A stretch of 37,698 nt of DNA from a virus. Within the stretch, counting starts at the first letter, position 1; every line of letters begins with the position of its first letter. Made by a program: the position numbers and the translations under genes. The notes under the pieces are model-generated. The model was not told where the DNA came from, searched no databases, and was given only the letters and a program-made list of their open reading frames with translations. Of this stretch, positions 1-37,698 are shown piece by piece. Location of the stretch: positions 1 to 37,698 of the IMG/VR virus record IMGVR_UViG_3300012209_000327; one strand, written 5' to 3'.

Positions 1-762
1 ACGGAGCAGCAAGTTTTAAATCTGGTGGAAAGCCTGAAACGTTTTGGGCAAGTTCGTGGTATTGTTGTGCAGGGAAAAGAAGACGGTACTTTCGTGACGG
101 TGGCTGGTCATGGTATTACGAAAGCTGCCAGGAGACTTGGCTGGAAAGAGATTAAGGCTGAGATTCTTCCTAATTCCTGGTCTGAAAGTTCTATAAATGG
201 CTACTTGCTGGCTGACAACTATCATTCACAGCATGCACGTGATGATGAATACTTGCTGGCTGAACTTTTTCAGGAACAGGTTGATGCAGGATTTGATCTG
301 GCTTCACTTGGTAGTTCTGAAAGAGATTTACGTCAACTCTTTGCGATTGTGCAGAATCAGCACGAATCAGATTTCTTGCAGCCATTTCTCAAGACACAGG
401 AAGAGAAACGTGAAGATCGTCTGGAAGAAAAAGAGAAACTTCGTTCGGCACACGACTATCCTATCGCTCAATCATATAGTGGAACGGAAACCTATTCAGT
501 AACCGTTCCTCCTATGAATACAATCACGCACACTGGAAGTGTTCCTGAAATATCCTATACCGGTCCTGCAACAATGCAACCATCATTCCCTTCTTTTGCA
601 CCTCCGCAAACAGAGCAGTTTTTCCCCATGACCTATTCTTTTACATCTGAGCAGAGAAAAACAGTACTTTCCTGTGTTAGCCAGGTAAAAGAAGTGCATA
701 CTATCACTTCTTCTGCTGAAGCATTGGCAAAGATTTGCGAGGAGTGGAGCAATGCTCGGTAG
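1..762 (+). CDS. ParB-like domain protein, 5' end outside window
   Basis: The frame is open from base 1, so the start lies upstream. The visible N-terminal part has the ParB/sulfiredoxin-fold pattern: a helix, then FGQVRGIVV, a strand, and VAGHGITKAARRLGW followed by IKAEILP. This matches the phage ParB family in which GHGR-like loops bind nucleotide. The rest is helical and then low-complexity (Pro/Ser/Thr-rich, roughly residues 150-210), ending in a short helical tail. It overlaps the next gene by 11 bases, which suggests coupled translation with a PP-loop ATPase. ParB-like proteins paired with PAPS-reductase-like enzymes occur in phages and in the IbrA/IbrB pair; the biochemical role is not established. 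A chromosome-partition role is unlikely because no ParA is present. The GTG at 25 could be an internal start but is not favoured. Confidence 0.75.
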   Translation, partial: TEQQVLNLVESLKRFGQVRGIVVQGKEDGTFVTVAGHGITKAARRLGWKEIKAEILPNSWSESSINGYLLADNYHSQHARDDEYLLAELFQEQVDAGFDLASLGSSERDLRQLFAIVQNQHESDFLQPFLKTQEEKREDRLEEKEKLRSAHDYPIAQSYSGTETYSVTVPPMNTITHTGSVPEISYTGPATMQPSFPSFAPPQTEQFFPMTYSFTSEQRKTVLSCVSQVKEVHTITSSAEALAKICEEWSNAR

Positions 763-1606
763 ACGACATAAAACCAGTGATAAAGATTTCTGGAAAACTT
801 TCTATGATATTGAATCAATCATTTCAAAAGAGAGTTTAGAGTTACTTTCCGAAAAAGCTGTTCAGAATATTCAACAGGTAACACGAGGGATGAAAACTGC
901 CTTTGCCTGGAGTGGTGGAAAAGATTCTCTGGTCCTGGCGCATTTGATGCAACGCGCTCATGTTTCGACAACTGGACTCCTTGGTATCACAACAGGATTG
1001 GAATATCCATTGATGGATACCTGGTATGAGCAGAATGTTCCAGAGGGTGTAGAGATTGTTCGTGCTCCCTATACCTTGCGTTGGTTAGCTGCACATCAGA
1101 ATTATATTTTTACACTTTCTCCACCGCATCCACCAGCCTTGACTGGCTTTTGGGCAGAGAAAGTGTGGTTGCACCCACAAAATGAGTACTGTGAAAAACA
1201 TGGAAAAGACATGCTCATTTTAGGAAGAAGAATGGCTGATGGGAACTTCTGCGGTCCGAAAGATTCCAGAGGACTGTACGAATCAAAAGGTGTGTTTCGA
1301 TTCTTGCCTATTGTCGATTGGACACAAGAGGAAACCATAGCCTATCTCTATTATCATCATTTGGAACTTCCACCTATCTATAAATCTATTCATGGTTTTA
1401 AAGTAGGAACTCACCCGTGGCCTGCCAGGCAAAGTATTGTGGATGTAGAAGATGGATGGGCACAGGTCTATGAATGCGCTCCTTCAATTGTAGAGGAAGC
1501 TTCTCGTTATATTGAAGCTGCAAGAAACTATCTGGATAATCCGGTACCAGTAAAGAGTAGAAATCTCCATGTGTGGGCTGGTCGAGTATTGGGGAATGCT
1601 GCATGA
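752..1606 (+). CDS. PP-loop ATPase, PAPS-reductase-like
   Basis: 284 aa. Residues 54-59 are SGGKDS, the PP-loop that binds ATP and pyrophosphate in the adenine nucleotide alpha-hydrolase superfamily (PAPS reductase, sulfurtransferase and DndC relatives). A conserved C-terminal segment (RFLPIVDWTQEETIAYL) is the typical post-loop region of phosphoadenosine phosphosulfate reductase-like proteins, and a Cys/His set around residues 140-170 could support metal or substrate binding. The ATG follows a GGAG-type ribosome site inside the end of the ParB-like gene; the stop overlaps the next start as ATGA. The family adenylates or activates substrates and often feeds sulfur or nucleotide modification. 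In this context base modification is inferred, not shown. Assimilatory sulfate reduction is unlikely in a phage. Confidence 0.8.
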   Translation: MLGRRHKTSDKDFWKTFYDIESIISKESLELLSEKAVQNIQQVTRGMKTAFAWSGGKDSLVLAHLMQRAHVSTTGLLGITTGLEYPLMDTWYEQNVPEGVEIVRAPYTLRWLAAHQNYIFTLSPPHPPALTGFWAEKVWLHPQNEYCEKHGKDMLILGRRMADGNFCGPKDSRGLYESKGVFRFLPIVDWTQEETIAYLYYHHLELPPIYKSIHGFKVGTHPWPARQSIVDVEDGWAQVYECAPSIVEEASRYIEAARNYLDNPVPVKSRNLHVWAGRVLGNAA

Positions 1607-2283
1607 GTACTGCCTTAGCCATTATGGCACATCCAGACGATGCAGAAGTGCTTGCCGGGGGATTGTTGTCTTTCTGGGTAGAAGAAGGGTACGAGATTTA
1701 TTTTGTGATTTGTACTGATGGTGGGAGTGGTGGTGTCTGGAGTGCTCAGGACGTAGGAGAAAAAGCACGAAAACACATCATAGAAACACGTAAGATTGAG
1801 CAGGATGTAGCAGGGAGTATTTTAGGTGTGAAAGGTGTGACGTATTTGGATTATCCTGATGGGTTACTGGAACCATCTCTGGAACTACGGAAAGATATTG
1901 TCACAGCAATACGCCTATACCGACCAGAACGAATCATCTGTCCATCTTCAGAATTGAATTGGAACACTGCTTTCCTCTTCAATCATCCTGATCATCTGGC
2001 ATGTGGAAAAGCGGTACTTTCTGCTTTCTACCCTTCATCTGGCAATGCCTGGGATTTTCCTGATTTGCTAGAGGAAGGATTGAAACCGCATACCGTAGCA
2101 GAGTTGTATATTGCCAATGCCCCTTTTCCTAACTGGTATTTTCATCTGTCTGAAGAGCGTATGAAACAAAAAGAATCTGCCATCATGGCACATCTGAGTC
2201 AGTTTGAACAGAAACCAGAGTTTGTTAACCAGGTAACTACCTGTTACGCTGAAGAGTATCATAAGGTGGTGAGATGGGAATAA
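1603..2283 (+). CDS. PIG-L/LmbE-type deacetylase
   Basis: 226 aa from the ATG at 1603, chosen because it overlaps the previous stop as ATGA; an upstream GTG at 1573 is less likely. The protein opens with AIMAHPDDAEV: the AHPDD motif (residues 9-13) supplies zinc ligands and the catalytic Asp in the PIG-L family, and a second His motif, NHPDHLACG, lies near residue 130. Members remove N-acetyl groups from GlcNAc-containing substrates such as GlcNAc-PI, mycothiol or bacillithiol precursors, or antibiotic sugars. Beside ParB/PP-loop genes and a downstream bank of glycosyltransferases, deacetylation of a sugar on DNA or of a nucleotide sugar is a reasonable inference. It overlaps the next gene by 10 bases. 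Confidence 0.88.
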   Translation: MSTALAIMAHPDDAEVLAGGLLSFWVEEGYEIYFVICTDGGSGGVWSAQDVGEKARKHIIETRKIEQDVAGSILGVKGVTYLDYPDGLLEPSLELRKDIVTAIRLYRPERIICPSSELNWNTAFLFNHPDHLACGKAVLSAFYPSSGNAWDFPDLLEEGLKPHTVAELYIANAPFPNWYFHLSEERMKQKESAIMAHLSQFEQKPEFVNQVTTCYAEEYHKVVRWE

Positions 2284-3554
2284 AAGATAAATATTTTGAT
2301 ACTCCAGAAGAAGCTATAAAATACATCACGTCACGTCCACCTCGGACCTACTTTGCTAATTCTTCTGAAAAAACAGTTCTTGACCTGGCATATGAACGTA
2401 TCTATCGAGCATATGAACTATTCGACACCATTGCCGTAGGATTTAGCGGGGGGAAGGACTCGACAGCCTGTTTTAATCTCACGCTAAAAGTTGCACAAGA
2501 CTTGAACAAATTACCGCTTCACGTCTTTTTTTGGGATGAGGAAGCAATTCCCTACCAAACAGAAAACTACGTGCGCCGTGTTGCAAAAATACCAGAAATA
2601 CGTTTTCGTTGGTTCTGTCTTCCAGTAAAACATAGAAATGCATGTTCTCGAAATTATCCCTACTGGTCGCCGTGGGACCCGGCCTGTCAAGAATTATGGG
2701 TACGTTCAATGCCACCTGAAGCTACTACCTATCTCAAAGGATTTCCCATGGGTGGAGAACCAGGGGACCGTTTAAGTATTCCTGATTCAGATGGACTGCT
2801 CTACCCTCCCGGAGAGTTTGGCAATGTTGGTTTAATTATGGGGATTCGAGCACAGGAAAGTATGATCCGTCGTAGTGCAGTACTCCGAAGAAAAGAAGAA
2901 AACTACATTATGACCACCAATAACAATAAGACCAATCCAGGCAATGTATTCAAGGTCTATCCTATCTACGATTGGACTGATAATGATGTCTGGACAGCTC
3001 CAGTAAAGCTTGGATGGGACTACAACGAAGCATATGATGTTTTGACACAAGCAGGTATAGATCCACATAACCAACGGTGTTCCCCCGCCTTTGGTGAAGA
3101 ACCAATGGAAGGATTTGACAGGTTTAAAACCTGTTTTCCTGAAATATGGGGAAAAATGACCATGCGTGTTCCTGGTGCCAATGCTGCTGTAAGATATGCC
3201 AAGACTGAATTGTGGGGATATAATGAGCCAATTCAAAAACCAGATGGAGTAAGCTGGCAAGAGCATATCGCACAACTTATCGAGAAATTTCCAGAAGATG
3301 AACGCTGGCATGTGGCATCCAATATTCGTATGCTAATCAATCGGCATTATGGCAAAACAACTGATCCTATTCTCCCATATACTGCACATCCACTCACTGG
3401 TATGTCCTGGAAATATCTGGCAAGTATGGCCGTACGGGGGGACTTCAAGGAACGTAGAAGGTTCGGAGTTGCCAATAAAATCGCGAAATCAGAAGAGAAA
3501 TATCTGAATCGGTGGGAAAAATATTGCCAGGAACGAGAGAAAGAAGGACTCTAA
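2274..3554 (+). CDS. PAPS-reductase-like protein, IbrA/DUF3440-like
   Basis: 426 aa with the PP-loop FSGGKDST at residues 57-64, followed by a long family-specific region rich in Trp/Tyr/Pro, the repeated IMGIRAQES motif used for nucleotide binding in this group, and YPIYDWTDNDVW near residue 235. The length and features match IbrA-like phosphoadenosine phosphosulfate reductase family proteins, which normally pair with a ParB-domain partner (IbrB). Such a partner, ParB2, follows immediately, although it is disrupted at its start. The start overlaps the end of the deacetylase gene, so the four genes from 1 to 3554 look like one translational unit. The reaction is unknown; involvement in DNA base or nucleotide modification is inferred from context only. 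Confidence 0.82.
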   Translation: MGIKDKYFDTPEEAIKYITSRPPRTYFANSSEKTVLDLAYERIYRAYELFDTIAVGFSGGKDSTACFNLTLKVAQDLNKLPLHVFFWDEEAIPYQTENYVRRVAKIPEIRFRWFCLPVKHRNACSRNYPYWSPWDPACQELWVRSMPPEATTYLKGFPMGGEPGDRLSIPDSDGLLYPPGEFGNVGLIMGIRAQESMIRRSAVLRRKEENYIMTTNNNKTNPGNVFKVYPIYDWTDNDVWTAPVKLGWDYNEAYDVLTQAGIDPHNQRCSPAFGEEPMEGFDRFKTCFPEIWGKMTMRVPGANAAVRYAKTELWGYNEPIQKPDGVSWQEHIAQLIEKFPEDERWHVASNIRMLINRHYGKTTDPILPYTAHPLTGMSWKYLASMAVRGDFKERRRFGVANKIAKSEEKYLNRWEKYCQEREKEGL

Positions 3555-3671
3555 ATGTTATCCTATAAACTTCCAGAATCAAGAATACAGGGAAAAGAAG
3601 CACAGCCTGTAAATATAGTAGAATGGATACATAGGGATAATCTTCATGCAAATAATTATTTCCATGTTTAG
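3555..3671 (+). pseudogene. Orphan 5' fragment of a ParB-like gene
   Basis: A 38-codon frame starts one base after the preceding stop and ends at TAG 3669-3671. Its product contains GKEAQPVNIVEWIHRDNLHA, nearly the same as GKDAQPVNTVEWIHRDILHG at the start of ParB2 (from 4196), although the DNA has diverged at many third positions. It therefore looks like the original N-terminus of the ParB gene, cut off when the homing endonuclease gene at 3733-4260 arrived together with a second, diverged copy of the same segment. It might still be translated as a short peptide. Confidence 0.6.
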
Positions 3672-3732
3672 ATGAACTAAAAAGAATACTTTAATATGGG
3701 TAGTTGAATATACCATATTAGAGGAAACTGTT

Positions 3733-4260
3733 GTGAATGAATTTGATTTAAAGATAGCTTGGCTTGCTGGTTTATGGGATGGAGAAGGAAGTATAGGAAT
3801 TAGTGGAACCAAGGATCGTATGGCTGCTAATGCTCAAATGTGTATGACTTGTGAGAGGACTATTAAAACAGCTATAGATACTATGAAAGAGTTAGGTATT
3901 CGTGCTATTGGGTATACTTATCAGGAGAGAGATACTGTTAAACATAGGGATGCTTGCTATATTCGTGTGAATCGCATGAATGATATAAGAATTTTAGCTT
4001 CCGAAATGGTAAAGTACTCCGTGACAAAGTTAGAACATTGGAAGATTATATCAGAGTTTGTTACTTCTCGTCTAGAACATGCTAGATTGGATGATGGTGG
4101 TAGGGTTATTACTGGAGGGGTGACTGTTGGAAAAACAAGTTGGAAACCATACACAGAAAGAGAAAGAAACTTACAAATCAGGATTTCAGAAATTAATGCT
4201 AGAGGCCCGTCTGGTAGGCAAAGACGCACAACCAGTGAATACGGTAGAATGGATACATAG
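3733..4260 (+). CDS. LAGLIDADG homing endonuclease (HEG1)
   Basis: 175 aa from GTG 3733, with GAGGAAA at 3721-3727 as ribosome site. The signature LAGLWDGEGSI (residues 11-21) is the LAGLIDADG helix with its metal-binding acidic residue and the GEGS turn. A second half contains RVNRMNDIRILASEMVKYS, typical of single-motif enzymes that cut DNA as homodimers. The C-terminus is basic and overlaps the beginning of ParB2 in another frame. I see no group I intron core or intein splice residues around it, so it looks free-standing. It is flanked by two diverged copies of the ParB N-terminal coding sequence, pointing to homing with replacement of the neighbouring ParB 5' end. Confidence 0.85.
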   Translation: MNEFDLKIAWLAGLWDGEGSIGISGTKDRMAANAQMCMTCERTIKTAIDTMKELGIRAIGYTYQERDTVKHRDACYIRVNRMNDIRILASEMVKYSVTKLEHWKIISEFVTSRLEHARLDDGGRVITGGVTVGKTSWKPYTERERNLQIRISEINARGPSGRQRRTTSEYGRMDT

Positions 4261-5353
4261 AGATATATTACATGGTAACAGCTATAACCCGAACGTCGTA
4301 GCACCTATTGAGATGCATCTGCTTAAGATATCTATTCTTGAAGATGGGTGGACACAACCGATTGTGATTCGAGAACCTGAGCTATCCGTGATTTTACCTT
4401 GTGGACATGCCATTTTCATCGATAAGAAAAAGAAGAGTATAGTAAATAATCAAATAAAGGAATTAAATCAATGGTTACCCATACTCTTCCAAAAATCGAA
4501 GTTGTCGCTTACACTGCTGGACTCATCGACGGAGAGGGTAGTATCTACTTTTCAGAAAACAGGAAACATCCAAATGGGGGTTACTTCAGGGTTGCAGTTA
4601 GCCAATCAGGCAACAATCACGGAGACGAACTATGCGAATGGCTCAGGGATTCATGGGATATTGGACATTTCAGAAGGCAAGACACATCATTTGGAGAATG
4701 CTGGCACTGGCATGTTGACAGAATCAATGACATCAGACTCCTTCTTACAACCTGTTTGCCCTATCTGCGTGTTAAGCGCAAACGGGCAGAGGAGGCTCTG
4801 GCATTCTTGGAAACTTGGACAGGGGGAAAATCCAAGGGAAACTGGACTTCTGCTGAAGACGCTGTGCTCCTCGAACATTGGAGAGAGCAGGATAAACGAA
4901 TTGCAGAAATTCTCAACAACGGGAGAACCGAACAGGCTATTATGTGGAGAAGGCGCGTTGTGTTCAAATTGTCTAAACCTCGCGGAGGTTTCTGAAATTA
5001 TTGATGGCTACCATCGCTGGACCTGCTCTGCTGATCCACTGGTTTATGCCATGACCGATGGGTATGTTCCGATTGTCCGTCTTGTTGGAATTGATAAAGA
5101 CCACCAGATTATGTCTACGATACGCCATAATCGTGCTACAGGAACACATACGGTACTACGTATGGCTGATATTGTGCGAAGCCTGATTGACGATGAGAAA
5201 TGTTCGGTTACTGAAGTAATGAATCGACTTCAGATGGACAGCGAAGAAGTCGAGCGTCTGTATGATCGTGGTGGTATTCGAAAAATTGCCGCAAAAGATG
5301 ATTTTAATACAGGTTGGGTACCGGGGGATATAAAAAGTGACAGCTTTCAATAA
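4196..5353 (+). CDS. ParB-like protein (IbrB type) with embedded endonuclease gene
   Basis: The frame is open for 385 codons from ATG 4196 (it extends back to 4127 without clear support). Residues 8-60 hold the first half of a ParB domain (NPNVVAPIE, ISILEDGWTQPIVIRE). The second half restarts around residue 265 with EIIDGYHRWTC, followed by TDGYVPIVRL, IRHNRATGTHTVLRMADIV and a tail ending in GWVPG. Between them lie about 200 residues of unrelated composition that overlap the LAGLIDADG gene HEG2 in a different frame, with no stop codon in the ParB frame. Whether the product is a functional long protein, is spliced, or is inactive is unknown. It ends inside the cupin start. The expected partner is the IbrA-like protein at 2274. 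Confidence 0.7.
   Translation: MLEARLVGKDAQPVNTVEWIHRDILHGNSYNPNVVAPIEMHLLKISILEDGWTQPIVIREPELSVILPCGHAIFIDKKKKSIVNNQIKELNQWLPILFQKSKLSLTLLDSSTERVVSTFQKTGNIQMGVTSGLQLANQATITETNYANGSGIHGILDISEGKTHHLENAGTGMLTESMTSDSFLQPVCPICVLSANGQRRLWHSWKLGQGENPRETGLLLKTLCSSNIGESRINELQKFSTTGEPNRLLCGEGALCSNCLNLAEVSEIIDGYHRWTCSADPLVYAMTDGYVPIVRLVGIDKDHQIMSTIRHNRATGTHTVLRMADIVRSLIDDEKCSVTEVMNRLQMDSEEVERLYDRGGIRKIAAKDDFNTGWVPGDIKSDSFQ
4471..4995 (+). CDS. LAGLIDADG homing endonuclease (HEG2) inside ParB2
   Basis: 174 aa from ATG 4471 with AAAGGA at 4456-4461. TAGLIDGEGSIYF (about residues 14-26) is the LAGLIDADG helix and catalytic acidic residue. A following basic region with WHVDRINDIRLLLTTCLPYL fits the second half of single-motif enzymes, and the C-terminal 40 residues resemble a helix-turn-helix DNA-binding tail. 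It lies entirely within ParB2 but is read in the frame offset by +2, and the ParB frame remains open beneath it. No group I intron core and no intein C-terminal His-Asn were found at its edges. Confidence 0.85.
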   Translation: MVTHTLPKIEVVAYTAGLIDGEGSIYFSENRKHPNGGYFRVAVSQSGNNHGDELCEWLRDSWDIGHFRRQDTSFGECWHWHVDRINDIRLLLTTCLPYLRVKRKRAEEALAFLETWTGGKSKGNWTSAEDAVLLEHWREQDKRIAEILNNGRTEQAIMWRRRVVFKLSKPRGGF

Positions 5354-5759
5354 AGACAAACATAAAAGAATATTCGATCTCCTTGCCTGGGAACCAATGT
5401 ATGACGAACAAGGAAACTTGTTGGAGGGTATACGGGGGAAGACTGGTGCAACTGAAATAGGCAGTGATGGAGAAGAGATTGGTATAGATCTGATTGAGAT
5501 GCAGCCTGGAAGTGCTTTTCCATTGCATACTCATGATGGTGACCATATTCTTTATGCGTTATCAGGATGTGGCACAGTTTCCATTGATGGAGATATTCAT
5601 AATTTCAGAGAAGGAACAAGCTTCTATATCGAGGCAAAGTACCCCCATAATGTGGGAACCTATCCAAATGAAGTGGAACCATTTGTGGTGCTGGCAATGG
5701 GGCATCCAAAAAAGCATGTATCAGCCTTAGATCGTATGCATATTGTGGAAGAGATGTAA
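5337..5759 (+). CDS. Cupin-domain protein
   Basis: 140 aa from GTG 5337, preceded by GGGGG, overlapping the last 17 bases of ParB2. The core is a single cupin barrel: PGSAFPLHTHDGDHILYALSGCG supplies HxH plus a third His, followed by GDIHNFREGTSFYI and YPHNVG, which gives the distal His. This is a plausible three- to four-His metal site. Small cupins act as sugar epimerases or isomerases, dioxygenases or binding proteins, and the exact reaction cannot be assigned. Placement between ParB/PP-loop genes and sugar-type methyltransferases suggests a role in making or altering the modified group. It abuts the next start (ATG 5760) with no gap. Confidence 0.8.
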   Translation: MTAFNKDKHKRIFDLLAWEPMYDEQGNLLEGIRGKTGATEIGSDGEEIGIDLIEMQPGSAFPLHTHDGDHILYALSGCGTVSIDGDIHNFREGTSFYIEAKYPHNVGTYPNEVEPFVVLAMGHPKKHVSALDRMHIVEEM

Positions 5760-6311
5760 ATGAAAGATTATGTTTTCCATTATGATTGGGTAACAAACGT
5801 TGCTCCTGTGTGGAAAAAACATCTTTCTCATGTAGCAGGACTTCCAGGGCTACGATTTTTAGAGATAGGGTCCTACGAGGGAAGGTCAGCAGTCTGGTTT
5901 CTTGAAAACATCTTGACACATCCTAGTTCCACTATCGTGTGCATAGATAAGTTCTTTGATGGTGCTGCTCCTGAGATAGAGCAGAGTTTTCACTATAACA
6001 TACAGGAAACTGGAAAGAGTAACCAGGTATTTTTTCAGAAGGGACTTTCAAGAGATATTTTGCCATTTCATATACGCGATTCTTTTGATTGTATCTACAT
6101 TGATGGGTCACATGCTGGACGGGAAGTCATTGAGGACGCTGTTTTCTCATTTCTTTTATTGAAAGAGGAAGGCACACTCATTTTTGATGATTATAAATGG
6201 GATCTCGCTGAAGACACCCCCCGTCTAGCTATCAACTCTTTCTTAAAAATTTACAGGGGAAAGTACTTTCTGCTACATAAAGGATATCAGGTATTAGTGA
6301 GGAAACTCTAA
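5760..6311 (+). CDS. Class I SAM-dependent methyltransferase, copy 1
   Basis: 183 aa. Motif I is FLEIGSYEGRSAVWFLENI (about residues 34-52), motif II includes IVCIDKF, and FDCIYIDGSHAGREVIED with FLLLKEEGTLIFDDYKW gives the later Rossmann strands. This is the pattern of the Methyltransf_24 group, which includes sugar and small-molecule O-methyltransferases. ATG 5760 directly follows the cupin stop, with GGAAGAG at 5748. It is a close paralogue of the next gene, so the pair arose by tandem duplication. The target is not visible; methylation of a sugar attached to DNA is a context-based guess. Confidence 0.82.
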   Translation: MKDYVFHYDWVTNVAPVWKKHLSHVAGLPGLRFLEIGSYEGRSAVWFLENILTHPSSTIVCIDKFFDGAAPEIEQSFHYNIQETGKSNQVFFQKGLSRDILPFHIRDSFDCIYIDGSHAGREVIEDAVFSFLLLKEEGTLIFDDYKWDLAEDTPRLAINSFLKIYRGKYFLLHKGYQVLVRKL

Positions 6312-6312
6312 T

Positions 6313-6894
6313 ATGGAAGAAACATATATTTTTCGAGAAGACTGGTTTACAAGAAATATCCCCATATGGGAAAAGTATTTGTCTTCCTATAAGGGGAAAG
6401 CAGATATCCAGTTCTTAGAAATTGGATCATTTGAAGGGCGATCAGCAGTATGGCTCTTAGAAAATGTACTTACTCATGAGACAGCAAGACTCACCTGCAT
6501 TGATCCATTTATAGAGAAACCGTTCTTTCGAGATATTCCACTCTATAAAGACGGAGAAGAACATTTTCGACACAATATCCAGTTATCAGGGGTATCACAT
6601 AAGGTGCTTCTAAAAAAGGGATTTTCTCAGGACCTTCTTCCTTTGGAAAAACCCTATTCGTTTGATTGTATTTATGTTGACGGGGCACACTATAAAAAGG
6701 CAGTGCTAGAGGATACGGTTCTTTCCTTCTTGCTCCTAAAGCAGGGTGGAATACTGATTCTCGATGATTATCTCTGGAAATTTAATAAAGATAGACCAAA
6801 GCCTGCTATTGATGTTTTTCTGAAAATGTATGAAGGCTACTATGAACTACTCCACAAGGATCATCAAGTGATCTTGAAAAAGATCAAGGACTGA
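6313..6894 (+). CDS. Class I SAM-dependent methyltransferase, copy 2
   Basis: 193 aa and clearly paralogous to the preceding gene: the opening YIFREDWFTRNIPIWEKYLS, FLEIGSFEGRSAVWLLENVL, FDCIYVDGAHYKKAVLED and LLLKQGGILILDDYLWKF line up along the full length. The SAM-binding acidic residue at the end of strand beta2 is kept (LTCIDPF). The ribosome site GAGGAAA lies about 8 bases before the ATG. Divergence between copies suggests different acceptors or positions. It is followed by a 26-base gap and then the terminase small subunit-like gene. Confidence 0.82.
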   Translation: MEETYIFREDWFTRNIPIWEKYLSSYKGKADIQFLEIGSFEGRSAVWLLENVLTHETARLTCIDPFIEKPFFRDIPLYKDGEEHFRHNIQLSGVSHKVLLKKGFSQDLLPLEKPYSFDCIYVDGAHYKKAVLEDTVLSFLLLKQGGILILDDYLWKFNKDRPKPAIDVFLKMYEGYYELLHKDHQVILKKIKD

Positions 6895-6920
6895 CTGTCA
6901 ACCGTACATGAGGAGGTTAT

Positions 6921-7415
6921 GTGGTGGAAGAATTAACTCGTCAGCGCCGTCAAGGTCAGACCATGACCGATGAAGAACGGAAAAGGGCACAGGCATTGTT
7001 TCTGGAATCATTTCGTAATAATGCCAATGTGAGATTAGCTTCGTCAAAGGCAGGAATACACAGAAGTTTATTCTATGTATGGTTGGAGAAAGACGCTGAA
7101 TTTTCTCTTGAGTATAAAAGTGCTGAACTTGATGCCAATGATGTTGTCCGGGCTGCAATATATCAAAGGGCTGTTATGGGTGTCGAAGAGCCTGTTGTTG
7201 CCATGGGGAAAGTCATGTATGACAAGGAAGGCCACATGATTATGGTGAAACGTTATAGTGATGCACTCTTAATGAGACTTGCATCGGCCCGTATGCCTGA
7301 ATTTCGTAATGATCAGAAAGTGGAGCATAGTGGTTCTATTGATATCAATGGTGCCAGGGAATCACTCCTTGGAAAATTAGCAGTACGTGTTAAACCATCT
7401 GGAGAAGCAGAATAG
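6921..7415 (+). CDS. Terminase small subunit-like protein
   Basis: 164 aa. AGGAGG at 6911-6916 precedes two in-frame GTGs at 6921 and 6924; the second has the better spacing. The N-terminal half contains a helix-turn-helix-like segment (NVRLASSKAGIHRSLFYVWLEKD) as in DNA-binding phage small terminases. The C-terminal region with YSDALLMRLASARMPEF is a frequent feature of these proteins. Small subunits recognise the packaging site and load the large subunit. It is separated from the large terminase by four glycosyltransferase genes, an unusual arrangement. Its last base is shared with the start of the first glycosyltransferase. Confidence 0.72.
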   Translation: MVEELTRQRRQGQTMTDEERKRAQALFLESFRNNANVRLASSKAGIHRSLFYVWLEKDAEFSLEYKSAELDANDVVRAAIYQRAVMGVEEPVVAMGKVMYDKEGHMIMVKRYSDALLMRLASARMPEFRNDQKVEHSGSIDINGARESLLGKLAVRVKPSGEAE

Positions 7416-8170
7416 TGTATCCACTCTATATTCCCAGTAAAGGACGGTCAACGACTGCCACAACTCCACGATTGTGTGAACGTTCTCATGTTTCCTATAT
7501 CCTTGTAGTTGAGCAGCAGGAATATGTTGCATACCAGAAATATTTTCCTGCTGCTCAAGAAATTCTGGTATTGCCAGAAAGTAATCAGGGTTTATGGTTT
7601 GCTCGTAACTGGATACTACAGTATGAACAGCAACATGGTGGAACATGGCATTGGGAATTAGACGATGATATTCGCTCGTTTTGGATACAAGATGCATCAC
7701 ATATACTCAAGAACACTGTTCTGGTATTAGAGCAGGCCGAAAAAGTTTGCCATGATCCACGTGTCGCACAAATTGGAATCTCTCGGAAGGCACGAAAATT
7801 TCCAAAGGTTCCCTATGTAGAAAACGATGCCTGCTATACCGTTGTCTGCAATCACACATCGAGAATACTTGAAGTGGGTCAGTATCGTCCTGGCGTACCT
7901 GAAGACACTGATATGTGTTTACAGCTTCTCACCAATGGATGGAAAACATTGCGTTGGGAGCACTATTCATTCGACTCTCCGTTTAACGGACAAGGAGAAG
8001 GTGGATTGCATGATGATTATGCCAATAAGAAAGATTCCATCTGGGCAGAAAACATGGTGAAATTGTGGGGTCCTGAACTATGCCATGTGGTTACTACTCC
8101 AGCAAAGCGAAAACGTGCAAATATTCGATGGGAGTATTTTTCTCATGTATCCGATCTACATAGTAAGTAA
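7415..8170 (+). CDS. TET-associated-type glycosyltransferase (TAGT), copy 1
   Basis: 251 aa from GTG 7415, which shares a base with the preceding stop. Features in order: YPLYIPSKGR nucleotide-sugar-binding start, VVEQQEY strand, LPESNQGLWFARN, the metal-binding ELDDDIRSFW (DDD at about 83-85), a Cys-containing VVCNHTS strand, PEDTDMCLQLLTNGW, and GGLHDDYANK before a final basic strand. This is the pattern I know for TET-associated glycosyltransferases of phages, GT-A-like enzymes predicted to glycosylate hydroxymethylated bases in DNA. No TET/JBP oxygenase is visible in this window. The sugar donor is unknown. Confidence 0.8.
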   Translation: MYPLYIPSKGRSTTATTPRLCERSHVSYILVVEQQEYVAYQKYFPAAQEILVLPESNQGLWFARNWILQYEQQHGGTWHWELDDDIRSFWIQDASHILKNTVLVLEQAEKVCHDPRVAQIGISRKARKFPKVPYVENDACYTVVCNHTSRILEVGQYRPGVPEDTDMCLQLLTNGWKTLRWEHYSFDSPFNGQGEGGLHDDYANKKDSIWAENMVKLWGPELCHVVTTPAKRKRANIRWEYFSHVSDLHSK

Positions 8171-8921
8171 GGGAAGAGCGGAAACAATATCCACTCCAAA
8201 AGTGTTGGATACTGTAGGTATTCCTTATACCTTTGTTCTTGAGCAACAAGAATATGAAGCATATCGCCACCACTTTCCACAGTCTCCCGTGGTGGTCTTG
8301 CCGGAATCACACAAGGGCATTGCATATGTGAGAAATTGGCTTCTTCAGTATGCAGCACAGCAAGGGCATACGTGGTACTGGATGATGGATGATGATATTC
8401 GAGGATTCTGGAAAGTGGAGCGGGGGGAGTATGTTCCTGCTGATGCAACAGTATTACTTGGTGCTGAAAAAGCCACGACCTGGGAAAATATCGTTCAGGT
8501 TTCTTTATGCACGAAATGGAAATCTGGACCAGCTAGAAAAGATCAGTATGTTTTAAATACGGACTGTTCTCGCGTCGTGTGTCAGCAAGCACAAATACTT
8601 TCGAAGTTTGCTGAATACTGCCCGGACCTTCCCCTATTTTCTGATGCGGATTTCACATTGCAGGCTCTTCATCGTGGATATCAAACAGTGACCTGGCAAA
8701 CATATGCGCAGTATACCTATTTCTGTGGTTCGAACAAGGGTGGATTGCATGAGACATATCGATCAGAAGATTTGCTTTTGTGGGCAGAGAAACTTCGTAG
8801 CCGTTGGGGAAAAGATATTGTGAAGATCAGGAAAAATAATGTTGGGAAACTTCGGCCGGACGTTCAGTGGAATTATTTTTCGGAAGGAGTAAAACGTGTA
8901 TCCGGTATACATCCCAAGTAA
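8145..8921 (+). CDS. TET-associated-type glycosyltransferase, copy 2
   Basis: 258 aa from ATG 8145, chosen because the family start (MYPIYIVSKGR) begins exactly there and GGGAG lies 10 bases upstream; it overlaps copy 1 by 26 bases. It keeps YWMMDDDIRGFWK as the metal site and GGLHETY near the end. The late acidic motif is SDADFTLQALHRGY instead of the EDTDM-type motif of copies 1 and 3, the most divergent version of this site. It may therefore differ in sugar, acceptor or activity. It overlaps copy 3 by 26 bases, preserving tight coupling. Confidence 0.78.
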   Translation: MYPIYIVSKGRAETISTPKVLDTVGIPYTFVLEQQEYEAYRHHFPQSPVVVLPESHKGIAYVRNWLLQYAAQQGHTWYWMMDDDIRGFWKVERGEYVPADATVLLGAEKATTWENIVQVSLCTKWKSGPARKDQYVLNTDCSRVVCQQAQILSKFAEYCPDLPLFSDADFTLQALHRGYQTVTWQTYAQYTYFCGSNKGGLHETYRSEDLLLWAEKLRSRWGKDIVKIRKNNVGKLRPDVQWNYFSEGVKRVSGIHPK

Positions 8922-9630
8922 AGGACGTGCGGAAACGGCTACTACTCCAAAGCTTCTTGAACAGGTAAATATTCCATACACTCTAGTTGTGGAACAGCAA
9001 GAAGCAAGAGACTATATAAAACATTTTCCAAATGCTCGTGTGACGGTACTGAATGAAAGTCATCGAGGAATTGCTTATGCAAGAAATGCTATCCTTGAGT
9101 ATGCGCGTTCAGATCATCCTGGTTGGTATTGGATGATTGACGACGACATTAAGCAGTTTTACAGACTACAGGACACTATATTTTTGAACGATACTGCACG
9201 AGTACTGGAAGATGTTGAAAAACTAGTAAATCAACATCAACGTCTTGCACAGGCAACGATTGGAAGAAAGAACCGTACAAAACAGAAACTTCCACTTTGT
9301 TGGAATGTAAGTTGTTGTGGATGTGTTTGTAACCATGCCGACCGGGTTGGAACCTATCGAGAACATGTGCAAGAAGATACGGATATGAGTCTCCAGGTGG
9401 TGAGTGCTGGATATATGACAGTGCAATTCAATCACATTGTGCTCTCTACTCCATTACGTGGTCAAAATACGGGGGGGTTGCAGGAAGCGTATGCCAGAAA
9501 AGATCCGCTTGAATGGTCCCAAAATCTTGTAAATATCTGGGGTTCTGCTATTTGTCGCATAAAAAAGACGAAAAGTGCTGTCAAAGTCCATGTGAACTGG
9601 GATTATTTTCCTAGCCCGTTGGAGAAATAA
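8896..9630 (+). CDS. TET-associated-type glycosyltransferase, copy 3
   Basis: 244 aa from GTG 8896 with GGAAGGAG just upstream inside copy 2. All family motifs are present: YPVYIPSKGRAETATTPKLL, VVEQQEARDY, LNESHRGIAYARN, YWMIDDDIKQFYR, the VCNHADR strand, QEDTDMSLQVVSAGY and GGLQEAYARKDP. It is one of the two copies closest to the family consensus. Like the others it lacks a signal peptide or membrane segment, consistent with a cytoplasmic enzyme acting on phage DNA or its precursors. Confidence 0.8.
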   Translation: MYPVYIPSKGRAETATTPKLLEQVNIPYTLVVEQQEARDYIKHFPNARVTVLNESHRGIAYARNAILEYARSDHPGWYWMIDDDIKQFYRLQDTIFLNDTARVLEDVEKLVNQHQRLAQATIGRKNRTKQKLPLCWNVSCCGCVCNHADRVGTYREHVQEDTDMSLQVVSAGYMTVQFNHIVLSTPLRGQNTGGLQEAYARKDPLEWSQNLVNIWGSAICRIKKTKSAVKVHVNWDYFPSPLEK

Positions 9631-9633
9631 AAT

Positions 9634-10353
9634 ATGATACCGCTCTATATTCCGACAAAAGGAAGATGGGACACTGCAACAACTCCAGCATTACTTGGAT
9701 CATATCCATATATTCTGGTGGTGGAAAAACAGGAAGAGCGGAATTATCGGGAAATTTTTCCTTCCACGGAAATTCTTGTGCTACCGGAATCTAACCAGGG
9801 TATAGCCTATGCCAGAAATTATATCAATCAACAAGAGTCCGAATGGTATTGGATGCTGGATGACGATCTTACCGGTTTGTATCGAAAAGGGGTTACTGGG
9901 AAATACAAGAAAGCAGACGGGTCTATTCTTCATGAGATGGAAAAATATCTCAATAATCAGATAGCACAGATGGGCCTGGTACTCCCCCGGTGGAAAGTTA
10001 GTCAAGATCTTTCGTGGAATAAAACATGTGGATGCATTGTCTGCAATCATGCAGGAAAACTAAGAGAGATTGGAGTTTCTTATAGACAAGGTGTTCCTGT
10101 CGATACAGATATGACACTGCAAATTTTAACTTCAGGCTATCGTACATTACGTCTTTCCAATTATGCCTTTACTATTCCACCACATGGAAGTAATAAAGGC
10201 GGTCTGTATGAAGTATATGCAAGTGGCGAAAAGAATCAGTGGCTTCTCAACTTTCAACAATACTGGGGAAAAGAACTGGTTACTTTAAAAAGAGGAAAAC
10301 AAGGAAAGATGTCTGCAAGAGTACATCTTGAAATGTTTATGGTAGAAAGTTAG
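9634..10353 (+). CDS. TET-associated-type glycosyltransferase, copy 4
   Basis: 239 aa from ATG 9634, three bases after copy 3 ends, with GGAG upstream. Motifs: IPLYIPTKGRWDTATTPALL, VVEKQEERNY, LPESNQGIAYARN, YWMLDDDLTGLYR, IVCNHAG, VPVDTDMTLQILTSGY, GGLYEVYASGEK. It is slightly shorter in the central part than the others. It ends the + strand modification block; a 285-base non-coding stretch separates it from the large terminase. Confidence 0.8.
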   Translation: MIPLYIPTKGRWDTATTPALLGSYPYILVVEKQEERNYREIFPSTEILVLPESNQGIAYARNYINQQESEWYWMLDDDLTGLYRKGVTGKYKKADGSILHEMEKYLNNQIAQMGLVLPRWKVSQDLSWNKTCGCIVCNHAGKLREIGVSYRQGVPVDTDMTLQILTSGYRTLRLSNYAFTIPPHGSNKGGLYEVYASGEKNQWLLNFQQYWGKELVTLKRGKQGKMSARVHLEMFMVES

Positions 10354-10638
10354 TCAGTTAGACTACCGTACATGCGCAAGTCAGAGTACACGGTTCTATA
10401 CGAAAGACAATGATCATCGCTGAACAATGTTAGGGGAATGCGGATTATCTGTTTATCTACCGTTCCAGGTTATTCTGTTGAGAAATGTAAAACCAAAGAT
10501 GAATACTACGGTTTTTGTTTTTGGAAAATTTTATCAGGCGAACACATATGTATGCATAATCCAGCGCTACAGAGCGCTCCAGCGCTAAATGGAAAAAAAT
10601 TGTAGCCAACATTTTCTAGGAAAAAGGTGTAGCGGAAG
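10354..10638. promoter_or_regulatory. Gap with AGCGCT palindrome triplet before terminase
   Basis: A 285-base stretch without a convincing gene. Three copies of the palindrome AGCGCT occur at 10563-10568, 10573-10578 and 10581-10586 (centre spacings 10 and 8), close to one DNA turn apart. Such arrays can be operators or packaging-recognition sites; lying upstream of the large terminase and downstream of a small terminase-like gene, either is possible. A weak -10-like CATAAT lies at 10555-10560. The terminase start has only a weak GCGGAAG ribosome site. Confidence 0.4.
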
Positions 10639-13368
10639 ATGGTAGTGACTGCGGAACAATTTCAAAATTATAGAACATTTGCCAATCTTTCAAAAGAAGA
10701 GAAATATCAGTTCATTGAAGGATTGAACGATGAAGAATCTCTGCAACTGAAATTCACCTGGGAAGCATGGGCACGTGACAAACAACTAGAACCACCTGGC
10801 GATTGGTGGAGTACCTGGCTCATACTTGCAGGCAGAGGATTCGGAAAATCGAGAACTGGCGCAGAATGGATTAGAAAACAGGTAGAAGCAGGAAGATACG
10901 GTAGAATTGCCATAGTTGGAAGAACAGCAGCAGATGTAAGAGATGTCATGCTGTATGGTGAGTCTGGGCTAGTTACAAATAGCCCTCCCTGGTTTATGCC
11001 GAAACATGAGGGAACACGTAGAAGACTCGTATGGCCGAACGGCGCTATTGCCACAACGTATAGTGCCGAGGAACCTAATTCAATGCGCGGACCGCAGCAC
11101 GACGCTGCCTGGTGTCTGGTAGGACATACTCTTGTCCTGATGTCTGACGGAACAGAAAAACCAATAGCAGAAATTCGTGTAGGAGATTACGTTCAAACCA
11201 GGTTAGGAGCCAAACGAGTAACCGGAAGCTCATTAATGGAAAAGAATACTAAGGTGTACCTACTACGTACCATGGACGGAAGAAATCTAGTAGGAACAGC
11301 CTCTCATAAGGTTTGGGAGACTGAAAAGGGGTTTATTCCCTTAGCATCTTTTTCAGAAGGAATGAACGTATGTGTGACGCATGCATCGAATTGGACGGCT
11401 ACATCTGGCATAAACGTGCCAGCAGAGACTACTACGAAAGACGCATCTTGTTGCACCGTTATGTTTGGGAACAAACGTACGGAAAAATACCAGAAGGATA
11501 TCATATCCATCACAGAAATGAAGATAAGACGGATAACCGACTGGAAAATTTGGAATTGCTTACACATGGGGAACACAGTTCTCTGCACTATTCAAGACTG
11601 GCTCCCTATAAAGAAAAAGCCTGGGCTAACGCTAAGAAATCAATGGATGAGAATAAGCACTTACGTATGCAGCGTGTCCTCACTTGTACCTATTGTGAGA
11701 AGGCATTCCATAGCCCTTCGGCCCACCCGACTAGTTTCTGTTCATCGGCCTGCGTTGAGGCTTACAGGTCAGGGGCTTTCAGGGGGGAGGTTAGGTTGTG
11801 CGAGTACTGCGGTGAGGAATATACAGCTACGAAGAGAGCACAGTTATACTGCTCGAAAAAGTGTAACGGGAGAGCTTCCGCACAGAGAGCCGGACAACTC
11901 GTGGTTCAATCAATCACCTGTGATTACTGCCAAAAAGTGTTTGAGTCGAAGAGAGCAAATGCTCGGTTCTGCTGTGATGGTTGCGCCAAAGCTTTCCACG
12001 CAACCAATCGTTACCGTAAAAAGATTAAAGAAAACTTATGATGTCTACGATATAACAGTTGAGGATGCCCATGAGTTTTTTGCAAATGGCATCCTCGTTC
12101 ATAACTGTGACGAAATATGTTTAACTGCGGGTTCCCAGGTGCTTACTTCGGAAGGTGAAAAACCGATTGAAGGTATTGTACCTGGGGATCTTATTTTAAC
12201 TAGGGTGGGTTTTAAAAGGGCGACTACAGCAGGGTGTACAAGTAAAAACTCCACTGTATCCCTTCTCCAGCTTTCTACTGGAAGATCTATTATGGGTACC
12301 GCGTCTCATCCAATATGGGTCCAGGGAAAAGGATTCTCTCCATTGGGAACTCTCCGGCCTGGGGATATTTTAATAGATGAGCAGAGTTCTGAAGTTTCCT
12401 GTGTTTCAGTAGCGAAACTTCATAATAAAATGGCAGTCTTTAACTTGGAGGTAGAGGACTGCCATGAGTATTTTGCAAACGGAATACTTACGCATAACTG
12501 TGCGTGGCGCACCTCAGATTCGCTAGATCAGCTTTTGCTCGGCCTCCGTCTCGGACCTCATCCACGTGTCATACTCACTACCACCCCCCGTCCAACGAAA
12601 GAGATCAAACAACTTGTCAAAATGAGTACGACCTATGTCACCAATGGGACTACTTATGAAAATCGTGATAATCTTGCCCAGATGTTCTTTGATCAAGTTA
12701 TTCGTAAGTTCGAAAACAGTCGCCTTGGACGCCAAGAACTACTAGCTCAATTATTGGATGATGCAGAAGGGGCATTATGGAAACGTGAAGCCATGATTGA
12801 GCAGTATCGTGTTGTGAAAGCTCCAGATCTGGTACGTGTAGTGGTTGGTGTGGACCCGGCAACAACATCTGAAGAAGATTCTGATGAGACTGGTATTGTT
12901 GTGGCAGGTCGTGGTGCTGATGGTCACTTGTATATTCTCGATGATCTTTCATTACGTGGCAGTCCTCAAGAATGGGCTACACAGGCTGTTACTGCTTACT
13001 ACAAATATCAGGCTGATCGCATTATTGGAGAATCTAACCAGGGTGGAGATATGGTAGAGAATACGATCAGGATGGTTGACAGATATGTGGCCTACAAGAA
13101 GGTTCATAGTAAGCGGGGGAAGTACGCTCGTGCTGAACCAGTTGCCGCATTGTATGAACAGGGGAGAGGTCATCATGTTGGCATGTTCCCTGAACTTGAG
13201 GATCAACTTTGTTCGTGGGAACAAGGTGTAGCAGAGTCGCCGGATCGTCTAGATGCTCTTGTTCATGCTGCAACTGAACTCATGTTAGAAGGATATAGTG
13301 GAGATGGTGGTGTAATCACCATGTCTTCACTCAATATTCCGGGTGACGAGTTCAACCCATTCTGGTAA
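10639..13368 (+). CDS. Terminase large subunit precursor with two inteins
   Basis: 909 aa precursor; removing two inteins leaves about 451 aa, normal for a large terminase. Exteins: Walker A LAGRGFGKSRTGAEW (about 63-77), YSAEEPNSMRGPQHDAAW before intein 1, then CDEI, intein 2, then CAWRTSDSLDQLLLGLRLG and the ATPase coupling motif TTTPRPTK. Joined, WCDEICAW forms Walker B with the catalytic Glu. The C-terminal RNase H-like nuclease begins at VVGVDPATTSEEDSDETG, with further acidic positions at IGESNQGGD and SPDRLDALVHA. The protein cuts and pumps DNA into the prohead as part of the packaging motor. Splicing of both inteins is needed to restore the ATPase site. Confidence 0.95.
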   Translation: MVVTAEQFQNYRTFANLSKEEKYQFIEGLNDEESLQLKFTWEAWARDKQLEPPGDWWSTWLILAGRGFGKSRTGAEWIRKQVEAGRYGRIAIVGRTAADVRDVMLYGESGLVTNSPPWFMPKHEGTRRRLVWPNGAIATTYSAEEPNSMRGPQHDAAWCLVGHTLVLMSDGTEKPIAEIRVGDYVQTRLGAKRVTGSSLMEKNTKVYLLRTMDGRNLVGTASHKVWETEKGFIPLASFSEGMNVCVTHASNWTATSGINVPAETTTKDASCCTVMFGNKRTEKYQKDIISITEMKIRRITDWKIWNCLHMGNTVLCTIQDWLPIKKKPGLTLRNQWMRISTYVCSVSSLVPIVRRHSIALRPTRLVSVHRPALRLTGQGLSGGRLGCASTAVRNIQLRREHSYTARKSVTGELPHREPDNSWFNQSPVITAKKCLSRREQMLGSAVMVAPKLSTQPIVTVKRLKKTYDVYDITVEDAHEFFANGILVHNCDEICLTAGSQVLTSEGEKPIEGIVPGDLILTRVGFKRATTAGCTSKNSTVSLLQLSTGRSIMGTASHPIWVQGKGFSPLGTLRPGDILIDEQSSEVSCVSVAKLHNKMAVFNLEVEDCHEYFANGILTHNCAWRTSDSLDQLLLGLRLGPHPRVILTTTPRPTKEIKQLVKMSTTYVTNGTTYENRDNLAQMFFDQVIRKFENSRLGRQELLAQLLDDAEGALWKREAMIEQYRVVKAPDLVRVVVGVDPATTSEEDSDETGIVVAGRGADGHLYILDDLSLRGSPQEWATQAVTAYYKYQADRIIGESNQGGDMVENTIRMVDRYVAYKKVHSKRGKYARAEPVAALYEQGRGHHVGMFPELEDQLCSWEQGVAESPDRLDALVHAATELMLEGYSGDGGVITMSSLNIPGDEFNPFW
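11113..12105 (+). other. Intein 1 in TerL, carrying an HNH gene out of frame
   Basis: Residues 159-489 of the precursor (331 aa). The start is Cys (CLVGHTLVLMSDGTEKPI) with block B GTASHKVW (TxxH). The end is DITVEDAHEFFANGILVHN followed by Cys, giving the standard His-Asn/Cys splice junction. The middle, about residues 245-455, has no intein or endonuclease similarity in the TerL frame because this DNA encodes the HNH protein at 11370-12041 in another frame. The intein frame nevertheless lacks stops, so the splicing domain should be translated with a long spacer. Confidence 0.9.
11370..12041 (+). CDS. HNH endonuclease encoded in another frame inside intein 1
   Basis: 223 aa from ATG 11370, with AGAAGGA at 11355-11361. 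RYVWEQTYGKIPEGYHIHHRNEDKTDNRLENLELLTHGEHSSLH is summarised by its key parts: IHHRNEDKTDNRLENL is the HNH core (HH, N, N), and LTHGEHS closes the site, typical of phage HNH homing nucleases. Three Cys-rich fingers follow: CTYCEKAFHSP, CEYCGEEYTA with CSKKC, and CDYCQKVFES. The gene sits at frame offset +2 relative to the terminase frame, so both frames are open over 224 codons. It likely drives homing of intein 1 but is made as a separate protein rather than as part of the intein. Confidence 0.88.
   Translation: MCDACIELDGYIWHKRASRDYYERRILLHRYVWEQTYGKIPEGYHIHHRNEDKTDNRLENLELLTHGEHSSLHYSRLAPYKEKAWANAKKSMDENKHLRMQRVLTCTYCEKAFHSPSAHPTSFCSSACVEAYRSGAFRGEVRLCEYCGEEYTATKRAQLYCSKKCNGRASAQRAGQLVVQSITCDYCQKVFESKRANARFCCDGCAKAFHATNRYRKKIKENL
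12118..12498 (+). other. Mini-intein 2 in TerL
   Basis: Residues 494-620 of the precursor (127 aa), only four extein residues (CDEI) after intein 1. It starts CLTAGSQVLTSEGEKPIEG, has block B GTASHPIW, and ends NLEVEDCHEYFANGILTHN followed by Cys. It lacks any endonuclease domain, near the minimum size for an autonomous splicing domain. It is clearly homologous to intein 1 in blocks A, B, F and G, suggesting both derive from a common ancestor or one arose by a jump to a neighbouring Cys codon. Confidence 0.9.
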
Positions 13369-13651
13369 AAATATTGCACAGTTTATATAAAAATATGGCA
13401 AATTACACTATTTTTGGTACTGTTATACGAGAAGTGGCCTTAGAGGGTTTACATGGGTCAATACACCTATGGGGTCATGAAAAGTCCAGAACAGCGTCCT
13501 AGAGCGATTATGAGCATTTTGGGAGTTACAGGTGTAAAATGACCTGTCTGAAATAGGGTATTTTAGAGTGAATGTGTGAAAATGTGGGAAATATCGAAAA
13601 GAGGCTACACTTATTTGTGTAATTGTAGTGAGAGTGTAATTGTTAGCAGAC
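13369..13651. repeat. Dispersed intergenic element, copy E1
   Basis: A 283-base non-coding gap between the convergent terminase gene and - strand operon. From 13429 it contains a block with GTGGCCTTAGAGGG and ACATGGGTCAATA that recurs with small changes in E2 (21557-21855) and E3 (23063-23372). Near the end it carries GTGTAATT boxes at about 13613 and 13633, and the inverted box AATTACAC near 13401. No open frame or strong hairpin was seen apart from the terminator that follows. Confidence 0.65.
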
Positions 13652-13679
13652 AAAAAAAACTCCCCTGTAACCAGGGGAG
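13652..13679 (-). terminator. Rho-independent terminator of - strand small-gene operon
   Basis: On the - strand: stem CTCCCCTG, loop GTTA, stem CAGGGGAG, then eight T. The perfect 8-bp GC-rich stem and T tract make this a clear terminator, 22 bases after the last gene of the operon. Confidence 0.93.
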
Positions 13680-13701
13680 CGAATTAGCGTAGCTAGGGGT
13701 A

Positions 13702-13980
13702 CTAGTTGAATTTTGCGATGACGTATTCGGCCAGTTCTGGGCTTATTTTGTGTATACCTTGTATGCGCCTGTTGCGGAACGATTGTTTGAAATCTTTAAG
13801 AATGTCGTATACTTTTTGCGAAAATAGCAACATGACTTTTTCTTTTGCTACCTGGTCAAGCGTCGAAAGCTTGTTGACAATCACAGAATTTGGTGCATCG
13901 AGAAAAATGTCAGCAATGGCATTTTCGTCTGAACCTGCTTTTTTAAGAAGTTTCGAAACTCTTCTTTCTTCTGATGTCAT
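13702..13980 (-). CDS. Small helical protein, last gene of the operon
   Basis: 92 aa. ATG 13980 is preferred over 14004 because AAGAAAGGA lies just before it. Predicted all-helical: TSEERRVSKLLKKAG, LDQVAKEKVMLLFSQKVYDIL and a C-terminal ISPELAEYVIAKFN. The SPELAE segment resembles VSSELAERLIDELNA of the gene at 15739, so it belongs to the helical class of this cluster. It is preceded by its own promoter (14039-14067) and followed by a strong terminator. Function unknown; possibly an early regulator or host-interaction protein. Confidence 0.8.
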   Translation of the reverse strand: MTSEERRVSKLLKKAGSDENAIADIFLDAPNSVIVNKLSTLDQVAKEKVMLLFSQKVYDILKDFKQSFRNRRIQGIHKISPELAEYVIAKFN

Positions 13981-14038
13981 GATTTTTTGTCCTTTCTTGA
14001 ACAACCAGCGAACTAAAATTTATTTATCTTGTATGAAT

Positions 14039-14067
14039 ACTATAGCATACTTTTACAGTTTTGTCAA
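14039..14067 (-). promoter_or_regulatory. sigma70 promoter upstream of 13980 gene
   Basis: On the - strand: -35 TTGACA (14062-14067), 17-base spacer, -10 TATAGT (14039-14044). It matches five similar - strand promoters in this window. Confidence 0.85.
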
Positions 14068-14117
14068 TCATATTTTCGTGAGTTTTCACGCTACTTTAAA
14101 ACCTCATGAACGCTGTT

Positions 14118-14303
14118 CTACCAGGGTATTTCCCATACTCCGTAGCACACTTTTCGAACAGTTCGTATTCCTATTATTTCTCCGAGTTGTACCTGGCCGA
14201 AGAATAGTCCGAATGGATCTTCATAGATGTTCCCGACTGTCATACTTGGCAAGAAAATGGTATGCGTTCTGTCGAGATAGATGGTTTGTGTTACTTCTCT
14301 CAT
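14118..14303 (-). CDS. Small beta-module protein
   Basis: 61 aa from ATG 14303, with AAAGGA at 14314-14319. It is a stand-alone version of the beta module found through this block: TQTIYLDRTHTIFLP, VGNIYEDPFGLFFGQ, and the closing VCYGVWEIPW. It aligns in order with the gene at 16533 (TILDKHRTIYQDNVEVVHIW) and with that at 22659. No Cys pair, membrane segment or enzyme motif. Function unknown. Confidence 0.75.
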   Translation of the reverse strand: MREVTQTIYLDRTHTIFLPSMTVGNIYEDPFGLFFGQVQLGEIIGIRTVRKVCYGVWEIPW

Positions 14304-14320
14304 GGTGTGATAGTTCCTTT

Positions 14321-14638
14321 CTATTCGGCTATTTCCCAATCGCGATGATCGAGCAGAACAACATCCTTGTTTCCGTACTGGCCGATCGTTATTCCATATT
14401 TCGAAATGACGTTTGTGATAGTTACACCGCTATAGAGTGGATGCCTTTTCTCGTTGACGATCTGCTGGTTTTCTCTGTCTTCCTGCTTGAACTTGTTCCA
14501 TGTAATGAGAATGGTCAGAATCTTCAGAGCTGCCTCCTTGTCAGTTCTATCTTCAGAAAGGATACCCACCCAGTTCTCACGGGGGAGGTTGGCGAGTTGG
14601 ATAATTTTGTAGGCTGCTTCTCTAGTGAGATTTTTCAT
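14321..14638 (-). CDS. Small helical plus beta-module protein
   Basis: 105 aa with AAAGGAA 10 bases before ATG 14638. The N-terminal half is helical (AAYKIIQLANLPRENW, KEAALKILTILITWNKF). The C-terminal half is the beta module: QQIVNEKRHPLYSGVTITNV, ISKYGITIGQYG, VVLLDHRDWEIAE, ending in the Trp-x-Ile signature. The KEAALKILTIL stretch resembles TEAALKIITLILQGEK in the neighbour at 14657, so the two are paralogues. Leu and Ser codons here avoid TTA, CTA and TCA, keeping the antisense + frame open. Function unknown. Confidence 0.8.
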   Translation of the reverse strand: MKNLTREAAYKIIQLANLPRENWVGILSEDRTDKEAALKILTILITWNKFKQEDRENQQIVNEKRHPLYSGVTITNVISKYGITIGQYGNKDVVLLDHRDWEIAE

Positions 14639-14656
14639 GATACTTATTTTCCTTTC

Positions 14657-14968
14657 TTAGCGAACCAGTTCCCATGTTCCATCTTCACAGAGATACACGC
14701 CTTCTTCAGCGTGAATACCGATGGTCATTCCGTGAAGTGTAATAATATCAGTCACCCATCCATCCTTGTCGAGAAGACGGTCGTTGTACATGATCGTCTG
14801 AACACCTTTCCAATCTGGAAGTTTTTCCCCCTGGAGAATAAGAGTGATAATCTTCAGAGCAGCTTCAGTGTTGAATTGCTTCAAGTATTCGAAACGCTTT
14901 GCCTCATCCATGGATCTGGCACGAACAGCATGGAAACGGAGCAAGTTAAAGGTTTTTATGGTCTGCAT
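14657..14968 (-). CDS. Small helical plus beta-module protein
   Basis: 103 aa, ATG 14968 preceded by AAGAAAGG. Helical N-domain (AKRFEYLKQFNTEAALKII) and beta module (VQTIMYNDRLLDKDGWVTDI, LHGMTIGIHAEEGVYLCEDGTWELVR). It has the same order as the 14321 gene: helix with EAALKI, then Q-x-I strand, hydrophobic-Gly-hydrophobic-x-Ile-Gly turn, then Gly-Thr-Trp-Glu-Leu. Function unknown; regulated with its neighbours from the upstream promoter at 15437. Confidence 0.8.
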   Translation of the reverse strand: MQTIKTFNLLRFHAVRARSMDEAKRFEYLKQFNTEAALKIITLILQGEKLPDWKGVQTIMYNDRLLDKDGWVTDIITLHGMTIGIHAEEGVYLCEDGTWELVR

Positions 14969-14985
14969 GTTTTGAATTACCTTTC

Positions 14986-15384
14986 TTATTTGAGGCCGCT
15001 ATTTTCCATAAGCATTTCGAATACACGGACAACCGTCTCGTGGCCGAATGTATCCAGGTCTTTAAGATGTGCAAATGCCTGTTCTGGAGTGGACCACTTG
15101 AGATTGCGGAATGTATACCTGGCACAGAACTCGATCCACACTTTGTTAGCAAATTCTTCGTTGGTTGACTTGAGAGCCTTCATAATCTCAACATGGTCCT
15201 GGTCAGGTGGTACTGCTTCGAATTTCTCCACGACAAGCTTTTTAACAATTGGAAGTATGTTTGCGGATGCATCTGGAAAGTCCTGTTCCCACATGCTAAC
15301 GCTTCGACCAATCTCCGGCCATGATTGGCTAACAATTTCTTGTGCTCTTTTCTGCTCATCTGAAATGTTCTTTTTGCTTCTCAT
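14986..15384 (-). CDS. Small helical protein
   Basis: 132 aa. ATG 15384 is chosen because AAGAAAGG lies 11 bases before it; the longer frame from 15441 lacks a ribosome site and overlaps the promoter. All-helical and highly charged: KNISDEQKRAQEIVSQSWPEIG, ANILPIVKKLVVEKFEAV, and PEQAFAHLKDL near the C-terminus with VVRVFEMLMENSG, which resembles AVRVMEMLQKG in the 15739 product. It lacks the beta module. First gene after an internal promoter. Function unknown. Confidence 0.78.
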   Translation of the reverse strand: MRSKKNISDEQKRAQEIVSQSWPEIGRSVSMWEQDFPDASANILPIVKKLVVEKFEAVPPDQDHVEIMKALKSTNEEFANKVWIEFCARYTFRNLKWSTPEQAFAHLKDLDTFGHETVVRVFEMLMENSGLK

Positions 15385-15436
15385 CTTTTTGAAATACCTT
15401 TCTTGCTTGACTGTTTTGTATGTATCTTGTAAGTCA

Positions 15437-15465
15437 ATCATAACATATTTTTACAAATTTGTCAA
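15437..15465 (-). promoter_or_regulatory. sigma70 promoter upstream of 15384 gene
   Basis: On the - strand: TTGACA (15460-15465), 17-base spacer, TATGAT (15437-15442). The leader contains ACAGTCAAG shortly before the ribosome site, shared with the leaders of the 17014 and 22883 genes. Confidence 0.85.
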
Positions 15466-15505
15466 GCAATATTCCACTGGATTTACAGGCTTTGGAAAAA
15501 CTCGT

Positions 15506-15742
15506 TTAGTGCAGGCCCAGGTGGGAAATGACCTCGTCGCAAAAGGTGGCACCACAGAATTGTTCCAATTCGCGATAGATGCGCAGACGTTTGGAATACA
15601 TGGAAAGGCCTTGAAATTCACCGCTCGTTCTGAAGATGCTGGCTATATTGGAAACGGAATTGCAATGGCTCCCTGCATTGAGAATGGTCGAATAGATGGT
15701 TTCCCTGGAAAGAGACAGACGTTCAACGAATTGCTTTTTCAT
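15506..15742 (-). CDS. Small protein of unknown function
   Basis: 78 aa, with AAAGGA 10 bases before ATG 15742; its start overlaps the stop of the next gene upstream. Mixed helical sequence (RETIYSTILNAGSHCN, YSKRLRIYRELEQFCGATFCDEVI) with three Cys and two His but no clear zinc-finger spacing. It shows no obvious relation to the helical or beta modules around it. Confidence 0.7.
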   Translation of the reverse strand: MKKQFVERLSLSRETIYSTILNAGSHCNSVSNIASIFRTSGEFQGLSMYSKRLRIYRELEQFCGATFCDEVISHLGLH

Positions 15743-16107
15743 GACTGTATCGTTCCTTTCTGCAACATCTCCATAACTCTTACAGCCTGTTTTCTTGGCA
15801 TGTATATAATCGCGTTGAGAGCCTCTTCTGGCTTAAAGCTTTTGAGGATGTTGGTATATACACGCCTGGCATTCAACTCGTCAATAAGGCGTTCTGCAAG
15901 CTCTGAGGAAACCTGGTCGATCAGACACATTTTGGAGACTCTGTTAGTGAATGGAACATCTTCTAACAGATTCACCAGGTATCCCCAGAGTCTCTTGGCG
16001 AGGTCTTTATCCTCTGTCTGTTCAGTTTCAAGGAGCATTTTCGCCTTCTTGCTAAAGGTCAAGCTGAAAAATTTTTCGGTGATCTTTTGCTGTTCTGTCT
16101 TTTCCAT
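15739..16107 (-). CDS. Small helical protein
   Basis: 122 aa from ATG 16107 with AGGGAG upstream. All-helical, very charged: QKITEKFFSLTFSKKAKMLL, KDLAKRLWGYLVNLLEDV, SSELAERLIDELNARRV and FKPEEALNAIIYMPRKQAV RVMEML in the last third. The PEEAL and VRVMEML segments recall the 14986 product, indicating a paralogous helical fold. No beta module. Function unknown. Confidence 0.78.
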   Translation of the reverse strand: MEKTEQQKITEKFFSLTFSKKAKMLLETEQTEDKDLAKRLWGYLVNLLEDVPFTNRVSKMCLIDQVSSELAERLIDELNARRVYTNILKSFKPEEALNAIIYMPRKQAVRVMEMLQKGTIQS

Positions 16108-16120
16108 GACTTCATCTCCC

Positions 16121-16474
16121 TTATCTTTCTATTCTCCAGACATTATTCTCGACATGGATAACGTTGTGATGCTGTGCCATACAGTAGACCTCTCCGAACA
16201 TGACAGTTCCCTTTTTAGTGATGGCGAAAACATGTTGTCCTGCATTGCCTTTTCCATCTATCGGATCAACAATGATTTGCTCTCTTCGATCATCGGCATC
16301 GTTTTGATGGCCTTCCAGGATGATAGCGAATATTCTCAGACCCATTTTATCCATACCGGACAGCCTCTCGATCAATTCCTCTTGTGGCAGGTCCCGGTAT
16401 TCCATAACCATGCAAGCAATGATTTGTGCTTCGCTTGTCAGGTGCTTTGGAATGTTTGGATAATTGTTGGACAT
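16121..16474 (-). CDS. Small helical plus beta-module protein
   Basis: 117 aa. ATG 16474 follows AAAGGAA; the frame continues upstream to 16573 but those codons have no ribosome site. Helical N-domain (TSEAQIIACMVMEYRDL, GLRIFAIILEGHQND) and beta module (REQIIVDPIDGKG, VFAITKKGTVMFGEVY, NVIHVENNVWRIER). It ends with the Trp-Arg-Ile form of the signature. A GC-rich inverted repeat lies just upstream at 16499-16524. Function unknown. Confidence 0.8.
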   Translation of the reverse strand: MSNNYPNIPKHLTSEAQIIACMVMEYRDLPQEELIERLSGMDKMGLRIFAIILEGHQNDADDRREQIIVDPIDGKGNAGQHVFAITKKGTVMFGEVYCMAQHHNVIHVENNVWRIER

Positions 16475-16498
16475 AGTAGATTTCCTTTCTCTTTGCAA

Positions 16499-16524
16499 CG
16501 GGGGGAAGTACCACACCTCCCCCG
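16499..16524 (-). other. Intercistronic hairpin
   Basis: Inverted repeat CGGGGGGA at 16499-16506 and TCCCCCG at about 16518-16524, lying between the stop of the 16533 gene and the ribosome site of the 16474 gene. It lacks a T tract, so it may be an RNA-processing or stability element rather than a terminator. Confidence 0.5.
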
Positions 16525-16532
16525 TCATATCA

Positions 16533-16754
16533 TTAAATATCGAATACCCAGGTGTCATCTGAGAACAGTACAACGGCTACAAAGGATATTCCTTCAGGCC
16601 AGATTTCCAGATCGGATGGTTTTGTTACGACAATTTTGGCATTTCCACACGGACGACCACGATAGTTTTCCCAGATGTGAACAACTTCTACATTGTCTTG
16701 ATAGATGGTACGATGCTTATCGAGAATGGTCTGATGTAGCTTGGTTTTTGACAT
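16533..16754 (-). CDS. Small stand-alone beta-module protein
   Basis: 73 aa with AAAGGAA 8 bases before ATG 16754. Sequence blocks QTILDKHRTIYQDNVEVVHI, WENYRGRPCGNAKIVV and the end LFSDDTWVFDI. The gene at 22659 (TVLNFDANAIYAENVQVVNI, GYSCGYALV, NNKWAVDL) is a close paralogue in a separate operon, showing this module has been copied between blocks. Function unknown. Confidence 0.78.
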   Translation of the reverse strand: MSKTKLHQTILDKHRTIYQDNVEVVHIWENYRGRPCGNAKIVVTKPSDLEIWPEGISFVAVVLFSDDTWVFDI

Positions 16755-16777
16755 GGTCCTGGTTCCTTTCTGGAAGA

Positions 16778-17014
16778 TTAAGCGTAAAACTGAATACCGA
16801 GAAGATCTGCAACTATGTGACCATAATTGAGATTGGCACTACCCTTGTACATTCTCCTCAGGTAGGAAGCCTGTTCGCTTTCCGGGTCATTCATGAAGAA
16901 GTAGTTGTTGGACAACTGGATAGCATGATTGATAGCGGCCTCTTCACGCATCTTGTGATGTTGCTCGGCAAGTCTACTGGCCTCTTCATAGGTCATGGAT
17001 GTTGGTGTGATCAT
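16778..17014 (-). CDS. Small helical protein
   Basis: 78 aa, ATG 17014 preceded by AAAGG. Predicted helical throughout: TYEEASRLAEQHHKMREEAAINHAIQL, then ESEQASYLRRMYKG and a C-terminal YGHIVADLLGIQFYA, summarised in pieces. First gene after a perfect-consensus promoter (17066-17094). Function unknown. Confidence 0.78.
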   Translation of the reverse strand: MITPTSMTYEEASRLAEQHHKMREEAAINHAIQLSNNYFFMNDPESEQASYLRRMYKGSANLNYGHIVADLLGIQFYA

Positions 17015-17065
17015 GGTGTGATACCTTTCTTTTACTTGACTGTATTTGTTTTTCTTGTTACGTCA

Positions 17066-17094
17066 AGTATAGCATATTTTACTATAATTGTCAA
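17066..17094 (-). promoter_or_regulatory. Perfect sigma70 promoter upstream of 17014 gene
   Basis: On the - strand: TTGACA (17089-17094), 17-base spacer, TATACT (17066-17071). The leader carries ACAGTCAAG before the ribosome site, as at two other promoters. Confidence 0.9.
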
Positions 17095-17133
17095 GCAAAT
17101 ATTCATGAAATATGCAGGTGCGAAAAAATCTTT

Positions 17134-17469
17134 TTATTTCACCCCAAAAAGAAGAAATATTACTGTCTGGAATCCGTTCCAATTCTTTCGGCGGAAAGAG
17201 AAGCGACTGCTTAATGTATCGATGATTTCATGGGAAAATGTTGGGTGTACTTTCTGTATTTCAACCAGCATGGAAATACGCTTGAGAACGTTCACTCTTT
17301 CCAGTTCTGGGATCATCTCTTTGAGTAAGTATGGAGCAACTTCGGCTGCAAGCATTGGATCGGTCTTTTCCAGCTTTAGCAGATCTTTTGCAATAGTAGC
17401 GTATGATTCTGCCAGCCAGATGCAGGAAATATCTTCCGCATCTGGATTGGAATTTTGTGAACGCAGCAT
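17134..17469 (-). CDS. Small helical protein
   Basis: 111 aa. The frame runs to 17694, but ATG 17469 is the likely start since AAAGAAGAAA precedes it and the upstream part overlaps the neighbouring gene. Helical: DISCIWLAESYATIAKDLLK, LAAEVAPYLLKEMIPEL, RISMLVEIQKVHPTFSHEII. It resembles the helical class of the operon. No beta module. It ends 40 bases before the promoter at 17066-17094. Function unknown. Confidence 0.72.
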   Translation of the reverse strand: MLRSQNSNPDAEDISCIWLAESYATIAKDLLKLEKTDPMLAAEVAPYLLKEMIPELERVNVLKRISMLVEIQKVHPTFSHEIIDTLSSRFSFRRKNWNGFQTVIFLLFGVK

Positions 17470-17482
17470 GATTTTCTTCTTT

Positions 17483-17785
17483 CTAGGCAACCAGTCTCCA
17501 TACACAGCCATACATATGGAAAACGTGCTGGTCCTGAAACTGACCGATCTCCGAATCTCCATATACTCGAATATTCGTAATAGCGGAACAAATCGAGTAC
17601 AGACCTCCATGAACACCTTGAATAATCTGGATTTTCTGATCTGTCCGAGACTCTCCATTGAGCAGCAGGTTGAGTACCTCATCGGATTCATCAATAGTCA
17701 TTCTGTCCTGGTTCTTCATGATTTCTGCTGCTCTTTTGGCAATTTTCTGTTGTTTCGTAAGTGGCAGGACTCTTTCTTGAATCAT
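17483..17785 (-). CDS. Small helical plus beta-module protein
   Basis: 100 aa from ATG 17785 with AGGAGA upstream. Helical N-domain (TKQQKIAKRAAEIMKNQDRM, DEVLNLLLNGE) and beta module (QKIQIIQGVHGGLYS, AITNIRVYGDSEIGQFQ, HVFHMYGCVWRLVA). The module matches those at 14321 and 14657 (I-x-x-YG-x-x-x-IG followed by a closing Trp). Function unknown. Confidence 0.8.
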   Translation of the reverse strand: MIQERVLPLTKQQKIAKRAAEIMKNQDRMTIDESDEVLNLLLNGESRTDQKIQIIQGVHGGLYSICSAITNIRVYGDSEIGQFQDQHVFHMYGCVWRLVA

Positions 17786-17797
17786 GGTTTTCTCCTA

Positions 17798-18112
17798 CTA
17801 CCGGATTTTCCAGTAGTTGTCTCGAACATGCACAACATTGTAGTATTTTCCACCAAGATAACATTGTCCGGTAGTTGGATCATCCAGATGTGTTACTCCA
17901 CTAATCTTGTAGATCAGAACGTGGTCGAAGAAGAATTTTCCGTTGGTTCGGAGTACTACCTGGCGAATACGGCAATGGTCAAGCGCATCTTGAACAGCAA
18001 GAGCAAGATCCCTGTTACGAAGAACCAATGCTCGAAGCCTGACAATCTGATCGGCATAGGGAAGTGGAGAAACCACTTCCAACATTTCGCGAACTTCTTT
18101 TGTGGTGACCAT
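17798..18112 (-). CDS. Small helical plus beta-module protein
   Basis: 104 aa with AAGGAA before ATG 18112. N-domain TTKEVREMLEVV, ADQIVRLRALVLRNRDLALA and VQDALDHCRI; C-module RQVVLRTNGKFFFDHVLIYK, GQCYLGGKYYNVVHVRDNYWKIR. The N-domain aligns with those of the genes at 18128 and 18689 (D-x-x-hydrophobic, VAL/VLRN, ELA pattern), and the end NYWKIR is almost the same as SYWKIV at 18128. Function unknown. Confidence 0.82.
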   Translation of the reverse strand: MVTTKEVREMLEVVSPLPYADQIVRLRALVLRNRDLALAVQDALDHCRIRQVVLRTNGKFFFDHVLIYKISGVTHLDDPTTGQCYLGGKYYNVVHVRDNYWKIR

Positions 18113-18127
18113 GATTATTTCCTTAAA

Positions 18128-18448
18128 CTAGACGATTTTCCAGTAACTTCCACGGATATGGATAACCGCATACGCAATGTCGAAAGCATGAATCGTACCG
18201 TACGTAACACCTGCTCTATTCGTACCGATGTGATAGACCAGAAACCGATCTTTGGATGGTTCCTTGAACAATCTTCCGTCCTTAGAAACCATTTGACTGA
18301 CCATACAAACCAGCAACTCTTTTCGAACCTGTACAACAAGTTCCGGCTGACGAAACGCGACCTGGTTGAATACAGCCTCTCGATCACTTTGTGTGAGGAG
18401 AACTACTGTTTCCAGCAGTTCCCTGATCTCGAAACACTTTACAGGCAT
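18128..18448 (-). CDS. Small helical plus beta-module protein
   Basis: 106 aa with AAAGGAGA before ATG 18448. N-domain EIRELLETVVLLTQSDREAV, FNQVAFRQPELVVQVRKEL; C-module SQMVSKDGRLFKEPS, FLVYHIGTNRAGVTYGTIHA, YAVIHIRGSYWKIV. It is a paralogue of the next gene downstream (17798-18112) along its whole length. Function unknown. Confidence 0.82.
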   Translation of the reverse strand: MPVKCFEIRELLETVVLLTQSDREAVFNQVAFRQPELVVQVRKELLVCMVSQMVSKDGRLFKEPSKDRFLVYHIGTNRAGVTYGTIHAFDIAYAVIHIRGSYWKIV

Positions 18449-18460
18449 ACTAGTTCTCCT

Positions 18461-18664
18461 TTAGATGGCCTTCCAGCAACCTGGTGCCCAACAGATAACG
18501 GGAACTTTTACGGCTCTGGTGAGGAAGAATACCCCAACAGTTTGGCTGTCTCCACGTACCGTTACTTTTTCCACAGGATAATGGGAATACAGTCTGGAAC
18601 CGACCATAATGGTCTGGTTTATAAGTGTGTCGATAGGTTGTGGCTTTGTGGTTCTTGTGATCAT
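18461..18664 (-). CDS. Small stand-alone beta-module protein
   Basis: 67 aa, ATG 18664 preceded by AAAAGGAA. Sequence DTLINQTIMVGSRLYSHYPV, KVTVRGDSQTVGVFFL and the closing ICWAPGCWKAI. It lacks a helical N-domain and appears to be a more diverged member of the beta-module family. Function unknown. Confidence 0.75.
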   Translation of the reverse strand: MITRTTKPQPIDTLINQTIMVGSRLYSHYPVEKVTVRGDSQTVGVFFLTRAVKVPVICWAPGCWKAI

Positions 18665-18688
18665 GATAATTTTCCTTTTCTTTTGAAA

Positions 18689-18877
18689 CTACTGAACTTG
18701 TGCGGATATCTGGTTACGAATACGCAGGATGTCCGTACATCTCGCTGCATACTTTGGGTTGGTCAGAGCCACCTGATAGAGTATCTCCTTTTGATCGTCA
18801 TTGGAGAGGTCTTCCAGGTTGTGGATAAATTGTGCAAGCTGTACTTCTGCCAGGATTCTGGTTTGCTGAGTGACCAT
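18689..18877 (-). CDS. Small stand-alone helical-domain protein
   Basis: 62 aa from ATG 18877 with AAGGAG upstream. The segment SNDDQKEILYQVALTNPKYA followed by ARCTDIL aligns with the N-domains of the 18128 product (SDREAVFNQVAFRQPELV) and the 17798 product, so this gene is that helical domain without its beta module. Good evidence for modular shuffling in this operon. Function unknown. Confidence 0.78.
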   Translation of the reverse strand: MVTQQTRILAEVQLAQFIHNLEDLSNDDQKEILYQVALTNPKYAARCTDILRIRNQISAQVQ

Positions 18878-18889
18878 GAGTATGTCTCC

Positions 18890-19069
18890 TTACTTTTTGA
18901 TGGATAATCGAACAGAAATAACGAGATATTCGATAGTGGTTGGAACCTGCTGGCAAGATAGAGCTGATCGACAGAGAGAAAACAATACATTTAAGGAGGT
19001 GCCAGTGGGAGATGCGATGGCCCCTATGTATACGAATGCGTAGGCTAGTCTGGTGATGTCATCGTACAT
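18890..19069 (-). CDS. 59-aa first gene of the operon
   Basis: ATG 19069 is preceded by AAGAAAGG at 19078-19085 and lies 51 bases downstream of a consensus promoter; the frame ends at TAA 18890-18892, just before the ribosome site of the next gene. The product begins MYDDITRLAYAFVYIGAIAS and has a hydrophobic stretch (about residues 9-32), so it may be membrane-associated, with three Cys near the middle. It resembles no other gene here. Function unknown. Confidence 0.7.
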   Translation of the reverse strand: MYDDITRLAYAFVYIGAIASPTGTSLNVLFSLCRSALSCQQVPTTIEYLVISVRLSIKK

Positions 19070-19119
19070 GTTTGAAACCTTTCTTTGGAGAACCGTTTTT
19101 GTTTTCTTGACCTATGAAT

Positions 19120-19148
19120 AGTATAATATATTTTGACACTTTTGTCAA
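19120..19148 (-). promoter_or_regulatory. Main promoter of the small-gene operon
   Basis: On the - strand: TTGACA (19143-19148), 17-base spacer, TATACT (19120-19125), about 50 bases before ATG 19069. Consensus sigma70 promoter, consistent with strong early expression. Confidence 0.9.
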
Positions 19149-19211
19149 TGTATTTTCCGTGAAATACGACAAGTTTTAAAAACTCGTGAAAAACGGGCAA
19201 GGTGGTGGTGG

Positions 19212-20711
19212 ATGCGTAGAAGAACGAGGTATCAGGCACAAAAGGAATCACGAAGCATTTCTCCTCGTGAAAAAGATTTAGAGGACCTGCTTCGTAGAAC
19301 TGAACAGATGTTGATGGAGGCCAGGACAACTGCTCGTGGGCAAATGTCCAAGTCGGTTGCCTGGGATGAATCAGAATCACTTGGCATCCCTTCACAGGCG
19401 AAGCGCATCAATAATATGAGTGAAAGAGAGTACAAGGATACTCTCTGTCGAGCTTACATTAATATGCCATGGATTGCTGCCTGCATTGATGCCAGGATTC
19501 TGAGGTTGATCAGTGGAACATGGGAACTGGCACCGACTGTAGATAACCCGGATCAAAAAGCCTATGATCAGATTATGGGACTCTTGACTTATATCAATGA
19601 TGATGAAGACCTGATGCAGTACTTGTATTCGTATGGTTTGGACATGATGATCTACGGAGAGGCGTACACTGAAATTGTCTGCGGGGGGAAGGGGAAGCCA
19701 TCGGATATTCCTACGGCGTTACACAAGGTTGATTGCCAGACCATGACCTTCGATCTTGATGAAACAGGCAATGTGAAAACGTACAAGCAGATACTCCAAC
19801 ATCAGAAAGAGCCAATTGTTTTTGAGCCAGATCAGATTATGAGATGCTGGTTCCCTAGTCCTGAAAGTAATAAGAAGGCATTATCTCCAATTGCCAAATT
19901 AGTGAATACGGCCATGTTGTACGAGCAAATGATGGAATGGGCGAGAAATTACTTCAAAAAAGGTGCTCGACCTCCATTTTCATTCGAACATCCTGGAGAT
20001 CGTCGGCATGCAGAAGAGTTCCTCATATGGATCAAGGAAAACTTTACTGGCAGACAGAATGCTCATGTGCCCTTGATCACGTTTGATGGCGTCAAGATGG
20101 TCTATGCTCCACCTGGTCCAGTAGATATGGATTTTCTAAAAGGATTGGAGTGGTGCAGACAGGAAACCATGTCTTCGATGCAAACACCACCTGCCAATAT
20201 TGCAGTCATCGAGTCTGGAAATCTTGGCAGTGGTTCAGGATTTTCACAGCAAACGAGCTTTATCCATAATGCTGTGCGACCACTGGAACGGTTCATTCTT
20301 GAAAAGTTTAACTACTCCATCATCAACAAGAAGTTCAATACGACCCATTGGAAGCTTGTACTCCATTATGCCAGCTATATGGAAGAGGCCGATCTGGCAA
20401 AGCTCGAAGATATGCGAATACATAATGGCACCAGTACTCCAAATGAAGCTCGTAAGGCTATGGATAGAAACCCGTATGAAAAATATGGTGATATTCCAGC
20501 CTTTGTCCTTGGTAGAGAAGTAGTGCCGTTGGATCGTCTTGACCTCATTTCCAGCGAACAAACTCAGACTGTGAATCTTGGCATTGAGTTGCAAAAGGTA
20601 CAGCTTGATAAACTAAAGAGTGCCCCAAGTGGCGAGATACTTGCTCTGCCTTCTACCACAACGCCACCGAGTCCTTCAGATGTTCCTCAAGGAATAAGTA
20701 AGGAAGAATAG
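19212..20711 (+). CDS. Portal protein
   Basis: 499 aa. The sequence follows the phage portal family: MSEREYKDTLCRAYINMPWI and CIDARILRLISGTWEL early, YGLDMMIYGEAYTEIV, VFEPDQIMRCWFPSPESNKK and LSPIAKL (the typical region that follows the stem), WARNYFKKGARPPFSFE, and the segment ending SMQTPPANIAVIESGNLGSG. Twelve copies form the ring at one capsid vertex, through which terminase pumps DNA. The C-terminus is Pro/Ser-rich. It starts at ATG 19212 after a repetitive GGTGGTGG rather than a usual AGGAGG. It is separated from the terminase by the 5.5-kb - strand block. Confidence 0.93.
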   Translation: MRRRTRYQAQKESRSISPREKDLEDLLRRTEQMLMEARTTARGQMSKSVAWDESESLGIPSQAKRINNMSEREYKDTLCRAYINMPWIAACIDARILRLISGTWELAPTVDNPDQKAYDQIMGLLTYINDDEDLMQYLYSYGLDMMIYGEAYTEIVCGGKGKPSDIPTALHKVDCQTMTFDLDETGNVKTYKQILQHQKEPIVFEPDQIMRCWFPSPESNKKALSPIAKLVNTAMLYEQMMEWARNYFKKGARPPFSFEHPGDRRHAEEFLIWIKENFTGRQNAHVPLITFDGVKMVYAPPGPVDMDFLKGLEWCRQETMSSMQTPPANIAVIESGNLGSGSGFSQQTSFIHNAVRPLERFILEKFNYSIINKKFNTTHWKLVLHYASYMEEADLAKLEDMRIHNGTSTPNEARKAMDRNPYEKYGDIPAFVLGREVVPLDRLDLISSEQTQTVNLGIELQKVQLDKLKSAPSGEILALPSTTTPPSPSDVPQGISKEE

Positions 20712-20726
20712 AAAGGGAATAACACT

Positions 20727-20924
20727 ATGAGCTATACACAGGTTTCAATCTGTCCAATATGTGGAGCACCGATCTATACTGAGTCACCGTGGAGCGACAC
20801 CTTCCCCCCGCCAACTATCCGATCATGCAGTTGTTTTAGAGATCCATTGCAGACAAATGCACAAAAATTACGTGATGAAGGAAGGGAAAAGTACGGTGGA
20901 AAATTTTCTGCACGTGTGTCATAA
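20727..20924 (+). CDS. Cys-rich zinc-ribbon-like mini-protein
   Basis: 65 aa from ATG 20727, with AAAGGG 9 bases upstream and 15 bases after the portal stop. SICPICGAPIY gives a CxxC knuckle and SCSCF a second pair, consistent with a small zinc-ribbon. The C-terminus is basic. It overlaps the next gene in another frame. Function unknown; placement after the portal does not itself indicate a structural role. Confidence 0.75.
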   Translation: MSYTQVSICPICGAPIYTESPWSDTFPPPTIRSCSCFRDPLQTNAQKLRDEGREKYGGKFSARVS

Positions 20925-21096
20925 ATGTGAAAAATATTGTCTTCCATCTGGGTATAGCCAGCAGATAGTATCCGAGTATCTGAAAGGAAAATTTTGTACC
21001 TGCTCTAAAGAGCTGAATCTTGAAGATGTACTTTGTGAAGTAGCGTGGATTTTGAAGAGGGGAAATGATGGAAACACCGAAAGTCAGTTTGTTTGA
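20896..21096 (+). CDS. Cys-rich mini-protein
   Basis: 66 aa from GTG 20896, chosen because GGAAGGG lies 9 bases before it; an ATG at 20875 is an alternative. HVCHKCEKYCLPSG and KFCTCSKEL give two Cys pairs suited to zinc binding, followed by a helical segment (LEDVLCEVAWILKRG). Overlaps both neighbours. Function unknown, but it is likely related in fold to the preceding mini-protein. Confidence 0.65.
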   Translation: MENFLHVCHKCEKYCLPSGYSQQIVSEYLKGKFCTCSKELNLEDVLCEVAWILKRGNDGNTESQFV

Positions 21097-21556
21097 GCAT
21101 GTGTTTCATACGCATAGTCCAAAGGATGTAAACAAACTTCTTGAGGAACAATCGACACTGGGTCAGAGAGTTTCTGATGTTGTTGCATCAGGCATGGGAA
21201 GTTGGGTATTCATTATCGTGCAGACGACAATCATTGTCCTGTGGCTCCTGGCAAATGCATGGTTGCTCCGTCAATATCCATTTGACCCATATCCCTTCAT
21301 TTTATTAAATCTCCTGTTCTCAACACAAGGAGCATACGCTGCACCAATCATTATGCAAAGTCAGAACAGACAGGCCCAGAAAGATCGACTTGTAGCTGAG
21401 AATGATTTTAAGACAGATACAACCAATGCAGACTATATCAAGCAGATCATCTTACATCTGAACCAGCAAGATGAGGAATCGTTGAAACAAACAGCCATTA
21501 TTGCCGAAATAGCAAAGAAGTTGGAAAACCGCACAAATATAGAACAAAACACCTAA
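21065..21556 (+). CDS. DUF1003 family membrane protein
   Basis: 163 aa. LGQRVSDVVASGMGSWVFII, the first membrane helix to about residue 60, FDPYPFILLNLLFSTQGAYA (second helix) and PIIMQSQNRQAQKDR are the hallmark of DUF1003 proteins, which have two membrane helices followed by a cytoplasmic coiled coil. Here the coil carries DYIKQIILHLNQQDEE. Two ATGs, 21065 and 21068, follow AGAGGGG; the second has the better spacing. Function is unknown; in a phage it might alter the host membrane. Last gene of the + block. Confidence 0.88.
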   Translation: MMETPKVSLFEHVFHTHSPKDVNKLLEEQSTLGQRVSDVVASGMGSWVFIIVQTTIIVLWLLANAWLLRQYPFDPYPFILLNLLFSTQGAYAAPIIMQSQNRQAQKDRLVAENDFKTDTTNADYIKQIILHLNQQDEESLKQTAIIAEIAKKLENRTNIEQNT

Positions 21557-21855
21557 TATTTGCACGATACCTGTAAATTTTAGTGAAAATATACAAAAAG
21601 TACGCGCTCCAGAATGACCTGGAGATGGCCTTACAAGGTTTGAATGGGTCAATATATGGGTAGAGTCTATGGGGTATTAAAGGTCATTCTGGGGTCGTTA
21701 CAAGCATGTATGCCTGTTCAACGAGGGTAAAAGTGGGTGTTTTGGGGTCATTTAGGGGACAAACAGTGGTTTGCTGGTCAATAATGAGTGTAATTATATA
21801 ATATGTGTAAATTAGCACAGGTGTTCTTGCTGGCGAAAGACGGTGTGGAAAAGTG
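21557..21855. repeat. Dispersed intergenic element, copy E2
   Basis: A non-coding gap of about 300 bases between convergent genes. It contains AATATACAAAAAGTACGCGC, then ATGGCCTTACAAGGTTTGAA and TGGGTCAATATA, matching E1 and E3, and a GTGTAATT box near 21787. GGTCATTCT occurs here and, inverted, in E4. No open frame or strong hairpin within the conserved part. Confidence 0.7.
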
Positions 21856-21886
21856 TTCAAAAGAAGGTAGTACAGACGTACTACCT
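21856..21886 (-). terminator. Probable terminator of the 21895-22883 operon
   Basis: On the - strand: stem AGGTAGTAC, loop GTCT, stem GTACTACCT, followed by a T-rich TTCTTTT. The perfect 9-bp stem lies 9 bases after the stop of the last gene. Confidence 0.7.
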
Positions 21887-21894
21887 GGTTAGAA

Positions 21895-22305
21895 TTAGCA
21901 ACTTTGTTCTACTGTAACACCTACGGGAACAAAGTTAGGGCGACCAGTTTGCTGATCAACATGTACGGTTCCGAAGAAGTGGGCGGTGATGACGCCCTGG
22001 TCTTTGATGGTGTTCAGCATAGCTATAAGTAGAACAGGCACACTATTTTTATAAGAGATGTACTTGATTGCGCAGTCCTGGTTGCGATCTACGAAGGTGT
22101 AGCCGTACTCGTTCTTAACAGTCGAAAGGCCCAGTTCAGTTGTTCGATCTGCAACAATGCTGATCCTGTTCCGTTCGACCAGGCATCCATCAATAAGTTG
22201 TTGTGGTGCTCCAAGCTCTTTAAGCCTGGTAGCACCACTGGTATCGACAAAGGGAGATAATGGGAACAGAACCTTGACTGCTTTGAAACTCTTGCGTCGA
22301 TCCAT
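21895..22305 (-). CDS. Small protein of unknown function
   Basis: 136 aa from ATG 22305 with AAAGGAA upstream. Mixed alpha/beta: KAVKVLFPLSPFVDTSG, LKELGAPQQLIDGCLVERN, RISIVADRTTELGL, YISYKNSVPVLLIAMLNTI, VITAHFFGTVHVDQQTGRP. It is longer than its neighbours and does not end in the Trp signature. No recognisable catalytic motif. Last gene of a three-gene operon. Confidence 0.78.
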   Translation of the reverse strand: MDRRKSFKAVKVLFPLSPFVDTSGATRLKELGAPQQLIDGCLVERNRISIVADRTTELGLSTVKNEYGYTFVDRNQDCAIKYISYKNSVPVLLIAMLNTIKDQGVITAHFFGTVHVDQQTGRPNFVPVGVTVEQSC

Positions 22306-22344
22306 GATTGGTTCCTTTAATTTTTGTGGTAAAACTGGTTGGCT

Positions 22345-22599
22345 CTACAGTGGAGCAATGTCGAGGTGCCAATCGTGTAGGTACACCAGACCACGATTAC
22401 GAATAATGTCTATGCCTGTTCCATCTGGTAAGTCAATCGTGTGTGGGTACACACATTCTTTCGGTAATACGACAACTTGTTTGCCGTGGTTACCAGGTAT
22501 GATCGTTCCGAATTGACGAATGTCCTGCTCCAGACAGGCATCGATGGCATCGACAACCAGGACAGAAATTAACGAGGTGGAATTTTGTGGGGTGATCAT
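22345..22599 (-). CDS. Small protein of unknown function
   Basis: 84 aa. ATG 22599 has AAAGGAA upstream; the frame reaches 22665 but the extra codons overlap a hairpin. Begins ITPQNSTSLISVLVVDAIDA, contains IIPGNHGKQVVVLPKE, and ends GLVYLHDWHLDIAPL, a possible relative of the Trp-x-Ile ending of the beta modules. Function unknown. Confidence 0.75.
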   Translation of the reverse strand: MITPQNSTSLISVLVVDAIDACLEQDIRQFGTIIPGNHGKQVVVLPKECVYPHTIDLPDGTGIDIIRNRGLVYLHDWHLDIAPL

Positions 22600-22621
22600 G
22601 GTACGGTTCCTTTCTTTGGCA

Positions 22622-22650
22622 CAGGCTGGTACAAGATTTGTACCAGCCTG
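22622..22650 (-). other. Perfect intercistronic hairpin
   Basis: A 13-bp perfect inverted repeat (CAGGCTGGTACAA and its complement) with a 3-base loop, located between the stop of the 22659 gene and the ribosome site of the 22599 gene. No T tract follows, so it is a candidate for RNA processing, stability or translational control. Confidence 0.65.
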
Positions 22651-22658
22651 GTTGTAAA

Positions 22659-22883
22659 CTAACAACGATTAAGGTCAACTGCCCACTTGTTGTTTGATGG
22701 ATCAATGGCCCACACAGGAACTTTTTCGTAACGTTGCATTGCGGCTGGAGCATTAGGATCATCGGCAACGAGGGCATACCCACAAGAATACCCAAGGGCA
22801 TCTTTGAAAATATTGACTACTTGAACGTTTTCTGCATAGATAGCATTGGCATCGAAATTGAGGACTGTTTGATTGTTGAACAT
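22659..22883 (-). CDS. Small stand-alone beta-module protein
   Basis: 74 aa, ATG 22883 preceded by AGAAGGG. TVLNFDANAIYAENVQVVNI, FKDALGYSCGYALVADD and NNKWAVDLNRC align in order with the 16533 gene, so it is a member of the same family in a different operon. First gene behind a consensus-like promoter. Function unknown. Confidence 0.78.
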   Translation of the reverse strand: MFNNQTVLNFDANAIYAENVQVVNIFKDALGYSCGYALVADDPNAPAAMQRYEKVPVWAIDPSNNKWAVDLNRC

Positions 22884-22933
22884 TGTTGTTACCCTTCTTT
22901 TGCTTGACTGTTTTGTTTTCTTAACCTACAAAT

Positions 22934-22962
22934 ATAGTAACATATTTTTATATATTTGTCAA
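22934..22962 (-). promoter_or_regulatory. sigma70 promoter of the 22883 operon
   Basis: On the - strand: TTGACA (22957-22962), 17-base spacer, TACTAT (22934-22939). The leader includes ACAGTCAAG as in two promoters of the 13-19 kb block. Confidence 0.82.
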
Positions 22963-23062
22963 GCTAAAGCACCTGCTTTATACAGCTTAGTAGTACTAAT
23001 TTTTATAGCCAATAAGTACTAACCTAAAATAGTGCGTACTGTTTTAAAATAGTACAAAGATT
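22963..23062. other. Promoter-distal spacer with AGTACT boxes
   Basis: Non-coding. It holds several AGTACTAA/AGTACT-like boxes (about 22991 and 23016, with GTACT variants to 23055) and paired AAAATAGT octamers. They could be binding sites for a regulator of the divergent promoters; nothing else is evident. Confidence 0.3.
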
Positions 23063-23372
23063 CTAAAACAGGGTCATTTTTATACCAGCACTGTAAAATT
23101 TTGTGGTCTTATACAAATAGTACGTGCTCTACGATGGTCGAGAAATGGCCTTACGAGATCTACATGGGTCAATATACTTACGAGCTTGTACAGGGCCTTC
23201 TTCGTCATCTCAGCGTTACTGTAGGCATAACGAATGTGTAGATTGACGCAAACCAGGGGATTTTGGGGTACAATGATGGGAAAACTACAGTTTACATGTG
23301 CGTATATAGTGTAATTCTATATCACATAGAATTAAGGCATAGTGTTCTGGCTTATTTTAAAGGAAAAAACCT
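23063..23372. repeat. Dispersed intergenic element, copy E3
   Basis: Non-coding. CTGTAAAATTTT (23091) then ATACAAATAGTACGTGCTCT and ACGATGGTCGAGAAATGGCC, TTACGAGATCTACATGGGTC, followed by a GTGTAATT box near 23311. This is the most complete copy: its first part matches E4 and its middle matches E1 and E2. It sits between divergent genes, so it may contain the promoter for the + gene at 23373. Confidence 0.7.
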
Positions 23373-23708
23373 ATGGTGCCACATTTGTCAAACCTAACCA
23401 GGCTGGTCCTGCACGAGCTATTGGTTCAAGCACTACACGAAACACATAATGCCCACGATCTGGTATGGTTCAACGCAACCAGGTACGATACAACAAATGT
23501 TTTAGAAGAAGTTAACCAGATAATTACATGGTTAGGTCGAGAACAGGACGGGGGAAATACTGTTACACCTGTACTATGTACTACAAGTGGTAAGATACTT
23601 GCCAAGTATGACGGTAACAACGTGTACTTATGGTGTAGACAACACAAACAATGGGAAGAGCGATCACTTGAAGAGATGTATAAAAAGCACCAACAACAAA
23701 CACAGTAA
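23373..23708 (+). CDS. Single + strand small protein
   Basis: 111 aa from ATG 23373 with AAAGGA upstream. N-terminal helical part (LTRLVLHELLVQALHETHNA, LEEVNQIITWLGREQ) and a C-terminal beta part (VTPVLCTTSGKILAKYDGNN, VYLWCRQHKQWEERS) that ends near a Trp, an architecture like the helical plus beta-module proteins on the other strand. Direct homology is uncertain. It is isolated between two - strand blocks and preceded by element E3. Confidence 0.75.
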   Translation: MVPHLSNLTRLVLHELLVQALHETHNAHDLVWFNATRYDTTNVLEEVNQIITWLGREQDGGNTVTPVLCTTSGKILAKYDGNNVYLWCRQHKQWEERSLEEMYKKHQQQTQ

Positions 23709-23891
23709 AACAATTGTGTTTGCGTGTACAACACTACAATACAAGTGTATAACATATACTATGCTATAACAACACACCACACCCATACCGAACTGTAATT
23801 TACGTAAAACGGGCATCGACATATATTGTACTGTAACTTTATATATTCCACCATTTTTAGCAAAGTCCAAATTTTTGGGAAATACTTCACA
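23709..23891. other. AT-rich spacer without a recognisable gene
   Basis: About 180 bases between convergent genes. It is rich in ACAACAC and TATAACA tracts. I see no convincing open frame or repeat here. Confidence 0.4.
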
Positions 23892-23946
23892 AATAAAAAG
23901 GGGTATCCCTTCTTTTTCAGTTGTACTATGTGGTAGGATATCCCCT
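23892..23946 (-). terminator. Probable terminator of the 23953-27242 operon
   Basis: On the - strand: AAGGGGATATCC pairs with GGATACCCCTT with one bulged A and a loop of about 25 bases, followed by TTTTTATTT. It lies just after the last gene. The large loop lowers confidence. Confidence 0.6.
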
Positions 23947-23952
23947 TCAATA

Positions 23953-24378
23953 CTAAGCGCTTACAAATTGTTCAAATCTTTTTCTAAATGACTCAACCGG
24001 TTTACTTACGTTATGGTCATACCAATCTGGTTCATAGTGGTAGTAGTCAAACTCGTTATTACAACGAACACCCGGCCTTGTCAATCTTGGAGATAATCTG
24101 TACACAGGTTCTCCCCATGTTTTATATTGCCAGGACCTTTTAAAGTATATGTCCTCTGTCTCTTCGTACCGATCAATAACAAGCTGTATATACTCATCAG
24201 GTCTTAGTACGTGGTCCCTGTTGGCACAAAAGGTCTTTGCCTGGAACTCATCCCCCCGTTTATTTATAAGGGTGACATAAATGACTTCTGGTTCGTGTAT
24301 GGTTTGACGTTCTGAAGGACGATAGTCATATTCTTTCACCGCGATACCACGCTCTTTGACTACGGATATATCTATCAC
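23953..24378 (-). CDS. Small protein of unknown function
   Basis: 141 aa from GTG 24378, overlapping the previous stop by 4 bases. Unusually rich in Tyr, Arg, Asp and Glu: VKEYDYRPSERQTIHEPEVI, IQLVIDRYEETEDIYFKRSW, EFDYYHYEPDWYDHNVSK. No transmembrane segment or catalytic motif. Last gene of a ten-gene - strand operon. Function unknown. Confidence 0.75.
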   Translation of the reverse strand: MIDISVVKERGIAVKEYDYRPSERQTIHEPEVIYVTLINKRGDEFQAKTFCANRDHVLRPDEYIQLVIDRYEETEDIYFKRSWQYKTWGEPVYRLSPRLTRPGVRCNNEFDYYHYEPDWYDHNVSKPVESFRKRFEQFVSA

Positions 24379-24707
24379 TCTATACTACCTTCTCTTCTAA
24401 AAATTTCCTCTAATTCACCAGCAAATTGGCACTCAAATTGACGAAAAGCTTTTTCACCAGGAGTATCTTGCTCGTACAGTGGGTCTTTTTTCAGGTGTGC
24501 AATATATGCTTCTTCCCAACCTTCAGCAATTTCTCCTTTATCTTGCATCCTCAAACGAATTCTTAATTCAAAGGCAGTGTTAGAACAAGCGCTGCACTCT
24601 CCGTGTTCCTCTGGAGTAGTATTAGCTATTTGCATCTTGTTCTCCAGGTCGTTTTCCCGATTCTTTAATTTTCGGAGAAATGGTTCCAATGCTGATCGTG
24701 GTGTCAT
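24375..24707 (-). CDS. Small charged protein
   Basis: 110 aa from ATG 24707; the ribosome site is weak and translation probably depends on overlap with the previous gene. Helical and charged: FLRKLKNRENDLENKMQI, ECSACSNTAFELRIRLRM (a CxxC pair), GWEEAYIAHLKKD, AFRQFECQFAGELEEIF. Function unknown. Confidence 0.72.
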   Translation of the reverse strand: MTPRSALEPFLRKLKNRENDLENKMQIANTTPEEHGECSACSNTAFELRIRLRMQDKGEIAEGWEEAYIAHLKKDPLYEQDTPGEKAFRQFECQFAGELEEIFRREGSIE

Positions 24708-24901
24708 TTCTTGCTTCTCTCTATCTTTTCAACAAGATACATAGATATATCTAAGTCAAACATTTTATCGCTTTCTTCAAGGGCCTTTAGAGCACCCTTC
24801 ACACAATGGTAGTCGTCTCCACAAAATCTACAAAACATATAGGTGATATCATCAAGGGACTTGTGTAATTCCTCGATAGTCTTCATCTCTTCTGGTGTCA
24901 T
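24704..24901 (-). CDS. Small protein with CxxC pair
   Basis: 65 aa. ATG 24901 is chosen because it overlaps the upstream stop as ATGA and follows GAGG; a longer frame to 25015 has no such support. TPEEMKTIEELHKSLDDI, then FCRFCGDDYHC (three Cys and a His, possible zinc site) and ALKALEESDKMFDLD. Function unknown. Confidence 0.72.
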   Translation of the reverse strand: MTPEEMKTIEELHKSLDDITYMFCRFCGDDYHCVKGALKALEESDKMFDLDISMYLVEKIERSKK

Positions 24902-25353
24902 CGGTCTTTTACCTCGTATCCTAATAGTCGTAGTGCATCGATACATATAACAATTTGTGGTGTCTCTGCAAATGTATGAACTCTTGGTTCTCCTCCTGAG
25001 AAATGACCAAAGCATGTGCCAGTATCAGTTCGTGTAAGGATAAAATTTGTATTTATCCGATCTACAATATCCCAGGCAGCATCCATATGCGTGGTATAAT
25101 GAGGTAGCCAGTATGGAACAGACCTCTTATCCTTGTGTGGCAAAGGAGAAACATTTCCTTCAGGCCATACCTCTTCTTCCTTGATATACCAGACCGTGTC
25201 CCCAGACGATACTTCAGTGGTAGACAGCTTATCGGGAAGTAGCCACAATTCACCTTTTTCAAGATGCTCGATCCATTTCCAACCCATCACCTTTTCAGCA
25301 ATTATGGCATTTCTTTGAAGATCGGTCAGGATATTCCATTCAATTATTTGCAT
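24898..25353 (-). CDS. Phage ABA-sandwich domain protein
   Basis: 151 aa with AAGGAA before ATG 25353. IIAEKVMGWKWIEHLEKGEL, WLPHYTTHMDAAWDIVDRI and TPQIVICIDALRLLGYEV correspond to the start, middle and end of the small phage-encoded ABA-sandwich family (Bacillus cereus BC1872-type) as I recall it. These are common in phage accessory blocks, with no known activity. It is the only member of this operon I can place in a named family. Confidence 0.7.
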   Translation of the reverse strand: MQIIEWNILTDLQRNAIIAEKVMGWKWIEHLEKGELWLLPDKLSTTEVSSGDTVWYIKEEEVWPEGNVSPLPHKDKRSVPYWLPHYTTHMDAAWDIVDRINTNFILTRTDTGTCFGHFSGGEPRVHTFAETPQIVICIDALRLLGYEVKDR

Positions 25354-25364
25354 GTGCCTATTCC

Positions 25365-25721
25365 TTAATCTCTTGTTCTTCTCGTAAAATCAGTATAGTG
25401 GTGTTTTTCCAGAAGTCGAAGAAATTGCTCCGGTGTTGTTCTATGATTTGGCAATTGGGGGTCGGAAAACAATTCAGAACATGCTATCAGAATGCTTCTA
25501 CTCCATAAGTCGCATTCAAACTGCGGTACAACAGCATATCCCAGATCATACCATCGTATATACATATCTCCGCAATTCTCATCTTGTGGATAGGGAACAC
25601 CTCTTCCGTTATAGATGCCGAAAGTGATCTCATCTACCAGGTTTGGCATACCCTTTCGAGAAGCAAGCGCTTCTTTCCCATTAAATTGTCCAAGTAAATG
25701 CTTGTATCCTTTTGTTGGCAT
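25365..25721 (-). CDS. Small protein, paralogue of next gene
   Basis: 118 aa, ATG 25721 preceded by AGAGGGA. GMPNLVDEITFGIYNGRG, GDMYIRWYDLGYAVVPQFEC and LRLLEKHHYTDFTRRTRD. The pattern (DxVxFGxY, hydrophobic-x-Trp-x-hydrophobic-Gly, C-terminal L-E-x-x-x-x-x-D-x-T-R) repeats in the gene at 25721-26032, indicating tandem duplication and divergence. Function unknown. Confidence 0.75.
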   Translation of the reverse strand: MPTKGYKHLLGQFNGKEALASRKGMPNLVDEITFGIYNGRGVPYPQDENCGDMYIRWYDLGYAVVPQFECDLWSRSILIACSELFSDPQLPNHRTTPEQFLRLLEKHHYTDFTRRTRD

Positions 25722-26032
25722 TATCGTTCCCTCTTTGTGCTATCGACAAACCCACATCTTTCCAGGGTTGCACAAAATTCGAAAACACTACAGTCGTTTA
25801 GTTTTCCCATCTCTTCAATAAGTTTTGTATTTTCTGCAAGCATTGCCCAACCTTCATCGTAACAATGAAGCTGTGGACCAAACTTGTCCCAGGTCACAAA
25901 CGCTTCACCTGTAGTTCCACCACTTTCTGAATAGTGTCCAAATGAAACTTGATCAGTAATTTTCTTAGGACTCTCCTCTATTTCCCTTTTTCCATAAAAA
26001 GCCTCGGAAAGCACACTGTAACCTTTAATCAT
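25721..26032 (-). CDS. Small protein, paralogue of previous gene
   Basis: 103 aa. KKITDQVSFGHYSESGG, EAFVTWDKFGPQLHCYDEGW, and CATLERCGFVDSTKRER match the 25365-25721 product in order. Its start at ATG 26032 overlaps the upstream gene by 8 bases. Function unknown. Confidence 0.75.
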   Translation of the reverse strand: MIKGYSVLSEAFYGKREIEESPKKITDQVSFGHYSESGGTTGEAFVTWDKFGPQLHCYDEGWAMLAENTKLIEEMGKLNDCSVFEFCATLERCGFVDSTKRER

Positions 26033-26396
26033 CGAAATTCTCCATATCTTTCAGTGCTATATTCAACTTTTCACAGAGCCATTGTAATGAGGCCCTTCCC
26101 CCGTCACTACGTAAAAAGGCACGTGCGTATTCACGTTCATGGTCATGACCTGAAAAATGGAGCAAACCTGTATTTTTATCGTAATAGAATGCTCGAAGTA
26201 AACCACCTTTATAACTAAGCTTTTTTGCATTCTCTATTTCCTGCTCGTTTTTTGGACGAATACCGACTATTCTAGGAGGAATATCCCATGTCCCCAGGTG
26301 CTCCAACAAATCTTTTTGATAAGTTGATAGGTCTTCCTGGCTACATTCGTGATTTTTAGGTGTCCAAAACTTTCCGCATCGTGAACAGACCCACAT
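26025..26396 (-). CDS. Zinc-ribbon protein of unknown function
   Basis: 123 aa. ATG 26396 follows AAAGGAG; a TTG at 26429 is less likely. Opens with WVCSRCGKFWTPKNHEC, a CxxC plus HxC zinc knuckle, then a helical middle (STYQKDLLEHLGTWDIPP, NEQEIENAKKLSYKGG) and a mixed end (LLHFSGHDHEREYARAFL). Function unknown; the N-terminal knuckle suggests nucleic acid or protein binding. Confidence 0.78.
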   Translation of the reverse strand: MWVCSRCGKFWTPKNHECSQEDLSTYQKDLLEHLGTWDIPPRIVGIRPKNEQEIENAKKLSYKGGLLRAFYYDKNTGLLHFSGHDHEREYARAFLRSDGGRASLQWLCEKLNIALKDMENFDD

Positions 26397-26400
26397 ACCG

Positions 26401-26577
26401 TTACTCCTTTCTCCAACACGTATTTCCAAGGTACTGTTTCTCAGTCTTTACCCATCCATTCTTCTCCAACATCGCAATAGCAAGATATTTTAGTTTCGTA
26501 CTCAGAACAAGAGCCTCCCCCCGTTGACTCTTTCCCATCTGACCGTACTTCGACTGCTTTCCAATAAATGTATTCAT
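26401..26577 (-). CDS. 58-aa gene
   Basis: ATG 26577 to TAA 26401-26403. The product is basic: NTFIGKQSKYGQMGKSQRGE, ALVLSTKLKYLAIAMLEKNG, and an end WVKTEKQYLGNTCWRKE. The last codons contain the ribosome site (GAGAAAGGAG) of the next gene, so translation is probably coupled. Its own ribosome site is weak, lowering confidence. It fills what is otherwise a gap in the operon. Function unknown. Confidence 0.55.
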   Translation of the reverse strand: MNTFIGKQSKYGQMGKSQRGEALVLSTKLKYLAIAMLEKNGWVKTEKQYLGNTCWRKE

Positions 26578-26583
26578 CGCATA

Positions 26584-26748
26584 CTAATCTTTGTATCCTA
26601 CTTTCATAAATTGGATAGTTGAATAGATCTGGTCTTTTTCGAGCCTGGCATTATAGCAGTATTTACCAGGATCGGAGAAGTCCTGATAAGCAAACATTTC
26701 ACCACTTTGAAGTTGTTCCATAGTGGCACCAGAAAAAGTTACAAGCAT
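26584..26748 (-). CDS. 54-aa gene
   Basis: ATG 26748 overlaps the stop of the preceding gene by one base (TAATG), a typical coupled start, and the frame ends at TAG 26584-26586. The product contains LVTFSGATMEQLQSGEMFAY and DPGKYCYNARLEKDQIYSTI, with no recognised motif. Together with the 58-aa gene it fills the gap between 26396 and 26748. Function unknown. Confidence 0.6.
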   Translation of the reverse strand: MLVTFSGATMEQLQSGEMFAYQDFSDPGKYCYNARLEKDQIYSTIQFMKVGYKD

Positions 26749-27242
26749 TATGCACACCGCTCTTTCCTATAGATTGCCCAAACAGTACCGGCCATATTGA
26801 AATCAATATACCCATGACTGGTAAGCAGCAATAGAATATTTTCCTTCTCTTCCACTTCAGATGGAACAACATGAGGATGGTTGTTGGTGGCAATGCCTAA
26901 ATTCTCGAACCATCTCTCATCATTTGTAATAGAATACCCAATAGCACCTTCTTCTGGAATCATTGGCTCGATCAATCTCCACAATGCCTCTATCGGAGTA
27001 TTACCACGGGGGGTAAACACCGCTCCATTCTTGTTTTGAAATCCTGAGCAACTGGTAATATACAGTCGATTATTCTTCTTTTCCAGTAAGTCACGAGCTA
27101 CTGCCCAATCCTTGACTTGATTCGAGAATTTTCTTCCATCAACCGGGACAAACCGATCACCCTTTGCCCATAACTTGACCAAAGCCACAATCTGGTCAAT
27201 TTCGTGATCGCTAAACTGGTACACAGAAAACGTATATGTCAT
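26748..27242 (-). CDS. First gene of the 27-24 kb operon, unknown function
   Basis: 164 aa from ATG 27242 with GGGGGAAAG upstream, 38 bases after a consensus promoter. Mixed alpha/beta: YTFSVYQFSDHEIDQIVALV, KFSNQVKDWAVARDLLEKKN, TPRGNTPIEALWRLIEPMIP, EEKENILLLLTSHGYIDFNM, and the end GTVWAIYRKERCA. No enzyme motif seen. Confidence 0.78.
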   Translation of the reverse strand: MTYTFSVYQFSDHEIDQIVALVKLWAKGDRFVPVDGRKFSNQVKDWAVARDLLEKKNNRLYITSCSGFQNKNGAVFTPRGNTPIEALWRLIEPMIPEEGAIGYSITNDERWFENLGIATNNHPHVVPSEVEEKENILLLLTSHGYIDFNMAGTVWAIYRKERCA

Positions 27243-27280
27243 CTCTTTCCCCCAACACAGTATTTTATTGAATTAATAAC

Positions 27281-27309
27281 AGTATAATATATTTTAGCAG
27301 TTTTGTCAA
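27281..27309 (-). promoter_or_regulatory. Perfect sigma70 promoter of the 27-24 kb operon
   Basis: On the - strand: TTGACA (27304-27309), 17-base spacer, TATACT (27281-27286), upstream of ATG 27242. Confidence 0.9.
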
Positions 27310-27419
27310 GTGGTTTCCGCAGACATTTCTCTTGTCTTGAAAATACACGTGATAGAGAATTATAGGAGATATAGACAAAGAAAGGACGTATTTTATGTGA
27401 AATTACCGTGTTTTCAGTG

Positions 27420-27605
27420 AAAAACACCTGTCTTACACAAGAAAAATACCCTCAATTGCGCTAGAATGACCATCAGCACCAGGCTATTTCCACCTATGTA
27501 TTTGTATGTCTAGAAGCGCTAAAGGTCTTTCTCAGCCATCGTAGAGCACGTACTTTTTGTATATTTTTATAAAATTTTACATAAAAACTGTAAATAGTAG
27601 GCACT
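27420..27605. repeat. Dispersed intergenic element, copy E4 (inverted)
   Basis: Read on the - strand, 27582-27524 gives TGTAAAATTTT, AAAATATACAAAAAGTACGT, GCTCTACGATGG and GAGAAAGACCTTTAGC, matching the first half of E3 (and part of E2). The second half differs, but GGTCATTCT (from E2) is also found. Orientation is opposite to E1-E3. It lies between divergent genes (27242 and 27841). Confidence 0.65.
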
Positions 27606-27627
27606 TTGTTCTAGCATTTGACGTTTC

Positions 27628-27636
27628 TGTTATACT
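27628..27636 (+). promoter_or_regulatory. Extended -10 promoter for a leader RNA
   Basis: TGTTATACT gives an extended -10 (TGn plus TATACT at 27631-27636). The -35 is poor. It is the first of three + strand elements of this form (also 27771 and 31360). Confidence 0.6.
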
Positions 27637-27642
27637 TCCTTA

Positions 27643-27743
27643 TGGATGTTGGGTATTATCGTTCACGATAAACCTTCCGACAAGATAGTAGTGACGGAAA
27701 TCACCCCTATCAGAAGAGCTATGCTGAACGTAGCTCTTTTTTT
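27643..27743 (+). ncRNA. Candidate ~100-nt structured small RNA
   Basis: Between the extended -10 at 27628 and the terminator at 27714-27743 there is no open frame. The RNA would contain a stem with TTATCG and CGATAA around a TTCA loop (27657-27672) extended by GGT/ACC, a GTGA/TCAC stem (27691-27704), and the terminator. It matches no RNA family I know. The transcript end is inferred. Confidence 0.4.
27714..27743 (+). terminator. Rho-independent terminator
   Basis: Stem AAGAGCTA (27714-27721), 9-base loop, stem TAGCTCTT, then a T tract to 27743. Strong terminator upstream of the structural operon. Confidence 0.88.
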
Positions 27744-27770
27744 CACGTATTGTGTTTTTATTGAATGTTG

Positions 27771-27779
27771 TGCTATACT
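27771..27779 (+). promoter_or_regulatory. Extended -10 promoter for the structural operon
   Basis: TGCTATACT: extended -10 with TATACT at 27774-27779, and a possible TTGTGT -35 eighteen bases upstream. It would start transcripts about 55 bases before the GTG at 27841. Confidence 0.55.
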
Positions 27780-27795
27780 ATGAATAGCTGCCCTT

Positions 27796-27825
27796 GCCGG
27801 ACGTTAGAAACGTTCGGCATTTTTT
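27796..27825 (+). terminator. Leader hairpin/terminator before the protease gene
   Basis: Stem GCCGGACGTT and AACGTTCGGC (one G-T pair) with a 3-base loop, followed by A and six T. Located just after the predicted start of transcription and before the GGGGGA ribosome site, so it could act as an attenuator or merely end the upstream RNA. Confidence 0.8.
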
Positions 27826-27840
27826 ATTGGGGGATGTGTA

Positions 27841-30291
27841 GTGGTGGATACGCAAGTAGAACTGGCAGGACAAGACAGAACACTTGTCGCCTACTACCCC
27901 CCGTTTGAATTTTCAAATCAAATAGCCTTACCTGGTGAAATTCCATCGGAGCAACTGCATCTTTCTCTCCTGATTTTGGAACCTGATTTTGATTTTTCTG
28001 CAAACTACCAATTACTCCATGCTTTACTTACCACATTTGCTGCTACTTGTCCAGGTCTATCAGGAACTATTTCTGGTGTTGGAAGATTTACTCCACAGGA
28101 TACATTCTATGCTTCGGTAGATGTTCATCATTTACATAAAGCGCATGATCAGTTAATGAAGATGATGATCGAGCAAGGATTTCCAGTAAGTAAGCTGCAC
28201 CCCTATATTCCACATATAACCCTTGCTTATCTCAATCCTTCCGATCCTACGCCTGAACAGGTGGTTCCAAATCTTTCTTTCAGTATTACAAGTATTTTTC
28301 TCGTGCATGGAACTGAGAAATATGAATATCAACTTACTGGAATAGCTTCTCCTATAGAAATGTGTGGAGAGGAGGAATGTATGGATTTAGACAATCTTGA
28401 ACCTGAGTTATTCGAGTATCTGACAAAAGATCAACGAGATGCTATAGACGATTCGGATTTTGCATGGCCGGAACAGAAAAAATATCCTATCAATACACAG
28501 GCACATCTGGATGCTGCTGCAAAACTTATTGGTCGCGCACCTGAAGGTGTCCAGGACAAAATTAAGAGGAACGCTATCCGTATTGCAAAGCGAAAAGGGC
28601 TGACTCTTCCAGATAGCTGGAATAATGAACCTGCATCAGAAACAACTACTGTTGTCAGTACAAAAGGTCCTGCTAACGAGAAATTCCAACCTTTGCCACG
28701 CATTGCTCAATTAAAAGTACGGTTTTTGAGTGATGGTGCTATTTCTCGTAACGGAAGGCAGTATCCAGTGGAAACAGTACAACGCCTGGTCAATTCTGGA
28801 TATCAGCAACTTTTGGCGGGGGATATTATCAATTCGTATATCTGTCATAGTGTTGCTGATGAAGATAATCCTCTGGTAGTGAGTGGAAAAGCCACAAAGA
28901 TCTGGCATGAAGGAGAGGGTGCATATGCTCTTTTCGACATTCCAGACACAACAACCGGGCGCGATATGGTTTCACTTCTTTCTGGAGGATACATCCCCCC
29001 GACTATGAGCCTACGTGCTGCTAACGCAGAGATGCAGGTAGTAAAAGGGAAAGGCGTTCCTCAAGTAGTTGGAAAAGATATCCAATTACTCGGTATTGAC
29101 TTTACGGCTCGTCCAGGGATCGAAGACGCACGAATCCAGGATTTGGTCCTGGAAAATGCGAAAGACAAGGGCGTATTTCTGGATAGCTTTTATATAGAAC
29201 AATTATCACTTGTTGAAAATACTGATACTCTTTCACATGAAGCAGCACTTCCAAATGTGGTGGTTAATCTGAATGTGAATGGAGAAGCAATTGGTCAGTA
29301 TGTAAAGGAGGCACTTATGGAGCAAACTCCTCAGAATACAAATCCTGCTTCAGAAGCAGCAAAAATCAGTATCGAGGAATTGCACCCAAATACGGTACTT
29401 ACTCCCCTGGTTTCTGGCAATTCTGTAGGTGTAAGCGATGATCCACCCGGATCACAATACACAAAGAACTATCCTCAAATACAGGCAGGTCCTCCAGCCG
29501 GATTAACTGACATTGGAGCACTAGCTTCTGGACCACCAGAAGGTCTTACCAGTGCTGGCAGAGCTATGGCAAAAGAAACTCACGACCATATTGCAACTGC
29601 TCTTGGCATGGGTTGTGCTCCACAAACAACGGAAATTGGTCGTAAGTTCAATAAAGTAGCTGAAAACCATCTGGTTGCAGTCCACGATATGCATGCTAGA
29701 AATCTTGGATATGATTGCATTGGTTCCTATCAACAGATGCAAGAACCAAATAATGTTCCAGGCGATGATCAACTCACTATTCCAAATGACGACAAAATGG
29801 AATCAGTGTTGCCAGTAAAACAGGAGATAAAGCAGATGAGTGTTGAAGATGCTTTGGCACTTCTCAAGCAGAATAACTACAATGTTACTGCCCCAAAGAC
29901 TGAAGTAGAAAAAATTCAGGAAGTACTTGAAGCAAAACTTGAGGAACAGCGTAAACAGTTCGAAACACAAACAAAACAGCTTCAAGAAGATCAGCAGAAA
30001 AAACTAGAAGAAATTACGAAAATGCTTGTGGCGCAACAGCCTGCGGCGCAAAGAAAAAGCCTGGTAGAAAATACAACCAACGAACAGCAACCACTCAATA
30101 CTCCACGTGCCAGGCGTTCGCATCTCCAGGAGCAGCTTATGAGAGCTGACTGGCAGGAACTTGCTGATCGTTCGGCTCCCTATCCTGAAGGTATTACGGC
30201 TGAAGCCATTCTTCGCCATTTCGGGCAATTGATGATTATGCAGTATAACGAAAAATATGGAACTGGCAGTATTTCCCCTGCCTACAGTTAA
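27841..30291 (+). CDS. 2H phosphoesterase, prohead protease and scaffold fusion
   Basis: 816 aa from GTG 27841 (or 27844), with GGGGGA upstream. Residues 1-170: 2H phosphoesterase, with HLS at 40-42 and HIT at 125-127. Residues 215-260: YPINTQAHLDAAAKLI, a short helical domain often in front of phage proteases. Residues 285-440: prohead protease-like, with candidate His336 (YICHSVAD) and Ser390 (PPTMSLRA). From about 490: scaffold-like Glu/Gln coil (EKIQEVLEAKLEEQRKQFET). Protease and scaffold mature the capsid; the 2H part may hydrolyse cyclic or 2'-5' linked nucleotides. Internal AGGAGG plus ATG pairs at 28370/28381 and 29304/29317 suggest separate shorter products. Confidence 0.82.
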   Translation: MVDTQVELAGQDRTLVAYYPPFEFSNQIALPGEIPSEQLHLSLLILEPDFDFSANYQLLHALLTTFAATCPGLSGTISGVGRFTPQDTFYASVDVHHLHKAHDQLMKMMIEQGFPVSKLHPYIPHITLAYLNPSDPTPEQVVPNLSFSITSIFLVHGTEKYEYQLTGIASPIEMCGEEECMDLDNLEPELFEYLTKDQRDAIDDSDFAWPEQKKYPINTQAHLDAAAKLIGRAPEGVQDKIKRNAIRIAKRKGLTLPDSWNNEPASETTTVVSTKGPANEKFQPLPRIAQLKVRFLSDGAISRNGRQYPVETVQRLVNSGYQQLLAGDIINSYICHSVADEDNPLVVSGKATKIWHEGEGAYALFDIPDTTTGRDMVSLLSGGYIPPTMSLRAANAEMQVVKGKGVPQVVGKDIQLLGIDFTARPGIEDARIQDLVLENAKDKGVFLDSFYIEQLSLVENTDTLSHEAALPNVVVNLNVNGEAIGQYVKEALMEQTPQNTNPASEAAKISIEELHPNTVLTPLVSGNSVGVSDDPPGSQYTKNYPQIQAGPPAGLTDIGALASGPPEGLTSAGRAMAKETHDHIATALGMGCAPQTTEIGRKFNKVAENHLVAVHDMHARNLGYDCIGSYQQMQEPNNVPGDDQLTIPNDDKMESVLPVKQEIKQMSVEDALALLKQNNYNVTAPKTEVEKIQEVLEAKLEEQRKQFETQTKQLQEDQQKKLEEITKMLVAQQPAAQRKSLVENTTNEQQPLNTPRARRSHLQEQLMRADWQELADRSAPYPEGITAEAILRHFGQLMIMQYNEKYGTGSISPAYS
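28370..28383 (+). promoter_or_regulatory. Internal ribosome site, likely protease start
   Basis: AGGAGG at 28370-28375 and ATG 28381, in frame at residue 181, right after the 2H domain. A protein starting here would lack the phosphoesterase. Confidence 0.6.
29304..29319 (+). promoter_or_regulatory. Internal ribosome site, likely scaffold start
   Basis: AAAGGAGG at 29304-29311 and ATG 29317, in frame at residue 493, after the protease domain. This nested start resembles the arrangement of phage protease/scaffold genes such as lambda C/Nu3. Confidence 0.65.
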
Positions 30292-30329
30292 TAATTATTT
30301 TTTCTAGGTCTAGAAAAAATAATTATTAA
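30288..30329. terminator. Perfect 20-bp inverted repeat after protease gene
   Basis: Two perfect 20-base arms with a GT loop (30308-30309), containing the stop codon of the protease gene and both T6 and A6 tracts. AT-rich, so a bidirectional terminator or a cruciform-like element. It ends 4 bases before an AAGGAG ribosome-like site. Confidence 0.7.
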
Positions 30330-30355
30330 CTAGAAGGAGTATAGTGAAACAGTCT

Positions 30356-31258
30356 TTAACTATCGACACCACGCTTGTCATAAGCACTCAAAGAGGAAAA
30401 CAATCGATTAGACTTCCTTTGATTACACACGGCATGAGTAGGTCTGATATTATCGGTTGTATGACTCCCTGGTTCTATTCCAGAGCCTTCTTGAGGAACC
30501 AATGGAATAACATGGTCATAATGGAGTTTTTGATCTGGAAAGATTTCTTTCACGCAGATATAGCACCACGGCCCATGTTCTTCCAAGATTTTTCGATAGT
30601 TGACTGGTCCAGTTTTTACTCCAAGTTTTGCTGCCAAACGTTTCCTATAATATCCAGCATACAATTCTGGATTCTCTTTTCTATGCTTTCGATGCATAGC
30701 ATTGATATGCTCTGGATCATTAGGATGTGTTCTGTAATAGTTTTTACCGTATTCAGAAATGTGCTCTCGATATTCGGGATCTGTAGCGAGACGATTTTGA
30801 CGCCGTTCTCTGTTCTGAACAACAAAAGTGTTATTGTATGCCCTTCTCTGTTCGAGGTTTGCAATGTAGCATGCGTGGTGGCGTTCATTGATTCTGTCCC
30901 TAGTTCTATCCGCAATGACTTTCTTTCTTTGACGCTCATGCTCCCTACAGTAGGTGGCATATCCATCTTTGATTCCAGCACTCTTGTTGAATTTTTCCAC
31001 TGGTTTTTCTTCATTACAGTCTGGGCAAAATTTGTTGAGCAGAAACAATGGTTGTTGCACAATATTTTCAGATCTTTTTTGAAGATTTTTCAGACCTATA
31101 CGGGCATTTTCACATTTTCTGCATATGGTTCTAATGCCTCGTTTAGTGTCACTTCTTCCAGGGAAAAATTTAATAGTAGCAGAGAAAGGTTTCCCACATG
31201 CACTACAGTTTTGCATGTTGCTAGGACCTTCTTCTTGAAGGTCGCTAACGATTTCCAT
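30356..31258 (-). CDS. Free-standing HNH endonuclease (inserted, antisense)
   Basis: 300 aa from ATG 31258, with AAGGAGT upstream, opposite in direction to the surrounding structural genes. Two N-terminal Cys-rich knuckles (CSACGKPFSA with CRKC, and CPDCNEEKPVEKF with C) precede a basic helical linker. The C-terminal nuclease has CYICVKEIFPDQKLHYDHVI (HxDH), IRPTHAVCNQRKSN, the endonuclease VII/HNH arrangement. It separates the protease/scaffold from the major capsid gene. A likely mobile homing gene. The + strand stays free of stops across it (30344-31372), with an AAGGAG-GTG start. Confidence 0.88.
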   Translation of the reverse strand: MEIVSDLQEEGPSNMQNCSACGKPFSATIKFFPGRSDTKRGIRTICRKCENARIGLKNLQKRSENIVQQPLFLLNKFCPDCNEEKPVEKFNKSAGIKDGYATYCREHERQRKKVIADRTRDRINERHHACYIANLEQRRAYNNTFVVQNRERRQNRLATDPEYREHISEYGKNYYRTHPNDPEHINAMHRKHRKENPELYAGYYRKRLAAKLGVKTGPVNYRKILEEHGPWCYICVKEIFPDQKLHYDHVIPLVPQEGSGIEPGSHTTDNIRPTHAVCNQRKSNRLFSSLSAYDKRGVDS

Positions 31259-31312
31259 AATGAATATTACTCCTTGTCAGTAAATCAAACTATATGCAAT
31301 AAATTTAAATAT

Positions 31313-31341
31313 ATTATAACACACAATACGGGCACAGTAAA
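31313..31341 (-). promoter_or_regulatory. Promoter of the HNH gene
   Basis: On the - strand: TTTACT (31336-31341), 17-base spacer, TATAAT (31313-31318). Its GTGTTATAATAT sequence is the inverted copy of that of the capsid promoter at 31360, so the two face each other in an inverted repeat. Confidence 0.55.
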
Positions 31342-31359
31342 CAATGTGTCCTTAAAAGG

Positions 31360-31368
31360 TGTTATAAT
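31360..31368 (+). promoter_or_regulatory. Extended -10 promoter of the capsid gene
   Basis: TGTTATAAT: extended -10 with a perfect TATAAT (31363-31368) and no good -35, 39 bases before ATG 31407. Confidence 0.6.
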
Positions 31369-31406
31369 ATAAGTGCGGTGGTTAAGTGGTTTAGGAGGAC
31401 TTTAGC

Positions 31407-32849
31407 ATGCCAGCTAGTACTATGGCAGAACTTCGGGAGGCATACTCTCAGAATGCAGCATACAATCAGCTCATGCCGGTTATTATCGACAGAGCACTAC
31501 TTGAGGCTTCAAGAAAGTGGAGTCCATTAGCACGTGCATTACCTCGTAAAACGTGGGGAACTCTCACGTACATCTTTAATCAACGAACAATGCTTCCTGC
31601 TGCACAGCATACGACAAAAAACCCGACGAGTGGACAGGTTGGATATAGCCAATCAACTTTTGTGCAATCAACCTTTGATGTAAAACACACTGAAGTCGAT
31701 TTGAGCATTGCCAAGTTGGACCAGCAAGTGGCAGTAGTCAATGGGTCTGTCTATGACCTGGAACTTGCGGCTGCTGGCGAGTCGATGAAACGTCTTGAAG
31801 ATGTAACACATGTCTGGGGCAATGCGAATGCAACTTTAGCTACAAAACGTCCACAATGGAATGGCCTGGATCAGCAAATCGCGCAGAACAGTACCAACAG
31901 GCAAGATGGTGCAAACCAACTTGTATCGTTGTCTACTCTTGATAACTTGATTGATGCCGTACGTCCTGCTGCTGCTCAAGAACTTGGTGACGATTACTTT
32001 TTCTTGATGCCAAGTATTATGCAAACACGTATCAGTTCTTTGCTCGTCAATCAACAGCGTTTTAATAAGGATTTCACGAAAATCTTTGCAATTGATGACT
32101 ACGGAGATCTGGACGCGGCACCAGCTAGAAATTATATGGACGCGGGTTTAGAAGTGGCAACCTACAGAAATGTCCCGTTAATCTTCTCATCTTTTATGGA
32201 ATCATTTGGTACCATGTCTGTTGTTACTGCTTCAAATACTGGTTCTGGTGCTGTTCTTACGAATGGAACCTACTACTATCAGATCGAAGCCGTTTCAAGA
32301 TATGGTGTCACTTATGCATCTGCTGAAGTTTCTGCAACTACTACAGGAACTCAGAAAATCAATTTAAGCTGGACAACTCCAACAATCACAGACTTATATG
32401 GCAATAGTGTTGATGTGCTTTCGTATCGCATCTATCGTGGAACAGTTTCCGGTGGTGAATCTCTCTACGCAGTCCTTTCCGCTTATGATACCAGTGATGC
32501 AGCCGTACAAACCTGGGACGACACTGGAGCTATTAGTGTTCCTACATCAGGTGCAACCTTTACCAACATTTTTACTACGGTCAATACAAATGTAGGTGCT
32601 ACTCAGGCTGCTCCAGACGGATTGACTTTCCCTCGCTATGTAGCAGTATCAGGACAGAAGCCAGCTTCTATCTACCTATGCCCACGCAACCCTGATTTCG
32701 CGGTTGTGCCTGTTTTAAATGAAATGACACCAGTCATGTTAGCTCCGATTTTGGCTCGTAGTTCTCAGTTTGCACTCATTGCAGACCTGTGCCTTGCCTT
32801 ACGTGCCGGGGCATTTGCTGCAAAAGTAGATCGTATTCGAGCTGCATAG
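31407..32849 (+). CDS. Major capsid protein (HK97-like) with Ig/FnIII-type insertion
   Basis: 480 aa from ATG 31407 with AGGAGG upstream. Features of HK97-fold capsid proteins: RALLEASRKWSPLARALPR, TEVDLSIAKLDQQVAVVNG, ELAAAGESMKRLEDV, the long P-domain around TLDNLIDAVRPAAAQELGDD and QKPASIYLCPRNPDFAVV near the end. Between about residues 270 and 375 is a beta-rich segment (GTYYYQIEAVSRYGVTYASA, QKINLSWTTPTITD, VLSYRIYRGTVSGGE, TWDDTGAI) with the look of an Ig/fibronectin III domain, probably exposed on the capsid surface. No membrane segment. Confidence 0.88.
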   Translation: MPASTMAELREAYSQNAAYNQLMPVIIDRALLEASRKWSPLARALPRKTWGTLTYIFNQRTMLPAAQHTTKNPTSGQVGYSQSTFVQSTFDVKHTEVDLSIAKLDQQVAVVNGSVYDLELAAAGESMKRLEDVTHVWGNANATLATKRPQWNGLDQQIAQNSTNRQDGANQLVSLSTLDNLIDAVRPAAAQELGDDYFFLMPSIMQTRISSLLVNQQRFNKDFTKIFAIDDYGDLDAAPARNYMDAGLEVATYRNVPLIFSSFMESFGTMSVVTASNTGSGAVLTNGTYYYQIEAVSRYGVTYASAEVSATTTGTQKINLSWTTPTITDLYGNSVDVLSYRIYRGTVSGGESLYAVLSAYDTSDAAVQTWDDTGAISVPTSGATFTNIFTTVNTNVGATQAAPDGLTFPRYVAVSGQKPASIYLCPRNPDFAVVPVLNEMTPVMLAPILARSSQFALIADLCLALRAGAFAAKVDRIRAA

Positions 32850-32859
32850 GGAGCATAAA

Positions 32860-33171
32860 ATGGGTGTGTTGATTTACAGTGATAAAGAGGATATCCATAT
32901 TGGTCTTCCTCCTGTACTTGTCACTGGAATACAGGAACACTATCGCGGTTATAAAGCAAAAGGCCATTATATCCATGTAGAAAGTGCAAATGGTGATCTG
33001 GTCTATCACGATGTGCAACAAATCCTGAAATTACAGGGGTTTCGTCTTGCTGAACCAGATGAGCAAAATGACTATTTTGCCGCTAAAAAACACCATGTTC
33101 TTACTGAAACATCTGGAGAAGAAGCGCTTCAGAATGAAGAACCAAAACGCACGTATCGTAAACGTGGGTAG
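32860..33171 (+). CDS. Small protein downstream of the capsid gene
   Basis: 103 aa from ATG 32860 with GGGAG upstream. GLPPVLVTGIQEHYRGYKAK, GHYIHVESANGDLVYHDVQQ, then a charged tail (EEALQNEEPKRTYRKRG). The compact alpha/beta N-part with a basic end suggests a capsid-associated or connector factor, but I recognise no family. Its stop at 33169-33171 overlaps the ribosome site of the next gene. Confidence 0.7.
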   Translation: MGVLIYSDKEDIHIGLPPVLVTGIQEHYRGYKAKGHYIHVESANGDLVYHDVQQILKLQGFRLAEPDEQNDYFAAKKHHVLTETSGEEALQNEEPKRTYRKRG

Positions 33172-33182
33172 GAGGCACAACT

Positions 33183-34118
33183 ATTCCTTTACTGTATGCA
33201 ACTCCACAAGAAGTACTTAATCATCCTTTGGGAATAACACTAGCTACACAGCTTGCTGCTCTTCCTACTGGAACACTTGACAGGCTGCTATTTGTTGCCT
33301 CACAGCGTTGCAATAATTTCTGTAATAGAAGATTGCAGGCCCCACAGGCAACGACAGTAGCTTCTCCAGGTATTTCAGCAGGAGAGAAGATTATTCCCGT
33401 TGTTAGTACTCTTGGTACTGACAATAAAGATGAGTATGCGGTGTGGATAGGTGTTGGAGGAAGTAATCAGGAAATGGTAGACATAGTGGCAGGGGGAGTT
33501 AGTCCTGCACTTCCACTTGTATTCCCGTATCCTGGAACATTTCAGCTCACAACACCTTGTATATACAATCATACAGTAGGGGAACCTGTTGTTGTTGTCT
33601 ACCATGAAGTAAGAAGAACCATGTCTCAGTCGGGAGAGGATATTTACGAACAGGTTGTTACACAGCAAGCGCAGATTGCTTCGGCTCATGCCGGTGGTTC
33701 GGGGGATGGTACTGGGTTTCTTAGTGCTGACCGAACAAAAATGCATTGGTGCTGGCAATATCCTCTTGTTCAGATGGTAGACATGGAACATGCCTATCCC
33801 TACACAAGCGAATATACCAAAGTAGATATTCCAAGTCTTCTCTTAGAACCAGCTCTGTCCAGAATACGATTTCCGGTAGGGAGTTTTATTCTAACAAATG
33901 GATTGCTTCGATATCACTACATAGCAGGATACCAGTATCCTAGCGATCAAATGAAAGAAGCAACAATCTGGTATCTCAGGGATACTTTACAAGCTTTCAT
34001 CAATCCATATGCTGTTTTTAGTCAATCGCTAGGGAAAAGAAGTTACACGTTTGGAAGTGGTTCAAAATCTCCATCAACAAATCAGGCTGAATGTATGCTT
34101 AGTGATTATGTGAGGTAA
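33183..34118 (+). CDS. Head-tail adaptor-like protein, probable ATT start
   Basis: 311 aa when started at ATT 33183, 7 bases after AGGAGG (33170-33175). The N-terminus then reads PLLYATPQEVLNHPLGITLA, a common opening of phage adaptor proteins. TTG 33228 is the first conventional start but has no ribosome site. Features: LDRLLFVASQRCNNFCNRRL (typical of head-tail connector family), many beta segments (FQLTTPCIYNHTVGEPVVVV), and a helical C-end (MKEATIWYLRDTLQAFINPY). By position it likely sits on the portal. Confidence 0.72.
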   Translation: MPLLYATPQEVLNHPLGITLATQLAALPTGTLDRLLFVASQRCNNFCNRRLQAPQATTVASPGISAGEKIIPVVSTLGTDNKDEYAVWIGVGGSNQEMVDIVAGGVSPALPLVFPYPGTFQLTTPCIYNHTVGEPVVVVYHEVRRTMSQSGEDIYEQVVTQQAQIASAHAGGSGDGTGFLSADRTKMHWCWQYPLVQMVDMEHAYPYTSEYTKVDIPSLLLEPALSRIRFPVGSFILTNGLLRYHYIAGYQYPSDQMKEATIWYLRDTLQAFINPYAVFSQSLGKRSYTFGSGSKSPSTNQAECMLSDYVR

Positions 34119-34124
34119 AAGAAG

Positions 34125-34637
34125 ATGGCAGGAACTCAACAAGCAATAGATCAGAATTATCGACCAATCAGTGGTTCAGCAGTATTGTATGACCCGGTGA
34201 GCACTCAGTTTGTTGCTCAACAATCTGGTACAACTGCAACAGGTACCGATGGCACTGTCTATGCTCCAAAGGTTATGGCAGGCATCGCTACGGCAACAGG
34301 GGGTTCAACACCCTACCATTTGGTATCTGCTGCTTCGGCAAATAATACGAATGTAAAAAGTAGTGCTGGAAGTATCTATGGTTACTCGATTAGCAATACT
34401 ACAGCTTCCACTACTGAATTTGTCAAACTCTATAATAAAGCAACCGCGCCTGTAGCCGGTACCGATACGCCCATCTGGACAATTCAAGTGGCTGGTTCGA
34501 CAACCGTTACAGCCTACTTTTCAGTGCCGATTGGTTGCAGTGCAGGTGTCGGCCTTGCGACAGTAACAACTGCTGCTGATGCTGGCAGTACTGGTGTGGC
34601 TTCTGGCGATTTAATTATCAACCTCATTTACAAATAG
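34125..34637 (+). CDS. Beta-rich structural protein
   Basis: 170 aa. Thr/Ser/Ala-rich, with the C-terminal domain TPYHLVSAASANNTNVKSSA, IYGYSISNTT, FVKLYNKATAPVAGTDTPIW and GVGLATVTTAADAGSTG. This domain is shared with the C-terminus of the 593-aa product at 35195 (SFHLISAATTNATAVKASAG, FVKLYNKATAPTVGTDTPVR). Probably a decoration or fibre-like virion protein. Confidence 0.7.
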   Translation: MAGTQQAIDQNYRPISGSAVLYDPVSTQFVAQQSGTTATGTDGTVYAPKVMAGIATATGGSTPYHLVSAASANNTNVKSSAGSIYGYSISNTTASTTEFVKLYNKATAPVAGTDTPIWTIQVAGSTTVTAYFSVPIGCSAGVGLATVTTAADAGSTGVASGDLIINLIYK

Positions 34638-34652
34638 ACGAGGTAATTTGCT

Positions 34653-35180
34653 ATGAGTAGTGGACAAGCACCAGTAGATCTCAATGGAAAACCAGCATTG
34701 TCTGCCTATGACCCAACGGGTCATCAAATTGTGGCAATTGAAGCAGTAGGCATCACTACTGATAGTACCACTGGAATAGCACATGGAACATTAAATGTGA
34801 ATGCTAGCATGAATGCTTCCAGCCTGTCTATTAATGACCCAACTGTGACGACACAGAAGATGTCAGTAGATGCCTCTGGCAATGCTTCTGTCAAAGTAGG
34901 GACAAATTTTTCCGCTACTGCAACACTCTCAAACGTAGCAAGCTCTGCATCAACAACCCAAATACTTGCTGCAAATTCTAGTAGAAGAGGCATGATGATT
35001 TATAACGACTCAACCTCAGTGCTTTATCTTTCTTTTGCAGCAACCGCAAGCACTTCTTCGTACAGTTTACAGCTTGCAGCGAATAGCTTTTATGAAATGC
35101 CAGTACCAATCTATACTGGTGTGATTTCTGGTATATGGGCATCGGCTAATGGATTTACGCGGGTTACAGAACTCATCTAG
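34653..35180 (+). CDS. Small Ser/Ala-rich structural protein
   Basis: 175 aa with GAGG 12 bases before ATG 34653. Repetitive SSLSINDPTVTTQKMSVDAS, ATLSNVASSASTTQILAANS and RRGMMIYNDSTSVLYLSFAA. The last is a short motif common in phage virion surface proteins. Its opening VDLNGKPALSAYDPTGHQIV parallels that of the 34125 product. Probably a virion decoration protein. Confidence 0.65.
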   Translation: MSSGQAPVDLNGKPALSAYDPTGHQIVAIEAVGITTDSTTGIAHGTLNVNASMNASSLSINDPTVTTQKMSVDASGNASVKVGTNFSATATLSNVASSASTTQILAANSSRRGMMIYNDSTSVLYLSFAATASTSSYSLQLAANSFYEMPVPIYTGVISGIWASANGFTRVTELI

Positions 35181-35194
35181 AAAGGAGGTAAGGT

Positions 35195-36976
35195 ATGCCA
35201 ATTTCTACGCAAACAATGCAAACGGTAGGAGTAACAACACTTCCCGCATTATCGAGTGGGACCAATGTGATTGGTCATGTGGTTGTTGATAGCGCCGGAG
35301 CTGTAAGTATCACAAGTTTACCAACTCTGCCTTCTGGTAGCAATGTCATTGGGCACGTCATTGTAGACAATTCTGGTACGAAACTTTTAGATGCGGCAGG
35401 AACAAACCTGGGGAAAGTTGGCACTGCTGGTGATCTCCTTGTTTCGGTAACAAATCCCAATGCGGCATTAGCCGGAATATACGCGACCGTCAACGTTTTT
35501 GGTTCGCAAAATGTTTCAATAGACCCTTCGATCTGGTTTGGCGATACGTTTGAAGGGAGTGTTGTTGATGTAACAAATAGATGGACAAGCGCAGGAACCG
35601 TTCCACCCACACAAGCAACAGGCTTACTCTCTGTCAATCCTGGTTCTACTGCAAACGCCACATCTGTGCTTTCAACTCAGCCAACATTTCCGGCATTAAC
35701 TTCTGCTGTTGCCGCTACAACTATTACATTTGAATCAGGGACGACTGCTCTAGGAAATCATCGGTTTTTTGGTTTCGGAACAGCTTCAGGAGTAGGAACA
35801 GCAGCAGCACCGTTACAAGATGCTATTGGATTTGAAGTTGATGTTTCTGGAGTGCTTAGAGCAAGTGTCTATGCCTCTGGTTCTCGTGTTTTTACACAAA
35901 GTCTCACGATGTCAACGGATGGATTACCACATCGCTATGTTGTTATCGTGCGCGGAGATATTGCATTCTGGTTTAAAGATACATTTGATATCCCACTTGC
36001 TAGCTCCTCACTTGGTACCGCAGCTCAAACACTCCCAATGCGCTATGCAAGTTTGAACAGTGCTTCGGTGACGGGAACGCCTACGCTTGTTGCTACTGGC
36101 GCTGTTGTTATCGATCAAGCCAGGAATGCACAAGGAATTGCTGACGGAACGTATCCGTGGCGAAGAGCACTTGTTGATGCATCCGGCAATATTGCCATAA
36201 AAGGTGGGTATGCAGAACAATCTGGGCTGATCGCGTCTGCACTTAATGCCGATCTTGTTGCCAGTACTGATGTTTCCGCCTATAAGTGGTGGAGTCTCCA
36301 CTACACAGCAGTAGCAACTGGTGGAGTACTTACTTTTCAAGGTTCCAACGATAATATCAACTTTGTGACTATTCAATCATACCCTATTAGCAGTAGTGCT
36401 GCACCAACTACGACACAAAATGCGGTAGGAATCTATTACGGCATTTGCTCATTCCGCTATATCCGTGTCAGACAAACTTCATGGACAAGTGGATCTTCTA
36501 CTGGTGTATTAGAACTCTACACGGCAACAGCAGATTATCCTACAACAACTGGACCTGTATCACAGTCCGGTACGTGGACTGTGATGCCAGGAAACACCGT
36601 AAATACATCCCCCTGGTTTGCAAACTCAGTAGGCACAACGGGGGGAACGACCAGTTTTCACCTTATTAGTGCGGCTACTACCAATGCTACAGCAGTCAAA
36701 GCAAGTGCTGGTCAGGTGTATGGATATGATATCTATAATTCCAACGCTGCCGCGAGATTTGTAAAGCTCTATAACAAGGCAACAGCTCCAACTGTTGGAA
36801 CGGATACTCCAGTAAGAACGATTGGCATTCCAGCAGCAGGAAGAGCATCCGAAACATTTTCCAATGGTATCAATTTTGCGACAGGTATCGGCCTTGCTAC
36901 GACAACAGGCATTACTGATGCCGACACCGGAACGGTTACTCTCTCTGATTTAGCTATAAATCTGGACTACAAGTAG
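35195..36976 (+). CDS. Large beta-rich virion protein, modular
   Basis: 593 aa with AGGAGG before ATG 35195. N-terminal tandem repeats: LPALSSGTNVIGHVVVDSAG and LPTLPSGSNVIGHVIVDNSG. The middle (about 130-320) has a jelly-roll-like segment (SIWFGDTFEGSVVDVTNRW, TFESGTTALGNHRFFGFG, LPHRYVVIVRGDIAFWFKDT), as in glycan-binding domains. Then a second beta domain (VSAYKWWSLHYTAVATGGVL) and the C-terminal domain shared with the 34125 product. Likely exposed on the virion and able to bind sugars; the target is unknown. Confidence 0.7.
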   Translation: MPISTQTMQTVGVTTLPALSSGTNVIGHVVVDSAGAVSITSLPTLPSGSNVIGHVIVDNSGTKLLDAAGTNLGKVGTAGDLLVSVTNPNAALAGIYATVNVFGSQNVSIDPSIWFGDTFEGSVVDVTNRWTSAGTVPPTQATGLLSVNPGSTANATSVLSTQPTFPALTSAVAATTITFESGTTALGNHRFFGFGTASGVGTAAAPLQDAIGFEVDVSGVLRASVYASGSRVFTQSLTMSTDGLPHRYVVIVRGDIAFWFKDTFDIPLASSSLGTAAQTLPMRYASLNSASVTGTPTLVATGAVVIDQARNAQGIADGTYPWRRALVDASGNIAIKGGYAEQSGLIASALNADLVASTDVSAYKWWSLHYTAVATGGVLTFQGSNDNINFVTIQSYPISSSAAPTTTQNAVGIYYGICSFRYIRVRQTSWTSGSSTGVLELYTATADYPTTTGPVSQSGTWTVMPGNTVNTSPWFANSVGTTGGTTSFHLISAATTNATAVKASAGQVYGYDIYNSNAAARFVKLYNKATAPTVGTDTPVRTIGIPAAGRASETFSNGINFATGIGLATTTGITDADTGTVTLSDLAINLDYK

Positions 36977-36988
36977 AGGAGGGGAATC

Positions 36989-37243
36989 ATGGCTACAGAT
37001 CACGCTATTACGATTGCTTCAGAAAATAATGCGCCAAATCCTACAGGGATAGCACTTGACCCTGACCAGGATAATCCAACTTCAGACAATCCCTGGACAT
37101 GCCCATATGTCTGTACTGTTCCTGAACACACGGATACCGTGGTAGTTATCTGGAATGGGGGAGCATTTTCTCTTCCTGATGATGAAGCAAATGATCCAAA
37201 TTTTGGTACGGTCAACATTACCTATGATCCACCACTTGTATGA
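36989..37243 (+). CDS. Small protein of unknown function
   Basis: 84 aa with GAGGAGGGG before ATG 36989. PDQDNPTSDNPWTCPYVCTV and TVVVIWNGGAFSLPDDEAND give two Cys and acidic loops; the end NFGTVNITYDPPLV is beta-rich. Ends overlapping the start of the next gene (ATGA). Position suggests a structural or connector role. Confidence 0.68.
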   Translation: MATDHAITIASENNAPNPTGIALDPDQDNPTSDNPWTCPYVCTVPEHTDTVVVIWNGGAFSLPDDEANDPNFGTVNITYDPPLV

Positions 37244-37551
37244 GCAAAGATGTCTACGTGAATGTACAAAGAGTAGGTGCTTCAACACCTGCTATCAATA
37301 ATGTGTATATGCAGTTGGACAACCTGCCTATAGCTGACATGCTCTACTATGAGGGAGTTGCTCCAGTTGAGCGTTTTGAAGCATATACATTATGGACGTA
37401 TGATATACGTCAAACTGACATTTTGATTGACACAACACAGAGAGATGTTGTGACTGGCACATCTTATCATTATCGCGTCATTAGTATTCCAGAAACTTTT
37501 CCAGATCAACACATGGAATTAGAGTGTGACCTTATTCGTGGGGGAGTGTAG
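37240..37551 (+). CDS. Head closure-like protein
   Basis: 103 aa from ATG 37240, overlapping the previous stop by 4 bases. KDVYVNVQRVGASTPAINNV, YEGVAPVERFEAYTLWTYDI, then DILIDTTQRDVVTGTSYHYR and VISIPETFPDQHMELECDLI. Compact beta protein with YRVISIPETFPDQHM near the end, a pattern of phage head-closure/joining proteins as I recall. Ends sharing a base with the next gene. Confidence 0.7.
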   Translation: MSKDVYVNVQRVGASTPAINNVYMQLDNLPIADMLYYEGVAPVERFEAYTLWTYDIRQTDILIDTTQRDVVTGTSYHYRVISIPETFPDQHMELECDLIRGGV

Positions 37552-37698
37552 TGGCAGTAGAAATCGCGGTAGGTTTTTCCTGGTTAGAAAGTACTCTTGC
37601 TGGAGATTCTGTATTACGAGGATTGGTACCAGGAGGAGTATGGCAAACATTTGCCTTACCAGGAACTACCCCCCCGTATATTCTTTTGAAATATCAGT
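37551..37698 (+). CDS. Tail completion/head-tail joining protein, DUF3168-like (partial)
   Basis: Starts at GTG 37551 (shares a base with the preceding stop, GGGGGAG upstream) and runs off the window. Visible part: VEIAVGFSWLESTLAGDSVL, RGLVPGGVWQTFALPGTTPP and YILLKYQ. The pattern of short helix, VxGGVW, and PPYILLKYQ fits tail terminator proteins of the DUF3168 type, in the expected place after head closure. The C-terminus is missing. Confidence 0.65.
   Translation, partial: MAVEIAVGFSWLESTLAGDSVLRGLVPGGVWQTFALPGTTPPYILLKYQ

Follow-up and report, generated by a model that had tools for sequence, protein, structure and literature searches.

An HNH endonuclease gene nested out of frame in one of two closely spaced inteins of a viral large terminase, and recurrence of this layout among viral inteins

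The stretch of DNA analysed here, referred to as the window, comprises the 37,698 nucleotides of virus record IMGVR_UViG_3300012209_000327 and encodes on its plus strand a precursor of the large terminase subunit TerL (positions 10,639-13,368). The precursor is a single open reading frame of 909 amino acids (aa), 451 aa without its two inteins, and matches the Pfam/NCBIfam families Terminase_6N (8e-14) and Terminase_6C (4.5e-19) as well as the intein profiles Intein_splicing (1.1e-15), intein_Nterm TIGR01445 (9.7e-6) and, in two stretches, intein_Cterm TIGR01443 (8.9e-15). Intein 1 (11,113-12,105, plus strand) reads as 331 aa in the TerL frame and occupies the site W/CDE, where the slash marks the insertion point; its HINT splicing blocks, at about 11,113-11,382 and 12,013-12,105, are joined by a linker predicted to be disordered. 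Intein 2 (12,118-12,498, plus strand) is a mini-intein of 127 aa without an endonuclease at the site DEI/C, and is followed by its +1 Cys (12,499-12,501, plus strand). Between them lies only the extein tetrapeptide Cys-Asp-Glu-Ile, the core of the Walker B motif (12,106-12,117, plus strand). An earlier note on this DNA, which described two inteins of 331 and 127 aa split by these four residues, was exact in coordinates and lengths. Class 1 inteins are recognised by an N-terminal Cys, a TxxH motif in block B, a penultimate His, a terminal Asn and a +1 Cys. The full set is present in intein 1 (C1, GTASH, VHN/C) and in intein 2 (C1, GTASH, THN/C), and the junction residues bear out the Cys start, His-Asn end and following Cys that the note had claimed for each.

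The Walker B Asp/Glu-Glu pair is uninterrupted in all 11 intein-less homologues aligned there, three of which (L009, L016 and L023) carry WCDE at this position. When both inteins are removed precisely, the alignment restores a normal host protein, gap-free at Walker B and 52-55% identical to its four closest intein-less homologues. The residue corresponding to the +1 Cys of intein 2 is Ala in nine and Gly in two of the 11 homologues, and a native Cys in two further loci, L210 and L211. Structure models predict an intact HINT fold in both inteins: intein 1 structurally matches the DnaB mini-intein (E 4e-6), with pLDDT values of 95-97 in the HINT blocks and 38-68 in the region overlapping the endonuclease gene described below, and intein 2 (mean pLDDT 90) has the gp41-1 intein as its best match (E 7.5e-15). 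These observations support the assignment of both as class 1-type inteins that are predicted to splice, and anatomy, motifs and predicted folds likewise back the proposal that both must be excised for TerL to function.

Intein 1 is not the ordinary 331-aa large intein it had been taken for, as about 190 of its residues are an out-of-frame reading of an HNH endonuclease gene that the earlier note overlooked. This gene (11,370-12,041, plus strand) lies between the two splicing halves, in frame +2 relative to TerL, and encodes 223 aa matching Pfam HNH_3 (PF13392; 1.9e-18). The intact open reading frame holds the HNH motif expected of a homing endonuclease together with zinc-finger-like Cys pairs, and the HNH and Cys residues are conserved; a sequence search of solved structures with this protein gave no match up to E 0.1. 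The sequence AGAAGGA (11,355-11,361, plus strand), resembling a Shine-Dalgarno element, stands 8 nt before the HNH ATG with a duplex energy of -5.7. Across the HNH gene the TerL-frame reading is simply free of stops and is predicted to be disordered, and no endonuclease was found in the intein frame between blocks B and F, where a bifunctional intein would hold one.

The same layout recurs widely. Among the matches listed, HNH lies at +2 in all 152 continuous HNH-bearing inteins, 132 of them distinct, and in none is it in frame; the main survey sets were the best 80 of 439 and the best 80 of 527 matches, mostly ordered by resemblance to the window, and the window itself (L001) is excluded from the 152. 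The layout is present in more than 100 other sequences, mostly viral, among the matches listed. Inteins identical to one another entered the shuffle, start-site, codon-position, HNH-tree and distinct-element analyses as a single element. In a set not ranked by window similarity (64 contigs, restricted to one splice motif, 6 of the 64 sharing contig names with the first set), HNH was at +2 in 38 of 39 cases. The exception, L263, carries a different HNH at +1 with the intein frame stop-free, and in L247 and L272 the antisense strand carries a DUF559-type nuclease gene, again over a stop-free intein frame. A scan ranked by HNH similarity found the intein frame open in 46 of 55 distinct N-HNH-C elements, and 22 of its 79 new loci were without an N-C pair. 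The named phages TJE1, a Tetrasphaera phage with the single-intein form, and Highwayman also carry the out-of-frame layout, and their records annotate only a terminase over it. The literature matches listed, mostly titles and abstract starts, describe no intein that has its HNH out of frame.

Incomplete forms occur as well. L046 and L089 are versions of one intein that differ by a 489-nt segment spanning most of HNH, present in L046 and absent from L089, indicating that HNH gain or loss happens among these inteins, and L033, a relative at the same site as intein 1, has an internal stop in its HNH frame, so that at least one HNH has been damaged. HNH is likewise lacking or damaged in L203 and lacking in intein 2. 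Broken forms of the intein 1-type layout number 10 distinct elements and are seen in Vibrio phages 1.238.A and 1.245.O; in 11 broken inteins the intein frame is interrupted by between 1 and 12 stops.

Stop avoidance in the intein frame exceeds what the HNH protein sequence imposes. When HNH codons were shuffled synonymously, the intein frame stayed open with a mean probability of 0.148, and for the window in 0 of 400 shuffles, with 2.96 stops expected. In the third frame stop avoidance is absent (16.5 stops observed vs 17.4 expected). The shuffle set consisted of elements chosen as open (132 distinct, 129 when re-keyed by locus), a selection that is offset by the HNH-ranked scan and by a control of free-standing HNH relatives. 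This control started from the 22 pairless loci plus L006 and was narrowed to the 16 without any intein motif within 1.2 kb; none of the 16 was open in the corresponding frame, with 4.07 stops per 100 codons vs 0.00 in the inteins. HNH relatives with one or both intein motifs nearby were kept apart from the control, and all seven were open.

Within the surveys made, the window, a single virus record, was the one case of inteins at both sites with four residues between them. The rarity suspected in the earlier note is upheld within these searches: its proposed check of other terminases for inteins at both sites gave 14 further TerLs with a site-1 intein, none of which carries one at site 2. Scanning viral contigs for a Cys close behind the C-terminal splice motif of this intein family yielded 64 loci, and no second intein start was detected within 150 nt in any of them. 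The pattern HN-CDE[ILMV]-C occurred at three loci, of which L209 proved a chance match; in L210 and L211 an intein occupies site 1, and site 2 has the native Cys but no intein. Two apparent triple tandems of terminase inteins, L207 and L208, were instead intein-like domains ending in HN/KG in a glycine-rich protein. The surveys turned up no contig carrying only intein 2. For close relatives of intein 1, a peptide-pattern scan of viral contigs built on that intein by itself gave no match; alignment-based scans did recover some. Two inteins four residues apart are not reported in the literature matches listed, again mostly titles and abstract starts.

The close homology of the two had led the earlier note to suggest that one of them moved to the neighbouring Cys codon, in which case they would be sisters, with one copy jumped or duplicated and the second copy later deprived of its HNH. 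Such an origin would suit the 12 bp between them, their 46% identity over the splicing blocks and the loss or gain of HNH segments in related inteins, as in L046 and L089. It is nevertheless disfavoured by kinship and appears unlikely. In a 142-row splicing-domain tree (116 columns, L207, L208 and L135 omitted, bootstrap not settled), intein 1 groups with the W/CDE inteins L033-L036 (97/82 and 100/88) and shares 52-57% identity with the four closest inteins at its own site, whereas intein 2 is closest to inteins of other sites (53% to L198, 51% to L196). Topology tests on 45 of the 142 rows put the cost of forced sisterhood at 28.7 log-likelihood units (p-AU 0.089) and that of forcing intein 2 into the seven-row Walker B group of intein 1 at 20.6 (p-AU 0.174), neither being rejected at 0.05. 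In addition, L037 and L038, at the nearby PQ/ site, fall beside or within the W/CDE group in both this tree and an HNH tree, so short site shifts do occur. The HNH tree, built by a quick search, leaves out any HNH whose pieces are separated by a stop or a change of frame, e.g., L033, and many forks are open in both trees. Among 141 other HNHs, the nine nearest that of the window all reside in Walker B inteins (seven W/CDE, two PQ/), linking this HNH to one insertion region. The Walker B site label changes three times on the HNH tree vs six on the splicing-domain tree (raw counts), and relatedness among the HNHs appears to match insertion site more closely than relatedness among the splicing domains.

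The HNH frame could also be a decaying fossil without present function, open by chance or linkage. Decay of homing endonucleases after their fixation has been described (PMC10643990), and the HNH-less or damaged forms L089, L203, L033 and intein 2 fit such decay. Yet the window reading frame is intact over its 223 aa with conserved HNH and Cys residues, and differences among relatives fall as 373/264/759 on HNH codon positions 1/2/3 (16 pairs, not independent of one another). The HNH frame is thus the conserved one of the two overlapping frames, more so than the intein frame, and a fossil is quite improbable.

Another possibility is that HNH has no start of its own and is made by -1 ribosomal frameshifting from the TerL-intein frame, as a fusion of N-extein, intein-N and HNH. 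Such a mechanism would account for the near-constant relative frame of +2 (equal to -1), and slippery heptamers are slightly most numerous in the productive phase (28 vs 22 and 11). However, a canonical productive-phase heptamer occurs in only 23 of 132 elements and not in the window, and HNH start codons show Shine-Dalgarno matches above control: duplex energies average -4.53 vs -2.26 (sd 0.20) for matched controls in 134 of 136 elements, the other two having no start candidate. Starts weaker than -4 make up 45% of those tested, so a strong Shine-Dalgarno is not universal. With heptamers in few elements and the productive phase hardly enriched, general -1 frameshifting was rejected, and frameshifting as the source of HNH is very doubtful. 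An assembly chimera or frameshift error hiding an in-frame HNH or a single intein is scarcely credible: the tandem does come from a single record, but the out-of-frame layout is shared by 132 distinct elements among the matches listed (window, TJE1 and Highwayman included), both window frames are open across the overlap, which an indel pair would hardly produce, and the DNA of inteins 1 and 2, whose best mutual match is 52 nt at 77%, has no long exact repeat in common that would suggest repeat-driven misassembly.

Several known systems share parts of this arrangement. Split inteins flanking an endonuclease gene, termed fractured genes, were reportedly described by Dassa and colleagues in 2009, and gp41-1, which matched intein 2 best in structure, presumably belongs to this group. 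As there, the two halves of a HINT domain, N and C, enclose a free endonuclease gene; fractured host genes, however, are two open reading frames joined by trans-splicing, whereas the window TerL reads through as one of 909 aa. A report on the ShiLan HNH describes a zinc-finger HNH out of frame within an insertion, a host frame without stops, a disjunct distribution and a proposed internal translation start (PMC11855218); phage Applejack is a further case (PMC12613952). All four features resemble those seen here. The ShiLan authors found no splicing element and proposed that the insert remains in the protein, and saw no ribosome-binding site and proposed a leaderless start (PMC11855218); the window insert, in contrast, is an intein in TerL whose HINT domain flanks HNH, with a Shine-Dalgarno.

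The mycobacteriophage inteins TerL1-b and -c lie in the TerL ATPase domain and contain LAGLIDADG domains (PMC5050341). The window inteins share the ATPase domain as their target. LAGLIDADG domains of such large inteins are encoded in the intein frame, unlike the window endonuclease, an HNH in another frame. Mycobacteriophage TerL sites a and b are one residue apart, and the passages covered contain no report of joint occupancy in one phage (PMC5050341). Two inteins within one gene, as here, are also described for the neighbouring haloarchaeal MCM-a and MCM-d, where two active endonucleases hamper co-homing (PMC10643990), for Mic1 TerL, in different domains (PMC7156551), and for crAss-like TerL (PMC7886860). 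The passages covered report a four-residue spacing for none of them, and only one window intein retains an endonuclease, unlike MCM-a and MCM-d.

Anatomy, frame, stop avoidance, ribosome-site enrichment, HNH-frame conservation and HNH-site association are all computed results, and the reading we favour, with a probability of roughly 0.8, is a two-intein TerL precursor with a separately translated +2 HNH that would drive homing, intein 2 hitchhiking. The 909-aa precursor should be inactive, as the inteins break Walker B on both sides of the Asp-Glu pair. Each HINT domain would splice by the class 1 route (Cys1, TxxH, His-Asn, Cys+1), possibly in either order, to leave the mature sequence ...W-CDEI-CAW.... 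The mobility function of intein 1 would reside in the +2 HNH gene in the loop between its HINT halves, translated from an internal ribosome-binding site. Over HNH the intein frame would be kept only stop-free; ribosomes could then continue into the C-terminal splicing block, and the extra residues would be lost when the intein is excised. Repair of the cut that the HNH product would make at Walker B in insert-less TerL genes would copy intein 1 plus the mini-intein, which, only 12 bp away, would hitchhike without an endonuclease of its own.

The textbook intein combines splicing and endonuclease parts in a single polypeptide. Phage inteins probably, on the present surveys, commonly hold a homing endonuclease outside their own frame, as in the +2 HNH lineage (132 distinct), the +1 HNH of L263 and the antisense DUF559-type genes of L247 and L272, each with the intein frame kept stop-free; splicing domain and endonuclease would then be two separately expressed genes on the same bases, and the window's endonuclease-free intein 12 bp away would co-travel with each homing event. 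With the endonuclease as a separate overlapping gene, the two parts need not fold together, and the endonuclease is hidden from annotation. The survey also yields more than 100 natural examples of long overlapping genes, one frame of each being seemingly constrained only against stops. Finally, the overlapping layout may offer a natural route from intact to split inteins, since a stop arising in the intein frame would turn the element into a split intein whose halves flank a free endonuclease gene, a step to which the broken relatives point.

The gene content of the window, a virus record of 37,698 bases, is of the tailed-phage type, with a terminase, a portal and an SU10-like major head protein. 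Its terL ORF (10639-13368, 909 aa) encloses two inteins, intein 1 at 11113-12105 and intein 2 at 12118-12498 (with Cys next), separated by the tetrapeptide CDEI (12106-12117), and these coordinates confirm, within a single ORF, the claim of an earlier note that two inteins lie only CDEI apart in the TerL Walker B motif. Eleven homologues that lack inteins, aligned across this region, run through the Walker B acidic pair without interruption. Three of these relatives (L009, L016 and L023) read WCDE at site 1 (W|CDE), which makes intein 1's +1 Cys a natural residue there, and site 2 (DEI|C) holds Ala in nine of the 11 and Gly in two. Cys is found at site 2 in L210 and L211 (DELCAW, DEMCKW), relatives in which an intein occupies site 1 but not site 2; therefore, an allele ready for intein 2 exists in nature. 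Intein 2 is predicted to form a complete HINT fold (mean pLDDT 90), and the gp41-1 intein is the nearest solved structure to the model. Elsewhere, the window holds two phosphoadenosine phosphosulfate reductase-like genes (752-1606 and 2274-3554), one carrying DUF3440, adjoining ORFs (8896-9630 and 9634-10353) with similar starts (M.P.YIP.KGR...TATTP.LL) and thus possibly a tandem duplication, and, opposite a series of minus-strand ORFs, a 1733-codon open frame (13706-18907, + strand) that codon usage probably accounts for. An 816-aa ORF (27841-30291) combines a region resembling head maturation proteases with a 2'-5' RNA ligase-like domain.

Within intein 1, the +2 frame is open for 238 codons and contains an HNH endonuclease gene, absent from the earlier note, running from the ATG at 11370 to the TGA at 12041 (223 aa; Pfam HNH_3, 1.9e-18), with an AGAAGGA motif 8 nt upstream of the ATG. 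According to AlphaFold2, the TerL-frame reading of this stretch is disordered over ~190 residues (block mean pLDDT 38-68), flanked by HINT parts with pLDDT of 95-97. Over 134 of 136 elements, the best Shine-Dalgarno duplex at candidate HNH starts averages -4.53, versus -2.26 (sd 0.20) at matched internal starts. Few elements, 23 of 132, contain slippery heptamers in the phase that a -1 frameshift into the HNH would need; such sites number 28, versus 22 and 11 for the two alternative phases, and the window element has none. Internal initiation would be a better reading of how the HNH is made than the slippery-heptamer route.

The layout recurs in relatives. Within the phage collection, Tetrasphaera phage TJE1 has a terminase gene that matches the intein and, in a different frame, the HNH, and Acinetobacter phage Highwayman matched through its HNH, its intein being recognised upon reading the locus. 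Profile HMMs for the two splicing halves (N and C blocks) and the HNH were run on 209 sequences from viral and genome contig scans, and in this set, which includes the best 80 of 439 and the best 80 of 527, 171 N-C pairs were recovered. Among the matches listed, 152 pairs are continuous inteins with an HNH, at +2 in 152 of 152, eight are continuous without one (intein 2, L203, one in L135 and five pairings in L207 and L208), and 11 are broken by stops or frame changes; at least 132 open and at least 10 broken elements remain after removing exact duplicates. In the broken elements L117, L121 and L155, the HNH shares the N block frame, which differs from that of the C block. The A2 scan favours the same frame, as its ranking by similarity to the window's intein counts the overlap; in the A1 scan, ranked by the HNH alone, 46 of 55 distinct N-HNH-C elements among the matches listed are open. 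A third, unranked set, picked by a splice-motif DNA pattern (6 of 64 contigs, by name, already in earlier sets), yielded 60 N-C pairs from its 64 loci. Of these pairs, 38 are open with the HNH at +2 and one with it at +1 (L263, of another HNH type), six are broken with an HNH, seven open without and eight broken without. No in-frame HNH in a continuous intein was found among the matches listed in the surveyed sets, a sample that remains centred on one intein family.

Other arrangements were also observed. L115, L129 and L197 have a single ORF with two inteins at separate sites, each holding its own out-of-frame HNH. In L004 and L005 (Vibrio phages 1.238.A and 1.245.O), the terminase gene is broken around the HNH with the intein N and C halves in separate ORFs, which looks like a split intein, and a further Hint-like insert lies near the gene start. 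Three tandem intein-like HINT domains, two to four residues apart (HN|KG-C), occur in a glycine-rich protein at L207:3593-4909 and L208:3404-4558, contigs titled Lentisphaerae.

When synonymous codons were permuted within each HNH, preserving protein and codon usage, the intein frame was open with a mean probability of 0.148 (median 0.064); 2.0 stops were expected on average versus none observed, and stops in the third frame were about equal (16.5 observed, 17.4 expected). For the window HNH, 0 of 400 shuffles were open. None of 16 free-standing HNH relatives (no intein motif within 1.2 kb; two are short pieces of ~60 codons) is open in the corresponding frame, with 4.07 stops per 100 codons, all seven with at least one intein motif near are open, and each of the 11 broken inteins contains between 1 and 12 stops; openness therefore belongs to the intein context. 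Near-relative differences at HNH codon positions 1, 2 and 3 number 373, 264 and 759 (16 pairs, not independent), and since HNH position 3 is intein codon position 2, the HNH protein is the conserved one. Judged by sequence, the intein-frame peptide across the overlap seems free except for stops. The open element L033 has a stop within the HNH frame.

Kinship among the HNHs bears on homing. The nine HNHs closest to the window's among the matches listed (33-54% identity) all come from Walker B-site inteins, seven at W|CDE and two at the nearby PQ| site. Across 137 shared elements, Walker B labels change 3 times on the HNH tree versus 6 on the splicing-domain tree, and nuclease-motif sites 16 versus 22 times; in a quick-search HNH tree, 13 of 14 W|CDE rows share a fork supported at 77, under the usual mark. 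Of the two components, the HNH seems the more closely tied to insertion site, as one would predict for whichever selects the target, and some HNH exchange between splicing domains is implied.

The earlier note had proposed that one intein jumped to the neighbouring Cys codon, yet the trees and identities favour, without proving, separate arrival. In a 142-row tree with bootstrap not settled, intein 1 groups with the W|CDE-site inteins L033-L036 (97/82, 100/88) and intein 2 falls in no supported group. The two are 46% identical, and the best identities among the matches listed are 57% for intein 1 (to L035) and 53% for intein 2 (to L198). That they are sisters is improbable, as forcing this on a 45-row tree, in which each lies outside every starred set, costs 28.7 log-likelihood units (p-AU 0.089); a penalty of 20.6 (p-AU 0.174) results when intein 2 is constrained to the Walker B group of intein 1. 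A mini-intein can arise through HNH segment loss: what sets apart the 92-94% identical inteins L046 and L089 is a 489-nt segment (163 codons) that contains most of the HNH, of which L089 retains a remnant.

The supposed rarity of such close inteins holds, as among the matches listed, a DEI|C intein was found in 0 of 14 other TerLs having a W|CDE intein (L030, L033-L036, L051, L062, L082, L114, L115, L129, L199, L210 and L211), and the tandem is known from one virus record. With a single endonuclease and only 12 bp between the inserts, each homing of intein 1 would be expected to co-convert intein 2. Neighbouring inteins in haloarchaeal MCM, both with active endonucleases, home poorly together according to PMC10643990; the window tandem, with one endonuclease, would escape this conflict.

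Endonucleases are also hidden in other ways. The terminase intein at L263:5698-8220 (- strand) has an HNH (PF01844) in the +1 frame and no intein-frame stops versus 7.6 expected (0 of 1000 shuffles open), and probably represents a separate emergence of the out-of-frame arrangement. DUF559 nuclease ORFs lie antisense to open inteins at L247:6721-7488 (- strand) and L272:3230-4243 (+ strand), the latter with a Mu-type portal domain in the host ORF. Stop to stop, both antisense ORFs lack TTA, CTA and TCA codons, with chances by each locus's own codon usage of 0.014 (L247) and 5e-6 (L272). These three loci suggest that the same solution was reached from at least three origins. Split inteins around endonuclease genes are published; they share a free endonuclease between HINT halves with the present family and differ in their broken host gene. 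In ShiLan, a published precedent (PMC11855218), the HNH is likewise out of frame and the host frame open, but there is no splicing element. No published description of the family was found among the matches listed, with one relevant preprint outside that coverage; the family lies between the ShiLan type and split inteins around endonuclease genes.

Follow-up and report, generated by a model that had tools for sequence, protein, structure and literature searches.

Inteins are usually described as one polypeptide in which the homing nuclease is a domain read in the same frame as the splicing blocks. The HNH nuclease I-HmuI is encoded in a group I intron. Fractured genes, which combine split inteins (gp41-1, NrdJ-1) with a free-standing endonuclease, were reportedly described by Dassa et al. 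2009. In the dCTP deaminase of cyanophage CL131 HintN and HNH_3 are present in one ORF, and splicing was shown (PMC6293099). The ShiLan domain and the Pacc40 insertion of phage DNA methylases contain a hidden out-of-frame HNH gene, explicitly without an intein or intron (PMC11855218). No inteins with an out-of-frame, alternative-frame or overlapping endonuclease were found described in the literature searched, outside of which most subscription papers lay.

We analysed a viral DNA stretch of 37,698 nucleotides (IMG/VR record IMGVR_UViG_3300012209_000327; the window), in which an HNH gene lies within an intein of the large terminase gene. The locus comprises the following features (slashes mark intein junctions).

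10639..13368, + strand: terL, large terminase ORF, 909 aa, with two inteins (Pfam Terminase_6N, Terminase_6C, Intein_splicing)
11113..12105, + strand: intein 1, 331 aa, within the Walker B motif, DAAW/C...N/CDEI (TIGR01445, TIGR01443)
11113..11385, + strand: N-terminal splicing block of intein 1, residues 1-91, predicted Hint fold (AlphaFold; Foldseek)
11355..11361, + strand: AGAAGGA, putative ribosome-binding site of the HNH gene, 8 nt 5' of its ATG (read directly)
11370..12041, + strand: hidden HNH homing endonuclease gene, 223 aa, ATG start, TGA at 12039-12041, offset +2 relative to terL (Pfam HNH_3; AlphaFold)
11398..11970, + strand: filler spacer of intein 1, residues 96-286 (pLDDT mostly <50)
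11448..11579, + strand: HNH_3 nuclease core, HNH residues 27-70 (Pfam)
11685..12002, + strand: three CxxC...C zinc-finger-like units, HNH residues 106-128, 144-165 and 184-211 (sequence)
11989..12105, + strand: C-terminal splicing block of intein 1, residues 293-331, ending ...VYDITVEDAHEFFANGILVHN (pLDDT 90-97; TIGR01443)
12106..12117, + strand: extein segment CDEI, four residues with the Walker B acid pair, separating inteins 1 and 2
12118..12498, + strand: intein 2, 127 aa, a mini-intein without nuclease

The terL gene is read as a single open frame from 10639 to 13368 and is not divided into separately translated halves, as a fractured gene would be. Intein 1 begins with C1 at 11113, the nucleophile of block A, and ends at 12105 with LVHN/C, that is with N331 followed by Cys. 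The TerL ORF matched Intein_splicing above the Pfam gathering score and TIGR01445 (intein_Nterm) with 26.5 vs 24.5 bits, and the C-terminus of intein 1 matched TIGR01443 (intein_Cterm) above the cut-off. AlphaFold assigned the intein frame pLDDT values of 96-98 for residues 1-90 and of 90-97 for the last 40 residues, and values below 50 for most of residues 96-286 (segments 96-151, 186-259 and 261-286). The best Foldseek match of this model was the gp41-1 intein (6qaz), which was also the nearest solved structure by sequence profile. By all features of its sequence and of its modelled fold, intein 1 is a predicted self-splicing intein. Intein 2 shares about 42% identity with the splicing blocks of intein 1, and the predicted TerL junction after loss of both inteins reads DAAW-CDEI-CAWRTSD. 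The two inteins are only four residues apart, inside the Walker B motif of TerL.

The original prediction placed an HNH gene with its own ribosome site in the +2 frame of intein 1, and both the gene and the AGAAGGA sequence were confirmed. The ORF from 11370 to 12041 matches Pfam HNH_3 (E=1.9e-18) including the HNH catalytic core and lies wholly within the intein (11113-12105), the TerL frame is open throughout the overlap, and AGAAGGA is present at 11355-11361, 8 nt from the ATG. Expression of the HNH protein from its own ribosome site is plausible. The nuclease is not read in the frame of the splicing blocks; its offset is +2 in this locus and in all relatives with a contiguous intein. For the HNH frame of the same DNA AlphaFold gave a mean pLDDT of 87 with no residue below 50. 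A Foldseek search with this model returned I-HmuI as a weak match (probability 0.80 but E=0.11), and a PDB sequence search with the HNH alignment gave no match. According to the models, the intein frame would fold into a Hint domain interrupted by a disordered spacer, and a zinc-finger HNH protein is confidently predicted for the HNH frame. The proposal that the locus combines an intein carrying a filler spacer with a separate, overprinted nuclease is supported by the frames, the motifs, the predicted structures and many relatives.

A tblastn search of the HNH protein against phages gave first matches in terL of Tetrasphaera phage TJE1 and Acinetobacter phage Highwayman; reading of the frames located the HNH gene at +2 inside a TerL intein in both. 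Further hidden cases were found in Rhodobacteraceae phage MD07 and in one fecal contig. A first census, consisting of two IMG/VR scans with HNH alignments and a scan of GTDB genomes, yielded at least 224 HNH ORFs in 175 clusters at 90%; 92 HNH were located within a larger same-strand ORF at +2, 77 were not hidden and 5 were longer proteins. The single apparent +1 case (L119) has no intein. Five doubtful rows were dropped from the 92, leaving 87 credible hidden loci. As had been proposed, inteins with out-of-frame endonuclease genes were also searched for directly. All of the best 80 matches in this intein-alignment scan showed an HNH match at +2 to the intein frame; a strong HNH ORF was present in 78 of the 80, and another frame was also open in one of these 78. 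Both approaches together gave at least 165 loci in phage or prophage sequences, mostly in TerL. Grouping by HNH identity resulted in at least 155 clusters at 90%, 144 at 70% and 68 at 50%; the scans were seeded with hidden members and gave the best 80 matches each, and the loci are related, so that these counts are neither prevalence estimates nor numbers of independent events. No in-frame HNH version was seen in this HNH-intein family among the matches listed. Two loci (L274 and L275, 4001-4441) show short intein-like stretches, which measure about 176 aa in the profile match and retain a truncated HNH at +2; they may represent decay towards a mini-intein.

The Pfam profile Intein_splicing was matched in 36 of 40 host ORFs scanned. 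The hosts are mainly terminases; in L092 (2361-5681) and L093 the hidden HNH intein is located in a phage portal gene. In the 85 inteins that were mapped residue 1 is always Cys, and the terminal Asn is followed by C, S or T. Most of them are inserted in the nuclease active-site region of TerL with the pattern NH/C.DAxRY, four in Walker B. This range of sites (several in TerL, and the portal gene), together with the number of clusters at 90% and 50% identity, speaks for the repeated mode of invasion suggested earlier. The HNH gene starts 65-98 aa downstream of the intein C1 and stops 12-27 aa (median 19) upstream of the terminal Asn; as judged by these distances, it is found at the usual endonuclease position of inteins.

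Genome comparison shows for Highwayman alone that the intein was gained recently. The joined TerL exteins of Highwayman are 99.1-99.5% identical to the intein-less terminases of at least 8 Acinetobacter phages (ten records, two duplicates), and Acba_21 and Abp9 were used as intein-less partners. BP10 was rejected as a partner because its TerL is too distant. In the comparison with Acba_21, identity is 99.6% over 1.6 kb of one flank and 99.4% over 1.5 kb of the other, and the insertion is exactly the 981-nt intein. The changes are clustered in the first 13 bases after the intein, where Leu is replaced by the required +1 Cys. This pattern matches the prediction of homing with short co-conversion, although it is no proof that the Highwayman HNH acted.

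Taken together, intein 1 is very probably a mobile intein, the homing endonuclease of which is not an intein domain but a separately initiated HNH/zinc-finger gene overprinted at +2. Beside the architecture, openness, occurrence and predicted folds documented above, we infer four processes: internal initiation, splicing, cleavage and homing. Translation of terL would yield a precursor composed of the N-terminal splicing block, a meaningless disordered spacer and the C-terminal splicing block, from which intein 1 would excise itself in cis and ligate TerL. Other ribosomes would start at the internal ATG at 11370 and produce the free HNH endonuclease. This enzyme would cut intein-less terL alleles, and the whole 993-bp element would then be copied in during co-infection. 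Within the overlap, the intein frame would have to be little more than stop-free, the conserved information would reside in the HNH frame, and the filler would be a by-product.

An open intein frame could also arise by chance if HNH/zinc-finger codons rarely give stops at +2. Indeed, a stop at +2 requires an A or G after an HNH codon of the form NTA or NTG, and such codons specify Leu, Ile, Val and Met only; a stop at +1 arises when NNT is followed by a codon for Lys, Asn, Ser, Arg, Asp or Glu that begins with AA, AG or GA. Permutation of synonymous codons in the HNH gene gave a mean of just 3.6 expected stops at +2 with none observed (P(0)=0.0014), and 16.6 expected stops at +1 with 22 observed; resampling by third-base composition gave 4.8 expected stops at +2 (P=0.0014). 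Openness over 224 codons is thus significant, but the expectation of about 10 random stops in the original prediction was too high. The recurrent +2 offset is explained in the same way, because the genetic code leaves +2 as the sole workable same-strand offset for HNH/zinc-finger coding, and no special invasion mechanism is needed. Nevertheless, the 87 hidden genes have no offset-2 stop at all, where the null predicts on average 2.4 stops each and a stop-free fraction of 0.098, while the non-hidden relatives contain a mean of 7.0 stops in that frame (null 6.8) and are stop-free in 0 of 71 cases. The joint log10 P of openness is about -133 over loci that are related to one another, and the open frame connects two splicing blocks of an essential gene. 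Based on the permutation and the non-hidden relatives, chance openness was rejected; its probability is close to nil. A sequencing frameshift separating what is in truth one joint frame would need two compensating errors in this locus and again in each of more than 150 independent clusters, some of them from finished phage genomes, and the number of loci excludes it in practice. RNA splicing of an intron, with the HNH gene as an ordinary intron ORF, has an equally negligible probability: group I introns commonly carry HNH genes, but an Rfam search of 11000-12600 revealed no intron RNA match at E<=1, such as a group I intron would give, and the intein motifs are complete and accompanied by a predicted Hint fold.

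Production of the HNH protein by -1 programmed frameshifting, as a fusion to the N-intein in which the nuclease is effectively still an intein domain, is improbable as well. The offset of +2 equals a -1 shift, and 15 of the 87 loci have slippery heptamers in host phase close to the junction (6.2 expected from host windows), an excess which could reflect composition or occasional frameshifting. Furthermore, a Shine-Dalgarno sequence of at least 5 nt precedes 32% of the hidden HNH genes vs 74-76% of the fractured and free ones (background 6-12%), and initiation in many hidden genes may therefore be weak or differently controlled. However, the HNH frame contains a stop at a median distance of 15 nt upstream of its ATG, GTG or TTG start (ATG in 78 of 87), which speaks for a start of its own rather than a long frameshift fusion. 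In addition, fractured and free-standing relatives have their own starts, and no slippery heptamer was found near the junction of the HNH gene in this window. Even less probable is a functionless HNH frame, i.e. a decaying relic or by-product beside an intein that alone is active. Expression of the HNH gene is a prediction, and some relatives are truncated or broken (L017; the short HNH remnants of L274 and L275). Nevertheless, the HNH core motif is kept in 87 of 87 loci, the homology across loci resides in the HNH frame, the insertion in Highwayman is recent and precise, and codon usage is shaped by a double constraint. Among NTN codons, the share of NTA falls to half in hidden genes (0.114 vs 0.224, p=5e-9), NTN codons are slightly fewer and ATG is reduced; thus, the overlap has shaped the nuclease sequence. 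Hidden pairs at 40-70% identity show slightly higher conservation at fourfold sites of the HNH gene, though pairs above 70% do not, and for this reason the filler may not be wholly free.

If the HNH gene is a separately initiated gene overprinted on the intein, fractured genes could originate from such loci: once the spacer acquired stops, the locus would consist of an N-half, the HNH gene and a C-half whose start already lies within the HNH gene. The non-hidden loci include about 26 fractured ones, in which the HNH gene is preceded by an intein N-half, followed by a C-half, or both, and about 50 free-standing HNH genes, often adjoining terL; Vibrio phages 1.238 and 1.245 are annotated fractured examples. 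The C-half is at +2 to the HNH gene in 21 of 25 fractured loci (p=3e-7 if independent), and the frame of the N-half is random, as is expected if the fractured loci passed through the overlapped state. Five of them show +2 on both sides with stops between, as in a hidden locus whose spacer has been interrupted. The HNH tree, which is unrooted, has many weak branches and gives no direction, requires at least 28 changes among the hidden, fractured and free states. Its long hidden-only clades indicate that the hidden state is stable. Since one HNH family occurs hidden, fractured and free, the overlapped form and split inteins can probably be converted into one another. It seems to us an evenly balanced question whether overprinted-endonuclease inteins constitute a large, old and hitherto unrecognised class of mobile inteins and a natural source of fractured genes.

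A second ORF of the window also harbours a hidden nuclease gene.

4127-5353: ParB2, a ParB-like ORF with a LAGLIDADG-like ORF inside at 4471-4995, offset +2

The nuclease gene in ParB2 (HEG2) had been proposed to share the frame offset and mode of invasion of the HNH gene. The offset is indeed +2, but no intein motifs were seen, which makes this insertion a ShiLan-like hidden gene of another nuclease family, unlike intein 1. The apparent insertion lies between WTQPIVIRE (ending at 4375) and EIIDGYHRW (starting at 4994), and the stop of the LAGLIDADG-like ORF overlaps the resumed ParB sequence; neither an Rfam intron match nor phage relatives were found for it. Among the relatives of the HNH gene, a DNA methylase of Cylindrospermopsis phage Cr-LKS3 (L009:2372-2839) contains an HNH at +2 without an intein and is apparently ShiLan-like, too. 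Further homing-type nuclease ORFs (LAGLIDADG-like and HNH) are located at 3733-4260 (+) and 30356-31258 (-), and the window thus contains at least four homing-type nuclease genes. Four tandem paralogues of TET-associated glycosyltransferases (Pfam TAGT) were detected at 7415-10353, and PIG-L deacetylase and PAPS-reductase-like genes are also present. This gene set suggests hypermodified DNA.

A phage intein family that splits splicing and nuclease into two overlapping genes appears to be a widespread but overlooked design of mobile inteins. Since the nuclease is encoded by a separate overlapping gene, standard annotation shows the terminase alone and misses it; indeed, the public genome records of TJE1, Highwayman and MD07 annotate only terL at the locus. 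Such loci offer a concrete path that connects inteins of three kinds (mini, nuclease-bearing and split) with free-standing homing genes, and isolated phages could be used to test how fractured genes originated. They also provide a large natural set of overlapping genes, with one frame that has to be little more than open. As in classical inteins, e.g. that of CL131, a homing nuclease is placed between the splicing blocks at the usual insertion point, but it is read at +2 with its own start and stop instead of in the intein's frame. With fractured genes the locus shares a separate nuclease gene between N- and C-intein; it differs in that the gene is contiguous, the intein is in cis and the nuclease overlaps the intein in another frame. 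Nucleases of the I-HmuI type likewise combine an HNH core with DNA-binding modules, although the structural match is weak (E=0.11). The nearest precedent to an intein with an overprinted HNH gene is the ShiLan out-of-frame HNH: as in the ShiLan and Pacc40 insertions, an HNH/zinc-finger gene occupies the third frame of a stop-free in-frame insertion, and the HNH stop is found at the insertion end. However, a self-splicing domain is absent from those insertions, which presumably remain in the protein, whereas intein 1 includes a splicing element, a complete intein from which the extein could be restored by splicing.

Follow-up and report, generated by a model that had tools for sequence, protein, structure and literature searches.

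The window analysed here, the whole 37,698-nt stretch of IMG/VR record IMGVR_UViG_3300012209_000327, comes from a dsDNA tailed phage encoding a terminase, a portal protein and a major head protein, and it raises the question of what keeps one plus-strand reading frame open across an operon of small minus-strand genes. The frame, bounded upstream by a TAG at 13703–13705, contains 0 stop codons in 1733 codons and is the longest open reading frame of the window, about twice the length of the runner-up, the terminase gene (911 codons). Outside the block, the same phase carries 67 stops in the 1000 codons upstream and 69 in the 1000 downstream, and the remaining two plus-strand frames across the block contain 108 and 102 stops. 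The 5.2-kb stop-free frame of the original prediction was thus borne out, and its chance estimate of about 80 stops was of the right order, the flanks implying about 117 if the sequence were unconstrained. The frame spans almost the entire coding region of the minus-strand genes (13702–18877). The 16 genes said to be covered completely, together with part of another, proved to be the total gene count, as 15 are covered completely and the 16th (13702–13980) nearly so. The predicted number of three promoters within the frame was correct, a fourth lying outside at 19148. The features are listed in Table 1.

Table 1. Features of the stop-free frame and its surroundings ("register" refers to alignment of minus-strand codons with those of the open frame)
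Feature	Coordinates	Strand	Remarks
Terminase large subunit	10639..13368	+	two intein domains; upstream of block
Intrinsic terminator of minus operon	13659..13680	-	no U-run in plus direction
Candidate ribosome-binding site AGGGG	13695..13699	+	6 nt before TTG 13706; suggestive only
Stop-free frame	13706..18907	+	1733 codons, TTG 13706 to TAA 18905-18907
Minus gene 16	13702..13980	-	92 aa; family-B-like; out of register; only last bases outside frame
Internal promoter	14039..14067	-	TTGACA-17-TATAGT; inside open frame, same plus register
Minus gene 15	14118..14303	-	61 aa; family C; out of register
Minus gene 14	14321..14638	-	105 aa; family A; in register
Minus gene 13	14657..14968	-	103 aa; family A; in register
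Minus gene 12	14986..15384	-	132 aa; family B; out of register
Internal promoter	15437..15465	-	TTGACA-17-TATGAT; inside open frame, same plus register
Minus gene 11	15506..15742	-	78 aa; in register
Minus gene 10	15739..16107	-	122 aa; family B; out of register; confident all-helical model
Minus gene 9	16121..16474	-	117 aa; family A; in register
Minus gene 8	16533..16754	-	73 aa; family C; out of register; paralogue of 22659-22883
Minus gene 7	16778..17014	-	78 aa; in register
Internal promoter	17066..17094	-	TTGACA-17-TATACT; inside open frame
Minus gene 6	17134..17469	-	111 aa; family B; out of register
Minus gene 5	17483..17785	-	100 aa; family A; in register
Minus gene 4	17798..18112	-	104 aa; family A; in register
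Minus gene 3	18128..18448	-	106 aa; family A; in register
Minus gene 2	18461..18664	-	67 aa; in register
Minus gene 1	18689..18877	-	62 aa; family-B-like; in register
Small open reading frame	18900..19043	+	ATG 18900 overlaps long-frame stop (ATGGATAA); part of ORF 18870-19043
Promoter upstream of operon	19120..19148	-	TTGACA-17-TATACT; outside open frame
Portal protein	19212..20711	+	first plus gene beyond block

The openness is far beyond chance and limited to one phase, with stops standing out as the depleted codons. Synonymous codons of the minus-strand genes were shuffled with their proteins held fixed, under three permutation nulls. Shuffling with the codon usage of the block predicted 26.3 ± 3.5 plus-strand stops (minimum 16 in 1000 runs), late-gene codon usage predicted 48, and the strictest null, shuffling within genes, predicted 10.9 ± 2.3 (minimum 4); the observed number is 0. 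The sister frames match the synonymous-shuffle expectation of 100 and 97 stops. Ten genes are aligned with the codons of the frame and six are staggered, giving three registers in all; the six, at 13702, 14118, 14986, 15739, 16533 and 17134, are as originally counted. Among Leu and Ser codons, TTA, CTA and TCA account for 0 of 122 in the ten in-register genes and for 18 of 93 in the six others (p = 1e-7), including the TCA and CTA codons pointed out earlier in the gene at 13702. The out-of-register genes are likewise stop-free, in the open phase only, and TGA is the plus-strand codon that they deplete most; the register contrast singles out stop triplets. The non-coding spacers and promoters (208 codons) carry 0 stops in the open phase; read in the other two phases, they contain 17 and 15. 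These results, in which all three nulls (26, 48 or 11 stops expected) and the register contrast within the block agree, sustain the earlier claim that in-register codon choice is insufficient, for which synonymous permutation had been proposed as the check. Stop avoidance therefore exceeds codon bias, and the chance that the openness is a by-product of codon bias, composition or chance is practically nil: although avoiding three codons would suffice in 10 of the 16 genes, TCA is used freely out of register (11 of 39 Ser codons) and is absent in register (0 of 41), and the staggered genes and spacers are open in just one phase while the sister frames stand at expectation. This cause was rejected by the permutation tests.

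The minus-strand operon is convincingly a real, early-type block of 16 genes. Sites of the AGAAAGGA type precede nearly every minus-strand ATG, the genes are tightly tiled, and their codon-usage score is 0.11 per codon, that of the plus frame being near zero, as in its sister frames. The protein encoded at 15739 yields a structure model with a pLDDT of 89, built from five paralogues; a fold search with this family B model returned nothing significant, its only hits being weak FliG-like ones. The very remote alternative that these genes are spurious shadows of one real, repetitive plus-strand gene would suit a longest-ORF gene caller, which would choose the plus frame, and plus-strand repeats could in principle be mirrored by minus-strand paralogues. 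It was rejected on the ribosome-binding sites with their tight tiling, four near-consensus promoters, the terminator, the fit of the minus genes to phage codon usage and the confident 15739 model, and a second minus-strand block, away from the frame, contains a paralogue that has a promoter of its own. Searches of the sequence for tandem DNA repeats and known RNA families found none, and the operon leader folds no better than shuffles.

The true-overprinting option of the original prediction, in which the frame encodes a very large functional late protein and the same DNA is read early for the minus-strand genes, is unlikely. A real gene would need selection for openness, and the 1733-codon frame does have a possible ribosome-binding site. 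However, no relatives of its translation were found in Pfam, PHROG, phage and IMG/VR searches, and its identification as a known protein was rejected. Plus-strand codons other than stops show no clear depletion, and TGA is the most depleted out of register. The codon-usage score is that of a sister frame. Deviations in Lys content, hydrophobic stretches and codon adaptation reach z of about 2–3, but the two non-coding sister frames deviate equally, and these mild deviations were dropped as a hint of a real protein. Paralogous segments show no excess plus-strand similarity (BLOSUM score, z −0.8 to 1.4), in a comparison of limited power as only diverged paralogues are available. The codon, composition and paralogue tests thus gave no sign of amino-acid-level constraint on the antisense product, within that same limit. 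Since stops stand out as depleted and paralogues share no extra plus-strand similarity, the frame appears to be selected for openness and not for amino-acid content.

The arrangement of the block is consistent with such selection. All five BLAST-linked genes of family A are in register, and register 2 is shared by all three BLAST-linked genes of family B, while the members of a paralogue pair in the second minus-strand block (25365/25721) do not share registers. The distances from one internal promoter to the next (1398 and 1629) are divisible by 3, and the homologous promoter of the second block, outside the frame, contains a stop in the matching phase. An unusual origin alone, also proposed originally, would not keep one phase open across genes in three registers and their promoters. 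Because relatives have the terminase and portal genes adjacent, with no block between them, the operon is an insert between these two late genes. The portal and capsid searches gave IMGVR_UViG_3300044835_000117, one distant relative and IMGVR_UViG_3300033475_001283 (capsid 73%). A search of two of these, IMGVR_UViG_3300044835_000117 and the distant relative, found no stretch coding for relatives of the block. Searches with the family A protein, the family B protein and the plus frame and a DNA-pattern search with the repeated non-coding element likewise gave no relative of the block, and scans of genome contigs gave no relative; the family A alignment was too diverged for use in scanning, and the open-frame analysis concerns one genome.

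The plus strand opposite the operon is probably translated, perhaps for the sole purpose of letting RNA polymerase pass. Among the options first put forward, antisense translation preventing premature termination fits best. We tentatively propose, as the best explanation although with slightly less than an even chance of being right, that it allows late terminase-to-portal transcripts to survive the crossing of antisense DNA, by an anti-polarity and possibly anti-Rho effect. Late transcripts that begin in the terminase region or ahead of it would meet 5.8 kb of antisense, pyrimidine-rich sequence before the portal gene. Ribosomes would start just before 13706, or enter from nearby, and read one frame through to 18907; they might restart at the overlapping ATG 18900, and we infer that the small open reading frame would carry translation on to 19043. 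Their presence would sustain elongation, most simply by leaving no naked RNA for Rho and possibly also by preventing pairing with early minus-strand RNAs, and the 1733-residue product would be of no importance in itself. Selection would purge plus-strand stops by synonymous choice in the minus genes and hold duplicated genes and promoters in a frame-preserving phase. The shared paralogue registers, the promoter spacing and the insertion between terminase and portal speak for this model, as does the pyrimidine share of the plus RNA (54% in the block, 47% in late genes); no strong plus-strand terminator was found inside the block. Translation, the start site, the transcript path and the involvement of Rho are what we infer here.

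Several observations count against the anti-polarity model. The second minus-strand block (21.9–27.2 kb), likewise flanked by plus-strand genes, has no open plus frame, though it may be spared if the later genes own a promoter. A stretch of roughly 337 nt, from the terminase stop to 13706, would be left without translation. The start signal, TTG with AGGGG, is modest; its predicted duplex with the anti-Shine–Dalgarno sequence (−6.5 kcal/mol) ranks in the top 4.5% of all ATG, GTG and TTG triplets. In a host with runaway transcription, as in B. subtilis, ribosomes would not protect RNA from Rho (PMC13323073).

Ribosomes could instead shield the late RNA from pairing with abundant early minus-strand transcripts, RNase III or decay, with Rho playing no part. 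Sense and antisense RNAs of the same 5.2 kb would coexist, and for ambigrammatic narnaviruses the foremost hypothesis is protection by ribosomes (PMC8155312, PMC8316113). Yet early and late transcripts are normally apart in time, the terminase–portal position receives no special reason, and the second minus-strand block is unprotected; we regard this shielding as quite unlikely. Highly unlikely is a regulatory role in which translation-assisted plus-strand transcription silences the early operon late in infection and does not serve portal expression. The frame and the coding part of the operon have almost exactly the same edges, and none of the three internal promoters would escape occlusion by the plus RNA; silencing, however, does not need full crossing by a single uninterrupted frame.

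Phage lambda N and Q and the put RNAs achieve antitermination or anti-polarity by modifying RNA polymerase with a protein or an RNA. The proposed anti-polarity device would similarly solve the passage of late transcripts where RNA polymerase would stop, but here the means would be an antisense frame that is both long and translated; the analysis identified no antiterminator in the phage. The closest known case is that of the ambigrammatic narnaviruses, in which a reverse frame over the RdRp segment is stop-free across nearly the whole coding region, as it is here. In these viruses, of which Culex narnavirus 1 is an example, the product of the reverse frame lacks known homologues and is apparently unconstrained as a protein (PMC8155312), and translation itself has been proposed as the function of the reverse frame (PMC8316113). 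Narnaviruses are RNA viruses of eukaryotes of about 3 kb, with one gene and a codon register that is always aligned (the −0 frame; PMC6884476), whereas the dsDNA phage lacks the RNA genome encoding an RdRp that defines them, and its 5.2-kb frame crosses 16 genes in all three registers, takes in spacers and three promoters, and has a likely transcription-related role. The antisense genes of E. coli O157:H7 (pop, laoB, asa, oloz) are likewise antisense frames embedded in bacterial genes, and there is evidence that they are translated; they are single short frames opposite one gene, such as the 603 bp of pop (PMC7103648), unlike the multigene, multi-register frame of the phage.

An ambigrammatic operon may here be seen for the first time in a DNA virus: 16 early genes in three registers, with the opposite strand maintained as a single translated "ribosome track" that would yield no meaningful product and act as a sequence-encoded anti-polarity device. 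We give this reading not quite an even chance. If true, a DNA genome would have been shaped over many genes and promoters by the need for a stop-free opposite strand. The locus would also make it possible to test cleanly whether being translated, even into a product of no use, is enough to protect transcription across antisense regions, and phage genomes could be screened for stop-free phases across several genes and spacers.

The window, a virus record of 37.7 kb, comes from a tailed phage with dsDNA whose + strand genes include those for the terminase, the portal and the major head protein. A AGAAAGGA-like site precedes the ATG in nearly all 16 genes of the - strand block, which mostly sort into paralogous families A (~105 aa, with a V...W motif at the C-terminal end), B (predicted to be all-helical) and C (short). 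A family B member modelled from five paralogues reached a mean pLDDT of 89, so the genes of the block very likely encode real proteins; a family search with these proteins gave no confident matches. Family B (15739-16107, -) shows predicted all-helical repeats that weakly resemble the FliG middle and MgtE N domains, below thresholds. A family C paralogue with its own related promoter lies at 22659-22883 (-) in a second - strand block (21.9-27.2 kb) and shows that the two blocks are parts of one gene system. The operon leader contains CACCUCCUUAAA (18990-19010), a mimic of the 16S anti-Shine-Dalgarno. This sequence could base-pair with the first - strand gene's ribosome-binding site, but the predicted leader fold is not stable. 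On the + strand, the complement of CACCUCCUUAAA reads as a perfect AAGGAGGT, lying ahead of GTG 19005.

Features of the - strand block and its surroundings
Feature	Position	Strand	Remark
Terminase gene	10639-13368	+	
Portal gene	19212-20711	+	
Block of 16 small genes	13702-18877	-	between terminase and portal
Four promoters	19148, 17094, 15465, 14067	-	TTGACA, 17 nt, TATAnT-like
Strong intrinsic terminator of the block (predicted)	13680-13659	-	
Non-coding element, ~100-250 bp, four copies	13372-13640, 21560-21840, 23080-23350	+	core TGGCCTTAnnnGnTYTnnATGGGTCAATA in these three copies
	27430-27620	-	inverted copy
Inverted repeat, perfect, 22 nt	30286-30331		

Every copy of the non-coding element adjoins a switch between - strand blocks and other genes, and the inverted copy creates imperfect inverted repeats (21540/27613) flanking the second block; the element has no Rfam match and its core no database match. 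In the terminase large subunit gene, one intein/Hint region (residues ~160-490) is followed with hardly any gap by another (493-620); the gene has a pair of similar C-terminal splice motifs, FANGI(L)xHNC, located at 12058-12109 and 12451-12502. Elsewhere, a 306-codon frame (30356-31276, -), antisense and in register to a + strand gene (30344-31372), is open because that gene has only three TTA/CTA/TCA codons.

Antisense to the first block, one + phase contains no stop from 13706 to 18904 (1733 codons). It is bounded by TAG 13703, overlapping the stop codon of the last - strand gene, and by TAA 18905, 28 bp past the first - strand ATG. The same phase has 67 and 69 stops per 1000 codons in the two flanks, and the sister + phases have 108 and 102 stops across the block. 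When synonymous codons were permuted with every - strand protein held constant (1000 runs), as the original prediction had proposed, the frame was never open. Late-gene codon usage gave 47.7 expected stops (minimum 26), a block-wide shuffle 26.3 (sd 3.5, minimum 16) and the strictest, within-gene shuffle 10.9 (sd 2.3, minimum 4), against none observed. Since this last shuffle forces the in-register genes to zero, all its expected stops come from the six out-of-register genes, which are also stop-free; the claim that in-register codon choice does not explain the openness is thus borne out. The same shuffles fit the sister phases (108 observed versus 100 expected; 102 versus 97), indicating that only one phase is depleted of stops.

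Block-wide codon bias is excluded by the contrast between registers of the same block: TTA/CTA/TCA account for 0 of 122 Leu and Ser codons in the in-register genes versus 18 of 93 in the out-of-register genes (Fisher p = 1e-7), and TCA alone for 0/41 versus 11/39 (p = 1.6e-4). Stop-forcing dipeptides are absent from the staggered-register genes, where residue shuffles predict ~3.6, and this hints weakly but consistently at stop avoidance; the list used matches the published staggered-frame rules (PMC6884476), except for Phe-Ser, listed only there. The spacers (608 nt, three promoters included) have no stops in 208 codons of the open phase, whereas the other two phases contain 17 and 15; at the rate of those two, a count of zero has a probability of ~1e-7. 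The internal promoter spacings (1398 and 1629) are each a multiple of three; in the second block, the matching phase is interrupted by a stop within the homologous promoter (22900-22966). BLAST-linked paralogues in the first block keep one register (five family A members in register, three family B members in register 2), while a pair in the second block (25365, 25721) differs. Shared registers are expected if duplicates survive only when the + phase stays open.

Stops are the + codons that differ most clearly from the rest. In the register contrast, TCA (TGA on the + strand) ranks top, with CTA and TTA near the top, and TGA is the most depleted + codon in the out-of-register genes. In its other features, the + polypeptide is no more unusual than the translations of the two non-coding sister phases. 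Among eight paralogous pairs, + translation similarity does not exceed what - similarity forces (BLOSUM score, z -0.8 to 1.4), a comparison of limited power because the paralogues are old. Pfam, PHROG, phage and IMG/VR searches found no relatives of the + product. These findings support selection for an open frame and lend no support to a + protein with a function.

Among known phenomena, the ambigrammatic coding of narnaviruses comes nearest; in these viruses an open reverse frame probably serves translation itself (PMC6884476, PMC8155312, PMC8316113). The phage block works like an ambigram. However, narnavirus ambigrams are defined in part by aligned codons and an RNA genome, whereas the block has six staggered genes in dsDNA, and it is therefore not classed with them. 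A search of the open-access literature for ambigrams with phages found no case in a DNA phage.

The terminase and portal genes are 15 bp apart in a related record, IMGVR_UViG_3300044835_000117, and adjacent or separated by one short gene in the more distant phages MW202777 and PP395641, so the block is an insert between genes that are normally neighbors. Searches with a family A protein, a family B protein and the + frame found no relative that has the block. A terminator scan found no strong + terminator within it. Its + RNA is 54% pyrimidine (47% for late genes), and pyrimidine-rich antisense RNA of this kind is stopped by B. subtilis Rho (PMC13323073). The second block has no comparable open + frame and might not need read-through if downstream genes have their own promoter. 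A + terminator is predicted at 27795-27819, just upstream of the protease gene (27841, +), and a putative promoter with an extended -10-like TGCTATACT lies at about 27771-27779 (by eye). A second terminator-like hairpin was noted by eye at ~27715-27741 (+), placing TGCTATACT between the two hairpins; the region 27714-27825 (+) looks like a regulated late start before the protease gene.

We infer that late + transcripts cross the first block, that they are translated there and that Rho plays a role; the version with Rho would not hold if polymerase runs ahead of the ribosomes in the host. By translating one continuous + frame, ribosomes would stay on the block's + RNA. AGGGG stands six bases before the first codon of this frame, TTG 13706, and the frame's stop overlaps ATG 18900 (ATGGATAA), whose own frame runs to 19043 (+). 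Translation from this ATG would end less than 170 nt short of the portal gene.
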